From the NCBI RefSeq assembly GCF_036634175.1, contig NZ_JAZIFX010000001.1, positions 5,022,001 to 5,086,000 of the forward strand: 64,000 bases of DNA, written 5' to 3'. Position 1 is the first letter of the stretch, and every line of letters begins with the position of its first letter. The position numbers and the translations under genes are program-made. Positions 1 through 64,000 of the stretch are shown here, piece after piece. The DNA is from Streptomyces sp. P9-A2 (lineage in GTDB: Bacteria; Actinomycetota; Actinomycetes; Streptomycetales; Streptomycetaceae). Under the pieces are notes generated by a model. It was given only the letters and a program-made list of their open reading frames with translations, had not been told where the DNA came from and ran no database searches.

Positions 1-146
1 CTGCCAATCCGACCCTCGCGGGCCTGGACCGCTACGGCGACACCCAGCTGTACGTCAGCCGTGGCGCCGGCGCCTGGGGCCCGCCGACCCGGATCGGCGC
101 GCCGTCGGACATCACGGTGATCGAACTGGCGTCGAAGCAGACCTGA
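1..146 (+). CDS. C-terminal end of an unidentified protein (5' truncated by window)
   Basis: An open frame enters from the left edge and stops with TGA at 144-146. The 47 visible residues include YGDTQLYVSRGAGAWGPP followed by a short tail. The Gly/Trp-rich pattern resembles the last blade of an FG-GAP/VCBS-type repeat protein, which in Streptomyces are usually secreted; this is a guess from a very short piece. The start and most of the gene lie outside the window. The next gene is convergent and ends 36 bases downstream. Confidence 0.5.
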   Translation, partial: ANPTLAGLDRYGDTQLYVSRGAGAWGPPTRIGAPSDITVIELASKQT

Positions 147-182
147 CGGCGGTGACCGCAGGCCACGGGACCGCCTCGGGGC

Positions 183-1751
183 CTACGGTGCGGCCTCGGC
201 GGCCTCGGCGGCCTCGGCGGCCTCGGCGGCCTCGACGGCGTTGTGCGTCTCGTCCGGCACCGACGTTTCCGCCCGCGCCGGCAGGGTCACCGTCACCGCC
301 AGGCCCTCGCCCGGGGCCGTCCGTACCGTCACCTCGCCGCCGTGCGTGTGGACCACGCCCTGCACGATCGCCATGCCCAGCCCGCTGCCCGCCCCGCCGC
401 CGGCCCGGAAGAAGCGGTCGAAGAGGCGCGCCGCGTCCTGCGCGCCGAGCCCCGGCCCGTCGTCCGCCACGCACAGCCGCACGACGCCGCCGGCGCGGGT
501 CACCCCGAGCCGTACCGGCACCTCGGCGGGCGTGTGCGTGCGCACGTTGCCCAGCAGGTTTCCCAGCACCTGCCGCAGCCCGGACTCGTCGGCCCGTACC
601 AGCACCGCACCGCCGGCGTCGACGGTCACCGGCCGCTCCGGCTGCTGCACCCGCAGGTCCTCGGCGGCGTCCCGCACCAGCCGGCACACGTCCACGTTCC
701 GCAGCCGCAGTTCGGGCCGCTGGTCGAGGCGGGCCAGCACGAGCAGCTCGTCCACGAGCCGCGCCATGCGGTCGGACTCCGCCAGCATCCTGTCCCAGGC
801 CCGGCGCCGCTCCGCCGGCTCGCGCAGCATCCCCCGGTCGTACAACTGGAGGTAGCCGCGGATCGCGGCCAGCGGGGTGCGCAGTTCGTGCGAGGCGTCG
901 GCCACGAACCGGCGCAGCTGGGCCGCGCTGCGCTCGCGCGTGCGGTACGCCGACTCGACCTGCTGGAGCATCGAGTTCAGGGCGAGCCGCAGCTGCTCCA
1001 CCTCCAGGATGGGGTCCCGGCTGGAGGGCACGCGCCGGGTCAGATCGCCCTCGGCGATCGCCGACGAGGTCTCCACCATGTCCTCCAGCGGCCGCATCCG
1101 GCGGCGGACGCTGACCATCGTCAGACAGGCCAGCAGCGCGAGCAGCAGTGTCCCGATGGCCGCGTCGAGCCTGATCGCCTTGGCGACCCCCGCGTGCAGC
1201 GACTCGGTGGAGGTGGCGATCAGGACGTACGTGCCGTCCCCGAGCTGTGTGGCCGTCGCGCGGTAGGCGGCGCCCCGGACGGTGAGGTCGTGCGGCTCGG
1301 GGTCCCGGGCCAGGGTGCGCGGGTCGCCCACCTCGTCGGCCAGGGCGCGCTGGGCGGCGGTCGGTTCGAGGCCGAGGATGCCCACGGCCTCGCCCCCGGG
1401 ACCGACGGCGGCGAAGATCGAGTCGGGGCGGTTCTCCCCGTTCCACTCCGGGTGCACCCGTTCGGTGAAGAAGCTCAGCACGCTCAGCGAGTCGATCTGC
1501 CGCAGGGTCAGCTGGGAACCGCCGAGCGAATCGCGGTTCTGGGTCAGCTCCGTGTCGATCTGGTCGAGCAGGTAGTAGCGCATGACCAGCACGCTCACCA
1601 GGGTCGCCGCCGTGATGCCGATGGCGAGCAGCACCAGGTTCGCCAGCGTCAGCCGGCCGCGCAGGGAGTGGACGCCCCGCTCGCAGCACATCAGGCGGCG
1701 CAGCCGGGAGAGGTGAGGGCCGCGGCGGGGTCGCGGCTTCGGCGCCCTCAC
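183..1751 (-). CDS. Two-component sensor histidine kinase
   Basis: A 522-residue membrane sensor kinase. A first membrane segment lies at about residues 35-60 and a second at about 196-216, bracketing an extracytoplasmic sensor loop of about 135 residues. HAMP follows at about 217-270, then the H box with phospho-acceptor His288 in ASHELRTP, and N, G1 (DDGPGLG) and G2 boxes of the HATPase domain. The C terminus ends in an unusual (EAA)n tail coded by a 9-bp tandem repeat. It starts with GTG and overlaps the response-regulator stop by four bases (GTGA), so the two are translationally coupled. The signal is unknown; the divergent MMPL exporter is a plausible target. Confidence 0.93.
   Translation of the reverse strand: MRAPKPRPRRGPHLSRLRRLMCCERGVHSLRGRLTLANLVLLAIGITAATLVSVLVMRYYLLDQIDTELTQNRDSLGGSQLTLRQIDSLSVLSFFTERVHPEWNGENRPDSIFAAVGPGGEAVGILGLEPTAAQRALADEVGDPRTLARDPEPHDLTVRGAAYRATATQLGDGTYVLIATSTESLHAGVAKAIRLDAAIGTLLLALLACLTMVSVRRRMRPLEDMVETSSAIAEGDLTRRVPSSRDPILEVEQLRLALNSMLQQVESAYRTRERSAAQLRRFVADASHELRTPLAAIRGYLQLYDRGMLREPAERRRAWDRMLAESDRMARLVDELLVLARLDQRPELRLRNVDVCRLVRDAAEDLRVQQPERPVTVDAGGAVLVRADESGLRQVLGNLLGNVRTHTPAEVPVRLGVTRAGGVVRLCVADDGPGLGAQDAARLFDRFFRAGGGAGSGLGMAIVQGVVHTHGGEVTVRTAPGEGLAVTVTLPARAETSVPDETHNAVEAAEAAEAAEAAEAAP
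192..236. repeat. 9-bp tandem repeat, five units, in the kinase 3' end
   Basis: Five in-frame copies of GGCCTCGGC (the last with one change) encode the (EAA)n tail of the histidine kinase on the minus strand. The unit length is a multiple of three, so copy-number change alters tail length without breaking the frame. Confidence 0.85.
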
Positions 1752-2437
1752 GTCAGGCCGTATCCGACCCCGCGCCGGGTGGTGATCACCGGCGGTCCCA
1801 GGGTGTCGAGTTTGCGGCGCAGGTAGCTGATGTAGGTCTCGACGACGGTCGACTCCGGCGGAGTGTGCTCGTACTGCCAGACGTGGCGCAGCAGTTGGTC
1901 CTTGGGCACGATCCGGCCGCCGTTGCGCACCAGGAAGCGCAGCAGGGCGTACTCGGTGGGGGTCAGTTCGACCGAACGGCCCGCGCGGCGCACCGAGTAC
2001 GTCGTCTCGTCCAGCTCCAGGTCGCCGTGGCGCAGCGGTGCCCGCTGCGGCAGGACGTCGGCGGGCCGGGTCCGGCGCAGTACCGCGGTGACCCGTGCGA
2101 CGACCTCGTCGATGTTGAACGGCTTGGTGATGTAGTCGTCGCCGAAGCCGAGCGCGCCGACGATCTCCGCCGGGGCGTCCCGGGCGGTGAGGAACACCAG
2201 CGCCAGCTCCGGCCGGCGCAGCCGCAGTTCACGGCCCAGTCCGCGGCCGTCGCCGTCCGGCAGCATCACGTCGAGCAGGGCCGCGTCGGGCCTGGTGTGC
2301 TCGGTCAGCGCGAGCGCCTCGCGGACGGTGCCGGCCGTCATGACCTCGAAGCGGTGATAACGCAGGGCGATGGCGAGGACATCGGCGATGCTCTCCTCGT
2401 CCTCCACCACCAGCACGGTTCCCGGAGCCGTCGTCAT
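1748..2437 (-). CDS. OmpR/PhoB-type response regulator
   Basis: A 229-residue regulator. The receiver domain (about 1-125) has the acidic pocket near residues 13-14, phospho-acceptor Asp56 in LLDVMLPDGDG and the conserved Lys in DDYITKPF. A winged-helix DNA-binding domain (about 130-229) contains ELTPTEYALLRFLVRNGG and ends YISYLRRKLD...RGVGYGL. The start ATG at 2435-2437 was chosen because the receiver begins directly after it; the longer upstream frame looks non-coding. It is the first gene of a two-gene operon with the kinase and is divergent from the MMPL gene across about 150 bases. Confidence 0.94.
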   Translation of the reverse strand: MTTAPGTVLVVEDEESIADVLAIALRYHRFEVMTAGTVREALALTEHTRPDAALLDVMLPDGDGRGLGRELRLRRPELALVFLTARDAPAEIVGALGFGDDYITKPFNIDEVVARVTAVLRRTRPADVLPQRAPLRHGDLELDETTYSVRRAGRSVELTPTEYALLRFLVRNGGRIVPKDQLLRHVWQYEHTPPESTVVETYISYLRRKLDTLGPPVITTRRGVGYGLT

Positions 2438-2589
2438 GCTCCCAGTATCGGTGCGGACGCCCGCGGCCGTACCGCTTCCCGCTTTGGAGTTCCTTGAGAG
2501 TCCCGGGCGAGCCGTGCCCCCGCGCGGGGCCCGTCGTCGATCCTGCTGCGAGGACCTGGGGGACCTCGGAGCGACGAAGGAGCTTGAAC

Positions 2590-5037
2590 GTGGCGGTACT
2601 GGCACGCTGGTGCTATCGGCACCGGCTGGTGGTCGTGTTGCTGTGGGTGGGGGCGCTGCTCGGACTGGGGGCGGCGGCGAGCAGCGCGGGAACGAACTAC
2701 GCGAATGTCTTCTCCCTGCCGGACACGGACTCCAAGCGGGCGTACGACCTGATGGAGAAGGCGTTCCCGGAACGCGCCGGCGACACCGACACCGTGGTGT
2801 GGAAGGTCGAGGACGGTTCCGTGCGGGACGCGTCCGTGCGGTCCCGGATGGAGCCCGCGCTGGCGGCGATCGGGCGCATGGAGGGCGTCGGTGACGTCAC
2901 CGGCCCCTACGGGCCGCAGGGCGCGGCCCAGATCAGCCGGGACGGGCGGACCGCGTACGCGCAGGTCACCTTCGCCGAACAGGCGGACGCCGTCCCGAAG
3001 GAACTCGTCGAGGACGTCGTCGACACGGCCGAGGACGCCGCGGGCGACGGACTCCGGGTGGAGCTGGGCGGCCAGGCCATCACGCGGGTCCAGGAGCCGC
3101 CCACCGGCACGGCCGAGCTGGTCGGCGTCCTCGCCGCCGCCGTGGTGCTGTTCGTGGCGTTCGGCTCGCTGCTCGCGATGCTGCTGCCGATCGTGATCGC
3201 CGTGTTCGGCGTCGGCACCGGCATGTTCGGCACCCAGCTGATCAGCCATGTCACGAACGTGCCCGAACTCGCCTCGCTGCTGTCGACGCTGATCGGTCTC
3301 GGGGTGGGTATCGACTACGCCCTGTTCATCGTCACCCGGCACCGGCGCGGCATCCTGCGCGGCGACGACCCGGAGGAGGCCGCCGTCACCGCGCTCGACA
3401 CCTCCGGGCGGGCGGTGCTGTTCGCGGGCGGCACGGTGTGCATCGCGCTGGCCGGCATGCTGGTGACGAACCTGCGTTTCCTGGACGGCGTCGTCATCGG
3501 CACGTCGCTGACCGTGGTGCTGAGCGTGCTCGCGGCCGTCACCCTGCTGCCGGCGCTGCTGGGGCTGCTCGGCCACCGGGTGCTCAGCCGCCGCCAGCGC
3601 CGCACGCTCGCCGCGCGCGGCCCGGAGACGGACCGGACCACCGGACTCGCGGCCCGCTGGGCCGCCGGCGTCGAACGCCGCCCGCGGTCCACCGCCCTCC
3701 TCGCCGTGGTCCTGATGGCCGCGCTCGCCGTCCCGCTGCTGTCGCTGCGCCTGGGCACCGTGGACCAGGGCAACGACGGGGCGTCCACGACCACCAGGAA
3801 GGCCTACGACCTGCTCGCCGAAGGCTTCGGGCCCGGCTTCAACGGCCCGCTCCAGGTGGTCGTGGACGGCGAGGCGTCGAACAGCCTGGTGACGGCCGTC
3901 GAGCGGACCGAGGGCGTCGCCCAGGTCGCCTCGATGCCACCCGCGAACGGCGTCACCGTCATCCAGGTCGTCCCCACGACCTCACCGCAGGACGAGCGGA
4001 CGGACCGGCTCATCGACGTCCTGCGCGAGGACGTGATCCCCGAAGCGGGGGTCCGGGCCCACGTCGGCGGCGTCACGGCGGTGTCGAAGGACTTCGCGTC
4101 CGTGACGGGGGACCGGCTGCCGCTCTTCATCGGCACGATCATCGGCCTGGGCTTCCTGCTCCTGCTGCTCGCGTTCCGCTCCCTGGTGGTGCCGCTGACG
4201 GCCGCCGTGATGAACCTGCTCGCGGCGGCGGCCTCCTTCGGCGTCCTGGTGGCGATCTTCCAGTGGGGCTGGGGCCTGGACCTGCTCGGTTTCGGCAGGG
4301 AGGGCCCCATCGCGGCCTTCCTGCCGATCATCATGCTGTCGCTGCTGTTCGGGCTCTCCATGGACTACCAGGTGTTCCTGGTGAGCCGGATGCATGAGGA
4401 ATGGGTGCACACCCGGGACAACGCCCGCGCGGTGCGCGTCGGCCTCGCGGAGACCAGCCGCGTCATCAACTCCGCGGCCCTGATCATGGTGTGCGTCTTC
4501 CTCGCCTTCGTGCTCAGCGGCGACTACGCGGCGGGCATGGCGGGCGTGGGGCTCGCCGCGGCCGTCGCCCTGGACGCGTTCATCCTGCGTACGGCGCTGG
4601 TACCGGCCGTGATGCATCTGATCGGCAAGGCCAACTGGTGGCTGCCGGCGGGGCTGGAGAAGCGGCTGCCGCATCTCGCGGTCGAACCGAAGGAGAAGGA
4701 GGAGGAGGGCGGCTCGGGCGTGGTTCCGGACACCCGGGCCCCCGGCGAGGGGGCCGCTCCGGCCGCCTCGGTCGTGCACGGCTTCGTCCGCACCGTCGAC
4801 GGCGACCCCGTGGACGGCGCGGCCGTCACCCTGCTGACCTCGGGCGGGCGGCAGGTGGACCGGGTCGTCTCCCTCGCCGACGGCTCGTACATCGTCTCCG
4901 TCCCGTCCCCCGGCACGTACCTGCTGGCGGTGACGGCGGCCCCGTACGGCTCCCGCGCGGGGCGGGTGACGGTGCCCGGCGGCCCGCTGGTGCACGACGT
5001 GGAACTCGCACCCGGTGAGGTGGACGCCGTCAACTGA
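2590..5037 (+). CDS. MMPL-family RND exporter with C-terminal carboxypeptidase-regulatory-like domain
   Basis: An 815-residue inner-membrane transporter of the MMPL branch of RND proteins, with two similar halves, each a large extracytoplasmic loop followed by a block of membrane helices. Motifs GVGIDYALFIVTRHRR and LLFGLSMDYQVFLVSRMHEEW carry the conserved Asp-Tyr pairs of the proton-relay helices. After the last helix comes a charged linker (KEKEEEGG) and about 85 residues (VVHGFVRTVDGDPVDGAAVTL onward) that look like a CarboxypepD_reg beta-sandwich, which is unusual here. The GTG at 2590 is preceded by AGGAG-type bases at 2577-2582. Family members export lipids or antibiotics; the substrate is unknown. 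Its end overlaps the convergent TetR gene by 8 bases. Confidence 0.92.
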   Translation: MAVLARWCYRHRLVVVLLWVGALLGLGAAASSAGTNYANVFSLPDTDSKRAYDLMEKAFPERAGDTDTVVWKVEDGSVRDASVRSRMEPALAAIGRMEGVGDVTGPYGPQGAAQISRDGRTAYAQVTFAEQADAVPKELVEDVVDTAEDAAGDGLRVELGGQAITRVQEPPTGTAELVGVLAAAVVLFVAFGSLLAMLLPIVIAVFGVGTGMFGTQLISHVTNVPELASLLSTLIGLGVGIDYALFIVTRHRRGILRGDDPEEAAVTALDTSGRAVLFAGGTVCIALAGMLVTNLRFLDGVVIGTSLTVVLSVLAAVTLLPALLGLLGHRVLSRRQRRTLAARGPETDRTTGLAARWAAGVERRPRSTALLAVVLMAALAVPLLSLRLGTVDQGNDGASTTTRKAYDLLAEGFGPGFNGPLQVVVDGEASNSLVTAVERTEGVAQVASMPPANGVTVIQVVPTTSPQDERTDRLIDVLREDVIPEAGVRAHVGGVTAVSKDFASVTGDRLPLFIGTIIGLGFLLLLLAFRSLVVPLTAAVMNLLAAAASFGVLVAIFQWGWGLDLLGFGREGPIAAFLPIIMLSLLFGLSMDYQVFLVSRMHEEWVHTRDNARAVRVGLAETSRVINSAALIMVCVFLAFVLSGDYAAGMAGVGLAAAVALDAFILRTALVPAVMHLIGKANWWLPAGLEKRLPHLAVEPKEKEEEGGSGVVPDTRAPGEGAAPAASVVHGFVRTVDGDPVDGAAVTLLTSGGRQVDRVVSLADGSYIVSVPSPGTYLLAVTAAPYGSRAGRVTVPGGPLVHDVELAPGEVDAVN

Positions 5038-5869
5038 CCGGACCGGGGCGCCCGTCGCTGCCGGGGGGCGCTCCGTGGGACTCTTCGCCGTGGCCGGCGG
5101 GTGCTCCCTGGGACTCCTCGTCGTGGCCGGCGGGCGACCCCCGGTCCTTCGCCGGGTCCGGCAGCATCTTGGTCATCCCCGGCAGGAACTCCGTGAACAT
5201 GTCGTGGACCTCGCGGACCAGCGGGCGCAGGACCCGGAAACGGGCCAGGGCGACGCCCCGCGCGGTGATGCGGGCGCCGCGCTCGGCGAGACGGTAACTG
5301 CGTTCACGGTCCTCGGTACGGTCGAAGATCCAGTACAGGACGAGGCCCATCTGCGCCAGCCACATCAGCTCCGGCAGCACCTCCCGCAGCTCCGGGGGCA
5401 CCTTGGCCCCGGAACCGGCCAGCACCTCCTGGTGGACGCTGATCGCCTCCACGCGCGCGTGCTCCGACTCGGGCGAGAAGGGGCTGAGCGGGCTGTCCGG
5501 ATCGGCGGCGTTCTTGAAGAACTGCACCGCGAACTCGTGGTACGGCGTGGCGATGTCCAGCCATGCCTTCAGCACGCCCGCGAACCGGGCCTCCAGATCG
5601 GTCTCCCGCTCCAGGGTCTCCCGGGCCACCCGCTGGTGCTCGGCGGCGATCCGGTCGTAGAACCCCTGGATCAGGTGTTCCTTGCCCTCGAAGTAGTAGT
5701 ACGCGTTGCCGACGGAGACCCCGGCCTCCGTGGCGATGGCCCGCATGGTCGTCCTGCCGTACCCGCGTTCCTGGAACAGCCGCATGGCCGTCTCCAGGAT
5801 CAGGGCGCGGGTCTGCTCGGACTTGCTGAGTGCGGCACCGTCACCGGGACCGTCGTTCTTCACGGACAC
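5030..5869 (-). CDS. TetR-family transcriptional regulator
   Basis: A 279-residue regulator. The N-terminal helix-turn-helix at about residues 20-65 (ILETAMRLFQERGYGRTTMRAIATEAGVSVGNAYYYFEGKEHL) is typical TetR. The ligand-binding half follows, and the last 35 residues are a low-complexity tail with two imperfect copies of GHDEESQGAP, unusual for the family and probably disordered. It converges on the MMPL exporter with an 8-base overlap of the 3' ends. TetR proteins next to MMPL exporters often control them, but operator evidence is not visible here. Confidence 0.9.
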   Translation of the reverse strand: MSVKNDGPGDGAALSKSEQTRALILETAMRLFQERGYGRTTMRAIATEAGVSVGNAYYYFEGKEHLIQGFYDRIAAEHQRVARETLERETDLEARFAGVLKAWLDIATPYHEFAVQFFKNAADPDSPLSPFSPESEHARVEAISVHQEVLAGSGAKVPPELREVLPELMWLAQMGLVLYWIFDRTEDRERSYRLAERGARITARGVALARFRVLRPLVREVHDMFTEFLPGMTKMLPDPAKDRGSPAGHDEESQGAPAGHGEESHGAPPGSDGRPGPVS

Positions 5870-6025
5870 GGACAGAGCTTAGGGCCTGCCCCCGGACACA
5901 CAGGGCTCGCGGGCCTCCCGGGTGCTGCGGCGTCCGGTTCCTGCGGCGTCCGGCCCTTGCGGTGTCCGCCCCCGCGGTCTCGTGGTCCGTGCCGGCGAGG
6001 GGTGGGGCGCCCGCGCCGACCGGGC

Positions 6026-6436
6026 CTACGGCCGGCGGCTCAGTTCCGGGCGCTTGGTGTAGTCGGTCAGGCCGACCACGTTCCCCCAGGGGTCGGAGAA
6101 CTCGACGGTCCAGCCGGTGGCGCCCGCGAACGGCCCGTCGAGCAGGCCGATCCCGGCGCTCTCCAGCGCCTCGGCGGCGACGCGGGCGTCCGGCACCTCC
6201 AGCCACAGCCGGGCGGAGGGCCGGGCCGGCGGTCGGCAGCCCAGGTCCTCCTCGTGCCGCAGCAGCACCCCGGGTGTCTCGCCGCCCACCTTCAGCAGGA
6301 CGATCCCGGCCTCGTCCAGCCGGAAGCCGACCGGGAACCCGGCCCGGCCGTAGAATCCGACGGCTTCGTCGAGGTCTCCGACGGGCAGCAGCACATGGTC
6401 GAACCCGAGCAGTTCGTAGGACTCATCGTCTGACAT
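6026..6436 (-). CDS. VOC-superfamily (glyoxalase/bleomycin-resistance fold) protein
   Basis: A 136-residue small protein with paired beta-alpha-beta-beta-beta modules: LLGFDHVLLPVGDLDEAVGFYGRAGFPVGFRLDEAG in the first half and GLLDGPFAGATGWTVEFSDPWGNVVGLTDY in the second. The terminal FSDPWGNVVGLTDY is the usual VOC ending, and the metal-site His of the first strand is present (FDH). Substrate cannot be predicted. It is monocistronic, with about 150 bases of noncoding DNA between it and the TetR gene containing short imperfect GCGGTGTCCG-type repeats. Confidence 0.85.
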   Translation of the reverse strand: MSDDESYELLGFDHVLLPVGDLDEAVGFYGRAGFPVGFRLDEAGIVLLKVGGETPGVLLRHEEDLGCRPPARPSARLWLEVPDARVAAEALESAGIGLLDGPFAGATGWTVEFSDPWGNVVGLTDYTKRPELSRRP

Positions 6437-6637
6437 GACGTCACATTAGGTGGTACCGGCGCAAAGCGGGCAGAGGTGGTGGCCGGGAGGCGGTGGGTCA
6501 CTCGTCCGGGCGGACGGCCCCGGAACCCATCCGGCGGATCATGCGGGAAAGCTCCTGATCGGGTTCCGACTTCTCATTGCCGCCCGAGTCCTGCAAGATG
6601 ACCGTCAGTTATCCGTATCTTTCAGGAGAGACCCACT

Positions 6638-7111
6638 GTGAGCGAGCAGCCGCAGCAGCCGTCCCCGCCGCCCGGCTTCGGCCCCCCGAATTCCGGCGGA
6701 GCCGGCCCGTCCGGCCCCTACGGCTACCCGCAGCCCGGATCCCAGCCGCCCGCCGGCGGGCACCAGCCGCCCGGCGGGTACCCCCCGCCGCCCGGTGGCT
6801 ACCCGCCCCCGCCCGGCTTCCAGCAGCCCCCGCCCCCCGGGTTCTTCCCCGGTGCTCCCGACCCCGGCGCGCCCTACGGGTACGACCCCTACGGGCGTCC
6901 CCTTTCCGACAAGTCGAAGATCGTCGCCGGTCTCCTCCAGCTCTTCGTCGGCTCGTTGGGCATCGGCCGCTTCTACACCGGTTCGGTCGGCATCGGCATC
7001 GCCCAGCTGCTCACCTGCGGCGGGCTCGGCATCTGGTCGCTGATCGACGGCGTCATGTACCTGGTCAGCAACGACCGCACGGACTCCCAGGGGCGGATCC
7101 TGCGTGGCTGA
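6638..7111 (+). CDS. TM2-domain membrane protein with Pro/Gly-rich N terminus
   Basis: A 157-residue protein. Residues 1-85 are Pro/Gly/Tyr-rich (PPGGYPPPPGG repeats) and probably disordered in the cytoplasm. Residues 88-157 form a TM2 domain, two helices joined by a short turn, with DKSKIVAGLLQLF, GIGRFYTGS and the ending SNDRTDSQGRILRG. The GTG at 6638 follows CAGGAGAG. The DUF2752 gene starts 8 bases before its stop, so the two are coupled. Function of TM2 proteins is not established; it is a paralogue of the protein at 7754-8020. Confidence 0.88.
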   Translation: MSEQPQQPSPPPGFGPPNSGGAGPSGPYGYPQPGSQPPAGGHQPPGGYPPPPGGYPPPPGFQQPPPPGFFPGAPDPGAPYGYDPYGRPLSDKSKIVAGLLQLFVGSLGIGRFYTGSVGIGIAQLLTCGGLGIWSLIDGVMYLVSNDRTDSQGRILRG

Positions 7112-7520
7112 CGCGGCCTCGTCCGTCCCGTCCCGGGGGCGGCCGCGGTGGCATCCCGCGGTGGCCCCCGTCGCGGTACTGGCCGCGGGCGTGGCGGGGG
7201 CCGCCTACCTGTGGGGCACCGACCCGCACGAGCCGGGGCACCTCCTGCCCCGGTGCCCGCTGCGGGCCGTCACCGGCCTGCTGTGCCCGGCCTGCGGGGG
7301 CACGCGCATGGTGTACGACCTGATGAACGGTCAGTTCGCCGCCGCCTGGCTGGACAACAGGGCCCTGCTGCTCGCCGCGCCGTTCGCGCTGGCGCTGTGG
7401 GGGCGCTGGACGCTGGAAGGGCTGCGCGGCCGCGCCTGGGCGCCCCGGATCGCACCCCGGGTCCAGGCGGTGATCCTCGTGGCGGCGGTGGCCTGGACGG
7501 TGGCTCGCAACATCGTCTGA
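7104..7520 (+). CDS. DUF2752 membrane protein
   Basis: A 138-residue protein with three or four hydrophobic segments and the family signature PRCPLRAVTGLLCPACGGTRMVYDLMNG, in which the spaced cysteines are diagnostic. Start is GTG at 7104, inside the end of the upstream TM2 gene (8-base overlap). DUF2752 genes commonly neighbour TM2 genes in actinomycetes; function is unknown. Confidence 0.87.
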   Translation: MADAASSVPSRGRPRWHPAVAPVAVLAAGVAGAAYLWGTDPHEPGHLLPRCPLRAVTGLLCPACGGTRMVYDLMNGQFAAAWLDNRALLLAAPFALALWGRWTLEGLRGRAWAPRIAPRVQAVILVAAVAWTVARNIV

Positions 7521-7753
7521 AATGCGCGAAAACCGGGCTTAGTTGATCACGGATAGAAAACATTCGACTTTTCACTTCCGCGTTCGAACGCCAGTCCCCT
7601 TACGCTCCTCTGACGCAGGGGGGACGGTTCGCGAACCGTGAGTTACAGCGCAGTAGTTGCGCGGGATCCGCACGCGGGTTTCCGGTGGTCCCTCCTGAGC
7701 CGTCCGGGCAACCCGCCCGGCGCGTCACACTCTTTTCCCCAGGAGCAAGCGCC

Positions 7754-8020
7754 ATGACCGTCCCCGCCGATCCCCAGGCCCCCTACGGCTACGACCCGCA
7801 GGGCCGTCCCTACTCCGACAAGTCGAAGATCGTCGCCGGTCTCCTCCAGATCTTCCTGGGGACCCTGGGCATCGGCCGCTTCTACGTCGGTTCCGTCGGC
7901 ATCGGCGTCGCCCAGCTGCTGACCTGTGGTGGCCTCGGCCTCTGGTCGCTGATCGACGGCGTCCTGTTCCTCACGAGCAACGACCGCACCGACAAGCAGG
8001 GCCGCGTCCTGCGCGGCTGA
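7754..8020 (+). CDS. Short TM2-domain membrane protein
   Basis: An 88-residue protein that is almost only a TM2 domain: DKSKIVAGLLQIFLGTLGIGRFYVGSVGIGVAQLLTCGGLGLWSLIDGVLF and the tail SNDRTDKQGRVLRG. It is closely similar to the C-terminal half of the 6638 gene product, suggesting local duplication. The ATG at 7754 has AGGAG at 7741-7745. The 233 bases upstream hold its own promoter region with relatively A+T-richer stretches around 7545-7580. A strong hairpin terminator follows. Confidence 0.88.
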   Translation: MTVPADPQAPYGYDPQGRPYSDKSKIVAGLLQIFLGTLGIGRFYVGSVGIGVAQLLTCGGLGLWSLIDGVLFLTSNDRTDKQGRVLRG

Positions 8021-8045
8021 CGCGGCACCGGCCGCTCCGGTCGCC

Positions 8046-8095
8046 GTACATGTCCGAGGCCCCGATCCAGCCGGATCGGGGCCTCGGACATGTAC
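8046..8095. terminator. Bidirectional hairpin between TM2 gene and sdhB
   Basis: A perfect 23-bp inverted repeat (8046-8068 with 8073-8095) with a 4-base loop sits between convergent genes. No T-run follows, as is usual in Streptomyces. Confidence 0.85.
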
Positions 8096-8106
8096 GGGCG
8101 AAGCCG

Positions 8107-8886
8107 TCAGAAGCGGCGCGTGATGAGCGCCCGCTTCACCTCGGCGATCGCCTTGGTGACCTCGATGCCGCGCGGGCACGCGTCCGTGCAGTTGAAGGTC
8201 GTACGGCAACGCCACACGCCGTCACGGTCGTTGAGGATCTCCAGGCGCTGCTCGCCGGCCTCGTCGCGCGAGTCGAAGATGAACCGGTGCGCGTTGACGA
8301 TGGCGGCCGGACCGAAGTACTGGCCGTCGTTCCAGAACACCGGGCACGAGGACGTGCAGGCGGCGCACAGGATGCACTTCGTCGTGTCGTCGAAACGCTC
8401 GCGGTCCTCGGCGGACTGCAGCCGCTCGCGCGTCGGCTCGTTGGTCTCCTTCGTGATCAGGAAGGGCATCACGTCCCGGTAGGCCTGGAAGAACGGCTCC
8501 ATGTCCACGATCAGGTCCTTGAGGACCGTCAGGCCCTTTATGGCCTCGACCGTGATCGGCTTCTCGGGGTTGAGGTCCTTGATCAGCGTCTTGCACGCCA
8601 GGCGGTTCTTGCCGTTGATCCGCATGGCGTCGGAGCCGCAGATGCCGTGGGCGCAGGAACGGCGGAAGGTCAGCGTGCCGTCCTGATCCCACTTGATCTT
8701 GTGCAGCGCGTCGAGGACGCGCTCCTTGGGGTCGATCTCCAGCTGGAAGTCTTCCCAGACCACCTCGTCGGAGACCTCCGGGTTGAACCGGCGGATCCGG
8801 AAGGTCGCGGTGATGTACGGGGAGTCGCCGAAGCCGGGCTCGGGCGATCCGGCCGCGTCCGCCTTGTCCATAACAGGGGTAGCCAT
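8107..8886 (-). CDS. sdhB: Succinate dehydrogenase iron-sulfur subunit SdhB
   Basis: A 259-residue complex II electron-transfer subunit. The [2Fe-2S] site is CRRS-type SCAHGICGSDAM with a later Cys in RLACKTL; the [4Fe-4S] site is CILCAACTSSCP; the [3Fe-4S] site is CRTTFNCTDACPRGI. It passes electrons from SdhA flavin to the membrane quinone site. Last gene of sdhCDAB; its ATG overlaps the sdhA stop by one base (TGATG). A strong hairpin at 8046-8095 ends the operon. Confidence 0.98.
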   Translation of the reverse strand: MATPVMDKADAAGSPEPGFGDSPYITATFRIRRFNPEVSDEVVWEDFQLEIDPKERVLDALHKIKWDQDGTLTFRRSCAHGICGSDAMRINGKNRLACKTLIKDLNPEKPITVEAIKGLTVLKDLIVDMEPFFQAYRDVMPFLITKETNEPTRERLQSAEDRERFDDTTKCILCAACTSSCPVFWNDGQYFGPAAIVNAHRFIFDSRDEAGEQRLEILNDRDGVWRCRTTFNCTDACPRGIEVTKAIAEVKRALITRRF

Positions 8887-10640
8887 CAGTACTTACGCTC
8901 CATCGGCTGGTAGCGGGTCTGGACGACCGGCTTGTAGTCGAGCCGGATCGACTCGGTGCCGTCGTCGCCCACCTCGCGGTACGCCATGGTGTGGCGCATG
9001 AAGTTGACGTCGTCCCGGTTCGGGTAGTCCTCGCGGTAGTGACCGCCGCGGGACTCCTTGCGGGCGAGCGCGGACGTGGCCATGACCTCGGCCAGGTCGA
9101 GCAGGTTGCCCAGCTCGATCGCCTCCAGCAGGTCGGTGTTGAACCGCTTGCCCTTGTCCTGGATGGAGACGTTCAGGTAGCGCTCGCGCAGCTCCGCGAT
9201 CTTTTCGACCGCCGTCTTGATCGTCTGCTCGGTGCGGAACACCATGACGTTGGCGTCCATGGTGTCCTGCAGCTCGCGGCGGATCTCGGCCACCCGCTCG
9301 GTGCCGGTGGAGGACCGCAGCCGCTCGATCTGCCCGACGACGAAGGACTCCGGGTCGTCCGGCAGCTCGAGGTAGTCGGCGGTGTGCGCGTACTCGGCGG
9401 CCGCGATACCGGCCCGCTTGCCGAACACGTTGATGTCCAGCAGCGAGTTGGTGCCCAGCCGGTTGGCGCCGTGCACCGACACGCAGGCGACCTCGCCGGC
9501 CGCGTACAGGCCGGGGACGACGGTGGTGTTGTCCGCCAGCACCTCGCCCTGGACGTTCGTCGGGATGCCGCCCATGGCGTAGTGCGCGGTCGGCTGGATC
9601 GGGATCGGGTCCGTGTACGGCTCGATGCCCAGGTAGGTCCGCGCGAACTCCGTGATGTCGGGCAGCTTGGCGTCCAGCTGCTCCGGCGGGAGGTGGGTGA
9701 GGTCCAGGAAGACGTGGTCGCCCTCGGGACCGCAGCCGCGGCCCTCACGGATCTCCGTGTAGATGGACCGGGACACGACGTCGCGGGAGGCGAGGTCCTT
9801 CATGACCGGCGCGTACTTCTCCATGAAGCGCTCGCCGTCCTTGTTGCGCAGGATGCCGCCCTCACCGCGGGCGCCCTCCGTCAGCAGGATGCCCATGCGC
9901 CAGATGCCGGTCGGGTGGAACTGGAAGAACTCCATGTCCTCCAGCGGCAGCCCGCGCCGGTACACGGCCGCCTGGCCGTCACCGGTCAGGGTGTGCGCGT
10001 TGGACGTCACCCTGAAGAACTTGCCGTTGCCGCCGGAGGCGTAGATCACGGACTTCGCCCGGAAGATGTGGATCTCGCCGGTGGCCAGCTCGTACGCCAC
10101 CACACCGGCCGACTTCTTGACGCCGTCGACCTCGGTGATCAGCTGGTCCAGGACGTAGAACTCGTTGAAGAACTCCACGCCCTCCTTGACGCAGTTCTGG
10201 TACAGCGTCTGGAGGATCATGTGACCGGTGCGGTCGGCCGCGTAGCAGGAGCGGCGGACCGGCGCCTCGCCGTGGTTGCGGCTGTGGCCGCCGAAGCGGC
10301 GCTGGTCGATGGTGCCGTCCGGGGTGCGGTTGAACGGCAGGCCCATCTTCTCCAGGTCGAGAACGGAGTCGATGGCCTCCTTCGCCAGGATCTCGGCGGC
10401 GTCCTGGTCGACCAGGTAGTCACCGCCCTTGACCGTGTCGAAAGTGTGCCACTCCCAGTTGTCCTCCTCCACGTTGGCCAGCGCGGCGGCCATGCCGCCC
10501 TGTGCGGCGCCCGTGTGGGAGCGGGTGGGGTAGAGCTTGGTCAGGACGGCGGTGCGACTGCGCTTCGTCGACTCGATGGCCGCGCGCATGCCCGCGCCAC
10601 CGGCGCCGACGATGACGGTGTCGTACTTGTGGATCTTCAT
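8886..10640 (-). CDS. sdhA: Succinate dehydrogenase flavoprotein subunit SdhA
   Basis: A 584-residue catalytic subunit oxidising succinate to fumarate. The N terminus has the dinucleotide-binding [13 protein letters not shown]. His42 in [10 protein letters not shown] is the expected covalent FAD attachment site. The active-site loop [24 protein letters not shown] and the later [13 protein letters not shown] are intact. Length is normal for the family. It lies between sdhD and sdhB in one transcription unit. Confidence 0.98.
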
Positions 10641-10659
10641 GATTCTCGCAGCCCCGTGC

Positions 10660-11142
10660 CTAGCGGATGTTCGGGTCGAAGGTGAAGATCACCAGCGTGC
10701 CCAGCAGGATGGTGAACACCGTGGCGGTGTAGAGCAGGCCCTTGAGCCACAGCCTGGTGTTCGCGCGCTCCGCGTAGTCGTTGATGACCGTGCGCAGGCC
10801 GTTCGTGCCGTGCAGCATCGCGAGCCAGAGCATCAGCAGGTCCCAGACCTGCCAGAACGGCGAGGCCCAGCGGCCCGCCACGAAGGCGAAGCCGATCTTG
10901 GAGACGCCGCCGTCCAGCACGAGCTGGATCAGCAGGTGCCCGATGACCAGGACGACCAGGACGACGCCGGACAGGCGCATGAACAGCCAGGCGGCCATCT
11001 CGAAGTTGCCCCGGGTGGTCTTCGGGGTCTTCTTGGTCCGCTTGCGCGGGGGCTCGATGACCGGCGCCGGGTTGTCGACCGAGTAGAGCGACGCGCCCTC
11101 GACGGGGCCGACGCCCGAAGCGGTGGATTCAGTCGTGGACAT
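10660..11142 (-). CDS. sdhD: Succinate dehydrogenase membrane anchor SdhD
   Basis: A 160-residue hydrophobic anchor with three helices after a roughly 50-residue charged N-terminal extension ([12 protein letters not shown]). The motif [15 protein letters not shown] resembles the HALNGLR motif of SdhC and lies near the quinone site. It starts 5 bases after sdhC and ends 19 bases before sdhA. Confidence 0.93.
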
Positions 11143-11147
11143 TGGCG

Positions 11148-11528
11148 TCAGCTCCCGAACAGTTCACGAGTGGCGTGGCCGAGGACGGGGTAGAGCGCCC
11201 CGATCATCAGCACGACCCACACGGCGACGACGGTCCAGAGCATCTGCTTCTGGTACCGGGCGCCCTGGAGCCAGAAGTCGACGGCGATGACACGCAGGCC
11301 GTTGAGCGCGTGGAAGAGGACGGCGGCGACGAGGCCGTACTCCAGCAGCGCGACGATCGGCGTCTTGTACGTGGCCACGACGGTGTCGTAGGCCTCCGGG
11401 GACACGCGCACGAGGGCGGTGTCCAGCACGTGAACGAACAGGAAGAAGAAGATGAGGACGCCGGTGACTCGATGAGCCACCCAGGACCACATTCCTTCCC
11501 GGCCGCGGTACAGCGTTCCAGCCGGCAC
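11148..11528 (-). CDS. sdhC: Succinate dehydrogenase cytochrome b556 subunit SdhC
   Basis: A 126-residue three-helix anchor, first gene of sdhCDAB. WSWVAHRVTGVLIFFFLFVHVLD and LFHALNGLRVIAVDF contain the conserved histidines expected for heme and quinone binding. The GTG start at 11526-11528 has GGAGG 11 bases upstream. The promoter should lie in 11529-11825. Confidence 0.94.
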   Translation of the reverse strand: MPAGTLYRGREGMWSWVAHRVTGVLIFFFLFVHVLDTALVRVSPEAYDTVVATYKTPIVALLEYGLVAAVLFHALNGLRVIAVDFWLQGARYQKQMLWTVVAVWVVLMIGALYPVLGHATRELFGS

Positions 11529-11825
11529 GGAATTTTCCTCCGGGAGCGGGGGTTGGGGCCGCGCCGGCTTTCTCCATGTCGGTCGGGCCCGGCCGGGTAC
11601 GGTCCACCGGCCCCCAGCATCGTAGCCACGTATGGCGGCGCGGCGGACAGGGGCCCTGCCGCTGTGATCGAACTGGCACGCTTACGGGCTAGAGGGGCGG
11701 GCCGCGGGACGGGCGGCAGGGGCGGGGCCGGGACGGGTTCCGAGGCGCCCCTGAGGGGGTTTTCGGGTGGCTTGACACGGCTTGGTGCGGGTTTGGCGCC
11801 GCCTTCGGGCAGGTGACGCGGGCCG

Positions 11826-12542
11826 TCAGCGGGCCGCCGGTGATCCGCCCTCCGTGAGGAGAGCGGTCAGGCGGCCCCGGGCCAGACGCCGGAGCTCCTC
11901 CGCCGCCACCAGGCGCTCCTCCTCGGGATCGTTGGCCAATCGTGACCGGATGCCTTCGAGTACGTGGTCCAGGACCTCATCCGGCTTCAGACCATCGACG
12001 CAGATGACGAACGGATGCCCGAAACGGCTCTCGTAGACCGCGTCGGCCGCGTTCAGGGCCGTATGGGCGGCGGAGTAGGCGTCAGCCGGGAGACCGGGGA
12101 GGGCTTCCGAGGCCAGCGCGTCGGCGCGGTCCGCGCGGGGCAGGTCGTAGGCCGCCTCGTCCGCCGCCGCCAGGAGGGCTTCCAGGTCCGGGTACGGACG
12201 GTGGGCCGCGACGCGCACGGCCCAGCGGGGGCTGTGCAGGCAGGCCAGCAGGGTGCGCTCGGCGTCCTCGGTGGTCGCGGCGTTGAAGTGGTCCAGTTCG
12301 GACGGGGCGCCGGGCGTGTCGGGTGCTCCGGGCGCCCCAGGGATGCCGGATGCTCCGAGGGTGCCGCGCGGTTGTTCGGGCACGGCGACCCGGTCGGAGA
12401 GGTGGGGGAGACGGTGCGCAGGCAGCGTGGGTCCTCGGGGCGTCACATGTGTGTCGGTGCGGGGGAAGGGATGGGGGAAGAGGTGTGGGTCGAGTGGCAG
12501 ATGGTGTGAGAGTTGTGCCGACACGTTATCGAGTGAGTCCAT
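11826..12542 (-). CDS. 2-oxo-4-hydroxy-4-carboxy-5-ureidoimidazoline (OHCU) decarboxylase-like protein
   Basis: A frame of up to 238 residues. The C-terminal part from about residue 85 (LDHFNAATTEDAERTLLACLHSPRWA) to YESRFGHPFVICVDGLKPDEVLDHVLEGIRSRLANDPEEERLVAAEELRRLARGRL matches the OHCU decarboxylase family of uric acid degradation, with the signature RFGHPFVICVDG. The first ~80 residues are Pro/Gly/His-rich and unlike the family, so the true start may be internal (a GTG at 12446 is one option); none has a clear ribosome site. No other urate genes are adjacent, so the biochemical role is uncertain. Confidence 0.75.
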   Translation of the reverse strand: MDSLDNVSAQLSHHLPLDPHLFPHPFPRTDTHVTPRGPTLPAHRLPHLSDRVAVPEQPRGTLGASGIPGAPGAPDTPGAPSELDHFNAATTEDAERTLLACLHSPRWAVRVAAHRPYPDLEALLAAADEAAYDLPRADRADALASEALPGLPADAYSAAHTALNAADAVYESRFGHPFVICVDGLKPDEVLDHVLEGIRSRLANDPEEERLVAAEELRRLARGRLTALLTEGGSPAAR

Positions 12543-12637
12543 GACGTGTCCGATCGATAGTCGAGATTCACCCGGACGGGAGGGTTTCGGAACAGCTCGT
12601 CGACGTCCGTCACCCGGATGGGCCGTAGGTTGAGTGT

Positions 12638-14299
12638 GTGAGTCAGCACAGGCAGCACAGGCGTCGGCCGTCCGCGCACCAGGTGAGACAGCGGCGGACG
12701 CTGGTCGTGGCCCTCGCGGCGGGCGCGGTGGTCGCGGCGTCCGGCGTGGGCGTCGGCCTCTGGGCGACGTCGGACGACGACGGCGGTCCGGCCGGTTCCG
12801 CGGCCTCCCGCTCCGGGGACACGGCGGATTCGCCGCCGTCCGGGGAGCCCGAGCCGAGCCCCACCCGTTCCTACCCCTTGTCCCGGGCGCCCCGGACCAT
12901 CCCCGCGGTCCGTGACCACAGTGCCGAGCGCGGCCCCGGCTGGCGGCCCGAGCGCGGTCACCGGGTGGTCGTCGGCGATCCGGCCCTGGCGGACGAGGGC
13001 CGCCTCATAGCCGGTGAACTGGGCCTGACGTATGCGGGGAAGAAGGACGACGAGCGCGCCGGGGACCTGCGCCTGGAACTGAACAAGGGCAAGGGCGCGA
13101 ACCCCGAGTCGTACACGATGACCGTGCGGGGCGGGCGGGTGACCGTCAGCGCCCCCGCCGAGGCGGGCGTCTTCTACGGCACCCGCACCCTCAAGCAGCA
13201 GATCCGCGGCGCCGAGACCGCCCCCGAGGGGGTCGTGCGCGACGAGCCCGCCAAGCAGCGGCGCGGGATGATGCTGGACATCGCGCGCAAGCACTTCACC
13301 GCCGGCTGGATCGAGGACCGGGTCCGTGAGCTCGGTGACCTGAAGTTCAACGAACTGGGTCTGCACTTCTCCGACGACCAGAGCTTCCGCATCGAGTCCG
13401 ACTCGCACCCGGAGATCGTGGCCGACCAGCATCTGACCAAGGCGCAGGTCAAGCGGATCGTCGACCTCGCCGCGAGCCGGCACATCACCGTCGTGCCCGA
13501 GATCGACTCGCCCGGACACCTCGGCGCCGTCATCGCCGCCCACCCCGGCCTCCAGCTGCGCGACACGGGCGGCGGGGCCGTGCGCGGGGCGATCGACATC
13601 TCCGATCCCGAATCCGCCGAGATCGTCGACGACCTGCTGAACGAGTACGCGGAGCTGTTCCCCGGCTCGCAGTGGCACCTCGGCGCCGACGAGTACCAGG
13701 CGCTGGTGGTGTCCGACCCCGAGGCCTCGTTCCCGGGACTCGCCGCCGCCGCGCGGAAGAAGCACGGCTCCGGGGCCACCGTCGAGGACCTGGCCACGAG
13801 CTGGCTCAACGACCGCGCCGACACCGTCCGCGCCCACGGCCGCACACTCCGCGCCTGGAACGACGGCTTCTTCGAGGGTGGTTCGGTGCGGGCCGCGAAG
13901 GACATCCAGGTCGCCTACTGGACCGGCAAGGAGATCGGCGCCCGGCAGCCGGCGGACTATCTGGGCGAGGGCCGCGAGGTGCTCAACTACAACGACGAGT
14001 TCCTCTACTACGTGCTGGGTGAGCCGAACGACTTCGTCTACCCGACGGGGGAGCGGATCTACGAGCAGTGGACGCCGCGCGTGCTGCGCGGCACCACCGC
14101 CGTTCCCTCCCGGTACGACGGCCAGATCCTCGGCGGGTCCTTCGCCGTCTGGTGCGACCTGTCCGGTGCGCAGAGCGAGGACCAGGTCGCGGCCGGGATC
14201 AGGATGCCGCTGCGGGCGACCGTGCAGAAGCTCTGGGATCCGGCCGGACCGGCGCTGTCCTGGGCGGAGTTCCGGAGCCTGGCGGACGAGGTGGACTGA
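12638..14299 (+). CDS. Secreted GH20 beta-N-acetylhexosaminidase
   Basis: A 553-residue exported glycosidase. A charged start (HRQHRRRPSAHQVRQRR) precedes a hydrophobic segment at about 25-47 (signal peptide or anchor), then an acidic Ser/Pro linker. The GH20b-like domain comes next, then the TIM barrel from about 205 (GMMLDIARKHF). The catalytic Asp351-Glu352 pair is in WHLGADEYQ, and DSPGHLGAVIAAHP is conserved. It should release terminal GlcNAc/GalNAc from chitin or wall fragments. The GTG at 12638 was chosen for the Arg-rich signal start. It is divergent from the OHCU-like gene. Confidence 0.92.
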   Translation: MSQHRQHRRRPSAHQVRQRRTLVVALAAGAVVAASGVGVGLWATSDDDGGPAGSAASRSGDTADSPPSGEPEPSPTRSYPLSRAPRTIPAVRDHSAERGPGWRPERGHRVVVGDPALADEGRLIAGELGLTYAGKKDDERAGDLRLELNKGKGANPESYTMTVRGGRVTVSAPAEAGVFYGTRTLKQQIRGAETAPEGVVRDEPAKQRRGMMLDIARKHFTAGWIEDRVRELGDLKFNELGLHFSDDQSFRIESDSHPEIVADQHLTKAQVKRIVDLAASRHITVVPEIDSPGHLGAVIAAHPGLQLRDTGGGAVRGAIDISDPESAEIVDDLLNEYAELFPGSQWHLGADEYQALVVSDPEASFPGLAAAARKKHGSGATVEDLATSWLNDRADTVRAHGRTLRAWNDGFFEGGSVRAAKDIQVAYWTGKEIGARQPADYLGEGREVLNYNDEFLYYVLGEPNDFVYPTGERIYEQWTPRVLRGTTAVPSRYDGQILGGSFAVWCDLSGAQSEDQVAAGIRMPLRATVQKLWDPAGPALSWAEFRSLADEVD

Positions 14300-14479
14300 G
14301 CCGGACCGGGTGCGGCGGTTTCGGTGACTTTCGGTGGGTTCCCGAAGGTTCCGGAGGGGCAGAGAACTGCTGGGGCTCGGGTTTCGCGGGATGGATCACG
14401 GCGTATTCCTGCGAACCTCCGTACGGCTGTGGTGGTTTTCTGGCGAGCCGAAACCGATACACCGGGGGGATGCCGGCAC

Positions 14480-15043
14480 ATGGGCTACTGGGGGTATTTC
14501 GTCGTGGGCCGTGACGAGCGGCCGCTTGCCGAACGGGACGCGCTGGCCGGTGCCCGGGGGATGACCCTGCGCACGTCGGCCCCGGGCGGATGGCAGGTCT
14601 GGGAGTACCCGAGCGGCGACGGCGGCATAGGGAACATGAACGACCTCGCCGGGGAGACCGGCGCACCCGCGCTGTTCGGCTACGTGATGGACAGTGACTG
14701 CGTGGTGGTGGAGGCGGCGGCACCTCGGAGCGGCGCCTGGACGACCTGCCTGGCGCGGTCCGCGATGGCCGGCTACCTCGGCGCCCCGGCGGCGGACGGC
14801 ACCGGCGGGGTGGACGCCGGCGGGGGCGCGGAGGGCGTGGTGCAGGACGGGCTCACGCTGGAGGACTACTTCCTGGAGCCCCGGGACGCCGCCGACCGGG
14901 CCGTCGAGTGGGCCGCCGAGGCCGGACACACGGCGTCCGCGGAGGAACTGCTCGAGGTACTGACCGCCGAACCCGCCCCCGACCCCCTGGCCGAAAACCT
15001 GTTCTTCAGACTGCTCGACCGGCTCGGTGTCGTCCCGCTGTGA
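14480..15043 (+). CDS. Conserved hypothetical protein
   Basis: A 187-residue soluble protein starting MGYWGYFVVGRDERPLAER. The ATG at 14480 is preceded by GGGGGGA at 14464-14470. It is acidic and Gly/Ala-rich in the middle (a GGVDAGGGAEGVV stretch) and ends in helices (AEELLEVLTAEPAPDPLAENLFFRLLDRLGVVPL). I recognise it as a Streptomyces hypothetical type but no functional domain. It is followed after 106 bases by another hypothetical gene on the same strand. Confidence 0.72.
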   Translation: MGYWGYFVVGRDERPLAERDALAGARGMTLRTSAPGGWQVWEYPSGDGGIGNMNDLAGETGAPALFGYVMDSDCVVVEAAAPRSGAWTTCLARSAMAGYLGAPAADGTGGVDAGGGAEGVVQDGLTLEDYFLEPRDAADRAVEWAAEAGHTASAEELLEVLTAEPAPDPLAENLFFRLLDRLGVVPL

Positions 15044-15149
15044 CATTCCCGGCCCGTCGCACGCAGTAAGGGAAAGTGCGGCCTCCGTACCGGTGAGGTC
15101 GGTAAAGGGCCTTTTCGGAGGCCTGTGAAGACCCGCTGAGGAGACGTGG

Positions 15150-15734
15150 ATGAGCTTGGTGGAACTGACCGCGCAGGCTGACGAGCGAGGGCTGGCCGCG
15201 AGCGGGGTGGCTTGTTTGGACCGCTGCGTGCCGTTGCTGGGCGGTGACGACGAGACGCTGCGCCCCCTGTGGGGGAGCCTCGCCGGGGACGCCGCCGCCG
15301 AGGAGTGGGCCGAGCGGCTGGAGCAGATCCGCGGCAAGCTCGACGCGGCGCACGACGCGGGCGGCACGCGCGGCGCCGAGGCGGCGGCGCTCGCGCACCG
15401 GATGCTCGCCACCGCCCCGGCGGAGCGCTCCGCCGACGCGCTGCGCGGGTGGGCCCACGCCTGCTCGGTCACCGCGCTGCGGGTCCACCGCATCCTGGAC
15501 GGCGGCGATCCCGCCGAGGACGTGACGGACGCGGTCGAGGCGGTCCGGGAGGGCCGTACGGAAGGCCTGCCCCTGTCCCCGCTCTGCACCGCCGAACTAC
15601 GACGCCAGATCACCGTCCTGGAGATCCTGGCCGGTCACGGCCCGGCCGGGCTGCGACGCGCGCTGGAGGTCTCGACGGAGGGCCGGCGGGTCCTGGTCGC
15701 GGCCCTCTCCCGCCGGAACCGCAGGGACGGCTGA
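15150..15734 (+). CDS. Helical hypothetical protein
   Basis: A 194-residue, all-helical-looking soluble protein (MSLVELTAQADERGLAASGVACLDRC...). The ATG at 15150 has a good AGGAG seven bases upstream. No catalytic motif is visible; function unknown. Its stop codon is the first part of an 18-bp tandem repeat array. Confidence 0.78.
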   Translation: MSLVELTAQADERGLAASGVACLDRCVPLLGGDDETLRPLWGSLAGDAAAEEWAERLEQIRGKLDAAHDAGGTRGAEAAALAHRMLATAPAERSADALRGWAHACSVTALRVHRILDGGDPAEDVTDAVEAVREGRTEGLPLSPLCTAELRRQITVLEILAGHGPAGLRRALEVSTEGRRVLVAALSRRNRRDG

Positions 15735-15804
15735 CCGGGCGGGGACGGGGGACCGGGCGGGGACGGGGGACCGGGCGGGGACGGGGAACCGGGCGGGGAC
15801 GAAG
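15733..15804. repeat. 18-bp tandem repeat, four units
   Basis: Four consecutive 18-base units of GACCGGGCGGGGACGGGG; the last carries changes at both ends. The array begins inside the TGA stop of the upstream gene and lies between two convergent genes. Confidence 0.9.
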
Positions 15805-15832
15805 GGCCGGGGCGGTACGGCTGCCGCCGGTT

Positions 15833-16335
15833 TCAAGGGGGCAGCCACTTCACCACCGCCTCGCGCTGCTGTGCCGTGCGCGTGTAGAACGCGGTCAGGT
15901 CGCGGTGGGCCGCCGTGAGGATGCCGCGTGTCTGCCGCTCCATGTCCGGGTCGCCATGGCACGGGACGATCCGGTCGCGGGCCCGCCGCCACAGCGCGTC
16001 GAAGTCGGCGGCCCTCAGGAAGCCGGCGACCCGGCCGGCCTGCGCCGCGGTGAGCAACAGGAGCGGCGGCCGGCCGGGGCCGGGCGCGAAGACCGGCCGG
16101 CCACCGAGCACGACGTGCGCGGGTGGTCCGGCCGGCATGTGCGGCGGGAGGGCGCCCGCGTAGAGGAACTCGTGGTCGAGGTAGCCCTTGTCGAGGACCT
16201 CCTCGCGGTGCCGGCCGATGCGTTCGCGCACGGTGTCCCAGTCGTCCTCGAACAGCCGCAGCAGCCAGACGGGGCTGTTGCGCAGGGCCGGGGCGGCACG
16301 GCGCGGAAGTGGAAGTACGTACTCATCGAAGACAT
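15833..16335 (-). pseudogene. DUF1877-like protein gene with one-base frameshift
   Basis: The start ATG (16333-16335 or 16324-16326) opens MSTYFHFRAVPPR, and the rest (ALRNSPVWLLRLFEDDWDTV to the stop at 15833) is in another frame. Restoring one base in the G/C run at about 16285-16295 gives the continuous RAVPPRALRNSPVW of this DUF1877-type family, about 165 residues. So either a one-base deletion inactivates the gene or the assembly lost a base. The C-terminal part keeps normal codon use and family features (VVLGGRPVFAPGPGRPPLLLLTAAQAGRVAGFL). Function of the family is unknown. Confidence 0.68.
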
Positions 16336-16614
16336 GAGCGCGGCCGGGACCCGATCCGTCACCCCGATACCGATCGCCCTGTCGCCCGCCGGACCAGTCG
16401 TCCGCCGGAACGACCGCTCCTGTGGCCGCGCTGCGGTGGATGCGGGGCGGTTCCGCGCCGGTTGCCCGCGACCGGTCGGACGGCACCCACGGGGCAGCTG
16501 ACGAACTGTGACACTTTCGTGGCGCCGGACGCTGATGACCTTGGGGCCGTGGGCGCGACCCGACATGGCGCGCCGGACGGCCGCGGCACGGACCGGTACG
16601 GACGAGGACAGTTC

Positions 16615-17055
16615 TTGGGCAAGGGAGGGCAACCCCGCCGCGCACAGGCGCACGACGGGGAACTGGGCGCGGCCGTCGCGCGGGCCCAGAACGGTGACGA
16701 GGCCGCCTTCGCCGTGGCCTACCGGCTCGTGCAGCCCCGACTTCTCGGCTACGTACGCGGACTGGTCGGCGACGACGCGGAGGACGTGACCTCGGACGCC
16801 TGGCTGGAGATAGCCCGCGACCTCGGCCGGTTCAAGGGCGACGGAGCGGGGTTCCGGGGCTGGACGGCGACCATCGCCCGGCACCGGGCACTGGACCACC
16901 TGCGCCGGCAACGGGCGCGGCCACGGCCCTCGGCGCTGGAACAGGACGTGCTGGACCTTCCCGGCCCGCAGAGCACGCCCGACCAGGCGCTGGAGGCCCT
17001 CTCCACCGAGCGCGCCCTGGAACTGGTCGCCGGGCTGCCCCGGGACCAGGCCGAG
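16615..17055 (+). pseudogene. ECF sigma factor remnant lacking region 4
   Basis: From a TTG at 16615 (GAGGA at 16603-16607) the frame encodes sigma region 2: LGAAVARAQNGDEAAFAVAYRLVQPRLLGYVRGLVGDDAEDVTSDAWLEIARDLGRFKG...ARHRALDHLRR. It runs to LPRDQAEA at the start of region 4, and from there the sequence is Pro/Arg noise in this frame. The paralogue at 17845 shows what is missing: the whole region 4 helix-turn-helix. The next recognisable coding sequence is the C-terminal part of a secreted-type partner in another frame, so an internal deletion removed region 4 and the partner N terminus. Confidence 0.75.
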
Positions 17056-17063
17056 GCCGCGGG

Positions 17064-17501
17064 GTCCGTCCGCCGGCCCCTGCCGCCACCTCCGCCCCGT
17101 CCGAGGGCCTGCTCGAGGACCCGTCGGCCGGCCGGCCCCCCGCCGGCCCGGGCACGGACTCCGGCCCCACCGTCCCGGAGCGCGTGCTCCGGGGCAAGAA
17201 CACCGAGGCCCACTGCGGCGCGTACGAGAAGGCCGAGGGGCGCGGCAAGGCGCTCGAACCGGCCGTCCGGAAGCGGCTCGTCGAGGATGCGGGCGGCGCG
17301 GCGCACATCGAGGCCCACTGCGTCGGGCGGTCGCGGTCGGCGGCGGGCGGGGCGGAGCCCGGTGGCACCGGCGCGCCCGGGAACCGGCCCGGCGACGTGG
17401 GCGACTCCGGCAATTCCGGCAACGGGATCGGTGGTTCGGGAAACGGGGCGGGCGGCCGTCAGGGTGCGTCCGACCGGCCGGGTGGCGAAAAGAAGCCGTA
17501 G
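17064..17501 (+). pseudogene. C-terminal remnant of the sigma-linked secreted/membrane partner
   Basis: A frame different from the sigma remnant reads PAPAATSAPSEGLLEDPSAG, then GKNTEAHCGAYEKAEGRGKALEPAVRKRLVEDAGGAAHIEAHC and a Gly/Asn/Ser-rich tail ending in TAG at 17499-17501. The Cys-Ala/Gly-Tyr...Leu...AGG...Tyr/His-Cys spacing parallels VSACRALRDGRKL...LLEGAAGGSGHVGPYC of the intact partner at 18519-19781. The N-terminal and membrane parts are absent. A short ORF from an internal GTG is possible but unlikely to be functional. Confidence 0.6.
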
Positions 17502-17844
17502 CCCACGCCTGCCAAGGCAACGGCCAGGGCCGCCACCCCCCACAGGAGAGGCCCCGGCCGTCGCGCGGCACGGGCCGCGCGACGGCCCGTGATTCCTACA
17601 GCGCCACGAGTACCTTTTCTGTCACACCCGCATGGTCACAGGTTCGTCGAATCATGCACGGGATCATGGACGGACATGGACGGGGAGAGTTTGAGGTCGT
17701 AACGTGCCTTTCGCGCCGGGCTGCGACGGACACATGACCACGATCCACCCGCGGCCAGAGACCGCAACCATCAGTTGAGGAACCATGACGGCGAGAACCC
17801 GGTCCGCGAGAGCGGCGCCGGCTTAGGCGCAAAGAGGGTGCGCG
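17502..17844. other. Intergenic region with terminator and sigma-gene promoter region
   Basis: 343 bases without a gene. The first part carries the hairpin at 17556-17587. The second part (17600-17840) is A+T-richer, with a direct repeat of CATGGACGG near 17664-17685, and probably carries the promoter of the sigma gene at 17845. No ORF with normal codon use was seen. Confidence 0.6.
17556..17587. terminator. Perfect 14-bp hairpin after the degenerate sigma locus
   Basis: Inverted repeat 17556-17569 with 17574-17587, 4-base loop. It separates the remnant locus from the intact sigma operon. Confidence 0.75.
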
Positions 17845-18518
17845 GTGCTGGGGGACGACGCGGAGCTGACGGCTGCGGTGGGGGCGGCGCAGGACGGGGA
17901 CGAGAGCGCGTTCCGGACGGTGTACCGGGCCGTGCACCCGCGGCTGCTGGGGTACGTACGCACGCTGGTCGGCGAACTCGACGCCGAGGACGTGACGTCC
18001 GAGGCGTGGCTGCAGATAGCCCGGGACCTGCAGCGGTTCAGCGGTGACGCGGACCGGTTCCGCGGCTGGGCCGCCCGGATCGCCCGCAACCGCGCCCTCG
18101 ACCACATCCGCATGCGCGGGCGCCGCCCCGTGATCGGCGGCGACGAGACCGAACTGACCGGGCGGCCCGCCGCGTCCGACACCGCCGACCAGGCCATCGA
18201 GGCGATGGCCACCGACGGCGCCTTCGCCCTCATCTCGCGGCTGCCGCAGGACCAGGCGGAGGCCGTCGTCCTGCGGGTGGTCGTGGGCCTCGACGCGAGG
18301 ACCGCCGCCGCGACGCTGGGCAAGCGGCCGGGTGCCGTACGCACGGCCGCGCACCGGGGCCTGAGGCGGCTGGCTGAGATACTCGACGGTGATCCGGAAG
18401 CACATCCGGAATCGGCAGGGGCGCTCGGTGCCCTCCCGCCCCAGAGAGAACCACGCCGCCCTGCGGTGACGTCCGCGAGTGTGACGCATATGCGAGCGCG
18501 GACGCAGAAGGACATGTG

Positions 18519-18519
<1 letters not shown>
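17845..18519 (+). CDS. ECF-type RNA polymerase sigma factor
   Basis: A 224-residue sigma factor. Region 2 (about residues 10-90) has HPRLLGYVRTLVGELDAEDVTSEAWLQIARDLQRF and region 4 (about 125-175) has LPQDQAEAVVLRVVVGLDARTAAATLGKRPGAVRTAAHRGLRRLAEIL. A 45-residue tail follows. The GTG at 17845 has AAAGAGGG upstream. Its stop overlaps the start of the next gene (TGATG), so the two are coupled and the product of that gene is a likely anti-sigma or signalling partner. It is a close paralogue of the remnant at 16615. Confidence 0.93.
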
Positions 18520-19781
<1,262 letters not shown>

Positions 19782-19924
19782 CCTGCGACCTCACGGACGT
19801 TCGGTGTCTGCGCGACGCCGGGTGTGACGTTTTCGGCCACCGGGGCGCAGTACTGAGTGAGCCGACTGGTCATCGGCTTTTGCACGGAGCCAGGTCACCC
19901 CCCGTACCTGTGGCTCCTGCACTC

Positions 19925-19963
19925 GGCGCGGGCGGGACACGTTCCCCCGGTCCCGCCCGCGCC
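19925..19963. terminator. Bidirectional hairpin between convergent genes
   Basis: A perfect 14-bp inverted repeat (19925-19938 with 19950-19963, 11-base loop) lies between the sigma-linked gene and the L,D-transpeptidase gene. A weaker imperfect hairpin precedes it at about 19889-19920. Confidence 0.8.
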
Positions 19964-20005
19964 CTTCTCACCCTCCGATCCGATGCCGCCGGACGCCCGC
20001 GGCGC

Positions 20006-20938
20006 TCACCGGTGGACGACGACCTTGTCGCCGTCGCGCACCTGCTCGTACAGCCGGGCGATGGCCGCCTCGTCCCGCACATTGACGCAGCCGTGCGAGG
20101 AACCGGCGTAGCCCCGCGCGGCGAAGTCGGCCGAGAAGTGCACGGCCTGGCCGCCGCTGAAGAACATGGCGTAGGGCATCGGCGAGTCGTAGAGCGTGGA
20201 CACGTGGTCGCGGGACTTCCAGTAGACCTCGAAGACGCCGTCGCGCGTCGGTGTGGGGTCGGAGCCGAAGCGGACGGGCAGCGTCGTCAGGGTCCGTCCG
20301 TCGATCATCCAGCGCAGGGTGCGGCTGGACTTGCTGATGCACAGCACCCGGCCCGTCCGGCAGCGCGCGTCGGGGGCGGCGGCCGGCTGGCCGCCCATCA
20401 GGTACAGCTCCCACCGGCCCGGCTCACGCGTCATGCCGAGCAGCCGCTGCCAGGTGACGGTGTCGGTCCGTCCGGTCCGCGGCAGCCCGCGCTTGCTCTG
20501 GAATCCCTCGACGGCCTCCCGCGTGGGACCGTCGTACGTCCCGGTGGGGCCGTCGAACAGCCAGGCGATCTGCCGCAGCCGGGCCTGGAGCTCACGGATG
20601 TCACGGCCCGAGTCACCGGGGGACCAGAGCACCCGCGCCGGCACGCTCTCCGCGCGGTCGCCGGCGCCGGAGCCCTCGTCCCTCCCGCCGTCGTCGCCGT
20701 CGTCGACCCCGGCCCCGGCCCCGGAATCGGAATCGGAATCGGAGCCCGTATCGGAGGACGGCCGGTACGCCGACGGCGTCCCGCTCGGCAGCTCGATGCG
20801 CACCGGAGACCGCCCGTCGCCGTCCGCGTCGACGGGCTGCACCGTGCAGCCCACCGCACCCCCGGCCAGCGCGGCCAGCGTCACTCCCATGGCCACGGCC
20901 CTCGTGGCCGTACCCGTACCCCTGCCCGTAGTGCGCAT
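20006..20938 (-). CDS. Lipoprotein L,D-transpeptidase (YkuD) with peptidoglycan-binding domain
   Basis: A 310-residue exported wall enzyme. The signal peptide ends in the lipobox AGGAVGC (Cys at about 31), predicting a lipid anchor. An acidic Ser/Asp/Gly linker precedes a PG_binding_1 domain (DIRELQARLRQIAWLFDGPTGTYDGPTREAVEGFQSKRGL). The C-terminal YkuD domain ends with the catalytic SSHGCVNVRDEAA motif. It would form 3-3 cross-links or attach proteins to peptidoglycan. It is monocistronic; ATG at 20936-20938 has an AGGGGGG upstream. Confidence 0.93.
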   Translation of the reverse strand: MRTTGRGTGTATRAVAMGVTLAALAGGAVGCTVQPVDADGDGRSPVRIELPSGTPSAYRPSSDTGSDSDSDSGAGAGVDDGDDGGRDEGSGAGDRAESVPARVLWSPGDSGRDIRELQARLRQIAWLFDGPTGTYDGPTREAVEGFQSKRGLPRTGRTDTVTWQRLLGMTREPGRWELYLMGGQPAAAPDARCRTGRVLCISKSSRTLRWMIDGRTLTTLPVRFGSDPTPTRDGVFEVYWKSRDHVSTLYDSPMPYAMFFSGGQAVHFSADFAARGYAGSSHGCVNVRDEAAIARLYEQVRDGDKVVVHR

Positions 20939-21249
20939 GCGAGCCCCCCTCGCCTCACCGGTCCCTGCGGGCCGTCACCTGAGATGCTCCCCGACGTGAC
21001 CGCTCCCGAACCAGGGAGCATGGTGGTGAGTGGCAGGCGGACGGCGGCGGAGGTGAGCGCTGTGAGCGGGGTCCCGGCGGTCCTGTGAGGAAGGTCCCAG
21101 CGCGCGTCCCTGCACCCGGGGCGTACCCCGCGACTACAGTCCGTCGGAAGAACGGGTTCTTACCGGCGGGTAGGCGGTCCGACCGGTGAGCAACTGACGG
21201 TAAACGGGCGAGCAGGCCGACAGCGCCGCTCGGTGGGAGGCAACACACC
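20939..21249. other. Divergent intergenic region
   Basis: 311 bases between the L,D-transpeptidase and the mutase gene with no convincing ORF. It contains the promoters of both genes and a short palindrome at 21148-21161. Confidence 0.55.
21148..21161. promoter_or_regulatory. Palindrome AAGAAC-GG-GTTCTT upstream of the mutase gene
   Basis: A perfect 6+6 inverted repeat with 2-base spacer lies 88 bases before the mutase start. It is a candidate operator, not tied to a known regulator. Confidence 0.4.
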
Positions 21250-22848
21250 ATGGCACGCGAGTCGGGCAGTGCCCGGTACACCGAGAGCGGACTGCCCATC
21301 GAACCGGTCTACGGACCGGAGTCCCTCGAGGGCTGGGACCCGGACGAGCGGCTGGGCGAGCCGGGGACGTACCCGTTCACCCGGGGCGTGTACCCGACGA
21401 TGTACACCGGTCGCCCCTGGACGATGCGCCAGTACGCCGGTTTCGGCACGGCGACCGAGTCCAACGCCCGGTACAAGCAGCTGATCGCCAACGGCACGAT
21501 GGGCCTGTCGGTCGCCTTCGACCTGCCCACCCAGATGGGCCACGACTCCGACGCCCCGATCGCCTCGGGCGAGGTCGGCAAGGTGGGCGTCGCCATCGAC
21601 TCGATCGACGACATGAGGGTGCTGTTCGGCGGGATCCCGCTGGACAAGGTCTCCACGTCGATGACGATCAACGCGCCCGCCTCCCTCCTGCTGCTCCTGT
21701 ACCAACTCGTCGCCGAGGAGCAGGGCGTCCCGGCCGATAAGCTCACCGGCACGATCCAGAACGACGTACTCAAGGAGTACATCGCCCGGGGCACCTACAT
21801 CTTCCCGCCCAAGCCCTCCCTGCGGCTGATCGCGGACATCTTCAAGTACTGCCGGGCCGAGATCCCGAAGTGGAACACGATCTCGATCTCCGGCTACCAC
21901 ATGGCCGAGGCGGGGGCCTCCCCGGCGCAGGAGATCGCGTTCACCCTGGCCGACGGCATCGAGTACGTCCGTACCGCGGTCGCGGCCGGCATGGACGTCG
22001 ACGACTTCGCACCCCGTCTGTCGTTCTTCTTCGTCTCCCGCACGACGATCCTGGAGGAGGTCGCCAAGTTCCGCGCGGCCCGCCGGATCTGGGCCCGGGT
22101 CATGAAGGAGGAGTTCGGCGCGAAGAACCCCAAGTCGCTGATGCTGCGCTTCCACACGCAGACCGCCGGTGTCCAGCTGACCGCCCAGCAGCCCGAGGTC
22201 AACCTGGTGCGCGTCGCCGTGCAGGGCCTGGCCGCGGTCCTCGGCGGCACGCAGTCGCTGCACACCAACTCCTTCGACGAGGCCATCGCGCTGCCCACCG
22301 ACAAGAGCGCCCGCCTGGCCCTGCGCACCCAGCAGGTCCTCGCCTACGAGACGGACGTGACGGCGACCGTCGACCCGTTCGCCGGCTCCTACGTCATCGA
22401 GCGGATGACCGACGAGGTGGAGGCCGCCGCGCTGGAGCTGATGAAGCGGGTCGAGGACCTCGGCGGCGCGGTCGACGCCATCGAAAACGGCTTCCAGAAG
22501 AGCGAGATCGAGCACTCCGCCTACCGCATCGCCCAGGAGACCGACTCCGGCGAGCGGGTCGTGGTCGGCGTCAACCGCTACCAGCTCGATGCCGAGGAGC
22601 CCTACGAGCCGCTGCGCGTCGACCCGGCGATCGAGGCCCAGCAGGCCGAACGCCTGGCGAGGCTCCGCGCGGAGCGCGACCAGCAGGCGGTGGACACCGC
22701 CCTGGCCGCCCTGAAGAAGGCCGCGGAGGGCGAGGACAACGTCCTGTACCCGATGAAGGACGCCCTGCGCGCGCGGGCCACGGTGGGCGAGGTGTGCAAC
22801 GCGCTGCGGGAAATCTGGGGGACCTACGTGCCGAGCGACGCGTTCTGA
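21250..22848 (+). CDS. Acyl-CoA mutase large subunit (methylmalonyl-CoA mutase family), no B12 domain
   Basis: A 532-residue catalytic TIM-barrel subunit of adenosylcobalamin-dependent acyl-CoA mutases. It contains [52 protein letters not shown] and [22 protein letters not shown]. Tyr48 (GVYPTMY) and Arg180 ([10 protein letters not shown]) correspond to residues that select a carboxylated acyl-CoA such as methylmalonyl-CoA. The C-terminal cobalamin-binding domain (DxHxxG) is missing, so a separate small subunit is needed; none is nearby. The ATG at 21250 has GGGAGG upstream. Isobutyryl-type substrate is less likely but not excluded. Confidence 0.9.
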
Positions 22849-22938
22849 CCCGACGGGTCACCCCGTACGGGTGATCATGGGTGGAATGCACCCGGTTCCG
22901 GGTTACGGCCGTGGAGGGTGTTCCCGGAAGGGGGTGCC

Positions 22939-23520
22939 GTGGCTGTGATGCTGGGCAAGTCGCCGCTCGCCGATGCTGCTGAACAACTCTGGGAGGAACT
23001 GCCCGCACACCGCGTGGAGATCCTCAACGGGAGCATGAGTGTGACCCAACCGCCGGACGGGCCGCATCAAGAGTCGCTGACCTGGCTGATCGAGAAGTTT
23101 TTCAGGGCCGGAGCCAGGCAAGCGGGACTCAGGTATGTGCAGGGCATCGGCTTGTGGCTGCCGACCGGGCCGGACGACTACGCGGTACCGGATTTCTCTG
23201 TCGTCCACGCCGACTACAGGGAGGCCTTGGTCGAGAAGAACTGCTACGCACCGCACGTCTTCCGACTGGTGCTGGAGGTGACTTCGTCCTACTGGACGTA
23301 CGACACGGCCACGAAGGCTGATGTCTACGCTCGGGCGAACATTCCCGTTTACCTCATCGCCGACCGCAGGCACGACCAGGTCCTGCTCTACACCGATCCG
23401 AAGGACGGCAAGTACCCCGACCCCCAGCACTTCAAGCGGGGCCAGTCCGTCCCCGTCCCCGAATCCGTCGGGATCACCCTCGACCTCTCCGTCGACACCC
23501 TCCTGGACGGCGACGACTGA
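22939..23520 (+). CDS. Uma2-family (DUF820) putative restriction-endonuclease-fold protein
   Basis: About 193 residues. The PD-(D/E)XK-like Uma2 core is visible: HRVEILNGSM, YAVPDFSVVHADY, FRLVLEVTSSYWTYDTATKADVYARANIPVYLIADRRHDQVLLY. The Asp in VPDFSVV and Glu in LEVTS fit the family active site. GTG 22939 was chosen because GGAAGGGGG lies just before it; GTG 22918 or ATG 22948 are alternatives. These proteins are abundant in Streptomyces and their role is unknown. Base composition is slightly less G+C rich than neighbours. Confidence 0.8.
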   Translation: MAVMLGKSPLADAAEQLWEELPAHRVEILNGSMSVTQPPDGPHQESLTWLIEKFFRAGARQAGLRYVQGIGLWLPTGPDDYAVPDFSVVHADYREALVEKNCYAPHVFRLVLEVTSSYWTYDTATKADVYARANIPVYLIADRRHDQVLLYTDPKDGKYPDPQHFKRGQSVPVPESVGITLDLSVDTLLDGDD

Positions 23521-23575
23521 CCGAACTCCGGACAGTCGAATCGGAGTGTCGTAGCCCCGTGCGACACTCCTTCTC

Positions 23576-24241
23576 ATGTTCGGCGTCATCGATCTCCCCA
23601 CCTACCTGGCCGGCCTGATCCTCATCGTGCTGCTGCCCGGTCCCAACTCGCTGTACGTGCTGTCCGTCGCGGCCCGGCGCGGGGTGCGGACCGGCTACAA
23701 GGCGGCGGCCGGAGTCTGGTGCGGGGACGCCGTGCTGATGACGCTGTCCGCGGCGGGCGTCGCCTCGCTGCTCCAGGGGAACGCCGTGCTGTTCGGCATC
23801 GTGAAGTACGCGGGCGCCGGCTATCTGACGTGGCTCGCGATCGGCATGCTGCGCGCCGCCTGGGGCATGTGGCGGACCCGGCGCGAGCAGAGCGCCCTCG
23901 AGAGCGCCCCCGGGGCGGCCGCGGCCGAGGCGGCCCCGATGGAGCGGCCGTACCGCAGGGCGCTGGTCATCAGTCTGCTCAACCCCAAGGCGATCCTGTT
24001 CTTCATCTCCTTCTTCGTGCAGTTCGTCGACCCGGCCTACGCCTACCCGGCGCTGTCCTTCGTCGTCCTCGGCGTCTTCGCGCAGATCGCCAGCGTGCTC
24101 TACCTCAGCGCGCTGATATTCGGCGGCACCAAGCTCGCCGCCGCTTTCCGCCGCCGCCGGGTCCTGTCGGCGGGCGCCACCTCGGCGGCCGGCGCCCTGT
24201 TCCTGGGCTTCGCGGCGAAGCTGACGCTCGCGAGCGCTTAG
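23576..24241 (+). CDS. LysE/RhtB-family amino acid exporter
   Basis: A 221-residue membrane protein with about six helices. The N-terminal YLAGLILIVLLPGPNSLYVLSVAARRGVRTGYKAAAGVWCGDAVLMTLSAAG is the LysE/RhtB signature region, and ALVISLLNPKAILFFISFFVQFV is the conserved NPK segment. It probably exports leucine, homoserine/threonine or related amino acids; E. coli LeuE is the closest named type by pattern. Its end is 15 bases from the convergent monooxygenase gene. Confidence 0.88.
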   Translation: MFGVIDLPTYLAGLILIVLLPGPNSLYVLSVAARRGVRTGYKAAAGVWCGDAVLMTLSAAGVASLLQGNAVLFGIVKYAGAGYLTWLAIGMLRAAWGMWRTRREQSALESAPGAAAAEAAPMERPYRRALVISLLNPKAILFFISFFVQFVDPAYAYPALSFVVLGVFAQIASVLYLSALIFGGTKLAAAFRRRRVLSAGATSAAGALFLGFAAKLTLASA

Positions 24242-24256
24242 AGCCTCTCGTTCGGG

Positions 24257-25699
24257 TCAGGCCGGCGGCCGGCGAGGGCCGAACCGGGTCAGGTACTCCG
24301 GAAGTCCGGCCGCCGCCGTGTCCCCTGCCCAGCCGACGTACCCGTCGGGCCGGACGAGGAACAGCCCCGTTCCGTAGGACTGGTGCGCCGGTCCGCGCAC
24401 CACCCGCACGGGCACTTCGGTGCCGGGCGCCGGCACCCCCAGTGCCAGCAGGGTCCAGTGCGGCCCCCGGAACGCGTCGAAGAGGCGCACGCCGTCCACC
24501 GTGGCGTCGGGGGCGCGGTCGCCCGCCCGCAGCGGGCCGGGAGCCGTACGTGTCTCGCGCGTGAGGGACGACGCCGGGTAGCCCAGGCCCAGTTGGCGCG
24601 TGGCCGCTCCGCGCCTGGTCTCGCCCCGGTGGACGCTGGTGGACAGGCTGAGCATCTGCGCGGCGATCGGGCGCCGCTCCTCCTCGTAGGTGTCCAGCAG
24701 GGGCGCGCCAGCCCCGTCGCGCAGCACCGCGCCCAGCTTCCAGCCCAGGTTGTGGGCGTCCTGGACGCTGGTGTTGAGGCCCTGCCCGCCGGCCGGGGAG
24801 TGCACGTGTGCCGCGTCACCGGCGAGGAACACCCGGCCCGCGCGGAAGCGGTCGGCCAGCGCGGCCCGTGGGCGGAAGTCCGAGGCCCAGCGGACCTCGG
24901 TGACGTCGTCGGGGGCGAGGTGGGAGCGGGCGGCGACGACCCGCCGTATGCCGTCGAGGGAAAGGTCCACCTCCGTACCGTGCGCGAACCGGGTGGTCAG
25001 CTGGAAGTCCTCCGTCCCGGCCAGCGGACAGATCGCGAGGATGTCGCCGCCCGCCCCGTCTCCGTCGTCGCCGCCGCCGTCGCGGGGCGGGAAGATGTGC
25101 CAGTTGTCGCGGTCGAGGCCGGTGATCCGCACGTCCGCCACGAGCATGGGGCCCGGGTCGAGTTGCTCCCCGGTCATGGCGATGCCGACCGCGCGGCGCA
25201 CCGTCGAGCGGCCGCCGTCCGCGGCGACGGTGTACCGGGCGCGCACCGTGTCGCCGGAGGTGAGGCGCGCCGTCACGCCCTCCTCGTCCTGGGTCAGGCC
25301 GGTGACCTTCCGGCCGAAGGCGACCTTGCCGCCGAGTTCCTCCAGTCGCTCCAGCAGGATCCGCTGTGTGCGCCACTGCGGAATCATGCAGGGCTCGGTG
25401 TACGGCGAGTTCTCGTCCGCCCCGACCGGGTCGAACATCCGGTGCTCGCCGACCCGCTCGCCGTCCTGCCAGATCATCCCGGCCGGGTAGGTTCCGCCCG
25501 CCGCGCGGATCGCGTCGTACACGCCGAGGTCGTCGAAGATCTCCATGGTGCGCGGCTGGAGCCCTTTGCCGCGCGAGCCGGGGAACAGCCCGTCCGCCCG
25601 TTCCACGACCTGGGCGGGAACCCCGCGCCGGGCCAGGTCGATACCGAGGGTGAGGCCGGTGGGGCCGGCGCCCACGATCAGGACATCGGTGTCGTTCAC
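24257..25699 (-). CDS. FAD-dependent aromatic monooxygenase (Rox/PheA class)
   Basis: A 480-residue class A flavin monooxygenase. VLIVGAGPTGLTLGIDLARRGVPAQVVER is the FAD Rossmann motif, AADGGRSTVRRAVGI is the DG motif, and GRVFLAGDAAHVHSPAGGQGLNTSVQDAHNLGWKL is the GD motif. A thioredoxin-like C-terminal domain follows. Similar enzymes hydroxylate phenols or inactivate rifampicin and tetracycline. The GTG start at 25697-25699 has AGGAGC upstream, and the first operator (25709-25723) sits between them and the promoter. It is divergent from the TetR gene, which almost certainly controls it. Confidence 0.92.
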   Translation of the reverse strand: MNDTDVLIVGAGPTGLTLGIDLARRGVPAQVVERADGLFPGSRGKGLQPRTMEIFDDLGVYDAIRAAGGTYPAGMIWQDGERVGEHRMFDPVGADENSPYTEPCMIPQWRTQRILLERLEELGGKVAFGRKVTGLTQDEEGVTARLTSGDTVRARYTVAADGGRSTVRRAVGIAMTGEQLDPGPMLVADVRITGLDRDNWHIFPPRDGGGDDGDGAGGDILAICPLAGTEDFQLTTRFAHGTEVDLSLDGIRRVVAARSHLAPDDVTEVRWASDFRPRAALADRFRAGRVFLAGDAAHVHSPAGGQGLNTSVQDAHNLGWKLGAVLRDGAGAPLLDTYEEERRPIAAQMLSLSTSVHRGETRRGAATRQLGLGYPASSLTRETRTAPGPLRAGDRAPDATVDGVRLFDAFRGPHWTLLALGVPAPGTEVPVRVVRGPAHQSYGTGLFLVRPDGYVGWAGDTAAAGLPEYLTRFGPRRPPA

Positions 25700-25708
25700 G
25701 ATCCGCTC

Positions 25709-25723
25709 CTTAACGCTGTTAAG
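25709..25723. promoter_or_regulatory. TetR operator 1 (CTTAAC-GCT-GTTAAG)
   Basis: A perfect hyphenated palindrome 10 bases upstream of the monooxygenase start. The same half-sites recur 38 bases away at operator 2. This is the arrangement expected for a TetR repressor of a divergent promoter pair. Confidence 0.82.
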
Positions 25724-25746
25724 TGACTGTCATTGCCGAGCGTGGC

Positions 25747-25761
25747 CTTAACGGTGTTAAG
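25747..25761. promoter_or_regulatory. TetR operator 2 (CTTAAC-GGT-GTTAAG)
   Basis: A second copy of the palindrome, differing only in the 3-base spacer, ends 9 bases before the TetR GTG start. It implies autoregulation. Confidence 0.82.
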
Positions 25762-25770
25762 TTGTCAAGT

Positions 25771-26421
25771 GTGAGTACGGAACGACGCGCGCCCCTGGAT
25801 CGCGAACGGGTCGCCGACACGGCGCTGAGGCTGCTGAACGAGGTGGGCCTGGACGGTCTGACGCTGCGCGCCATCGCCAGGGAACTGGACGTCAAGGCGC
25901 CCGCCCTGTACTGGCACTTCAAGGACAAGCAGGCGCTGCTCGACGAGATGGCGACCGAGATGTACCGGCGGATGACGGCCGGTGCCGCACTCGACGCCGG
26001 TGACACCTGGCGGGAGCGACTGCTGAAGGCCAACCGGGGACTGCGCGCGGCGCTGCTCGGCTATCGCGACGGCGCGAAGGTGTTCAGCGGCTCACGCTTC
26101 ACCGGTCTCGTGCACGCGGAGCAGATGGAGGGCAACCTGCGCCTGCTCAAGGCCGCCGGCCTCACCCTGCCCCAGGCGGCCCGCGCGCTGAACACGACGT
26201 ACCTCTACACGCTCGGGTTCGTCACTGAGGAGCAGGGCGTCGAGCCGCTGCCCGGAGAGCGCCGCGAGGGCTTCGACCTCGCCGAGCGCGCCCGCCTCAT
26301 GGCCGGTTTCCCGCTGGCGGCCGAGGCGGGCAAGGAGATCTTCGAGGACTACGGCCGGCACTTCGAGGAAGGACTGGCGCTGCTGATCGCGGGGATCGCG
26401 GCGCGGTACGGCGTGGACTGA
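25771..26421 (+). CDS. TetR-class repressor (TetR_C domain) of the adjacent monooxygenase
   Basis: A 216-residue protein. The helix-turn-helix at about 12-55 is ADTALRLLNEVGLDGLTLRAIARELDVKAPALYWHFKDKQALLDEMA, closely like tetracycline repressor. The C-terminal half has the TetR_C pattern (TTYLYTLGFVTEEQGVEPLPGERREGFDLAERARLMAGFPLAAEAGKEIFEDYGRHFEEGLALLIAGI). GTG 25771 was chosen because the operators lie just upstream. It is divergent from the monooxygenase and probably induced by that enzyme's substrate. Confidence 0.92.
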   Translation: MSTERRAPLDRERVADTALRLLNEVGLDGLTLRAIARELDVKAPALYWHFKDKQALLDEMATEMYRRMTAGAALDAGDTWRERLLKANRGLRAALLGYRDGAKVFSGSRFTGLVHAEQMEGNLRLLKAAGLTLPQAARALNTTYLYTLGFVTEEQGVEPLPGERREGFDLAERARLMAGFPLAAEAGKEIFEDYGRHFEEGLALLIAGIAARYGVD

Positions 26422-26428
26422 AAAACGC

Positions 26429-27550
26429 TCAGCGCGCCCTGGACAGCGCCGCCCGGATCTTCGGCGTCAGCGTCTCCTCCACGTACCGGTTCAGCAGCCA
26501 GGCCAGGAGCAGCATCGCGGCGACGGTGAGGGCGAAGGTCTCCGCCGAGCCGATGCCGAGGCCGCGGTGCAGGCCGTGGATGACCACCCAGCCCAGGTGC
26601 TCGTGGACCAGGTAGAACGGGTAGGTGAGGGCGCCGGCCACGGTCAGCCAGCGCCAGTTCGCCCAGTCCAGCCGGCCCAGCGCGATGGCGGCGACCGCGG
26701 CGAAGCCGAGCGTGACGATCAGGATGATGCCGAACGAGGACCGGTTGGAGAAGGCGTCCGCGCTCGGCGCGTGCCACAGGTCCTGGACGGCGTAGTGCTG
26801 GCCGATCAGCCAGCTCACCCCGACGATGCCCCAGGCGTACGCGTCCCTGCGGTCGCGGTGGACGAGGTACAGGCCGATGCCGCCGATGAAGAACGGCGCG
26901 TACTGGGGCATGAGGACGAGGTCGAGCAGTGGCTCGTTCGCGGCGTCGGCGATCGCGGCGGCCATGGTCCACACCGCGCAGAACAGGATCACCCGTTGCC
27001 GGTTCGCCCCGGGCATCACCACGAACAGGGCGAACAGCGCGTAGAAGCGGATCTCCACCCACAGCGTCCAGCACACCCCCAGCACCCGGTCCGCGCCGAG
27101 CGGCTGCTGGAGCATCGACAGGTTCACCAGGGCGTCGCTGGGCGAGACCGCCTCGTAGACGACCACCGGCAGGGCGAACACGGCCGTCACCAGGAGGACC
27201 GCAGCCCAGTAGGCGGGCAGCAGACGGGAGGCGCGGGAGGCGAAGAACGACCGGATCGGCCGGCCCCAGCCGCTCATGCAGATGACGAATCCGCTGATCA
27301 CGAAGAAGATCTGGACGCCGAGGCAGCCGTACGCGAAGAACTCATGGAGGGTGGGGAACTGGATCTTCGGGGAGCTTCCCCAGGCGGTGGTGACATCGCC
27401 GCCGCGACCGCCGTAGTGATAGGCCGCCACCATCAGCGCGGCGACCAGCCGCAGTCCGTCCAGGGCGCGCAGCCGGGGCCGGACGCGCGGCTTCCCCGTC
27501 TCCGCCGGCCGGGTCGCTTCGGGCACCGGACGGGCGAGCGTGCTGGTCAA
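26429..27550 (-). CDS. Acyltransferase-3 family membrane protein
   Basis: A 373-residue membrane O-acyltransferase of the OafA/NolL/Acyl_transf_3 type with about ten helices. LRALDGLRLVAALMVAAYHYGG carries the conserved Arg and His of the family, and FFVISGFVICMSGWGRPIRSFFASRASRLLPAYW is characteristic. It starts with TTG at 27548-27550 preceded by CAGGGG. It lies divergent to the GT29 gene and is likely the O-acetyl (or other acyl) transferase decorating the surface polymer; that role is inferred from position. Confidence 0.87.
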   Translation of the reverse strand: MTSTLARPVPEATRPAETGKPRVRPRLRALDGLRLVAALMVAAYHYGGRGGDVTTAWGSSPKIQFPTLHEFFAYGCLGVQIFFVISGFVICMSGWGRPIRSFFASRASRLLPAYWAAVLLVTAVFALPVVVYEAVSPSDALVNLSMLQQPLGADRVLGVCWTLWVEIRFYALFALFVVMPGANRQRVILFCAVWTMAAAIADAANEPLLDLVLMPQYAPFFIGGIGLYLVHRDRRDAYAWGIVGVSWLIGQHYAVQDLWHAPSADAFSNRSSFGIILIVTLGFAAVAAIALGRLDWANWRWLTVAGALTYPFYLVHEHLGWVVIHGLHRGLGIGSAETFALTVAAMLLLAWLLNRYVEETLTPKIRAALSRAR

Positions 27551-27790
27551 GGAAAACCCCTGGGTTTCATGATTCCGGCCGGATTCGGCCGCGGATACGC
27601 CAGCACGCTAGTCCGATGGACGGTGAACAGCCGAATGTCAGGCCAACGATTCTCCGGCCGGTAGAGGTGAGTTCACCTGGATGTCGTTTTGGCTTTCTAA
27701 ATTCTCCGAGCATCCCCCTTGCGTGGAAGAAAACGCAACCAATGCTGTCGCGGAGCGCGCGCGCAGCTGGTTCGGCAAAACAGGAGTGCC

Positions 27791-29257
27791 ATGACGACGG
27801 TTCAGAACAGACGGGCACGTGTGCGCGGAGGGGAGCTGGACGACTGTTTGCGTGCCTGCGCGGTACACAGCGGAAAGCTCGTCGGCAGTGTGGACCGCCG
27901 CCGAATCGAGCTCGCCGAGCAGCTCCGCAAACTGCTCGTCGTGGTCACGACCGGTGACGCCCCCACCGCCGCGCCGGCCGCGCCGAGCGGTGCCGCAGCC
28001 CGCCTCAAGCGGGTTGTCAAGGGCGCGTCGACCCCCGCCGCCGGCATCCCCAACGACGTGCTGGACGCCCTGCTCGCCGTCGCCAACAAGGCCCTGGAGT
28101 GCGGCTACGACGACGAGCTGGACCTCGCCCTGGTCATCAGCGACACCGTCCTCGCCCAGCGCAAGAACTCCCGCGCCGGCTGGCGGCTGCGCGCCCGGCT
28201 GATGGAGGCCCTCGGCGACGAGACCGAGGCCGTACCCGCCTACGAGCGGTACCTGGGACTCACCGACAGCGACGGGTTCGGCGTCTCCGCGAAGATCGCC
28301 GGACTGCGTGTCGCCGCGGAGAAGGACCGGGAACTCCTGGCCCTGCTGCGCCGCCAGTGCCCGCGCGCCGAGCGGTTCGCCGCCGGCCCAGCCACCGACG
28401 TATGGGCCGAGGGCCTGGCCGCGTACGCCGTGGGGGACTGGTCCGAGGCCGAGCCGCGCATGGTGGGAGCGCTCCTCGCACTGGCCGCCGAGCAGGCGCC
28501 GGTCGCCGACCGGCAGGAACTGCTCGGCCAGTACCTGGAGCTGCGCTCCGCGCGCGGCGACGCCGACCTGCCCGCGCTCACCGAGGTCCTCGCCCTCTAC
28601 GCCGAGCAGCGCCGCAACCGGATGCGCGGTCCCGTCGCCGACCCCACCATCGGCGGCGTGGAGTGGATCAGCCTCGGTGAGTTCCGCAACCAGGTGGCCG
28701 GCAAGTCCGTCTGCCTCATCGCCAACTCCGGGCGAGTCGGCAGCAGTTCGATGGGCGCCGAGATCGACGCCTACGACCTGGTGGTCCGTTTCAACTCGTA
28801 CCGCATCGACGAGAAGCACACCGGCGGGCGCACCGACATCCACGCCACCATCCACAAGCACGGCTTCAACTGGGACCAGCCGGTCACCACCCGGCTCGTG
28901 TTCGGCGGCGTCTCCGGCGACTGGAAGTACTCCCTGCGCAACCGCCTGGTGCCCGGCGCCCAGCGCCATCTCGGCGACGAGTCACTGCGCTGGCCCGTGC
29001 GCAACATCGGCAAGCTCGGCTCCGACGTCTGGTCGGGCATTCCGACCACCGGCTTCAACATGCTGTTCCTGCTGGACTTCCTGGACGTCAGCCCGACCCT
29101 CGACCTGATCGGCTTCGACTTCTACGAGAGCGGCGCCTACCGCGTGCCGGAAGCCATGAAGATGCCGATCACCTCCGTGCACGAGTACACCAGCGAGAAG
29201 GATTGGGTCATGCAGCGGGCCCAGCGAGTGACCGACATGAGGATATCCCTGCGATGA
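27791..29257 (+). CDS. TPR-like protein with GT29 sialyltransferase-family domain
   Basis: A 488-residue protein. Residues 1-300 are helical, TPR-like (YERYLGLTDSDGFGVSAKIAG). Residues about 303-480 match GT29. The L sialylmotif is at about 303-350 (CLIANSGRVGSSSMGAEIDAYDLVVRFNSY...GGRTDIHATIHK). The S motif is at about 401-445 (WPVRNIGKLGSDVWSGIPTTGFNMLFLLDF...LIGFDFY). The VS motif H-x4-E is HEYTSE near 463. GT29 enzymes transfer sialic acid from CMP-sugar, fitting neuA/neuB nearby. ATG 27791 follows CAGGAG; its end overlaps the next start (ATGA). Confidence 0.85.
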   Translation: MTTVQNRRARVRGGELDDCLRACAVHSGKLVGSVDRRRIELAEQLRKLLVVVTTGDAPTAAPAAPSGAAARLKRVVKGASTPAAGIPNDVLDALLAVANKALECGYDDELDLALVISDTVLAQRKNSRAGWRLRARLMEALGDETEAVPAYERYLGLTDSDGFGVSAKIAGLRVAAEKDRELLALLRRQCPRAERFAAGPATDVWAEGLAAYAVGDWSEAEPRMVGALLALAAEQAPVADRQELLGQYLELRSARGDADLPALTEVLALYAEQRRNRMRGPVADPTIGGVEWISLGEFRNQVAGKSVCLIANSGRVGSSSMGAEIDAYDLVVRFNSYRIDEKHTGGRTDIHATIHKHGFNWDQPVTTRLVFGGVSGDWKYSLRNRLVPGAQRHLGDESLRWPVRNIGKLGSDVWSGIPTTGFNMLFLLDFLDVSPTLDLIGFDFYESGAYRVPEAMKMPITSVHEYTSEKDWVMQRAQRVTDMRISLR

Positions 29258-31587
29258 CCATCACCCCCGGGGCAGCGACCACGGCCCCCTCGACGCCGGC
29301 TCTCTCGTCGGACGCGCTCACCGGCAAGCGCCGCGTCGCCTTCGCCGCCTACGTCGACGAGAACTACCTGCCCGGTTTCCTCGCCCTGCTGCGCAGCCTG
29401 GCGCTGTCCAACCCGGGCGTGTGCGAGGACTTCGTCGTGCTCCACGACGACCTGCGCCCCGGCTCCATCGCCAGGATCCGCGCCCTGCACCCGCGGATCG
29501 TGCTGCGCCGGGTGAACACCGAGCACTACGACACGTACAAGAAGGGCGACCAGGACAACTACCTGGTCCGCAAGGCGTACTTCATCCTCGACGTCTTCCG
29601 GCTGCGTGAGTACGACACCGTCATCACGCTCGACACCGACATGGTCGTCCTCGGCGACCTCGGTGAACTGCTGCGGCTGCGCGAGGGCCTGGCGGCCGTC
29701 CCGCAGTTCTTCTACGGGCAGCACAAGCTGAACTCCGGGCTGCTGGTCATCCAGCGCGAGTACCTCGGCGACGCGTTCTGCGCCAAGCTGGACGCGACCG
29801 GACGCAGCGGCGACTACGAACTCGACAAACACGACCAGGGCATCCTCAACGCCGTCCTGGACGGCGACTTCGTCCGCCTCGACGCCCGCTACAACTTCGT
29901 CAAGCGGCGCCTGTCCGGCGACCTGCCGGTCCCCGACGACACCGCGATCCTGCACTTCACCGGCCGCCACAAGCCCTGGCAGGGCGGCGAGGCCGGATAC
30001 GGCCAGGCGGAGGACCGCTGGCGCGAGTTCGACATGTCCGACGCCGAGTTCCAGGCCGCCTACCTGTCTCAGTCCGGCGGCCTCCATCACGACCTGCTGG
30101 TGCACCTCGGTACCCCGCATGTCGCGCGCACCGGAGACACCGAGAGCGCCCGCAAGGTGGCCGCCGCGCACATCGCGTCCGGCGACTACCAGGACGCCGT
30201 CGACATCCTGAGCAGCGTGCGCATACCGCTCGACGAGGCCTGGCCGCACGAGGTGCTCGGGCACGCCCTGATGAGCGTCTCCCGCTACGACGAGGCCAAG
30301 GCCCAGCTGCTGCTCGCCGCGGCCGCCCCCAACCGCGCCGCCACCGCCTACGCCCGGCTCGCCCAGATGGCCTGGGTGCACGGCGACGACACCGCCTCGC
30401 TGCGGCACGCCACCGCCGGTATCTCCATCGACCCCACCCACCGCTCGAGCCGGCTGTGGGCCCAGCGCGCCGCCTCCGTGCCCGCGCGTGAGCTGGGCAG
30501 CGCCGAGGACCAGCTGGCGCACGTCGCCTTCTACATGGACCGCCAGGGCAACGCCGGCGACAAGCTGCTCCCGGAGACCGTCCGCCTGGGCTTCGGCCCG
30601 GACACCACCTCCCGCCGCTGGCACTCCGTCCACGCCCACCGCCTGTTCGACGAGGCCGCCCTGGAACGGGTCAACGCCCGGCGCGGCCTGGTCATCGGCG
30701 GCGGTGGGCTGTTCATCCCGGACACCATGCCCAACGGCAACAGCGCCTGGCAGTGGAACGTGCCCGACGAGCACCTGCGCGCCATCGACGTGCCGATCAT
30801 GGTGTACGCGGTCGGTTTCAACGCCTTCGACGGCCAGTCCTACCGGGCCGGGCGGTTCCGCGAGAGCCTGCGCCTGCTGGTGGAGAAGTCCGCGTTCTTC
30901 GGGCTGCGCAACCACGGCTCCATCGCCAAGGTACGGGCCATGCTCCCGGACCACCTGCACGACAGGGTCCGCTTCCAGCCCTGTCCCACCACGGTCAGCC
31001 GCCAGCTGGTGGCCGGCTGGCAGGACCCGGCGAAGCGCGACGACACCGTCCTGCTGAACGCCGCCTACGACCGGGCCGGCCTGCGCTTCGGGCACGACTA
31101 CGGGCACTTCCTCGCGGAGATCGCGAAGGCCGTGCGGGGCATCGGCGCGCACACCGAGGTCCAGTGCGTGGCGCATTCGCTGGACGACGAGCGGATCGCC
31201 TTCGACCTGCGCCGCGAGCACGGAATCTCGCTGCCGGTGATCCCGATGTACGACTTCGACAACGACGCCATCCGGGAGCTGTACGCCAGGACCCGCCTGG
31301 TCATCGGCATGCGCGGGCACGCCGGGATGATCCCCTTCGGTGTGGGCACACCGATCATCAGCCTGATCTCGCACCCGAAGATGGCGTACTTCCTGGCCGA
31401 CATCGAGCGCCCCGAGTGGGGTGTCTCCGTGCACGAGCGGAACCTGGGCGCCGTGCTCACCGAGCGGGCGACCGGCATCCTGGACCGCCATGCGGCGACC
31501 GTCGCCGACGTCCACGAGCGACAGCAGTCGCTGTGGAAGGTCACCGAGGCGAACGCCGCCGACCTGCGGGCGATCCTCGGCGAGTGA
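29254..31587 (+). CDS. GT8 glycosyltransferase fused to polysaccharide pyruvyltransferase
   Basis: A 777-residue two-domain enzyme. Residues about 25-270 are a GT8 domain (VAFAAYVDENYLPGFLALLRSLA, metal-binding DTD in VITLDTDMVVLGDL, LNSGLLVIQREY, DQGILNAVL, LHFTGRHKPW). Residues 290-410 are helical repeats. Residues about 425-777 match the CsaB-type pyruvyltransferase family (GNAGDKLLPETVRLGFGP, LVIGGGGLFIPD, LVIGMRGHAGMIPFGVGTPIISLI). The GT8 part would add a hexose and the C-terminal part a ketal pyruvate from PEP to the polymer. It is coupled to the GT29 gene by an ATGA overlap. Confidence 0.9.
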   Translation: MTITPGAATTAPSTPALSSDALTGKRRVAFAAYVDENYLPGFLALLRSLALSNPGVCEDFVVLHDDLRPGSIARIRALHPRIVLRRVNTEHYDTYKKGDQDNYLVRKAYFILDVFRLREYDTVITLDTDMVVLGDLGELLRLREGLAAVPQFFYGQHKLNSGLLVIQREYLGDAFCAKLDATGRSGDYELDKHDQGILNAVLDGDFVRLDARYNFVKRRLSGDLPVPDDTAILHFTGRHKPWQGGEAGYGQAEDRWREFDMSDAEFQAAYLSQSGGLHHDLLVHLGTPHVARTGDTESARKVAAAHIASGDYQDAVDILSSVRIPLDEAWPHEVLGHALMSVSRYDEAKAQLLLAAAAPNRAATAYARLAQMAWVHGDDTASLRHATAGISIDPTHRSSRLWAQRAASVPARELGSAEDQLAHVAFYMDRQGNAGDKLLPETVRLGFGPDTTSRRWHSVHAHRLFDEAALERVNARRGLVIGGGGLFIPDTMPNGNSAWQWNVPDEHLRAIDVPIMVYAVGFNAFDGQSYRAGRFRESLRLLVEKSAFFGLRNHGSIAKVRAMLPDHLHDRVRFQPCPTTVSRQLVAGWQDPAKRDDTVLLNAAYDRAGLRFGHDYGHFLAEIAKAVRGIGAHTEVQCVAHSLDDERIAFDLRREHGISLPVIPMYDFDNDAIRELYARTRLVIGMRGHAGMIPFGVGTPIISLISHPKMAYFLADIERPEWGVSVHERNLGAVLTERATGILDRHAATVADVHERQQSLWKVTEANAADLRAILGE

Positions 31588-31593
31588 AACGGG

Positions 31594-31647
31594 GTGAGCC
31601 CCCGCGGCCGGTCCCAGGATGCTCCGGGACGGACCGCGGGGGCTCAC
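31594..31647. terminator. Bidirectional hairpin after the GT8/pyruvyltransferase gene
   Basis: 14-bp arms at 31594-31607 and 31634-31647 form a long stem; the 26-base middle contains a further short GGTCCC/GGGAC pairing. It lies between convergent genes. Confidence 0.82.
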
Positions 31648-31687
31648 GCATGCCGCGCGCCGAGTGCTTCATGCCGGGCCCGCGGCC

Positions 31688-32686
31688 TCAGCGGCCCAGA
31701 GCCCTGCGCACCAGCCGGGACAGCCGCGAACCGTCGCCGCTGCCGCCGCCGTTCTTCGCCCGGTCCTCGTCGTACGCCTTGCGCAGCTGCTCGAAGTGGT
31801 CCGCGCGGGTACGACTCAGGTACTCATCCGTGAGTAGCGGCTTGGCCAGCGACCAGGCCCTCCGGTGGTCGCCGGCGTAGTGGGCGACGTAGGCCTTGGA
31901 CAGTTCCAGCACCGACTTGAAGGGGATGCCGCCGGTGTGGTCGCGGTCGATCCGGTCCTGGACGGCGGATATCAGTGCCAGCTTCTCGTCGGCGGAGGAG
32001 GTGTCCTCCGCGATGGACTTCAGCACGTCCGCAGGGATCGGCCGGACCACCTCGAAGGCGAGCGTGGAGCGGATCGGCGGCCCGGCGATCTCGATGTACG
32101 GCAGCAGCGCGCCCGTGCTGTGGTGCAGCCACGGCAGCCGGGGGCCGGCGAAGTCCTGGTGCAGGACGACCGAGCCGGGCCGCAGCCGGGTCAGGAACCG
32201 CTCGGTCACGCAGCGGAACACCCGGGGGGTCTTGGCGATGTCGATGTGCAGGAACTCGATGGGGCTGGTGTCCTCGGGGTCCGAGGTCTTCCAGAGGTCC
32301 CCGGCGTGGATCTCCAGGAACGGCAGGAACGGTTCGAGGCGTCCGCGGAAGTCGTCCAGGAAGGAGTTGTCGTCGGCCGGTTTGCTGCCGGAGGTGAAGA
32401 ACTTCTCCGTCGCGAACGTGCCCTTGCCGACGCGGAAGAAGTCGTACGCGTGCAGCCGCCCCCGGCGCTCGTCGAAGACGGGGCTCTCGCGCAGCCCGAG
32501 CGCGAGGGCATAGGTGGAGCCGCCGCCACCGGAGCCCAGTTCGACCAGCCGGTCCTCGCCCGTGAGGTGATGGCGCCCCAGCAGATAGAGGAACCGCAGT
32601 TCCCAGGCGCTGACCTGGGAGTAGGGGATGGCGTCCGGCAGACGGACGTCGTCGAGGAGCGGGTAGAGCCGGCCGATGTTCGTCAT
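31688..32686 (-). CDS. Class I SAM-dependent methyltransferase-like protein
   Basis: A 332-residue protein. The SAM-binding motif I is LVELGSGGGGSTYALALG near residues 46-64. Later IEFLHIDIAKTPRVFRCVTERFLTRLRPGSVVLHQDF resembles the motif region of Methyltransf_24-type sugar methyltransferases. The C-terminal 110 residues are helical. ATG 32684-32686 follows GTGAGG. It sits inside the glycopolymer locus, so O-methylation of a sugar is a reasonable inference; it may instead be a structural relative without methylation activity. Confidence 0.75.
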   Translation of the reverse strand: MTNIGRLYPLLDDVRLPDAIPYSQVSAWELRFLYLLGRHHLTGEDRLVELGSGGGGSTYALALGLRESPVFDERRGRLHAYDFFRVGKGTFATEKFFTSGSKPADDNSFLDDFRGRLEPFLPFLEIHAGDLWKTSDPEDTSPIEFLHIDIAKTPRVFRCVTERFLTRLRPGSVVLHQDFAGPRLPWLHHSTGALLPYIEIAGPPIRSTLAFEVVRPIPADVLKSIAEDTSSADEKLALISAVQDRIDRDHTGGIPFKSVLELSKAYVAHYAGDHRRAWSLAKPLLTDEYLSRTRADHFEQLRKAYDEDRAKNGGGSGDGSRLSRLVRRALGR

Positions 32687-32913
32687 GGATGCCTCACGGG
32701 TTGAGTGACTCCGGAGAAGGGCGGCAAGCGTGGCGATCCTATGAGTGTGGACGTCGGCTCGCCATGGAATCCATGGAGCTAGCGGGTTTTCGCTCGAACT
32801 TTCACCGGTCTTCGCTCGTCGTTCACCAGGGAGGGCCGGTGTGCCCGCTCCGGCTCGTCGGCCGGGGCGGGCGGGCGACGCGTGTGCGCGTGCTCACGTG
32901 CGCGTATGCGCGT

Positions 32914-34251
32914 TCAGCGGCGGGCCATCGCCCGGCGCAGCCTGAGCGCCTTGCGCGCGACCTTCCGGACCGTGGCGTTGCGCGGCAGGAACCCCAGCTG
33001 GGGCGGCACCCCGCCGGGCAGTCCGAGGGACGTCAGTCGCTTCTTCCTGAAGTAGCGCCGGGTGCCGTCGTCCAGCCGCGTCGCCAGGTACCGCTCGGCC
33101 TCGGGCCGCAGGTCCGGCAGGATCTTCGGCTGCATCGTGAACCCGACGGTCCGTACGAGGTCGCCGAGTGCGTCGGTGTCCATGCGCCCGCGCCCCTCGG
33201 CGACCGCGGCCCCGTCCGTCGGCTCCGGCAGCAGCGCGTCGACGATGGTGACCGGGACGCGGTTGCTGTTCTCGAACGGCGTCAGCCGGTCCAGCAGGGT
33301 CTCGGTGCCGACCCGGGCGACCGGCAGCCCGTACAGGGCGGACGCGGTCAGCAGGGCGGTGGAGAAGCAGCCGACGACCAGGGCCGGACGCATCCGCTGG
33401 TACAGCACCTCGGCCAGCACCGGGGTGTCCACCACCGTGAGATCGACGCCGAGCCGTTCGGCCTCTTCCTCCAGGGTGCGGGTGAAGCGCGCCGGGGCCG
33501 TGGGGTGCGGTTTGAACACCACCCGGGTGTGACCGAGGTGCACCGCGCCCTTCAGCATCCGCACATGAAGGTTCTCCTCCTCCTCGGCGGAGAGGATGTT
33601 CAGCGCGGACAGGTACTGGCCCAGCAGCAGCGCGGGCTCCGTCACGTCCGGCAGTCCGTCGCCGGTGCCGGCCAGTTCGGCCAGCACCTTGGTGAACGAC
33701 GGGGTCGCCACCACCTCCGGCGCCACCCCGAACTCGGTGAGCAGCAGCGGTTCGAGCCCCGGCACCAGGTCGAGGTGGAGCAGCCGTTCCACCCGGGTGC
33801 CGACCAGCGGGTCGAGCTTGTTGCGGGTGGGGCCGTAGCTCATCAGGCCGTCCGCGTAGACCGTGATGGGTGCGTCGGTGAAGATCTGCGTCATTCCGAG
33901 GGCCGGGTTGACCTGGATGGACTCCACGGCGAGGGTCAGGTCGTCGTCGCCCAGGTCCCAGAGCAGCCGCAGATACCGCTCCCACAGGGGAACGTCCTCC
34001 AGGCGCGGCGCCCAGCCGCCGGGGTGGAACGGGAAGATGGCCTTGTTCCACGACAGCACGTCGTCGAACCGGGACCGCAGCAGCTCGAACCCGGGCATCT
34101 CGTCGACGGCGGGCGTCGTCTCGGGCGTCGTCGCGTTGTTGGAGACCAGCAGGATCCGCCGGTCGACGGGCGCGAAGCAGCCGGAGTCCAGGGCGGCGGC
34201 GAGCGTGGCCGTGCCGTACAGGGTCGACGCCATGAAGATCTGCGTGGTCAC
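32914..34251 (-). CDS. Polysialyltransferase-family (PF07388-like) glycosyltransferase
   Basis: A 445-residue GT-B-type transferase. Pattern hallmarks of the bacterial polysialyltransferase family are present: an acidic-Gly pair in VYADGLMSYGP, the HP motif in RVVFKPHPTAP, and the Ser/Thr motif in VVGCFSTALLTASALYGLPVARVG. It should polymerise a nonulosonic acid from the CMP-sugar made by the nearby neuA product. It starts at GTG 34249-34251, overlapping the upstream GT2 stop (GTGA). The basic C terminus (RKVARKALRLRRAMARR) could associate with the membrane. The longer frame upstream is a shadow. Confidence 0.85.
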   Translation of the reverse strand: MTTQIFMASTLYGTATLAAALDSGCFAPVDRRILLVSNNATTPETTPAVDEMPGFELLRSRFDDVLSWNKAIFPFHPGGWAPRLEDVPLWERYLRLLWDLGDDDLTLAVESIQVNPALGMTQIFTDAPITVYADGLMSYGPTRNKLDPLVGTRVERLLHLDLVPGLEPLLLTEFGVAPEVVATPSFTKVLAELAGTGDGLPDVTEPALLLGQYLSALNILSAEEEENLHVRMLKGAVHLGHTRVVFKPHPTAPARFTRTLEEEAERLGVDLTVVDTPVLAEVLYQRMRPALVVGCFSTALLTASALYGLPVARVGTETLLDRLTPFENSNRVPVTIVDALLPEPTDGAAVAEGRGRMDTDALGDLVRTVGFTMQPKILPDLRPEAERYLATRLDDGTRRYFRKKRLTSLGLPGGVPPQLGFLPRNATVRKVARKALRLRRAMARR

Positions 34252-35228
34252 GCGGCGACCTCCGTGGCCGGCACGGGGCGGCGGCGCAGCCGGCGCAGCC
34301 GGCCGGCGCGCTCGGCGTCCATCGAGCCGAGTGCGTCGTCGAGTACGTCCTGCGGCATGCGCCGCAGTGCGGCGGTGCTCATAGCCTTCAGTTGTCGCGC
34401 CACGGAGGGCTCGAACCTTTCGATGGTTCCCAGATGGTGGGAAATGATGGCGCAGTACGTGCGTACGGCCTTCGGCAGCAGGGTCGCCGCGTCGGAATCC
34501 CGCGCGGTCTCCTCGATCACCTGGTCGAACGCGCGAATGAAGTCGAGCTGCCGGACGTCCCCGATCTGGGTGAGCGACGAGGAGACACCACGCCGGTAGA
34601 AGACGCCGAGGAGGCCGGCCACCGCGAAGGACTCCGCCTCCCGGTGCAGCTTCCAGATCCAGGGCCGGTCCTCGGCGGTGCGCAGTCCGTCGGTGAAGTG
34701 CAGCACGCCGCGTTCGACGAGCCTGCGGTGGTAGATGCCCGCCCAGGCGTAGGCGTAGTCGACGGAGGTGGTCCGGTGGGCGGGGAGGATCGCGTCGCGC
34801 GGGTTCAGCGCCACATTGCGCCGGCCGTGCGGGACGCGGTGGACGGCACGGGCCCGCGCGGTGCACTGCACATGGTCGGTGCGGACGAAGTCGCAGTCCA
34901 GCTTCTCGATGGCGGAGACCAGGCGGGCGTAGTAGCCGGGCGCCAGCCAGTCGTCGCCGTCCAGGAAGGTCAGGTACTCGCCGCGGGCCCGGTCGATGCC
35001 GGTGTTGCGGGCGGTCGCCAGGCCGCCGTTCTTCTCGTGGCCGACCAGCACCGCCCCCGGCAGTTCACGCTCGGCACGCGCGAGGAGGTCCGCGGTCCCG
35101 TCGGTCGAGCAGTCGTCGACGAGAATGAATTCGAAGTCGTCCCGCGCGTTGGCGCGCAGACTTCGCAGGGCATCGGGGACGTAGGGGCGCACGTTGTAGA
35201 ACGGCACGATGACGGAGAGCTTGAGCAC
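34248..35228 (-). CDS. GT2-family glycosyltransferase
   Basis: A 326-residue GT-A enzyme beginning LKLSVIVPFYNVRPYVPDALRSL, with FEFILVDDCSTDGTADLL (nucleotide-sugar site), GLATARNTGIDRARGEYLTFLDGDDW (DxD metal motif) and a helical C terminus. The GTG at 35226-35228 was chosen because the Rossmann strand follows at once; upstream in-frame sequence has no family similarity. It is operonic with the polysialyltransferase-type gene and divergent from the DUF6716-like gene, sharing a 198-base promoter region. Confidence 0.87.
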   Translation of the reverse strand: MLKLSVIVPFYNVRPYVPDALRSLRANARDDFEFILVDDCSTDGTADLLARAERELPGAVLVGHEKNGGLATARNTGIDRARGEYLTFLDGDDWLAPGYYARLVSAIEKLDCDFVRTDHVQCTARARAVHRVPHGRRNVALNPRDAILPAHRTTSVDYAYAWAGIYHRRLVERGVLHFTDGLRTAEDRPWIWKLHREAESFAVAGLLGVFYRRGVSSSLTQIGDVRQLDFIRAFDQVIEETARDSDAATLLPKAVRTYCAIISHHLGTIERFEPSVARQLKAMSTAALRRMPQDVLDDALGSMDAERAGRLRRLRRRPVPATEVAA

Positions 35229-35426
35229 GTCTTCGACGTTAGGCGGCTGCCCGTCATTCGTCTTTACCTGAACCTTGATACGGGGTGAACGACGCGTGGC
35301 GAAGCAGTGAAGCAAACATTTTTCCGGGGAGTGGACGGGCTGATTCCCCATTCGGCGATCTCCTGTTCACCATTTGTTGGATTCGGGTTGGGCCACTCCT
35401 AGAAATTGCTTCCTAACGTCTTCGTT

Positions 35427-36794
35427 GTGCCAGCAAGTGCAACGAAGTCCCTGCGAGTCGCCGTTCTCGCGGATTCCGATACCCGGTGGAAATGGGGCGC
35501 GCTCACCGCGAACCGCATTGCCCCGGAGAATTCGGACATCCGTCTGGACGGTTATCTCCTGCGGGGCCGTGCGACTCCCACCGCCCGTCAGCTCGACGAG
35601 GTCGGCGTCCGGGCGGACGCCCTCCACGAGGTGACCGCGGTCCAGTTCCTGCACGCGATGAAGGAGGAGCCGTACGACCTCCTGGTCCTCGCGCTGGTCG
35701 GCGGCGGGGTGCAGGCGATGCTGCACGGGCTCGGGCGGATCTGGGGTGATGCCGCGGCAGACCGGGTGAAGCGGCCCGTCGTCGTCACCGGATACGTCGG
35801 AGTCGTCTACGAGAAGCTCGCCGACGGCCTGCTGCTGCGCCACGGAGCCGACCTCGTCCTCGCCAACTCCCGTCAGGACGCGGAACGTTTCCGCGCCGTG
35901 TACGAAGGCGTGGGCGCCGGCGCCGGCTCGGTGACGGAGGTCGCGCTGCCGTTCCTCGGCGGGGCCGCCTACACCGGCGGGCACGACCCCTCCGCGCAGC
36001 AGGGGCGCGGGCCCTACACGGTCGTCTTCGCCGCCCAGCCCTCCGTGCCGGAGAACCGCCGGGACCGTACCTACCTGCTGAACCGGCTGGTCGGGCACGC
36101 CCGTCGGCACCCCGAGCGCGAGGTGCTGCTCAAGCTGCGCTCCAAGCCGGGCGAGCACACCACGCACATCGAGGAACTGCCGTACCAGAAACTGGTCCAG
36201 CGGCTCGACCCGCCGGCCAACTTCCGCCTGGTGTACGGGCACATGGGCGAGGTCCTGGACCGCACCGACCTGCTGGTCACGGTGAGCTCCACGGCCGCCC
36301 TGGAGTCCCTGCACCGCCGCATCCCCACCGCGGTCCTCACCGACCTCGGCGTACGCGAGGCGCTCGGCAACCACCACTTCGTCGGCTCCGGCTGCCTCGC
36401 CTCCTGGGACCAGCTCGACGCCGGCCACCGGCCCGTACCGGACGCGGAGTGGGTGTCCCGGCAGGGTGTGGCCGCCGGGGACGCCTCCTCCGGGGGAGGG
36501 TCGTACGAGACGGCCTTCGACACCGCCCGCGCCCGCATCGCCGAGCTGCTCGACCGCCCCGGCGGCCTGCCCCCGTTGGACCCGTACTACACGCCCGTCA
36601 CCGCGCCCGGCTACCTGCCCGGCCTGCTCGCCCGCCATCACCTCGGCCCGGACGGCACCCCGCTGCCCGGCACCCCCGCCGCCGGCAAGGAGCCCGGACC
36701 GGTCCGGCAGATCGTGCGCCGCGCGGCGCGCGGCGCCTACCGCCACGGAGTCCAGCGGGTGGCCCCGGTGATCCGTCGGATGGGCGAACTGTGA
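35427..36794 (+). CDS. DUF6716-like putative glycosyltransferase
   Basis: About 455 residues. It opens SLRVAVLADSDTRWKWGALTANRI, which I recognise as the start of the DUF6716 putative glycosyltransferase type. A GT-B-like pattern continues with TGYVGVVYEKLADGLLLRHGADLVLANS, LLKLRSKPGEHTTHIEELPYQKLV and LLVTVSSTAALESLHRRIPTAVL, resembling the acidic, basic and Ser-Ser motifs of the polysialyltransferase group. The start GTG at 35427 lacks a clear ribosome site. It is the first gene before neuA-neuB, on the same strand. Confidence 0.75.
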   Translation: MPASATKSLRVAVLADSDTRWKWGALTANRIAPENSDIRLDGYLLRGRATPTARQLDEVGVRADALHEVTAVQFLHAMKEEPYDLLVLALVGGGVQAMLHGLGRIWGDAAADRVKRPVVVTGYVGVVYEKLADGLLLRHGADLVLANSRQDAERFRAVYEGVGAGAGSVTEVALPFLGGAAYTGGHDPSAQQGRGPYTVVFAAQPSVPENRRDRTYLLNRLVGHARRHPEREVLLKLRSKPGEHTTHIEELPYQKLVQRLDPPANFRLVYGHMGEVLDRTDLLVTVSSTAALESLHRRIPTAVLTDLGVREALGNHHFVGSGCLASWDQLDAGHRPVPDAEWVSRQGVAAGDASSGGGSYETAFDTARARIAELLDRPGGLPPLDPYYTPVTAPGYLPGLLARHHLGPDGTPLPGTPAAGKEPGPVRQIVRRAARGAYRHGVQRVAPVIRRMGEL

Positions 36795-36830
36795 GCGCCT
36801 CCCTCACGGCCGGCCGTGACCGCAGTCTCT

Positions 36831-36866
36831 CCAGTCCTCCCAGTCCTCCCAGTCCTTCCAGTCCTG
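36831..36866. repeat. 9-bp tandem repeat (CCAGTCCTC), four units, upstream of neuA
   Basis: Four adjacent 9-base units, the last two with one change each, lie in the 89-base gap before the neuA start, just upstream of its AAGGAG site. Confidence 0.85.
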
Positions 36867-36883
36867 CTCAAGGAGCTGATCCC

Positions 36884-38182
36884 ATGACCGAACCGCAAGG
36901 GGGCCGGAGCGGCACCCCGGTTCGCCGGGTGCTCGCCGTGATCCCCGCGCGCGGCGGCTCCAAGGGAGTGCCCGCGAAGAACCTCACGCCGGTCGGCGGC
37001 GCGCCCCTGGTGACCCGCGCCGTCCGCGAGTGCCGCGCCGCACGCCAGGTGACGGACGTCGTCGTCTCCACCGACGACCAGGCCATCGCGGCCGCCGCCC
37101 GGCAGGCCGGCGCCGAGATCGTGATGCGTCCGGCCGCCATCGCGGGCGACCTCGCCACCTCGGAGGCGGCCGTCCTGCACGCCCTGGACGCCCACGAGGC
37201 GCTGCACGGCGCCGCGGTGGACGTCGTCCTGCTGGTCCAGTGCACCAGCCCCTTCCTGACGCGCGAGGACATCGACGGCGTGGCCGGCGCGGTCGCCGCG
37301 CAGGGCGCCGACACGGCCGTGACCGTCGCCCCGTTCCACGGCTTCGTCTGGCGGGACGCGACCGGCGAGGAGCCGGCCGGCCCTCAGGGAGACGGCGGCA
37401 GCGGCGGCTTCGGAGTCAACCACGACAAGTCCTTCCGCCCCCGCCGCCAGGACCGCCCCCAGGACCTCCTGGAGACCGGCGCCGCCTACGCGATGGACGC
37501 GGCCGGCTTCCGCGAGCACCAGCACCGCTTCTTCGGCCGCACCGAACTCGTGCGCACCGACCCCGCCCGCGTGCTGGAGATCGACGACCCGCACGACCTC
37601 GCCCGGGCCCGCGCCCTCGCCCCGCTCTTCGACGCGAGCCTCCCCCAAGCTTTCGACTTCGCTCGAGCAGGGGGGACCCCCATCGGCGCCCTCCCGACCG
37701 CCGACGACATCGACGCGGTCGTCCTCGACTTCGACGGCACCCAGACCGACGACAGGGTGCTGATCGACGCCACCGGACAGGAATTCGTCTCCGTGCACCG
37801 CGGCGACGGACTCGGCATCGCCGCCCTGCGCAGGAGCGGCCTCAAGATGCTCGTCCTGTCCACGGAACAGAACCCGGTCGTCGCCGCCCGCGCACGCAAG
37901 CTCAAGATCCCCGTGCTGCACGGCATCGACCGCAAGGACCTCGCCCTGAAGCAGTGGTGCGAGGAACAGGGCATCGCGCCCGAGCGCGTGCTCTACGTCG
38001 GCAACGACGTCAATGACCTCCCGTGCTTCGCCCTCGTGGGCTGGCCCGTGGCGGTCGCGAGCGCCCACGACGTCGTACGCGGCGCCGCACGCGCGGTCAC
38101 CACCGCCCCCGGTGGCGACGGCGCCGTCCGGGAGATCGCCGGCTGGATCCTCGGCCCCTCTCTCGATTCCCTCCCCAAGTAA
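36884..38182 (+). CDS. neuA: CMP-nonulosonic acid synthetase fused to a HAD phosphatase
   Basis: A 432-residue bifunctional protein. Residues 1-235 are the cytidylyltransferase (VLAVIPARGGSKGVPAKNL for CTP binding, STDDQAIA, LLVQCTSPFLTREDIDG, VLEIDDPHDLARARAL). Residues about 275-425 are a KdsC-like HAD domain with intact DFDGTQTDDR, a Lys in the RKDLALK region and YVGNDVNDLPCF, so it is probably an active 9-phosphatase. The linker at about 252-267 is encoded by a short palindromic element (37639-37682). It activates the NeuB product to the CMP-sugar. ATG 36884 follows AAGGAG. Confidence 0.92.
   Translation: MTEPQGGRSGTPVRRVLAVIPARGGSKGVPAKNLTPVGGAPLVTRAVRECRAARQVTDVVVSTDDQAIAAAARQAGAEIVMRPAAIAGDLATSEAAVLHALDAHEALHGAAVDVVLLVQCTSPFLTREDIDGVAGAVAAQGADTAVTVAPFHGFVWRDATGEEPAGPQGDGGSGGFGVNHDKSFRPRRQDRPQDLLETGAAYAMDAAGFREHQHRFFGRTELVRTDPARVLEIDDPHDLARARALAPLFDASLPQAFDFARAGGTPIGALPTADDIDAVVLDFDGTQTDDRVLIDATGQEFVSVHRGDGLGIAALRRSGLKMLVLSTEQNPVVAARARKLKIPVLHGIDRKDLALKQWCEEQGIAPERVLYVGNDVNDLPCFALVGWPVAVASAHDVVRGAARAVTTAPGGDGAVREIAGWILGPSLDSLPK
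37639..37682. repeat. Short imperfect palindrome inside neuA (dispersed Streptomyces-type element)
   Basis: The sequence opens CCTCCCCCAAGC, continues through TTCGCTCGAGCAG and ends GGGGGGACCCCCA. I recognise this as resembling a short element found many times between genes in Streptomyces chromosomes. Here it lies in frame inside the linker between the two domains, encoding SLPQAFDFARAGGTP. Confidence 0.65.
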
Positions 38183-38194
38183 GGAAACACCGTC

Positions 38195-39142
38195 ATGAGC
38201 ACTGTGAACTCCAGCTCCCGCGTCCGCACCCTCGGTTCCCGCGAGGCCGGCCCCGGCCGCCCGGTGTACGTCACCGGCGAGATCGGCATCAACCACAACG
38301 GTGACATCGAGAACGCGTTCAAGCTGATCGACGCCGCCGCCGAAGCCGGCTGCGACGCCGTCAAGTTCCAGAAGCGCACCCCCGAGATCTGCACCCCGCG
38401 CGACCAGTGGGACATCGAGCGCGACACCCCCTGGGGCCGGATGACGTACATCGACTACCGCCACCGCGTGGAGTTCGGCGAGGAGGAGTACGGCCAGATC
38501 GACGCCTACTGCAAGAAGCGGGGCATCGACTGGTTCGCCTCCCCGTGGGACACCGAGGCCGTCGCCTTCCTGGAGAAGTTCGACGTCCCCGCCCACAAGG
38601 TCGCCTCCGCCTCCCTCACGGACGACGAGCTGCTGCGCTCCCTGCGCGCCACCGGCCGCACGATCATCCTCTCCACCGGCATGTCCACCCCGAAGCAGAT
38701 CCGCCACGCGGTCGAGGTGCTCGGCAGCGAGAACATCCTGCTCTGCCACTCCACCTCCACCTACCCGGCGAAGGCCGGGGAACTGAACCTCCGCATGATC
38801 AACACCCTCGAGCAGGAGTTCCCGAACGTCCCGATCGGCTACTCCGGCCACGAGACCGGCCTGCAGACCACGCTCGCCGCCGTCGCCCTCGGTGCCGCCT
38901 TCGTCGAGCGCCACATCACCCTGGACCGCGCCATGTGGGGCTCCGACCAGGCCGCGTCCGTCGAGCCGCAGGGCCTCACCCGCCTGGTCCGCGACATCCG
39001 CACCATCGAGGAGTCCCTCGGCGACGGCGTCAAGAAGGTCTACGAGTCCGAGCTGGGCCCGATGAAGAAGCTGCGTCGGGTCCCCGGCGTCGTCGCCGAG
39101 GCGGAGATCGCCGCGGCCGCCGGCGAGCCGCTGACCGTCTGA
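38195..39142 (+). CDS. neuB: Nonulosonic acid (sialic acid/Kdn) synthase NeuB
   Basis: A 315-residue TIM-barrel condensing a C6 sugar (ManNAc or mannose-6-phosphate type) with PEP. Family motifs: VTGEIGINHNGDIENAFKLIDAAAEAGCDAVKFQKR, ASPWDTEAVAFLEKF, KVASASLTDDELLR, LSTGMSTPKQI, CHSTSTYPAK, GYSGHE and FVERHITLDRAMWGSDQAASVEP. The C-terminal SAF/antifreeze domain (about 60 residues) found in most NeuB proteins is absent. It starts 12 bases after neuA. A fused phosphatase in NeuA suggests a 9-phosphate pathway, e.g. Kdn. Confidence 0.93.
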   Translation: MSTVNSSSRVRTLGSREAGPGRPVYVTGEIGINHNGDIENAFKLIDAAAEAGCDAVKFQKRTPEICTPRDQWDIERDTPWGRMTYIDYRHRVEFGEEEYGQIDAYCKKRGIDWFASPWDTEAVAFLEKFDVPAHKVASASLTDDELLRSLRATGRTIILSTGMSTPKQIRHAVEVLGSENILLCHSTSTYPAKAGELNLRMINTLEQEFPNVPIGYSGHETGLQTTLAAVALGAAFVERHITLDRAMWGSDQAASVEPQGLTRLVRDIRTIEESLGDGVKKVYESELGPMKKLRRVPGVVAEAEIAAAAGEPLTV

Positions 39143-39191
39143 CCCTCCCTCCCACCCACCCTCCCCTGACGACGGGAACGGTCGTACGTCG

Positions 39192-40256
39192 ATGAGCCCT
39201 CGCGCCGGGACCGCCGGCCCCCACACTCTCGCCTTCGTCGAGAGCCCGGTACAGCTGTTGAACGTGCTGGAGTGGGCGCACGCGCATGCGCCCGGCGTGG
39301 GGCTCACCCTCGTGGTGCTGTCCCCCCTCGACCCCATGACACGCGGGCAGTTGCGCCGCATGTCCGAACTCGCCCGCGAGGAGGGCCACGAGGTCCGCTG
39401 GGAGGAGGCGCGCGGCGGAGCCGGCGCACCCTTCCAGACCGTCGCCGGCCTGGCCGGCCCGCTGCGCCGCGCCTCCCGGGTCGTCCTCGGCGACCCCTTC
39501 TCGCGGTATGTGCAGCTCATGCTGACGATCACCCGCGCCCACGACCTCGTCGTCGTCGACGACGGCACGGCGACCATGGAGTTCGTCGGCCAGCTCGCGC
39601 GCGGCGAACGTCTGGTCCGCTGGCACCGCAAGGGCGGCCGCCGCGGCCCCCGCGACCTGCTCCTCGCCCCGGTCTCCGGCATCGCCCGGCGCAGGCTCAC
39701 CCCGGGCGGCCGGCGCCGGGTGGAGGTCTTCTCCTCGATGCCGGTCGACGACATCCCGGCCGGCGTCACCGTCAGCGCCAACTCCTTCGCCTGGACCCGG
39801 GAGCGGTTCGGCCCGCCCCGCATCACCAGGACCGCCGACATGGTGGGCACGTCCCTGGTGGAGACCGGAGTGGTGGACGCCGACGCCTACGTCGAGGCCG
39901 TCCGCTCCCTCACCAAGGCCCACGGCGCGACCCGCTACTTCGCCCACCGCCGTGAGAGCACCGAGAAACTCCACCGGCTCGCGGTCGAGACGGGTCTGGA
40001 GATCGTCCGCCCCGAACTGCCCCTGGAGCTGATAGCCCGCCGGGGCCCCATCGGCCGCACGGTCCTCAGCTTCCCGTCGACCGTCGTCCACACCCTCCCC
40101 CTGGCCCTGTCCGGCACGGAGGTCCGCATCGCGGTCTGCGACATCGACCCGGCCTGGCTCACCGAGAACGCCTCCCCGCGAGCCCAGGGCTTCCTCTCCG
40201 GCGTGACCGGCACGGCCCGCGACGTCCACCGCCTGTCGGCGGTGGCGCCGGCATGA
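39192..40256 (+). CDS. Putative sialyl/ulosonyl transferase (GT52/polysialyltransferase-like)
   Basis: A 354-residue protein starting after a short tail: HTLAFVESPVQLLNVLEWAHAHAPG, a typical GT52-like opening. Later VVVDDGTATMEFVGQLARG gives the acidic-Asp-Gly motif, ATRYFAHRRESTEKLHRLA the basic motif, and VLSFPSTVVHTLPLAL the Ser-Thr motif. These are the CMP-sugar transferase hallmarks. It follows neuB by 49 bases and probably uses its CMP-activated product. The acceptor is unknown. Confidence 0.75.
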   Translation: MSPRAGTAGPHTLAFVESPVQLLNVLEWAHAHAPGVGLTLVVLSPLDPMTRGQLRRMSELAREEGHEVRWEEARGGAGAPFQTVAGLAGPLRRASRVVLGDPFSRYVQLMLTITRAHDLVVVDDGTATMEFVGQLARGERLVRWHRKGGRRGPRDLLLAPVSGIARRRLTPGGRRRVEVFSSMPVDDIPAGVTVSANSFAWTRERFGPPRITRTADMVGTSLVETGVVDADAYVEAVRSLTKAHGATRYFAHRRESTEKLHRLAVETGLEIVRPELPLELIARRGPIGRTVLSFPSTVVHTLPLALSGTEVRIAVCDIDPAWLTENASPRAQGFLSGVTGTARDVHRLSAVAPA

Positions 40257-40352
40257 ACGGATACCGGTGACCGCCCACCTGGAAGTGAGCGACGGCGTCA
40301 CCGCCCGCGGAGCGCCTGGCAACTCTCCGGGAGCCCGGCCGGCCGGCGACGG

Positions 40353-41705
40353 TCACTGCCCCTCTCGGCCCCCGGCCACCGAACCTTGCGCGTACCCGTT
40401 CAGGGCCAGTGCCGCGGCCTCGCCCCGTGAGCCGACTTCGAGTTTCCTCAGTACTCCGGTGACGTGGAACTTGACGGTACTTTCAGTGATTCCGAGTGCG
40501 TCCGCGATGGCCTTGTTCCGCTTGCCCTGCGCGAGAAGGTGCAGAACCTCCCGTTCCCGCGCGTTGAGACTCGACAGCCTGGTCTCACCGGTTCGAACGG
40601 CCGGCGGGGCGAAAGGAAGGACGATGCCGGCCCGGCTCCCCCAGCCCGCCACGGCGTCGAGGCTGACCGTGGCGCCGAGCGTGCGTGCGCGGCCCTCGAG
40701 CTGGCGTGACAGCGCGCGCACGTCCACGCTCCCGGATTCCTGCTCCCGCACGTCGATCCGCAGCGACGTGCCGTCACAGGTCCAAGCGATGCGCAGGCGC
40801 GACGGACCCGGTTGCGCGGTGAAGGCCAGCACCGCGGTCCGTGTCATCGCACGGGCGGCGTAGGCGACTTCTCCGGGCAACGGCCGCGCCGCCCTGTCCG
40901 GCGGAACGAATTCGACACGCGCTTCGTGATGCTTGAGCAGGTGCCGGATGTCCCTGCGCAGCTTCGTGAACGCGGCCGGGGCCGGTTCCTCGGTCAGGGC
41001 CAGATCGGACTTCTGGGCGGAGCGCAACGCCACCAGCGCGACGGAGGCGGACTCGGTCGCGGTCACGCGGGCACGGTGATCGTCGAGTGCGGTGGCGCGC
41101 AGCGTGTTCAGGATGGCCACCAGCGCACTCTCGTGCGCCGTCGCCATCTCGGTGATGGTGCGGGCCCGCTCACTGGAGGCCGCGCGCGACTCGGCGAGGT
41201 AGTCCGGGCTCGCCTGCGTGACCTGTTGGCTGATCGAGGTCGCGACGATCCCGAAGAGGGCCGACAGGGCGGCGGGCTGCGGGAACAGCTTGCGGGAGGC
41301 GCGCGGCACGAGGACGAGCAGCGTGTCCACCGGGTCACGGACGGCCCAGACGGTGCGGGTGGTCCCGCCGATCGCCGCCGTGGTGCTGAGCGGCCGACCG
41401 GGCTCGACAAGGGCCTTCAGCTGCTCGAGTTCGTCGATCGTGACCTTGCTGGTCATTTCGGTCGCGCCGGTGACCTTTCGTGGCCGGCCCGTGCACTCCC
41501 TGGTGAAGATGATGAGCGCGGTGTGCGGCCACCGGTCCGACAAAAAGCGGGAGAACCGGCGTGCGATCTCGTGCAGCGGACCCTCGATGACCTCTCGCAG
41601 TGCGAGGAGATCCGCTTCTGGCGGTGCCTTCATGTCGAGCATTCCACGTACCGTAGCCGGTCCGGCCGGCTGGTCGGAAGTCGAGGTTCTGCTGGTCTGT
41701 CGCAC
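40353..41705 (-). CDS. LuxR-type regulator with histidine-kinase-like ATPase fragment
   Basis: A 450-residue regulator. Residues 1-180 resemble a GAF-like sensor; the middle is helical. A HATPase-like segment ([16 protein letters not shown]...[22 protein letters not shown], the last part like a G2 box) precedes the LuxR HTH ([43 protein letters not shown]). There is no phospho-acceptor His or receiver domain. It starts with GTG at 41703-41705. It is divergent from the mycothiol-linked dehydrogenase across 98 bases and probably controls it; MnoR-like LuxR proteins control methanol oxidation in mycobacteria. Confidence 0.82.
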
Positions 41706-41803
41706 AGGTCGTCCGTCCTTGGCGCAGAGCTAATGTCGTAGTCGTAGAGGGCATGCGCCGGTGCGCATGCGTTTCCGGCCGACCGATGAAGGAACCCACT
41801 CAG

Positions 41804-42889
41804 ATGCCACAGCAGGTCCGCGGTGTGATCGCCCGTTCCAAGGGAGCTCCGGTCGAGCTCACCGACATCGTGATTCCCGACCCGGGACCAGGTGAGGTCG
41901 TTGTCGCGGTCGCCGCGTGCGGCGTGTGCCACACCGATCTGACCTACCGCGAAGGCGGTATCAACGACGACTTCCCGTTCCTCCTCGGACACGAGGCCGC
42001 CGGCACCGTGGAGAGCGTCGGCGAAGGCGTCGAGTCGGTGCAGCCCGGCGACTTCGTCGTCCTGAACTGGCGTGCCGTGTGCGGGCAGTGCCGGGCCTGT
42101 AGGCGCGGGCGTTCCCAGTACTGCTTCGACACGTTCAACGCGAGCCAGAAGATGACTCTGACCGACGGGACGGAACTCACCCCGGCGCTCGGCATCGGTG
42201 CTTTCGCGGACAAGACCCTGGTGCACGCCGGACAGTGCACCAAGGTGGATCCGTCCGCGGACCCCGCCGTCGCGGGTCTGCTCGGCTGCGGTGTCATGGC
42301 CGGCCTGGGCGCCGCCGTCAACACCGGCGGGGTGGGCCGCGGGGACTCGGTGGCCGTCATCGGCTGTGGCGGCGTGGGCGACGCGGCCGTCGTCGGGGCG
42401 CGGCTGGCGGGCGCATCGAAGATCATCGCGGTGGACCGGGACGAGAAGAAGCTGGCCTGGGCGGTCGACCTGGGCGCCACCCACACGGTCAACGCCGGAA
42501 AGGCCGACGTCGTCACCGCGATCGCCGAGCTGACAGGCGGGTTCGGCGCCGATGTCGTCATCGACGCGGTCGGCCGGCCCGAGACGTGGAAGCAGGCGTT
42601 CTACGCGCGCGATCTCGCGGGCACCGTCGTGCTGGTGGGCGTGCCCACGCCGGACATGAAGCTGGACATGCCGCTGCTCGACTTCTTCTCCCGCGGCGGT
42701 GCGCTGAAGTCGTCCTGGTACGGCGACTGTCTGCCGGAGCGCGACTTCCCGATGCTCGTCGACCTGTACCTGCAAGGCAGGCTGCCGCTGGAGAAGTTCG
42801 TCTCCGAACGCATCGCGCTCGAAGAGGTCGAGAAGGCCTTCCACACCATGCGGGCCGGCGAGGTTCTGCGTTCGGTGGTGGTCCTGTGA
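41804..42889 (+). CDS. S-(hydroxymethyl)mycothiol dehydrogenase (zinc MDR family)
   Basis: A 361-residue zinc alcohol dehydrogenase. Catalytic zinc residues are in [15 protein letters not shown] and LLGHEAAG; structural zinc cysteines are [15 protein letters not shown]; the coenzyme site is [22 protein letters not shown]. The pattern ([28 protein letters not shown] and [13 protein letters not shown]) is that of mycothiol-dependent formaldehyde dehydrogenase, oxidising S-hydroxymethyl-mycothiol with NAD. ATG 41804 follows GAAGGA. The next gene overlaps by four bases. Confidence 0.9.
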
Positions 42890-43515
42890 ACGGCCTGCGT
42901 ATCGAGCGCGTGGTCACCTCCGGTGTCTTCGCCCTCGACGGCGGCACGTGGAACGTCGACAACAACGTCTGGCTCGTCGGCGACGACGACGAGGTGGTGA
43001 TCATCGACGCGGCGCACGACGAGCAAGCGATCATCAAGGCGGTGGGAGATCGGAACGTGGTGGCCGTCGTGTGCACGCACGGTCACAACGACCACGTCAC
43101 CGTCGCGCCGCAACTGTCCCATGAGCTCCAGGCGCCGATCCTGCTGCATCCCGGCGACCGGGAGCTGTGGGAGATGACCCACCCCGGCCAGGCCTTCGGG
43201 CACGCGAGCGACACGCAGCGCGTCGACGTGGCGGGCACGGCACTCGAAGTGATCCACACTCCGGGCCACTCTCCCGGGTCCGTCTGCCTGCACCTGCCCG
43301 AAGCCAAGACGCTGTTCACCGGGGACACGCTGTTCTCGGGCGGCCCCGGAGCCACGGGCCGTTCGTTCTCCGACTTCCCCACCATCATCGGGTCCATCCG
43401 CGACAGGCTGTTCACGCTGCCCGAGGAAACCCGTGTCCACACCGGACACGGCGACGGCACCACGATCGGCGCCGAGACGCCGTACCTGGCCGAATGGATC
43501 GCACGCGGACACTGA
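42886..43515 (+). CDS. Metallo-beta-lactamase-fold hydrolase paired with the mycothiol dehydrogenase
   Basis: A 209-residue MBL-fold protein with the metal motif [10 protein letters not shown] (HxHxDH), a second His in [13 protein letters not shown], Asp in [16 protein letters not shown], and [10 protein letters not shown] at the end. Such genes regularly follow mycothiol-dependent formaldehyde dehydrogenase and are thought to hydrolyse S-formyl-mycothiol to formate. GTG 42886 overlaps the dehydrogenase stop (GTGA), so they are coupled. Confidence 0.9.
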
Positions 43516-43824
43516 GCCGACCCCGGGCCGGCGAACGACCGGCGACAGCGCTTTCGCCCACTTCCCCGGCCCGTACGGCGGCATCGCCCGGCACACCACC
43601 GAGCGGGAGCCGCTCGGCATGGAAAAACAGGTGCGGGGCACCTGCGCGGGCACCACCAACGCTGCCCGCGCTTCTCGTACTTGGTTACTCCCCGCTGAGC
43701 CGGAACCTGCACCCGGTGCGGTGGAGGGCGGAGACCCGGAGCAGGCCACGAACCTGGATGCACTCGGCCACGGTCTTGTGATCCTCAACCAGCTCAGCGC
43801 TGCTGCTCAGGCCCGGTGGGTGAA
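43516..43824. other. Intergenic region after the MBL gene
   Basis: 309 bases with no convincing ORF. It contains a 7-bp hairpin near 43629-43645 and a 9-bp one at 43644-43671 (10-base loop), a likely weak terminator of the formaldehyde operon. Confidence 0.5.
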
Positions 43825-44048
43825 CTACTTCAGGTGCTCCTCAAGATCTTCGACGGTCCAGTCAGCCTGGCGGAGGATGGAACGAAGGGTGCCGGGCGCA
43901 AGGCTGCGGTGGAGAGGGACGATGACCGTCTGCTCGCCGCTGCGGTACTTGGCATGGCTGCCACGGGTGGTGACGTGCTCGAACCCGCCCCGTTCGAGGC
44001 CTTCGCGACAGCCGGGCCGGAGAGGCCGGAGGGGACGGCGGGACTCAT
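43825..44048 (-). pseudogene. hicA: hicA toxin gene broken by a one-base frameshift
   Basis: ATG 44046-44048 opens MSPAVPSGLSGPAVAK and then must shift frame near 43998-44002 to continue as the HicA core: GLERGGFEHVTTRGSHAKYRSGEQTVIVPLHRSLAPGTLRSILRQADWTVEDLEEHLK, stop at 43825-43827. Adding one base to the GGCC at the break restores KALERGGF. The core keeps the HicA catalytic His in RGSHAKY. As read, no functional toxin is made. The ATG overlaps the hicB stop. Confidence 0.82.
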
Positions 44049-44263
44049 GCGGCGCGCCGGATTTCGACGGGCGCGGTGATCACCTCGGTGACCTCGGGGG
44101 CAGGCGCGTCCTCGAAGTACAGCTCCAGTGCCTCGCGGAGGTTCTCCAGGGACTCCTCGATGGTTTCTCCCTGCGAGGTGACCTCGACCTGGAGGCAGCG
44201 TGCCACGTACCAGTCGCCCTCGCGGGTGATCGCGGCGGTCAGGTGCAGTGCTTCAGCGCTCAT
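44045..44263 (-). CDS. hicB: HicB-family antitoxin
   Basis: A 72-residue protein (MSAEALHLTAAITREGDWYVARCLQVEVTSQGETIEESLENLREALELYFED) with the partial RNase-H-like HicB fold. It lacks a visible C-terminal DNA-binding helix, as in short HicB types. It precedes hicA with a four-base overlap, the usual toxin-antitoxin coupling. With hicA frameshifted it would be an orphan antitoxin. Confidence 0.87.
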   Translation of the reverse strand: MSAEALHLTAAITREGDWYVARCLQVEVTSQGETIEESLENLREALELYFEDAPAPEVTEVITAPVEIRRAA

Positions 44264-44829
44264 GTCGTCAGTCTGGCACGCACCCCCGGTGGGCCGGGGA
44301 CTTTCTCCGCCGTCACCCGCGACCGTCCCCGTGTCGACCGGGTGGAAGCCGTCCTGCGGCTTTACGCAGGCCTGGGCTCGTGCACAACCGCTCCGGTCAG
44401 CCGTGCGACGTGCCGGCACAGGTGCGGAGAAGGCGGAGGACGGCGGCCGGGGAACTTCATCGGGTCGGCGTGCACAGCCCCGCACCCTGTCGGCGCAACC
44501 CGGGGTGCCGGAGGTGCTTTCACCCGTGCGAGTGGACGGCGGCCGCGCACCGGTGGACAGGGGCGTGCCGTGTCCGGCAGGCGAACCGGTCCGCGTGACG
44601 CGGGCGATGCGTGGTACACCGAGGAGAGGTGGAGTGCGGTGCCGGAAGCGGCCGCTGCGAGCGGCGCGCCTTCCGGCGGTCTGTGTGGGCTCGTCCGCGT
44701 ACGAGGGCGGCGAGTTTACCCATCACAGAGCACGACTAAGCGTGGGACTGCCGGGTTTTCTTCCGCTGACAGGCTGATTTTTCTTGATCAGGGGTCGGTC
44801 GGGGGCTCCGGCGTCCTACCCTTCAAAGG
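44264..44829. other. Long gene-free stretch before the M20 gene
   Basis: 566 bases in which all frames show codon use unlike real genes. G+C is high until about 44715, then 44715-44790 is A+T-richer and probably holds the promoter of the M20 gene. I see no tRNA, repeat array or insertion sequence in it. Confidence 0.5.
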
Positions 44830-46116
44830 GTGAAGCAACTGATGTCACTGGAGTCCGAGGAGTCCGAGGTCGATCTGGCCGGAGGGGCGGTGCTTCCGGG
44901 TACGCTCCCCGAGGCCCTGCGCGCCGAGCTCATCGCCTTCCGACGCGACCTGCACATGCACCCCGAGCTGGGCAACCAGGAGTTCCGTACGACCGCCGCG
45001 ATCAAGGAGCGGCTGGAGCGGGCCGGTCTTACCCCGCGCGTACTCTCCGGCGGGACCGGTGTCATCTGTGACATCGGGGTGATGGACGGCACGCCCGCCG
45101 GCACCGGCCCGGACACCGGTACCGGAGCGGCTCCCGGCACCGGCATACTCGCCCTGCGGGCCGACATCGACGGACTGCCCATCCCCGACATGAAGAGCGA
45201 GTGCCCGTACCGCTCCACCGTGCCCGACCGGGCGCACGCCTGCGGCCACGACGTGCACACCACCGTCGTGCTGGGCACCGGGCTCGTCCTCGCCGAACTG
45301 CACCGTCAGGGCCGGCTGCCCCGGCCGGTGCGGCTGATCTTCCAGCCCGCCGAGGAGGTGCTGCCCGGCGGGGCCGCCGACGCCATCCTGGACGGCGCGC
45401 TCGACGGGGTCGGGCGGATCGTCGCCGTGCACTGCGACCCCCGGGTCGACGCCGGGAGGATCGGGCTGCGCGAAGGCCCCATCACCTCCGCCTGCGACCG
45501 TCTCGAGATCGCCCTCGACGGCCCCGGCGGCCACACCGCCCGCCCGCATCTGACCACCGACCTGGTCACCGCCGCCGCCCGGGTCGTCACCGACGTGCCC
45601 GCCCTGGTGGGCCGGCGGGTCGACAGCCGCAGCGGGCTCGCCATCACCTGGGGCAGGGTCGAATCCGGCCACGCGCCCAACGTCATCCCGCAGCACGCCG
45701 AGCTCTCCGGCACCGTGCGCTGCCTGGACCTGGAGACCTGGCGGCTGGCCCCGGACACCGTGGTCGCCGCCATCGACGAGGTGGCCAACCTGCACCGCGC
45801 CAAGTCGGAGATCACCTACGTGCGCGGAGTCCCGCCGGTCGTCAACGAGGCCGGCGCCACCGAACTCCTGCGGGACGCCATGATCGCGCGACGCGGCGCG
45901 GAGTCCGTGGACAGCACCGAACAGAGCCTCGGCGGCGAGGACTTCTCCTGGTACCTGGAGCACGTCCCCGGCGCCATGGCCCGCCTCGGGGTGCGTCCCC
46001 CGGGCGAGCGCACCATCCGCGACCTGCACCAGGGCGACTTCGACGTCGACGAGCACGCCATCACCGTGGGCGTCGAACTCTTCACCGCCGCCGCCCAGCT
46101 GGACGCCCTGCGCTGA
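44830..46116 (+). CDS. M20-family amidohydrolase (peptidase M20D)
   Basis: A 428-residue metallo-hydrolase. FRRDLHMHPELGNQEF is the family start, ALRADIDGLPI and HACGHDVHTTVVLGTGLVL give metal ligands, IFQPAEEVLPGGA the catalytic Glu pair, and SLGGEDFSWYLEHVPGAMARLGVR the last ligand. The family removes acyl or amino-acid groups from amides (hippurate, N-acyl amino acids, indole conjugates). GTG 44830 or ATG 44842 can be the start; AAAGGG favours the second. It is followed by the bmpA region on the same strand. Confidence 0.9.
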   Translation: MKQLMSLESEESEVDLAGGAVLPGTLPEALRAELIAFRRDLHMHPELGNQEFRTTAAIKERLERAGLTPRVLSGGTGVICDIGVMDGTPAGTGPDTGTGAAPGTGILALRADIDGLPIPDMKSECPYRSTVPDRAHACGHDVHTTVVLGTGLVLAELHRQGRLPRPVRLIFQPAEEVLPGGAADAILDGALDGVGRIVAVHCDPRVDAGRIGLREGPITSACDRLEIALDGPGGHTARPHLTTDLVTAAARVVTDVPALVGRRVDSRSGLAITWGRVESGHAPNVIPQHAELSGTVRCLDLETWRLAPDTVVAAIDEVANLHRAKSEITYVRGVPPVVNEAGATELLRDAMIARRGAESVDSTEQSLGGEDFSWYLEHVPGAMARLGVRPPGERTIRDLHQGDFDVDEHAITVGVELFTAAAQLDALR

Positions 46117-46484
46117 GCGGGCGGGGCCGGTCAGCCGCCTCATCGGCCCCCTCCGGCCCCCTCCGGCCACCTCTGTCCTCTCTGTCCTCTCTGTCGCCTT
46201 CGCCCCCGCCACCCCTCCGTCCCCGCTTCGTCGCTCCACTTGTGTCCCGGGTGGGGGAGGGGAGCGTGGTGCGCGTGACGCCCAGCCGCGCACTGTTCCG
46301 GCCACCCCTTCCGTCGCTTTCCACCCCTTCGATCCCCTATGGCCCTCTGTTTCACCAGGGTGTAACCGGCCATCGGCACGAATGGATAACGGCCCCGCTG
46401 TACCCCGTTCCCAGGAGTGTCTACGCGCGTTAATGTCGCCGAACCGAGCGCCGCCGCGGGGCTTTGGAGAATGGGGAGCGTCAG
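46117..46484. other. bmpA1 upstream region
   Basis: 368 bases without a gene. It begins with pyrimidine-rich short repeats (CTCTGTCCT units at about 46170-46195) and CCCCCTCCGG units at 46144-46168, and ends with the promoter region and conserved palindrome upstream of bmpA1. Confidence 0.6.
46420..46434. promoter_or_regulatory. Nucleoside-regulon palindrome, site A (TCTACGCGCGTTAAT)
   Basis: This 15-base sequence is identical to site B and contains the ACGCGCGT core shared with the perfect palindromes at sites C and D. It lies about 50 bases upstream of the bmpA1 start. Confidence 0.75.
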
Positions 46485-47540
46485 ATGCGTCGGATATCCA
46501 GACTGACTCGCGTCGCTGTGGGGGTCGCGTCGCTCGCACTCGCCGCCACGGCCTGCGGTGGTACCAGCAGCGAGGGCGGGGACAGCTCGGAGAGCTCCAC
46601 GAAGGGCGACCTCGGTCTCGCCATCGCCTACGACATCGGCGGCAAGGGCGACCAGTCCTTCAACGACGCCGCGTACGCGGGGCTCCAGAAGGCCGAGAAG
46701 GAGTTCGGCTACAAGACCGCCGACATCGAGCCCACCGAGGGCGAGACCGACGCGGACAAGGAACAGCGCCTCTCGTCGCTCGCCAAGCAGGGTTACAACC
46801 CCGTCATCGGCGTCGGTTTCGCCTACGGCCCGGCGATGACGGCCGTGGCCGAGAAGTACCCGGACACCACCTTCGGCATCGTCGACTCCGTGGTCGAGGG
46901 CGATAACGTCGCCTCCCTCGTCTTCGCCGAGGAGCAGGCGTCCTACCTCGCCGGCGTCGCCGCGGCCAAGGCCACCAAGACCGATGTGGTGGGCTTCATC
47001 GGCGGTGTGGACATCCCGCTGATCCACAAGTTCCGCGCGGGCTTCGAGCAGGGCGTCAAGGCGACCGACCCGAAGGTCAAGGTCGTCTCGCAGTTCCTGA
47101 CGCAGACCGCGGAGGAGGGCGGCTTCTCCAGCCCCGACAAGGGCAAGGCCGCCGCCGAGGGCCAGATCGAGAAGAAGGCCGACGTCGTCTACCAGGCGGC
47201 CGGCCTCTCCGGGCAGGGCGTGATCGAGGCCGCCGCCAAGGCGAAGGTCTGGGCGATCGGTGTCGACTCCGACCAGTACCAGCAGGAAGCCCTCGCCGGC
47301 TACAAGGACTTCATCCTCACCTCCGCCACCAAGGAGGTCGGCGGTTCGGTGTACGCCCTCGCCAAGTCCGTCAAGGATGACAAGCCGCTGACCGGCACTC
47401 AGGTCTTCGACCTGAAGGTGGACGGCGTCGGCCTCTCCGACAGCAACCCGAAGATGGGCGAGATCGAGGGCCTGACGGACGCCGTGGCCAAGGCCAAGGA
47501 AGGCATCATCGACGGCTCCATCACCGTCAAGACGGAGTAA
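46485..47540 (+). CDS. BmpA-family substrate-binding lipoprotein 1 (nucleoside uptake)
   Basis: A 351-residue lipoprotein. The signal peptide ends at lipobox ATAC with Cys24, followed by a Ser/Gly/Glu linker. The body is the BMP family purine-nucleoside binding fold (IAYDIGGKGDQSFNDAAYAGLQKAEKEFGYKT, VGFAYGPAMTAVAEKYPDTTFGIVD, GFIGGVDIPLIHKFRAGFEQG, AIGVDSDQYQQEA). It feeds the ABC transporter encoded at 50.0-54.0 kb. ATG 46485 follows GGGGAG. A hairpin terminator follows at 47610. It is a paralogue of the protein at 48757, with a shared 75-base identical block. Confidence 0.94.
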   Translation: MRRISRLTRVAVGVASLALAATACGGTSSEGGDSSESSTKGDLGLAIAYDIGGKGDQSFNDAAYAGLQKAEKEFGYKTADIEPTEGETDADKEQRLSSLAKQGYNPVIGVGFAYGPAMTAVAEKYPDTTFGIVDSVVEGDNVASLVFAEEQASYLAGVAAAKATKTDVVGFIGGVDIPLIHKFRAGFEQGVKATDPKVKVVSQFLTQTAEEGGFSSPDKGKAAAEGQIEKKADVVYQAAGLSGQGVIEAAAKAKVWAIGVDSDQYQQEALAGYKDFILTSATKEVGGSVYALAKSVKDDKPLTGTQVFDLKVDGVGLSDSNPKMGEIEGLTDAVAKAKEGIIDGSITVKTE

Positions 47541-47609
47541 GGCGGCAGGAGAGCGGCGCAGCTCGTACTACCGCACTACCGCACTACCGCAGCACCGCAG
47601 TGACGAAGC

Positions 47610-47645
47610 CGGGCGGGCACCCCAGTGGGTGTCCGCCCGCTTTTC
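47610..47645 (+). terminator. Rho-independent terminator after bmpA1
   Basis: A GC-rich stem (CGGGCGGGCACCC with GGGTGTCCGCCCG, one G-T mismatch) and a CAGT loop are followed by TTTT at 47641-47644. Confidence 0.85.
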
Positions 47646-47721
47646 GTGCCCTTCGGACGCCGTCTTGCCGAACCGGCAACAGGAGTGGCGTGTCCGGTAC
47701 ACGCTGGGCGACGGTGGGCCG

Positions 47722-48402
47722 ATGAACGACGACATCGTGGCAGGACCGCCCGCGTTCGACCCGCCCTTCCCCGCCGACGGATACGTCGGAGACCCCGCGG
47801 TGAGGGCGGAGTGGGACAACCGGTACACCGACCGACAGCAACTGTGGAGTGGCCGGCCCAACGGCGCGCTGGTGGCCGAGGCCGCCGGGCTCACACCCGG
47901 GCGGGTGCTCGACGTCGGCTGCGGCGAGGGCGCGGACGCCGTCTGGCTCGCGCGCCGCGGCTGGGACGTGACCGCACTCGAGGTCTCGGGCGTGGCACTG
48001 GAGCGGGCGGCCGGGCACGCGCGGGACGCCGGCCTCGCCGTTCGCTGGGTTCACGCCTCACTGACGGAGGCGGCCCTCCCGCCGGCCTCCTTCGACCTGG
48101 TCTCCGCGCAGTACCCCGCCCTGTTGCGGACCCCCGACGCCGCGGCCGAGCGAGCGCTGCTCGCGGCCGTCGCGCCCGGCGGCGTGCTGCTGCTCGTGCA
48201 CCACGCGGGGATGGACACCCGGCAGGAGCACGAGAGCGGCTTCGACCCGGCCGACTACGTCTGGCCCTCGATGGTCGCCGCTCTGCTCGACGAGGACTGG
48301 GAGGTGGAGGCGGACGAGCAGCGGCCCCGGGTGGCGCCCGACGGCGGCGCCGGCGCGCACCACACCGACGACCTGGTGCTGCGCGCACGCCGACTGTGCT
48401 GA
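47722..48402 (+). CDS. Class I SAM-dependent methyltransferase
   Basis: A 226-residue methyltransferase of the TehB/tellurite-resistance type. EWDNRYTDRQQLWSGRPNGALV is the characteristic N-terminal segment, VLDVGCGEGADAVWLARRGWDVTALEVS is motif I, and FDLVSAQYPALLR and ALLAAVAPGGVLLLVHH follow. ATG 47722 was chosen by domain start. It interrupts the two bmpA paralogues and has no obvious link with nucleosides. Confidence 0.87.
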   Translation: MNDDIVAGPPAFDPPFPADGYVGDPAVRAEWDNRYTDRQQLWSGRPNGALVAEAAGLTPGRVLDVGCGEGADAVWLARRGWDVTALEVSGVALERAAGHARDAGLAVRWVHASLTEAALPPASFDLVSAQYPALLRTPDAAAERALLAAVAPGGVLLLVHHAGMDTRQEHESGFDPADYVWPSMVAALLDEDWEVEADEQRPRVAPDGGAGAHHTDDLVLRARRLC

Positions 48403-48756
48403 GCTCTCTCCGCCGCCGGGTGCGCCGAGCCCTCCCGTCGGCAGCGGACCCGGCGGCCCGCTCCGGCACCGGGAGTACGCCGCGCCGGCCGGCGGGCCGA
48501 CCGGCGGGCAATGTGTCGGATGTCACGGTGCTTGTCACCTCACGCTGTACATCGCCCGCACATCGCCCGAATGTCACCCAGTGCCACGATCCGTTCGTGA
48601 TCGGCGATGGCGTACCCGCGGTAGGGGCCGAGTAGGCCACAGCCGCATAACAAGCTGGACAGAAGGGGTTTCCAGGGAGGTCTACGCGCGTTAATCTGCG
48701 GCGAAGCCAGCGCCGCCCCCCCGATCTTCCGGCGCTTGTACGAAGGAGCACCACAC
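48403..48756. other. bmpA2 upstream region
   Basis: 354 bases without a gene; short imperfect repeats of ATCGCCCG/CATCGCCC around 48549-48570, then the site B palindrome and the bmpA2 promoter region. Confidence 0.55.
48681..48695. promoter_or_regulatory. Nucleoside-regulon palindrome, site B (TCTACGCGCGTTAAT)
   Basis: Identical 15-mer to site A, 61 bases before the bmpA2 start. Confidence 0.75.
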
Positions 48757-49806
48757 ATGCGCCGGATTTCCCGGATCACGGTCGCAGGCGCAGCGACCGC
48801 CTCCCTGGCCCTCGCGCTCGCCGCCTGCGGTGGCACCTCGACCTCTTCCGGCTCGTCGGAGTCGAAGGACGACAAGGGCATCGCCATCGCGTACGACGTC
48901 GGCGGCAGGGGCGACCAGTCCTTCAACGACGCGGCGTACGCGGGCCTGCAGCAGGCGGAGAAGGAGTTCGGCTACAAGACCGCCGACGTCGAGCCCACCG
49001 ACGGTGAGACCGACGCGGACAAGGAGCAGCGCCTGGCCTCGCTGGCGAAGCAGGGCTACGACCCGGTCGTCGGTGTCGGCTACGCCTACGCCGCCGCCGT
49101 GAAGGGCGCCGCCGAGAAGTACCCGGACACCACCTTCGGCATCGTCGACGACTCCACGGTCGAGCTGGACAACGTGGCGGACCTGGTCTTCTCCGAGGAG
49201 CAGGCCTCCTACCTGGCCGGCGTCGCCGCCGCCGAGACCACCAAGACCGACGTGGTGGGCTTCATCGGCGGTGTGGACATCCCGCTGATCCACAAGTTCC
49301 GCGCGGGCTTCGAGCAGGGCGTCAAGGACACGAACCCGGACGTCAAGGTCGTCTCGCAGTTCCTGACGCAGACGGCGGAGGAGGGTGGCTTCTCCAGCCC
49401 GGACAAGGGCAAGGCCGCCGCCGAGGGCCAGGTCGAGAAGAAGGCCGACGTCATCTACACGGCGGCCGGTCTGTCCGGTCAGGGTGCCATCGAGGCCGCG
49501 GCCGCCAACAAGGTCTGGGCGATCGGTGTGGACTCCGACCAGTACGCGCAGGAAGCCCTGGCGAAGTACAAGGGCTCGATCCTCACCTCCGCGACGAAGG
49601 ACGTCGCCAAGTCGGTGTACAAGCTGGCGCAGTCGGTCGAGGACAAGGCTCCCCGCACCGGTATCCTCAGGGGCGATCTGGCGTCGGGTGAGGTCGGCCT
49701 CGCGCAGTCCAACCCCGTGTTCGCGGACAACGCGAAGCTTCAGGACGTCATCGAGACGGCCAAGAAGAAGATCATCAGCGGCGACATCAAGGTCCAGTCG
49801 AGCTGA
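48757..49806 (+). CDS. BmpA-family substrate-binding lipoprotein 2 (nucleoside uptake)
   Basis: A 349-residue paralogue of the 46485 protein. The signal peptide ends at lipobox LAAC with Cys24. The same BMP fold motifs are present (IAYDVGGRGDQSFNDAAYAGL, GFIGGVDIPLIHKFRAGFEQG, SSPDKGKAAAEGQVEKKADV, AIGVDSDQYAQEALAKYKG). ATG 48757 follows GAAGGAG. It is directly upstream of the transporter operon but separated from it by a very strong hairpin and a new palindromic operator, so expression levels can differ: the binding protein is normally needed in excess. Confidence 0.94.
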   Translation: MRRISRITVAGAATASLALALAACGGTSTSSGSSESKDDKGIAIAYDVGGRGDQSFNDAAYAGLQQAEKEFGYKTADVEPTDGETDADKEQRLASLAKQGYDPVVGVGYAYAAAVKGAAEKYPDTTFGIVDDSTVELDNVADLVFSEEQASYLAGVAAAETTKTDVVGFIGGVDIPLIHKFRAGFEQGVKDTNPDVKVVSQFLTQTAEEGGFSSPDKGKAAAEGQVEKKADVIYTAAGLSGQGAIEAAAANKVWAIGVDSDQYAQEALAKYKGSILTSATKDVAKSVYKLAQSVEDKAPRTGILRGDLASGEVGLAQSNPVFADNAKLQDVIETAKKKIISGDIKVQSS

Positions 49807-49838
49807 GTCCGGCAGGACCTGCACAGCGTGTAACCCTT

Positions 49839-49909
49839 GGGGTCGCGACCGCTCGACGGGGTGCGGGGAGTAGGCTCCCCGCACCCCGTCGAGCGGGGTG
49901 CGCGACCCC
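49839..49909. terminator. Exceptionally long composite hairpin after bmpA2
   Basis: A perfect 20-bp inner stem (49851-49870 with 49875-49894, 4-base loop) is flanked by a 9-bp outer stem (49839-49847 with 49901-49909). It lies between bmpA2 and the ABC operon. Confidence 0.88.
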
Positions 49910-49928
49910 GTTCGATGCCGTAGGGGCG

Positions 49929-49940
49929 CTACGCGCGTAG
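49929..49940. promoter_or_regulatory. Nucleoside-regulon palindrome, site C (CTACGCGCGTAG)
   Basis: A perfect 12-bp palindrome between the hairpin and the start of the ABC ATPase gene. Confidence 0.8.
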
Positions 49941-50014
49941 ACGACCCCCGTCCCCAGGAGTGCGCCATCAACGCGTCCAGCAGCCCTCCGGCCGGAGCGG
50001 CGGTCAACGAATCG

Positions 50015-51624
<1,610 letters not shown>

Positions 51625-51625
<1 letters not shown>

Positions 51626-52749
51626 TGAAGAAGTTCGACAAGGAGCGTGTGCTCCTCGCGGTGGCCGGACCGGTCATCGCGCTCGCCGTGGCCTTCGCGC
51701 TCAGCGCGATCGTGCTGCTCGCCTCGGGCAAGAACCCCGTCGAGCCGTTCGCCCTGATGTTCGAGCAGGCGACGTTCTCCGACATCCAGGTCCTGATCAT
51801 CAACCAGGCCTCGATGTACTACATCGCCGCCCTCGCCGTGGCCATCGGCTTCCGGATGAACCTCTTCAACATCGGGGTCGACGGCCAGTACCAGCTCGGT
51901 GCCTTCATGGCCGCCGTCGTCGGCACCCACATGAACCTGCCGGCCGTGCTGCAGATCCCGCTGCTGCTCCTCACCGCCGTGTTCACCGGCGCCTTCTGGT
52001 CCGGTATCGCCGGTGTCCTCAAGGTCACCCGCGGGGTCAGCGAGGTCGTCGCCACGATCATGCTCAACGCGATCGCCACGTCCCTCATCGTCTACATGTG
52101 GAAGCCGGACGTCTTCGGCGTCAAGATCGGCAACAACAGCACCACCGGCGAGATGCACGAGTCCGGCTGGGTCCCCGGCATCGACATGGGCGAGGCCGGC
52201 GAGATCTACGGTCTGGTCGTCCTCGCCGCGCTGCTCGGCATCGGCTACTGGGTCGTCCTCAACCGCACCCGCTTCGGCTTCGACCTGCGCGCCTCCGGCG
52301 CCTCCACGACCGCCGCCGCGGCCAGCGGCGTCGACCCCAAGCGCATGGTGCTCACCGCCATGCTGATCTCCGGCGGTCTCGCCGGTCTCGCGGGCCTACC
52401 GATCCTGCTCGGCGACTCCCACACCTACAACCTGAACTTCCCCACCGGTATCGGCTTCCTCGGCATCGGCATCGCCCTGCTCGGCCGCAACAGCCCCGTC
52501 GGCATCGCCTTCGCCGCCCTGCTGTGGGCCTGGCTCGACAAGGCCTCACCCGAGCTGGACTTCCACGGCTACGACAAGGAGATCGCGGTCATCATGCAGG
52601 GCCTGATCGTCCTCTCGGTCGTCGTCTCCTACGAGGCCGTCCGCGAGTGGGGCCTGCGCCGTCAGCAGCGCCGGGTCGGCGCGGAACTCGCCGCCGGTCA
52701 CGTCCTCGGTGCCGACAACAACACCACGAAGGAGGTGGCTGGCCGATGA
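51625..52749 (+). CDS. Nucleoside ABC transporter permease 1
   Basis: A 374-residue integral membrane protein of the BPD_transp_2 family with 8-10 helices. NQASMYYIAALAVAIGFRMNLFNIGVDGQYQLGAFMAAVVG is the characteristic cytoplasmic-loop/helix segment, followed by GVLKVTRGVSEVVATIMLNAIA. It is the NupB-like partner. ATG 51625 overlaps the ATPase stop by one base (TGATG), and its stop overlaps the next ATG (ATGA). Confidence 0.93.
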
Positions 52750-54020
52750 CCGCCCCGACCACAGCGACCGACGTCAACCAGCCCTCGCTGCAGCCTGCGG
52801 CGCCCACCGGCCGCCGCATGTCGTGGCCCGTGCTGCTGCTGGTCATCGCCGGCGCCCTGGCCCTGGTCTCGATCGTCCGCATCATCACCGGCGCGGACGG
52901 CATCACCAACGTCAGCCAGATGTCCACCGCCCTCCAGCTCGCCGTCCCCATCGGCCTCGCCGGACTCGGCGGCCTGTGGGCCGAGCGCGCGGGCGTCGTC
53001 AACATCGGCCTCGAGGGCATGCTGATCCTCGGCACCTGGTTCGGCGCCTGGGCCGGATTCCAGTGGGGCCCGTGGACCGGCGTCCTGGTCGGCATCATCG
53101 GCGGCTGCCTCGGCGGTCTGCTGCACGCCGTCGTCACCGTCACCTTCCGCGTCAACCACATCGTCTCCGGTGTGGCCATCAACATCCTCGCCCTCGGCGT
53201 CACCCGCTACCTCGCCCCGCTCGCCTTCGAAGGCCACCAGGGCGGCTCCGCCAAGCAGTCCCCGGCGATCGAACCGCTCGGCCACTTCACCGTGCCGGGG
53301 CTGTCCGACGCGCTGCGGGACCTCAACGCCAAGGGCTGGTTCTTCGTCTCCGACATCGCGGGCCTGCTCGGCGGCCTGGTCACCAACGTCTCCTGGCTGA
53401 CCCTCATAGCCGTCGCGCTCATCCCCGCCACCTGGTGGATCCTCTGGCGCACCGCCTTCGGCCTGCGCCTGCGCTCCTGCGGTGAGAACCCCGTCGCCGC
53501 GGAGTCCCTCGGCGTCAACGTCTACAAGTACAAGTACCTCGCCGTGATCATCTCCGGCGGTCTGGCCGGCCTCGGCGGCGCCTTCCTCTCCATCGTCGCC
53601 AACCCCTTCTACCTGGAGGGCCAGGTCAGCGGGCGCGGCTACATCGGCCTCGCCGCGATGATCTTCGGCAACTGGATGCCGGGCGGCCTCGCCATCGGCG
53701 CCGGACTCTTCGGCTACACCGACAGCCTCAACCTGCGCGGCGGCTCCACCAACGTGCACGCCCTGCTGCTGCTCGGCGCGCTGCTCCTGCTCGCCGGCGC
53801 GATCTGGCTGGCGATCCGCAAGAAGTACGTGCACGCGGTCGTCACCCTGGTCATCGGCGCGCTCGTCTTCGCCTGGTACGCCGGCACCAACGAGGTCCCC
53901 AACCAGGTCGTCGCCGCCACCCCGTACGTCATCACCCTTGTCGTCCTGGCCCTGTCCGCGCAGCGGCTGCGCATGCCGAAGGCGGACGGACTCCCGTACC
54001 GGAAGGGACAGGGCGGATGA
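52746..54020 (+). CDS. Nucleoside ABC transporter permease 2
   Basis: A 424-residue permease of the same family (NupC-like). LQLAVPIGLAGLGGLWAERAGVVNIGLEGMLILGTWFGAWAGF is the signature segment. LHAVVTVTFRVNHIVSGVAINILALGVTRYL and GENPVAAESLGVNVYKYKYLAVIISGGLAGLGGAFLSI follow. It heterodimerises with permease 1. The cdd start overlaps its stop (ATGA), tying uptake to deamination. Confidence 0.93.
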   Translation: MTAPTTATDVNQPSLQPAAPTGRRMSWPVLLLVIAGALALVSIVRIITGADGITNVSQMSTALQLAVPIGLAGLGGLWAERAGVVNIGLEGMLILGTWFGAWAGFQWGPWTGVLVGIIGGCLGGLLHAVVTVTFRVNHIVSGVAINILALGVTRYLAPLAFEGHQGGSAKQSPAIEPLGHFTVPGLSDALRDLNAKGWFFVSDIAGLLGGLVTNVSWLTLIAVALIPATWWILWRTAFGLRLRSCGENPVAAESLGVNVYKYKYLAVIISGGLAGLGGAFLSIVANPFYLEGQVSGRGYIGLAAMIFGNWMPGGLAIGAGLFGYTDSLNLRGGSTNVHALLLLGALLLLAGAIWLAIRKKYVHAVVTLVIGALVFAWYAGTNEVPNQVVAATPYVITLVVLALSAQRLRMPKADGLPYRKGQGG

Positions 54021-54430
54021 CGCCCGCCCCGGCCGCCGCGGCGGACACCGACTGGGAGGCGCTGCGCGCGGTGGCACGGGAGGCCATGTCCCACGCGTAC
54101 GCCCCCTACTCGGGCTACCCGGTCGGTGTCGCCGCCCGGGTCGACGACGGGCGCACGGTCTCCGGCTGCAACGTCGAGAACGCCAGCTACGGCCTCGGCC
54201 TGTGCGCCGAGTGCGGACTGGTCTCGGAGCTGCAGCGCACCGGAGGCGGCCGGCTCACGCACTTCACCTGCGTGGACGGCACGGGCGCGATCCTCGTCCC
54301 GTGCGGCCGCTGCCGCCAGCTGCTGTACGAGTTCGGCGGCCCCGGACTGCTCCTCGAAACCCCGTCGGGCGTCCTGCCGCTGTCGGCGATGCTGCCCCAG
54401 GCCTTCGGCCCGGAGCACCTCGCCAAGTAA
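54017..54430 (+). CDS. cdd: Cytidine deaminase
   Basis: A 137-residue homotetrameric-type enzyme converting cytidine and deoxycytidine to uridine. Zinc ligands: Cys63 in CAE (with catalytic Glu65) and Cys96/Cys99 in VPCGRC. AYAPYSGYPVGVAA and GCNVENASYG are family signatures. It is translationally coupled to permease 2, so imported cytidine can be processed at once. The product uridine/deoxyuridine is a substrate for phosphorolysis by the next gene product. Confidence 0.96.
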   Translation: MTPAPAAAADTDWEALRAVAREAMSHAYAPYSGYPVGVAARVDDGRTVSGCNVENASYGLGLCAECGLVSELQRTGGGRLTHFTCVDGTGAILVPCGRCRQLLYEFGGPGLLLETPSGVLPLSAMLPQAFGPEHLAK

Positions 54431-54436
54431 CCCCGT

Positions 54437-54503
54437 AGGGCCGGGGCCCCGCATCCCGTAGGGCCCCGCACCCCGCAACCCGTAGAACCTCGCACCCCGT
54501 AGC
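54437..54503. repeat. Imperfect CCCGTAG-based repeats between cdd and deoA
   Basis: Several imperfect units built on CCCGTAG and CCCCGCA follow one another in the 165-base gap. No stable hairpin dominates; spacing is irregular. Confidence 0.55.
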
Positions 54504-54595
54504 TCCACCGCGGCCCCTCCGCACGGCTCACTCCCGACCGGAGAGGCCGCGTCCCGAGGGGCCGCGCCCTTCGCACTCCGGAAGGAATGCCACCC

Positions 54596-55879
54596 ATGGC
54601 CATGGACGTCATCTCCGTCATCCGCACCAAGCGGGACCGCGGCGAACTCAGCGACGAGCAGATCGACTGGGTCATCGACGCGTACACCCGCGGGGAGGTC
54701 GCCGACGAGCAGATGTCGGCCCTCGCGATGGCGATCCTCCTCAACGGCATGAACCGGAGCGAGATCGCCCGCTGGACCGCCGCGATGATCGCCTCCGGCG
54801 AGCGCATGGACTTCTCCTCGCTGTCGCGCCCCACCTCCGACAAGCACTCCACGGGCGGCGTCGGCGACAAGATCACCCTGCCGCTCGCCCCGCTGGTCGC
54901 GGCCTGCGGCGCGGCCGTCCCGCAGCTGTCCGGCAGAGGCCTGGGTCACACCGGCGGCACCCTCGACAAGCTGGAGTCGATACCCGGCTGGCGCGCGCTG
55001 CTCTCCAACGAGGAGATGCTGTCCGTCCTCGACGGCGTCGGCGCCGTCATCTGCGCGGCCGGCGACGGCCTCGCCCCCGCCGACAAGAAGCTCTACGCCC
55101 TGCGCGACGTGACCGGCACCGTCGAGGCGATCCCGCTGATCGCCTCCTCGATCATGTCGAAGAAGATCGCCGAGGGCACCGGCTCACTCGTCCTGGACGT
55201 GAAGGCCGGCAGCGGCGCCTTCATGAAGACGATCGAGGACGCCCGCGAACTGGCGTCCACCATGGTCGGCCTCGGCACCGACCACGGCGTGCGGACCGTC
55301 GCCCTGCTCACCGACATGTCGACGCCGCTCGGCCTCACCGCCGGCAACGCGCTCGAGGTCCGCGAGTCGGTGGAGGTCCTGGCGGGCGGCGGCCCCGCCG
55401 ACGTCGTCGAGCTCACCCTCGCCCTGGCCCGCGAGATGCTGGACGCCGCCGGACTGAAGGACGCCGACCCGGCGAAGGCCCTGGCCGACGGCTCCGCGAT
55501 GGACGTCTGGCGCCGCATGATCGCGGCCCAGGGCGGCGACCCGGACGCCCCCCTGCCCACGGCGCGGGAACAGCACGTGGTGACGGCGACCGCCTCCGGC
55601 GTCCTGACCCGCCTGGACGCCTACGACATCGGCGTCGCCGCCTGGCGCCTCGGCGCGGGCCGCGCCCGCAAGGAGGACCCGGTACAGGCGGGCGCGGGCG
55701 TCGAACTGCACGCCAAGCCCGGTGACACCGTCACCGAGGGCCAGCCCCTCCTGACCCTGCACACGGACACCCCGGACCGCTTCGCCTACGCCCTCGACGC
55801 GGTGTCCGGCTCCCACGACATCGCGGCCCCCGGCACGCCCTTCACGGCGGCGCCGGTGGTGCGGGAACGCATCGCCTGA
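54596..55879 (+). CDS. deoA: Thymidine (pyrimidine) phosphorylase
   Basis: A 427-residue enzyme splitting pyrimidine deoxynucleosides with phosphate. DVISVIRTKRDRGELSDEQIDWVIDAYTRGEV is the family start. DKHSTGGVGDKITLPLAPLVAACG contributes phosphate binding, and SGRGLGHTGGTLDKLESIPG is the signature. The C-terminal PYNP domain ends HAKPGDTVTEGQPLLTLHTDTP. ATG 54596 was preferred because GGAAGGA at 54580-54586 is 9 bases upstream; ATG 54587 abuts it. It completes the uptake-cdd-deoA salvage operon. Confidence 0.95.
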   Translation: MAMDVISVIRTKRDRGELSDEQIDWVIDAYTRGEVADEQMSALAMAILLNGMNRSEIARWTAAMIASGERMDFSSLSRPTSDKHSTGGVGDKITLPLAPLVAACGAAVPQLSGRGLGHTGGTLDKLESIPGWRALLSNEEMLSVLDGVGAVICAAGDGLAPADKKLYALRDVTGTVEAIPLIASSIMSKKIAEGTGSLVLDVKAGSGAFMKTIEDARELASTMVGLGTDHGVRTVALLTDMSTPLGLTAGNALEVRESVEVLAGGGPADVVELTLALAREMLDAAGLKDADPAKALADGSAMDVWRRMIAAQGGDPDAPLPTAREQHVVTATASGVLTRLDAYDIGVAAWRLGAGRARKEDPVQAGAGVELHAKPGDTVTEGQPLLTLHTDTPDRFAYALDAVSGSHDIAAPGTPFTAAPVVRERIA

Positions 55880-55983
55880 CCCACGCACGCGGGACATGCC
55901 TCATTCGGATGAACGGGGTCGGTGGACCACCACCGGCCCCGTTCGGCGTGCTGGGATCGGTGGTGCACAGACGGGGGAGCACC

Positions 55984-56567
55984 ATGACCGTAGTCGCAGT
56001 GAGCGAGCACCCCGACCAGAGGTGGGACGACCTCGTCCGCTTCTGGGAGGAGATGGAATGGCCCGAGGGCAGCAAGGTGGAGATCATCGAGGGGATCATC
56101 ACCGTGTCACCCGCTCCCGGGCTTCACCACAATGTGATCGCGGAACGCATGCAGCGCCCCTTGTACTCCGTGATTCCGCAGAACTGGGCGATCTTCCAGA
56201 CCCAGGCCATCACCGTGCCCTCACGTTCGGGGATGCTCATTCCGGATCTTCTGGTGTACCCGGACCGGGAGCACCAGGAGTCGGACACCCGTCTGCCCGC
56301 CGCCCTCGCCGAACTGGTCGTCGAGGTGACCTCGGCGTACAACGCCCGGCATGACCGCATTTCCAAGCCCGTCGCCTACGCCGCCGCGGGCATCCCGCTC
56401 TACCTTCTCGTCGACCGCTGGAACCCCGAAGGCCCGACCGCGACACTCTTCGGCGAACCGAACGGCGATGTCTACCGTCCCTGAGCACCGTCAAGTTCGG
56501 CGATCCGATCGAACTGCCGAAGCCCTTCGACCTTGTCATTGACACCGCTGAGTTCCCCCACCCCTGA
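55984..56567 (+). pseudogene. Uma2-family gene with a C-terminal one-base frameshift
   Basis: ATG 55984 opens MTVVAVSEHPDQRWDDLVRFWEEMEWPEG and a full Uma2 core (KVEIIEGIITVSPAPGLHHN, LIPDLLVYPDREHQ, LVVEVTSAYNARHDRISKPVAYAAAGIPLYLLVDRW). It stops early at 56482-56484 after GDVYRP. The next frame continues at once as LSTVKFGDPIELPKPFDLVIDTAEFPHP with a stop at 56565-56567, a normal Uma2 ending. One missing C in the CCC at about 56478-56481 explains it. The truncated 166-residue product retains the core and could still fold. Confidence 0.82.
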
Positions 56568-56568
56568 G

Positions 56569-57489
56569 TCACCCCAGCACCGTCGCCACCACCACGAGCA
56601 CCGGTACCGACAGCAGGGTCGACACCAGGATCGCCTCGCGCGCCAGGGTCTCGCCGACGCGGTAGCTGCTCGCGTACGTGAAGAGGTTCTGCGCGGCCGG
56701 CAGGGCCGAGGTCACCACCACGTCGAGCAGCTGTGCGCCGCGCAGCCCGAACACCCCCACCGCCAGCGCCCAGGCGACCACCGGCTGGCCCACCGACTTC
56801 AGCGCCACGGCCAGCAGGACCGTCCCGCGCTCACCGCCCCGCAGGGGCAGCGAGCTGCCGCGCAGCGAGATGCCGAAGGCGAGGAGGACGGCAGGAACCG
56901 CCATGTTGCCGATCAGGGTCACCGGGTCCATGACCGGGCCGGGGACGTCGACGCCACTCGCCGCCACCGCCACCCCCGCCAGTGAGCCCAGCGCGATCGG
57001 GTTCCGCAGTGGTGTGAGCAGCCGTCGCCACAGGGGCTGCTTCTCCCCGGCGGTCGCCAGGTCCAGGATCGTCAGCGCGACCGGGGTGACCATCACGAGC
57101 TGGAAGAGCAGCACCGGCGCCACCAGCGAGGCGTCGCCGAGGACGTACACGGCGATCGGGATGCCGAGGTTGCCGGAGTTGACGTAACTGGAGCACAGGG
57201 CACCGATGGTGGTACGGCCCACGCCCCAGCGGCGTACGGCACCCACCGTCACGAAGACGCCGGCCACCGCAAGCGTGCTCAGCGCCGTGACCAGAAGCCG
57301 GCCGGAGAAGACCAGGGACAGGTCGGCCTCGGCGAGGACGGTGAACAGCAGGGCCGGCGAGGCCACGTGGAACGCCAGCTTCGTCAGCACGTCGCGGGCC
57401 TGCCCGCCGAGATACCCCCGGCGGCCGATCACATAGCCGGCGCCGATGACGACCGCGATCACCGCGAACCCGCTCAGTACCCCCTGCAC
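56569..57489 (-). CDS. Auxin-efflux-carrier (AEC) family transporter
   Basis: A 306-residue membrane protein with about ten helices. GFAVIAVVIGAGYVIGRRGYLGGQARDVLTKLAFHVASPALLFTVL is the N-terminal half of the AEC/PIN-like fold, SSYVNSGNLGIPIAVYVLG contains the conserved Asn-x-Gly region, and NPIALGSLAGV is the inter-half NP motif. GTG 57487-57489 has GAGGAG upstream. Bacterial members export or import malate-like organic acids; the substrate is unknown. Confidence 0.88.
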   Translation of the reverse strand: MQGVLSGFAVIAVVIGAGYVIGRRGYLGGQARDVLTKLAFHVASPALLFTVLAEADLSLVFSGRLLVTALSTLAVAGVFVTVGAVRRWGVGRTTIGALCSSYVNSGNLGIPIAVYVLGDASLVAPVLLFQLVMVTPVALTILDLATAGEKQPLWRRLLTPLRNPIALGSLAGVAVAASGVDVPGPVMDPVTLIGNMAVPAVLLAFGISLRGSSLPLRGGERGTVLLAVALKSVGQPVVAWALAVGVFGLRGAQLLDVVVTSALPAAQNLFTYASSYRVGETLAREAILVSTLLSVPVLVVVATVLG

Positions 57490-57660
57490 GACGGCTCCTC
57501 GCCGGGGTGGCGAGCACCGGGGGGCGCGGACGGAGGTGATCTGTGGTGCATGCAGCCAACCCTCGGGGGAGGGCCGTGCCCGGGTCAATGTGATCTCTGT
57601 GTCGTCCCTGCGGAAGCGGGCTCCGCCGCCCGTCCCCGAGCAGGCGTCCACGCCCCCGCG

Positions 57661-58050
57661 ATGAGTTGCGCGACCGCGCCCGGTCTACCGGTCGTGGATA
57701 CCACGACACCCCCCGTACTCGTCCTGCTCGGCCCCGTCACCCCGGACGGGGTGAGCGGGCCGGGCGACGCGCTGCGGGCACTCCTCGACGGCGGCGGAAC
57801 CGGCGGGGTGGTCGTCTGCGACGTGGGCGGGCTGGGGCCGCCGGGGCTCGCCACCGTGAACCTGCTGGCGCGTCTTCAGCTCCTGGCCCGCCGGACCGGG
57901 GGCCGGATACGGCTGCGCGACCCCGACCCCGCCCTATGCTCCCTGCTCGACCTCGTCGGTCTCGGCTTCGAGGTGGAGGGGCAGCCCGCACAGCGGGAAC
58001 CAGCGCCGGGTGTCGAGGAAGCAGTGGAACCCGGTGATCCGGCCGTCTGA
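57661..58050 (+). CDS. STAS-domain protein
   Basis: A 129-residue protein. A STAS-like fold is visible: PVLVLLGPVTPDGVSGPGDALRALLDGGGTGGVVVCDVGGLGPPGLATVNLLARLQLLARRTGGRIRLRDPDPALCSLLDLVGLGFEV. Proteins of this size act as anti-anti-sigma-like or signalling modules in Streptomyces; the usual phosphorylatable Ser/Thr near the DVGGLG loop is replaced here (no Ser), so phospho-control is doubtful. Its last 117 bases lie antisense to the 3' end of the sigma gene. Confidence 0.78.
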   Translation: MSCATAPGLPVVDTTTPPVLVLLGPVTPDGVSGPGDALRALLDGGGTGGVVVCDVGGLGPPGLATVNLLARLQLLARRTGGRIRLRDPDPALCSLLDLVGLGFEVEGQPAQREPAPGVEEAVEPGDPAV

Positions 58051-58950
58051 GATCTCCAGCACCTGGACCGCCCACGGGGTGAAACCGCCACCCTCCGGGG
58101 CCGGCTTGTAGTGGGCGAAGCCGGGCAGGCCGTTGACCTGGACCGGCAGCAGGCGCGAACCCGCACAGGAGGCGCCCAGCGTCGTCATGAAGCCCGTGAT
58201 GTCTCCGGGGCCGGTCAGCCACAGGTCGAACGGCGGCATCGTCATGATGGCGTCCTCGTGCAGCAACGCCGTCAGCGCCGACATGTCGTACCCCTCGAAC
58301 GCCTCCACATAGCGCTCCAGAAGCTTCTGCTGCTCCTCGTCCAGCGGGTCCGAGACGGACGCCTCGGCGCCCGGCTGCCGCCGCTCCGCGAGCGTCGCCC
58401 GCGCCCGCTGCAACGCGCTGTTGACGGACGCGACCGAGGTGCCGAGCAGCTCGGCCACCTCGCTCGCCTTCCAGGCCAGCACCTCGCGCAGCAGCAGCAC
58501 CGCCCGCTGCTTGGGCGGCAGCTGCTGGAGCGCGGCCATGAAGGCGAGCCGCACGGACTCCTTGGCGACCGCCGCCTCCGCGGGATCGGCGGTCTCGGGC
58601 AGTATCCGGGAATCCGGCATCGGCTCCAGCCAGGTGTGGTCCGGCCGGGGCGAGAGGGCCGCGCGGGCCAGCGGGGTCGACTCCGTCAGATCCATCGGGC
58701 GGGCCCGCTTGTTGCCGGCCGTCAGCATGTCCAGGCAGACGTTGGTCGCGATGCGGTACAGCCAGGAGCGCAGACTGGAACGGCCCTCGAACCTGTCGAA
58801 GCCGCGCCAGGCACGGACCATCGTGTCCTGCACCGCGTCCTCCGCCTCGAAGGAGGAGCCGAGCATGCGGTAGCAGTACCCGGTCAGCTCGACGCGGTGC
58901 GCCTCGAGCCTGGCGTCGAGACCGGTCGTCGTCGCCGTGCCGTTCGTCAT
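57934..58950 (-). CDS. ECF sigma factor with C-terminal SnoaL-like domain (SigG/SigX5 type)
   Basis: A 338-residue sigma factor. Region 2: LTGYCYRMLGSSFEAEDAVQDTMVRAWRGFDRFEGRSSLRSWLYRIATNVCLDML. Region 4: LAFMAALQQLPPKQRAVLLLREVLAWKASEVAELLGTSVASVNSALQRARATL. Residues about 215-338 form a SnoaL/NTF2-like domain (LLERYVEAFEGYDMSALTALLHEDAIMTMPPF...FHCFLDTRRWFPLCGLPLHL), which in such sigma factors replaces an anti-sigma protein as intramolecular control. ATG 58948-58950 follows GGGTGG. No anti-sigma gene is adjacent. Confidence 0.92.
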   Translation of the reverse strand: MTNGTATTTGLDARLEAHRVELTGYCYRMLGSSFEAEDAVQDTMVRAWRGFDRFEGRSSLRSWLYRIATNVCLDMLTAGNKRARPMDLTESTPLARAALSPRPDHTWLEPMPDSRILPETADPAEAAVAKESVRLAFMAALQQLPPKQRAVLLLREVLAWKASEVAELLGTSVASVNSALQRARATLAERRQPGAEASVSDPLDEEQQKLLERYVEAFEGYDMSALTALLHEDAIMTMPPFDLWLTGPGDITGFMTTLGASCAGSRLLPVQVNGLPGFAHYKPAPEGGGFTPWAVQVLEISDGRITGFHCFLDTRRWFPLCGLPLHLEAETDEVEQGA

Positions 58951-59153
58951 CGTCCACCCACCCCTGTGGCTTGTCTGCGGCGCGCCTTCGCACCCAGCAC
59001 TTCGGAAGCTACCGCAGCCCACTGACAGCGGCCCCCCGAGTCGACGAACGTGCAGGTCGGGGAAGCGGGTTCAGCGGGTGGAACAAAGGCTTCCGCCCGC
59101 TTCCCGGCCGTCGGCCCCGCCGGGCCGCATCAGGCCGGCCTCGTCGGGCCGCC

Positions 59154-60518
59154 TCACGCCGGGGCGAGCCCGCGCCGCTCCACCCGCTCCACCCGGGCCG
59201 CCCGGGTGCCCAGCACCGTGATGGTCACGACGCCGGCCACCGCCACCAGACCGACCCCCACCGTCCCGGACCAGCCGCCCGAGTGGAAGGCGAGCGCACC
59301 GACCGTGCTGCCCACGCTGGAGCCGACGTAATAGGCGGACTGGTACAGCGCCGACGCCTGGGCGCGGCCCCGGGTGGCCGTCCGTCCGACCGCCGAGGAC
59401 GCGACCGCGTGGCCCGTGAAGAAGCCGCCGGTGATCAGCACCAGGCCCAGCAGGATCAGGGGCAGGGAGCCGGCCAGGGACAGCAGCAGGCCCGCCGCGG
59501 TGGTGCCGCCCGCCGCGTACAGCGCGCCCCGGCGGCCGAGCCGGCCCACCAGCCGGCCCGACGCCGAAGCCGCCACCGTGCCGACCAGGTACACCAGGAA
59601 GATCGAGCCGACGACGCCCTGGGGGAGTGAGAAGGGCGCCTCGGCCAGCCGGTAGCCGATCATGGTGTAGACCCCGCCGAACACCGTCATGAACAGGGCG
59701 CCGATGGCGTACAGGCGCCGCAGCAGCGGGTTCGCGAGATGGTCGCGGACCGTGCCGAGCAGCACCCGCGGCCGCAGCGAGCCCGGACGGAAGTGCTTCG
59801 GCGCCGGCAGCAGCAGCCGGAACGCGACCGCACACGCCACCGCGAGCACCCCGATCACGCCGACGGCGACCCGCCAGCCCCACTCCTGCGCCACCCAGCC
59901 GGTGATGACCCGGCCGCTCATCCCGCCGACGCTGTTGCCCGCGACGAACAGTCCGATCGCGGTCACCAGGGCCCTGGGCCGGACCTCCTCCGCCAGATAC
60001 GCGGTCGCCGACGCGGGCACCCCGGCCAGGGCCGCCCCCTGGAGCGCCCGCAGCGCCACCAGGGCGCCGAGCGACGGGGCGAAGGGGACCAGCAGCCCGA
60101 CGGTCACCGCGACGGCCAGGGAGGCCGTCATGACCGTACGGCGTCCGTACCGCTCCGACAGCGCGCTCATCGGCAGCACGAACACCGCCAGACCGCCGGT
60201 GGCCGCCGCCACCGTCCAGCTCGCGTCGCCCGCGCTCACCCCGAGGTCGCCGGAGATCAGCGGCAGCAGGGCCTGCGTGGAATACAGCAGCGCGAAGGTC
60301 GCCACACCCGCCAGGAAGAGGGCGAGGCTCGTCCGGCGGAAACGGGGGTCGCCCGGGGACATACGGGAGTCGGCGCCGCCCGGCGCGCTCGGGATGTCCG
60401 GGGCGTCCGGGGCGCCGGGCGTGCTCGGGGGAGGGGAGGAGGGGGAGGGGGAGATCGGGGACGTGACGGAGGTGCGGGCGTCCACGGTGGTGGACGCCCT
60501 GGTACTGGCGGGAGACAT
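59154..60518 (-). CDS. MFS transporter (drug/metabolite exporter type)
   Basis: A 454-residue major facilitator. A 65-residue Ser/Pro/Ala-rich N terminus precedes 12 helices. LSERYGRRTVMTASLAVAV is the loop 2-3 motif A, and RLVGRLGRRGALYAAGG the equivalent in the second half. ATG 60516-60518 was chosen; the gene is divergent from the LysR gene, which probably controls it. Substrate unknown; pattern is near the YnfM/arabinose-efflux type. Confidence 0.88.
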   Translation of the reverse strand: MSPASTRASTTVDARTSVTSPISPSPSSPPPSTPGAPDAPDIPSAPGGADSRMSPGDPRFRRTSLALFLAGVATFALLYSTQALLPLISGDLGVSAGDASWTVAAATGGLAVFVLPMSALSERYGRRTVMTASLAVAVTVGLLVPFAPSLGALVALRALQGAALAGVPASATAYLAEEVRPRALVTAIGLFVAGNSVGGMSGRVITGWVAQEWGWRVAVGVIGVLAVACAVAFRLLLPAPKHFRPGSLRPRVLLGTVRDHLANPLLRRLYAIGALFMTVFGGVYTMIGYRLAEAPFSLPQGVVGSIFLVYLVGTVAASASGRLVGRLGRRGALYAAGGTTAAGLLLSLAGSLPLILLGLVLITGGFFTGHAVASSAVGRTATRGRAQASALYQSAYYVGSSVGSTVGALAFHSGGWSGTVGVGLVAVAGVVTITVLGTRAARVERVERRGLAPA

Positions 60519-60551
60519 GTGCTCGACGTTACGGACGGCTCCGCTCATCCG

Positions 60552-60564
60552 TCCAATGCATGGA
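60552..60564. promoter_or_regulatory. LysR-box-like palindrome (TCCA-N5-TGGA)
   Basis: A T-N11-A inverted repeat midway between the divergent MFS and LysR starts, as expected for the LysR binding site. Confidence 0.6.
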
Positions 60565-60582
60565 ATCGTCATAATCGTTCCC

Positions 60583-61536
60583 ATGCAGCATCAGCAGAGG
60601 TCGCAGGGCCGGCTGTCACCGTCCAGTGACACAGAAGACATCGTCGCGCTGCTCGCACCGCGTCTCGTCCACTTCGCCGGCGTCGCCCGTACGGAGCATG
60701 TCACCCGGGCCGCCCAGGAGCTGCAGGTCCCGCAGTCCACGCTCTCCCGGTCCGTCGTCCGCCTCGAACAGGACCTGGGCGTCGACCTGTTCGCCCGCCA
60801 CGGCCGTACGCTCTCCCTCACCCCCGCCGGCCGCGCCTTCCTCGTCTCCGTCGAACGGGCCCTCGCCGAGATCGGGCGAGCCGCCGACGAGGTGCGCGCC
60901 GACGCCGACCCGGCCACCGGCAAGGTCGCCTTCGGGTTCCTGCACACCATGGGCGCCGAGACCGTGCCCGGCCTGCTGCACACCTTCCGCGCCGACCACC
61001 CGCGCATCCGCTTCAGCCTCGTCCAGAACCACGGTGACGCCATGCTGGAGGGCCTTCGCACGGGCGAGCTCGACCTGTGCCTGACCTCCCCGGTCCCGGA
61101 CGCCCCCGACCTCGTCGCCCGACGCCTCGACGAGCAGAAACTGCGCCTGGTCGTCCCCGCCGACCACCGGCTCGCCGGCCGCCGCCGGATCCGCCTCGCC
61201 GAGGCCGCCGACGAGACCTTCGTGACCCTGGAACCCGGTTACGGTCTGCGCCGCATCACCGACGCCCTCTGCGACCGGGCCGGGTTCCGACCCCGGGTCG
61301 CCTTCGAGGGCGAGGAGGCGGAGACCCTGCGGGGCCTGGTCGCGGCCGGACTCGGCGTCGCCCTGCTGCCCCCGCCGGCCGTGCCCCGCCCCGAAGTGGT
61401 CGAACTGACTGTCACCTCCCCGCGAGCGGCCCGCGAGATCGGTGTCGCCTGGCTGGCCGGGCAGCCGGACACCCCGCCGGTGACGGCCTTCAAGCAGTTC
61501 CTGCTGTCACGCCGCGGCCGCCTGCTCCCGGACTGA
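60583..61536 (+). CDS. LysR-family transcriptional regulator
   Basis: A 317-residue regulator. The winged helix at about 25-85 is LVHFAGVARTEHVTRAAQELQVPQSTLSRSVVRLEQDLGVDLFARHGRTLSLTPAG. The effector domain follows (GKVAFGFLHTMGAETVPGLL...LRTGELDLCLTSPVPDAPDLVARRL...GLVAAGLGVALLPPPAV). ATG 60583 was chosen by HTH position. It is divergent from the MFS gene with a shared 64-base control region carrying one palindrome. Confidence 0.92.
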   Translation: MQHQQRSQGRLSPSSDTEDIVALLAPRLVHFAGVARTEHVTRAAQELQVPQSTLSRSVVRLEQDLGVDLFARHGRTLSLTPAGRAFLVSVERALAEIGRAADEVRADADPATGKVAFGFLHTMGAETVPGLLHTFRADHPRIRFSLVQNHGDAMLEGLRTGELDLCLTSPVPDAPDLVARRLDEQKLRLVVPADHRLAGRRRIRLAEAADETFVTLEPGYGLRRITDALCDRAGFRPRVAFEGEEAETLRGLVAAGLGVALLPPPAVPRPEVVELTVTSPRAAREIGVAWLAGQPDTPPVTAFKQFLLSRRGRLLPD

Positions 61537-61564
61537 CCACCACCCCGGGGCGGCACGACTGCCC

Positions 61565-61652
61565 ACCGCCGTGCCGCCGTGCTGCCGTAACACCGTGCTG
61601 CTGTGCTGCCGTACTGCCGTAACGCCGTACTGCCGTGCTGCCGGTAGCCGGT
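61565..61652. repeat. Degenerate GCCGT-CTGCCGT repeats between lysR and the hydrolase gene
   Basis: Short repeats of CCGTGCTGCCGT / CCGTACTGCCGTAACG follow one another over about 90 bases between convergent genes. Confidence 0.75.
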
Positions 61653-61683
61653 CGTGGTTCGGCGGCCGTCGTACGCCGGTCGC

Positions 61684-62445
61684 CTATCGCCGTGACGACG
61701 AACCGAACCCCGAGGCCAGCGGCATCCGCAGCCCCAGCGGCGGAGGCGCCGCCAGGGCGTCCCGCAGCGGACGCGAGAGTGCCCGCCCGAAGAGCGACCC
61801 CATCACGAAGTCCTCGCACAGGGCGAGGACTTCGTCCCGGTACTGGCGCAACCCGTGCCCATCGGCGTGCACTTCGAAGCGGCAGACGTCCCGGTTCGCC
61901 TTCTTCGCCCGCGCCGCCAGCCGGAAGGACAGCTCGGGGTCGGTCCGCGTGTCGTGTGTGCCGTGCACGATCAGCACTTGCCGTCCGGTCAGCTGCTTCA
62001 CCGGTTCGGGTGGCGCGGGCGCGTCCTCCCCGGGCAGCCAGGGGGCCAGCGCCAGCACGGAGGCGACGGCCTCGTGACCGCCCGCGCGAAGGGCCGCTCT
62101 GCCGCCCATGCCCAGGCCGGCCAGGCACACGGGAACGTCCCCGTAGCGCCGCACGGTCTCGTCGACGGCCCAGGCGGCGTCCCGCGCGAGATGCGCCTCG
62201 CCGCCGTTCCAGCCCCGGTAGCGGTAGTGGACGACATGGACGGCGAGTCCCTCGGTCCGGCCCGCGCGGCCGAGACGGCGTCCCAGTGCGCGTACGGAGG
62301 CGGTCGCCACCAAGGGGGACGGCCTGCGGCCGGAGACCGGATCGCCGCCGGGCAGCAGCACCACCACGCCGCCCACCGCCCCCGGATCCGGGCCGAGCGC
62401 CCTCCCCAGCCGTGCCCCGTGAACCGGCGTCGCTTGCTGTGCCAT
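61684..62445 (-). CDS. Alpha/beta-hydrolase-fold protein lacking the nucleophile serine
   Basis: A 253-residue protein resembling dienelactone-hydrolase-type hydrolases. VVVLLPGGDP is the oxyanion strand, and the nucleophile elbow reads CLAGLGMGGRAAL, with Gly where Ser or Cys is expected. The acid (VLIVHGTHDTRTDPE) and His (EVHADGHGLRQY) are present. GGC instead of AGC differs by one base. It may be a non-catalytic relative, or the nucleophile lies elsewhere. ATG 62443-62445; the ribosome site is weak. Confidence 0.8.
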   Translation of the reverse strand: MAQQATPVHGARLGRALGPDPGAVGGVVVLLPGGDPVSGRRPSPLVATASVRALGRRLGRAGRTEGLAVHVVHYRYRGWNGGEAHLARDAAWAVDETVRRYGDVPVCLAGLGMGGRAALRAGGHEAVASVLALAPWLPGEDAPAPPEPVKQLTGRQVLIVHGTHDTRTDPELSFRLAARAKKANRDVCRFEVHADGHGLRQYRDEVLALCEDFVMGSLFGRALSRPLRDALAAPPPLGLRMPLASGFGSSSRR

Positions 62446-62530
62446 GGCAGAACAGTGTCAGAAGCAACGGTGTACGCCACCCTGCCGTGCGGTCACCGTT
62501 GGATATCGGCGTATGTGTGCGCCGGGTGAT

Positions 62531-62542
62531 CTACGCGCGTAG
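62531..62542. promoter_or_regulatory. Nucleoside-regulon palindrome, site D (CTACGCGCGTAG)
   Basis: Perfect copy of the site C palindrome, 16 bases before the add ATG and overlapping its TAGGAG ribosome site, so binding could block transcription or translation. Confidence 0.8.
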
Positions 62543-62558
62543 GAGTTAGAGTGCGCAG

Positions 62559-63716
62559 ATGACGAGCCAGAGCACTGCGAACACCCCGACCGCGGACCAG
62601 ATCCGCCGGGCACCCAAGGTTCTGCTGCACGACCATCTCGACGGCGGCCTGCGCCCCGGCACCGTCGTCGACCTGGCCCGCGAGGCCGGATACACCCAAC
62701 TCCCCGAGACCGACCCGGACAAGCTCGGTCTCTGGTTCCGGGAGGCCGCCGACTCCGGTTCCCTGGAACGCTATCTGGAGACGTTCTCGCACACCGTCGG
62801 CGTCATGCAGACCCGGGACGCCCTGGTGCGGGTCGCCGCCGAGTGTGCCGAGGACCTGGCCGCGGACGGTGTCGTCTACGCCGAGGTGCGCTACGCGCCC
62901 GAGCAGCACCTCGAGGGCGGGCTGACCCTCGAGGAGGTCGTCGAGGCGGTCGACGAGGGCTTCCGCCAAGGGGAGCAGCGGGCCCGGGAGGACGGCCACC
63001 GCATCCGCGTCGGCGCGCTGCTCACCGCCATGCGGCACGCGGCCCGCGCGCTGGAGATCGCCGAACTCGCCAACCGCTACCGGGACCTGGGTGTCGTCGG
63101 CTTCGACATCGCGGGCGCCGAGGCCGGTTACCCTCCCACCCGGCACCTCGACGCCTTCGAGTACCTCAAGCGCGAGAACAACCACTTCACGATCCACGCC
63201 GGTGAGGCCTTCGGGCTGCCGTCCATCTGGCAGGCCCTCCAGTGGTGCGGCGCCGACCGGCTCGGGCACGGGGTGCGCATCATCGACGACATCCAGGTGC
63301 GCGACGACGGCACCGTCGAGCTCGGCCGGCTCGCCTCCTACGTCCGGGACAAGCGCATCCCGCTGGAGCTGTGCCCCAGCTCCAACCTCCAGACCGGGGC
63401 GGCGGCCTCGTACGCCGAGCACCCCATCGGCCTACTGCGCCGGCTGCACTTCCGGGCCACGGTGAACACCGACAACCGGCTCATGTCGCACACGAGCATG
63501 AGCCGGGAATTCGAGCACCTGGTCGAGGCGTTCGGCTACACGCTCGACGACATGCAGTGGTTCTCCGTCAATGCGATGAAATCGGCGTTCATTCCTTTCG
63601 ATGAAAGACTCGCCATGATCAATGACGTCGTCAAGCCCGGTTATGCCGAGCTGAAATCCGAATGGCTGTTCCGGCAGGCCGCTTCCACCAGCGGTTCTGT
63701 CGCCTCGGAGGAATGA
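62559..63716 (+). CDS. add: Adenosine deaminase
   Basis: A 385-residue zinc enzyme converting adenosine and deoxyadenosine to inosine. [12 protein letters not shown] gives zinc His24 and His26, [10 protein letters not shown] the third His and catalytic Glu, LGHGVRI the catalytic His, and VNTDNR the Asp. Length is normal. The palindrome at 62531 upstream matches those of the bmp/ABC genes, linking it to imported purine nucleosides. A 10-bp hairpin follows the gene. Confidence 0.97.
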
Positions 63717-63738
63717 ACTGGAGAACCTCGGGCATTCG

Positions 63739-63774
63739 GGAATGCGGGCGGTGTTCACCATTCCCCCGCATTCC
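63739..63774 (+). terminator. Hairpin after add
   Basis: 10-bp arms at 63739-63748 and 63765-63774 with a 16-base loop lie 23 bases after the add stop. Confidence 0.7.
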
Positions 63775-63856
63775 GGTGTTTGCGGCCGGTGGTTCCGTCT
63801 GATTACGGTCACCGGACCGCTCACATCGCCGCATCCCATTTCGAGGAAACATCTTC

Positions 63857-64000
63857 ATGAAGCAGTCTGCTGCCAAGACCCTCGGTGTCGCCGCGCTCGG
63901 CGCCGCCTTCGCCGCCGCCGGTGCGGGTGCCGCCACCGCCGCCCCGGCCGTCCCGGACGCCCTTCCGGCGCTGGACACCGCCACCCAGGCCCTTCCGGCG
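63857..64000 (+). CDS. N-terminus of a secreted Ala-rich protein (3' truncated by window)
   Basis: ATG 63857 follows GAGGAAAC and opens MKQSAAKTLGVAALGAAFAAAGAG, a Sec signal peptide with probable cleavage after ATAAPA, then AVPDALPALDTATQALPA. This is a common Streptomyces small secreted protein start; the frame runs off the window end. No further function can be read. Confidence 0.75.
   Translation, partial: MKQSAAKTLGVAALGAAFAAAGAGAATAAPAVPDALPALDTATQALPA

Follow-up and report, generated by a model that had tools for sequence, protein, structure and literature searches.

A nucleoside regulon marked by the palindromic operator CTACGCGCGTAG is nearly certain to exist in Streptomyces sp. P9-A2, and it is fairly probable that this is a genus-wide Streptomyces scavenging regulon whose repressor is most likely SCO4158. 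A whole-genome scan found exactly four perfect copies of CTACGCGCGTAG in the 8.39 Mb genome, all inside one 28.6 kb stretch and all at nucleoside operons (4/4). Two of them lie in the window (the whole stretch of 64,000 nucleotides analysed here), upstream of the ABC importer-cdd-deoA operon and upstream of add, and the other two, before deoC and before the purine nucleoside phosphorylase (pnp) operon, lie 10.7 and 14.5 kb past its right end. The perfect copies are therefore not randomly distributed over the genome; at the rate of a reversed control pattern, such clustering has a Poisson probability of about 8e-13, for a stretch that was defined post hoc.

A preliminary description of the window had reported two perfect palindromes and two identical TCTACGCGCGTTAAT variants, all of which are present where it placed them (see table), and its distance of 16-90 bases to the downstream genes agrees with site ends 52 (bmpA1), 63 (bmpA2), 26 (ATPase gene) and 16 (add) bases before the genes. 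The 26-base value presumes that the ATPase gene starts at the ATC at 49967, which is probably its start given a Shine-Dalgarno sequence and the conservation of that sequence in five other loci. The statement that no other copies occur holds inside the window but not for the genome. Similarly, the proposed four-site regulon for nucleoside import and adenosine salvage is supported, but its site count and scope were too narrow, as the members also include deoC, pnp-pmm and the genes of a secreted 5'-nucleotidase and of a purine permease.

Features of the nucleoside gene region in the window (positions within the 64,000-nucleotide stretch)
Feature	Position	Strand	Basis or remark
Operator before bmpA1	46420..46436	+	TCTACGCGCGT fused to -10 box TAATGT (46431-46436)
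bmpA1, PnrA-like nucleoside-binding lipoprotein	46485..47540	+	Pfam Bmp PF02608
Operator before bmpA2	48681..48697	+	TCTACGCGCGT fused to -10 box TAATCT (48692-48697)
bmpA2, second PnrA-like binding protein	48757..49806	+	Pfam Bmp PF02608
Perfect operator CTACGCGCGTAG before importer operon	49929..49940	.	Sequence scan
Nucleoside ABC transporter ATPase	49967..51625	+	Pfam ABC_tran
ABC permease 1 of importer operon	51625..52749	+	Pfam BPD_transp_2
cdd, cytidine deaminase	54017..54430	+	NCBIfam NF004064, above cut-off
deoA, thymidine phosphorylase	54587..55879	+	NCBIfam NF004490, above cut-off
Perfect operator CTACGCGCGTAG before add	62531..62542	.	Scan; add promoters of other genomes
Putative -10 box TAGAGT, leaderless add promoter	62547..62552	+	4 bases past operator
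add, adenosine deaminase	62559..63716	+	NCBIfam NF006847, above cut-off

The signal depends on the stringency of the search. With up to two mismatches, the window contains 5 matches against 4.21 expected, and at least 5 were reached by 44 of 100 shuffles, indicating no enrichment; the two-mismatch scan suggested earlier therefore does not discriminate. With up to one mismatch, the reversed control pattern matches at 46 places in the genome and the motif itself at only 16. Perfect copies, by comparison, number 230 across 61 Streptomyces genomes vs 38 for the reversed control. What discriminates is the full 12-mer without mismatches, together with where its copies lie. Of the 12 one-mismatch places in the genome, 11 were inspected: most fall within coding regions or next to genes of unrelated function, but two pointed to the 5'-nucleotidase and purine permease genes.

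The motif is conserved upstream of orthologous genes in other Streptomyces. It was detected in 184/184 Streptomycetaceae genomes and in only 9/262 genomes outside the family, and nucleoside genes are found at 47 of 53 motif loci taken one per genome. At the importer operon, the site is perfect in 13 of 14 loci from other genomes and carries one mismatch in the remaining one (11 of the 14 loci had been selected for having a perfect site). No motif within two mismatches was found upstream of importer, add or deoA genes in 17 genomes of other families. One-mismatch sites extend the regulon to a secreted 5'-nucleotidase (27/30 loci) and an NCS2 purine permease (30/30 loci), where the best scores of control patterns were 2 to 5 mismatches. 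In addition, looser operator-like sites occur upstream of secreted nucleases in some genomes. Cyclic-nucleotide phosphodiesterase genes (loci L319/L324 and L371) carry tandem TCTACGCGCGT copies upstream, 13-14 bases apart, which might be read as a direct-repeat form of the site.

The position of the operator relative to the promoter suggests how it may act. At bmpA genes, CTACGCGCGT is fused to TANNNT in 21/21 sites from 14 other genomes, and TANNNT is also retained in the add promoters of the other genomes compared. On this sequence comparison, the bmpA copies are real sites, as first proposed, but rather than mere variants they are operators in which the right half is replaced by the -10 box. 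The spacing between operator and -10 box is 0 bases at bmpA, 1 at deoC, 4 at add and 12 at pnp, and a location on or near the -10 box at varying spacing is more in keeping with repression than with activation. A very improbable regulator is the LysR-family protein whose gene lies upstream of add (ORF 59689-61536, with the real start probably near 60600). In the sister genus, add is likewise preceded by a LysR-like gene (L102 4002-5033), but in the window an unrelated hydrolase gene separates the two genes, the LysR gene is divergently arranged with an MFS gene that is the more probable target, and sites on -10 boxes are unusual for LysR activators. Even less probable is that the motif is no operator and instead a core-promoter element of a special sigma factor: it does lie close to -10 boxes, but it is palindromic, it is followed by ordinary TANNNT boxes, and the spacing to them ranges between 0 and 12 bases.

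With a little better than an even chance, the repressor is the orphan LacI-family protein SCO4158, the best candidate, whose ortholog in this genome is encoded at C1:3809212-3810231. A central CG in the operator is a trait of LacI-family regulators, and the earlier suggestion of such a regulator is consistent with this candidate. Its domains PF00356, PF13377 and PF00532 (LacI and Peripla_BP) score over the cut-offs. SCO4158-type proteins occur in 19/19 Streptomycetaceae genomes and in 0/10 from sister families of the order (E 1e-60), a distribution that matches that of the motif, although many family-specific genes would share such a pattern. The sequence xCGCGTAGACT (reverse: AGTCTACGCG) lies over the -10 box of the SCO4158-type gene itself in 99/99 loci; only the half TCTACGCG is matched at this promoter, and TAGACT alone could persist as a -10 box. 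This half-site 8-mer occurs eight times in the window, four of these being the operators, and the LacI gene was picked post hoc among the 53 sites with a nearby gene start, out of 106. The 10-mer TCTACGCGCG shows no genome-wide excess (123 occurrences in five genomes vs 132 for the control). Across 30 LacI loci of the genome (30 of 34 matches; the survey covered this regulator family only), a match with up to two mismatches was found only at the SCO4158 ortholog (L185) and, in coding sequence, at L164. Among the 19 LacI proteins of this genome with a readable helix, only the candidate carries TSTAVVSYV.

The candidate gene is flanked by an OmpR-type regulator, presumably GlnR, on one side and an HtrA-type protease on the other, and it is equated with SCO4158 on the basis of this same neighborhood. 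SCO4158 reportedly affects pigment antibiotics, according to the title of one study. The accessible part of a further report places SCO4158 downstream of glnR, suggests a link to glnR, and describes a higher abundance under phosphate limitation and a role as yet unknown, but gives no regulon or operator (PMC9739823). Against the NCBIfam models PurR, RbsR, CytR and UriR, the candidate scores 177, 183, 167 and 117 bits, below the cut-offs of 501, 382, 436 and 550, and its match to GalS is also far under the cut-off. Of these, E. coli CytR is described as a LacI-family protein (PMC3454398), and UriR, together with AdeR and HpxR, appears as a LacI-family local regulator of nucleoside utilization inferred by comparative genomics (PMC4052901).

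The phyletic pattern of SCO4158 is shared by a DeoR-family protein (SCO4920-like; C1:5103045 onward), which could act on deo/nup genes as E. coli DeoR does on the same pathway. Its gene is 2.5 kb from the pnp operator, and in all 22 genomes whose coordinates were compared by hand the motif next to pnp lies at a distance of 2.2 to 2.8 kb; the protein is found in 101/101 Streptomyces genomes, with identities of 86 to 98% (100% in this genome), and at 85% in the sister genus, whereas the sister families have no ortholog, their best matches reaching 32 to 45% identity. However, neither CTACGCG nor CGCGTAG occurs in any of 30 deoR upstream regions of 300 bases, and the deoR promoter is strongly conserved but with other elements, although autoregulation is not required of a DeoR of the E. 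coli type. Moreover, in family f16 two DeoR orthologs that share 68% identity and an almost unchanged recognition helix adjoin a sugar-type ABC ATPase, and their genomes (G289 and G309) contain no motif copies. In NCBIfam, the protein is nearest to AgaR/GlpR types, under the cut-off, with E. coli DeoR much lower. We regard DeoR as the main rival candidate, though an unlikely repressor. Equally doubtful is a transcription factor encoded elsewhere and acting without autoregulation, in favor of which count the restriction of the regulator survey to LacI loci and the lack of an apparent regulator gene next to the importer operons in 17 stretches of other families (on crude annotation). Against it stand the family, distribution and conserved half-site of the LacI candidate, and its being the sole TSTAVVSYV carrier of the 19.

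If SCO4158 is the repressor, a dimer would bind CTACGCGCGTAG at or next to the -10 region of its targets, repressing uptake genes (bmpA1, bmpA2 and the ABC operon), catabolic genes (cdd, deoA, add, pnp, pmm and deoC), and the genes of the purine permease, secreted 5'-nucleotidase and secreted nucleases. A rise of a nucleoside-derived signal would then release it. In E. coli and Bacillus, regulons for nucleoside use are well documented. The CytR/DeoR regulons of E. coli (deo operon, nupG, udp, cdd) likewise place uptake and catabolism as a unit under repressor control, but with other operators, and the Streptomyces set adds secreted nucleases and a secreted 5'-nucleotidase. NupR of Bacillus thuringiensis, a GntR/HutC protein that regulates nucleoside permeases according to the accessible text of PMC9430930, is likewise a regulator of nucleoside transport but differs in protein family from the LacI candidate. 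Our literature search found no Streptomyces nucleoside regulon, a weak absence given its thin coverage of subscription journals, and no match for SCO488x, SCO4901, SCO4914 or SCO4917; judged by titles and abstracts, the exact motif appeared only in work unrelated to Streptomyces regulation, and its core only in the context of phage telomeres. The analysis thus yields a precise operator and a target list joining secreted nucleases to nucleoside catabolism, and gives a testable function to an orphan regulator adjoining glnR. DNA recycled from dying hyphae, the supply of phosphate and nitrogen, and the adenosine/purine levels on which nucleoside antibiotics draw would then be tied to one switch.

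A broader and more tentative possibility is that SCO4158 and its orthologs serve as the Streptomycetaceae master switch for digesting extracellular DNA and RNA, such as that of dying mycelium. One repressor might then govern secreted nucleases, cyclic-nucleotide phosphodiesterase and 5'-nucleotidase together with the import of nucleosides and the catabolism of deoxyribose and purines; in some species, its targets might include genes of purine synthesis. As part of this possibility, the regulator-operator pair of G310, a genome from outside the family, looks as if recruited to a nucleoside natural product. This genome has three motif copies that at first looked like chance occurrences; one, a perfect operator, heads a QueD/QueE/GTP-cyclohydrolase (7-deazapurine-type) cluster and lies 14.6 kb from the gene of a relative with 45% identity and the same DNA-binding helix.

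The exact palindromic 12-mer occurs four times in the whole Streptomyces sp. P9-A2 genome (5071929, 5084531, 5096683, and 5100508; exact scan of 8,385,695 bases), and all four copies fall inside 28.6 kb. The window covers C1:5022001-5086000. A rescan bore out the coordinates first reported for the two perfect palindromes and for the two shared variants before bmpA1 and bmpA2. Allowing one mismatch gave 16 places in this genome against 46 for the reversed control, leaving the motif without excess, and the two-mismatch scan proposed in the preliminary description gave no excess in the window at up to two mismatches. The case for the operator therefore depends on the copies without mismatch, on where they lie, and on how well they are conserved.

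Positions of operators, genes, and associated elements
Feature	Position	Remarks
Perfect operator upstream of deoC	L016:12684	Beyond the window; exact scan and gene annotation
Perfect operator upstream of the purine nucleoside phosphorylase gene (pnp)	L016:16509	Beyond the window; phosphomutase gene next
Conserved in-frame ATC, ABC ATPase gene	Window 49967-49969	After AGGAG Shine-Dalgarno
Long GC-rich inverted repeat	Window about 49838-49908	Fills the interval from bmpA2 to the ATPase operator
LacI-family gene	C1:3809212-3810231	
DeoR-family gene	G000:C1:5103045-5104007	L016/L017
Motif-like sites before purine synthesis genes	L521:13902; L381; L334	Own genome; G009; G218
QueD/QueE/FolE/IMPDH-like cluster, perfect motif at head	G310:C1:2080581-2104114	L100, L522

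Perfect copies were present in all 61 Streptomyces genomes scanned, with 2 to 6 copies each and 230 in sum versus 38 for the control. In a second genome set, the motif was found in 184/184 Streptomycetaceae genomes versus 3/13 from other families of the same order, and among 262 genomes outside Streptomycetaceae it occurred in nine (11 copies in total). Conservation at orthologues, which the preliminary description had looked to for support, was evident in 47 of 53 Streptomycetaceae loci (one per genome, drawn from both family scans), where homologs of bmpA, the ATPase gene, add, pnp, pmm, or deoC lie within the 3 kb locus; two of the other six (L041, L062) adjoin a HAD-type phosphatase gene, and four (L039, L044, L061, L070) lack an explained target. 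In 17 importer clusters belonging to other families of the class, the genes are retained but none of those scanned has a site of two or fewer mismatches before it. The regulon is almost certainly real and strongly conserved; it is of a known kind, and its operator is new. No account of the motif or regulon in Streptomyces was found in the literature searched, which reached neither RegPrecise predictions nor subscription papers.

The 47 nucleoside-gene loci include second add paralogs that carry the perfect palindrome within their first codons (L029, L053, L067); the second add genes of L105, L106, L108, and L109 carry it there too. In these adenosine deaminase genes of other Streptomyces the first codons read M-T-A-T-R-V, and some of those spelling the palindrome are rare in Streptomyces.

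At add, GAGT and TAGAGT come directly after the operator and six further bases lead to the ATG, an arrangement resembling a leaderless promoter. TATGCT lies one base 3' of the operator at deoC, and TACTCT 12 bases 3' of it at pnp. At bmpA, the right half of the palindrome is replaced and CTACGCGCGT directly abuts TANNNT in 21/21 sites from 14 other genomes (18 of them forward-strand sites, counted separately), a fusion shared by both bmpA sites in the window. These sites came from 18 stretches, of which four (L255-L258) lack bmpA and 11 had been selected because their ATPase gene has a perfect site upstream. Because the distance from operator to -10 box varies and the operator overlaps the -10 box, we infer that it works through a repressor. 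The ABC ATPase gene has no ATG or GTG at the start position after its Shine-Dalgarno sequence, and the ATC there, conserved in L020, L024, L043, L045, and L068, seems to be its start codon; the inverted repeat preceding its operator is perhaps a terminator dividing the bmpA2 and ATPase units.

Two own-genome sites that differ from the operator by one base are conserved and extend the set of targets. The secreted 5'-nucleotidase gene (found in 40/41 genomes) has CTACGCGCGTTGAC upstream in 27/30 loci, and the NCS2 purine permease gene (41/41 genomes) has TCTACGCGCGGAGA or similar in 30/30, the best matches in control stretches having 2 to 5 mismatches. Scanning five genomes with TCTACGCGCG yielded 123 matches versus 132 for the control, hence no excess. 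Among 106 such loose sites read in 98 loci, some overlapping and some already known operators, half (53) had a gene start between -150 and +300 bases and the other 53 did not. Among those with a nearby start, genes of a shared theme recur. They encode NCS2 permeases (four loci) as well as an NCS1 permease, an acid phosphatase, and an Exo_endo_phos protein; a small GmrSD_C/HNH-type secreted protein is encoded next to such sites in the own genome and two others. With matches below cut-off, the theme also takes in an ExeM/NucH-like nuclease, likewise secreted (own genome plus three more), and a 2',3'-cyclic-nucleotide phosphodiesterase with two tandem sites (two genomes). In two genera (L319/L324, L371), a cyclic-nucleotide phosphodiesterase/5'-nucleotidase gene is preceded by two TCTACGCGCGT copies in tandem at a spacing of 13-14 bases. 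Motif-like sites also precede purF in one genome and purS/PurQ/PurL, the own-genome site having one mismatch, which raises the possibility that the regulon extends to purine synthesis. Loose sites also precede genes outside this theme, among them those for a peptidoglycan peptidase, a POT transporter (two genomes), and products lacking a Pfam match, so single looser sites are treated as leads.

One loose site (L406) lies nine bases upstream of a LacI-family gene, whose own-genome ortholog stands between an OmpR-type regulator gene, which we take to be glnR, and an HtrA-type protease gene, a neighbourhood identifying it as SCO4158. SCO4158 sits downstream of glnR and is described as abundant when phosphate is limiting, with a link to glnR put forward only as possible (PMC9739823). 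The candidate occurs in 19/19 family, 0/10 sister-family, and 2/14 other genomes (E 1e-60). Its promoter carries xCGCGTAGACT in 98/98 scripted loci and in L513, read separately; reversed, this gives AGTCTACGCG, a half-operator that covers a TAGACT -10 box only a few bases upstream of the GTG start codon.

The main rival regulator is the DeoR-family protein encoded 2.5 kb from the pnp operator, which shares the motif's distribution (101/101 Streptomyces) and keeps its linkage to that operator in 22/22 genomes compared by hand. However, an operator-like site was found in 0/30 of its promoters, though these are strongly conserved, and two relatives from another family (68% identity) adjoin a sugar-type transporter in genomes that lack the motif. 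The protein itself is unusually conserved (86 to 98% identity in 100 other Streptomyces), and its promoter carries other sequence elements. A LacI-family regulator is a plausible but unproven candidate, and we lean slightly towards the SCO4158 ortholog as the putative repressor, only slightly because it was found post hoc and its half-site has letters in common with the -10 box.

Among the 262 genomes outside Streptomycetaceae, only G310 has more than one motif copy (three). It encodes a LacI relative, with 45% identity and the same 20-residue segment (DNA-binding helix), a pairing with the motif that is suggestive, albeit recognized post hoc. One copy lies 16 kb to one side of this gene, near a transposase-like gene and without evident target. 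On the other side, at 14.6 kb, a perfect copy heads QueD-like, kinase-like, QueE-like, IMP-dehydrogenase-like, and GTP-cyclohydrolase genes, among which the FolE assignment alone exceeds its cut-off.
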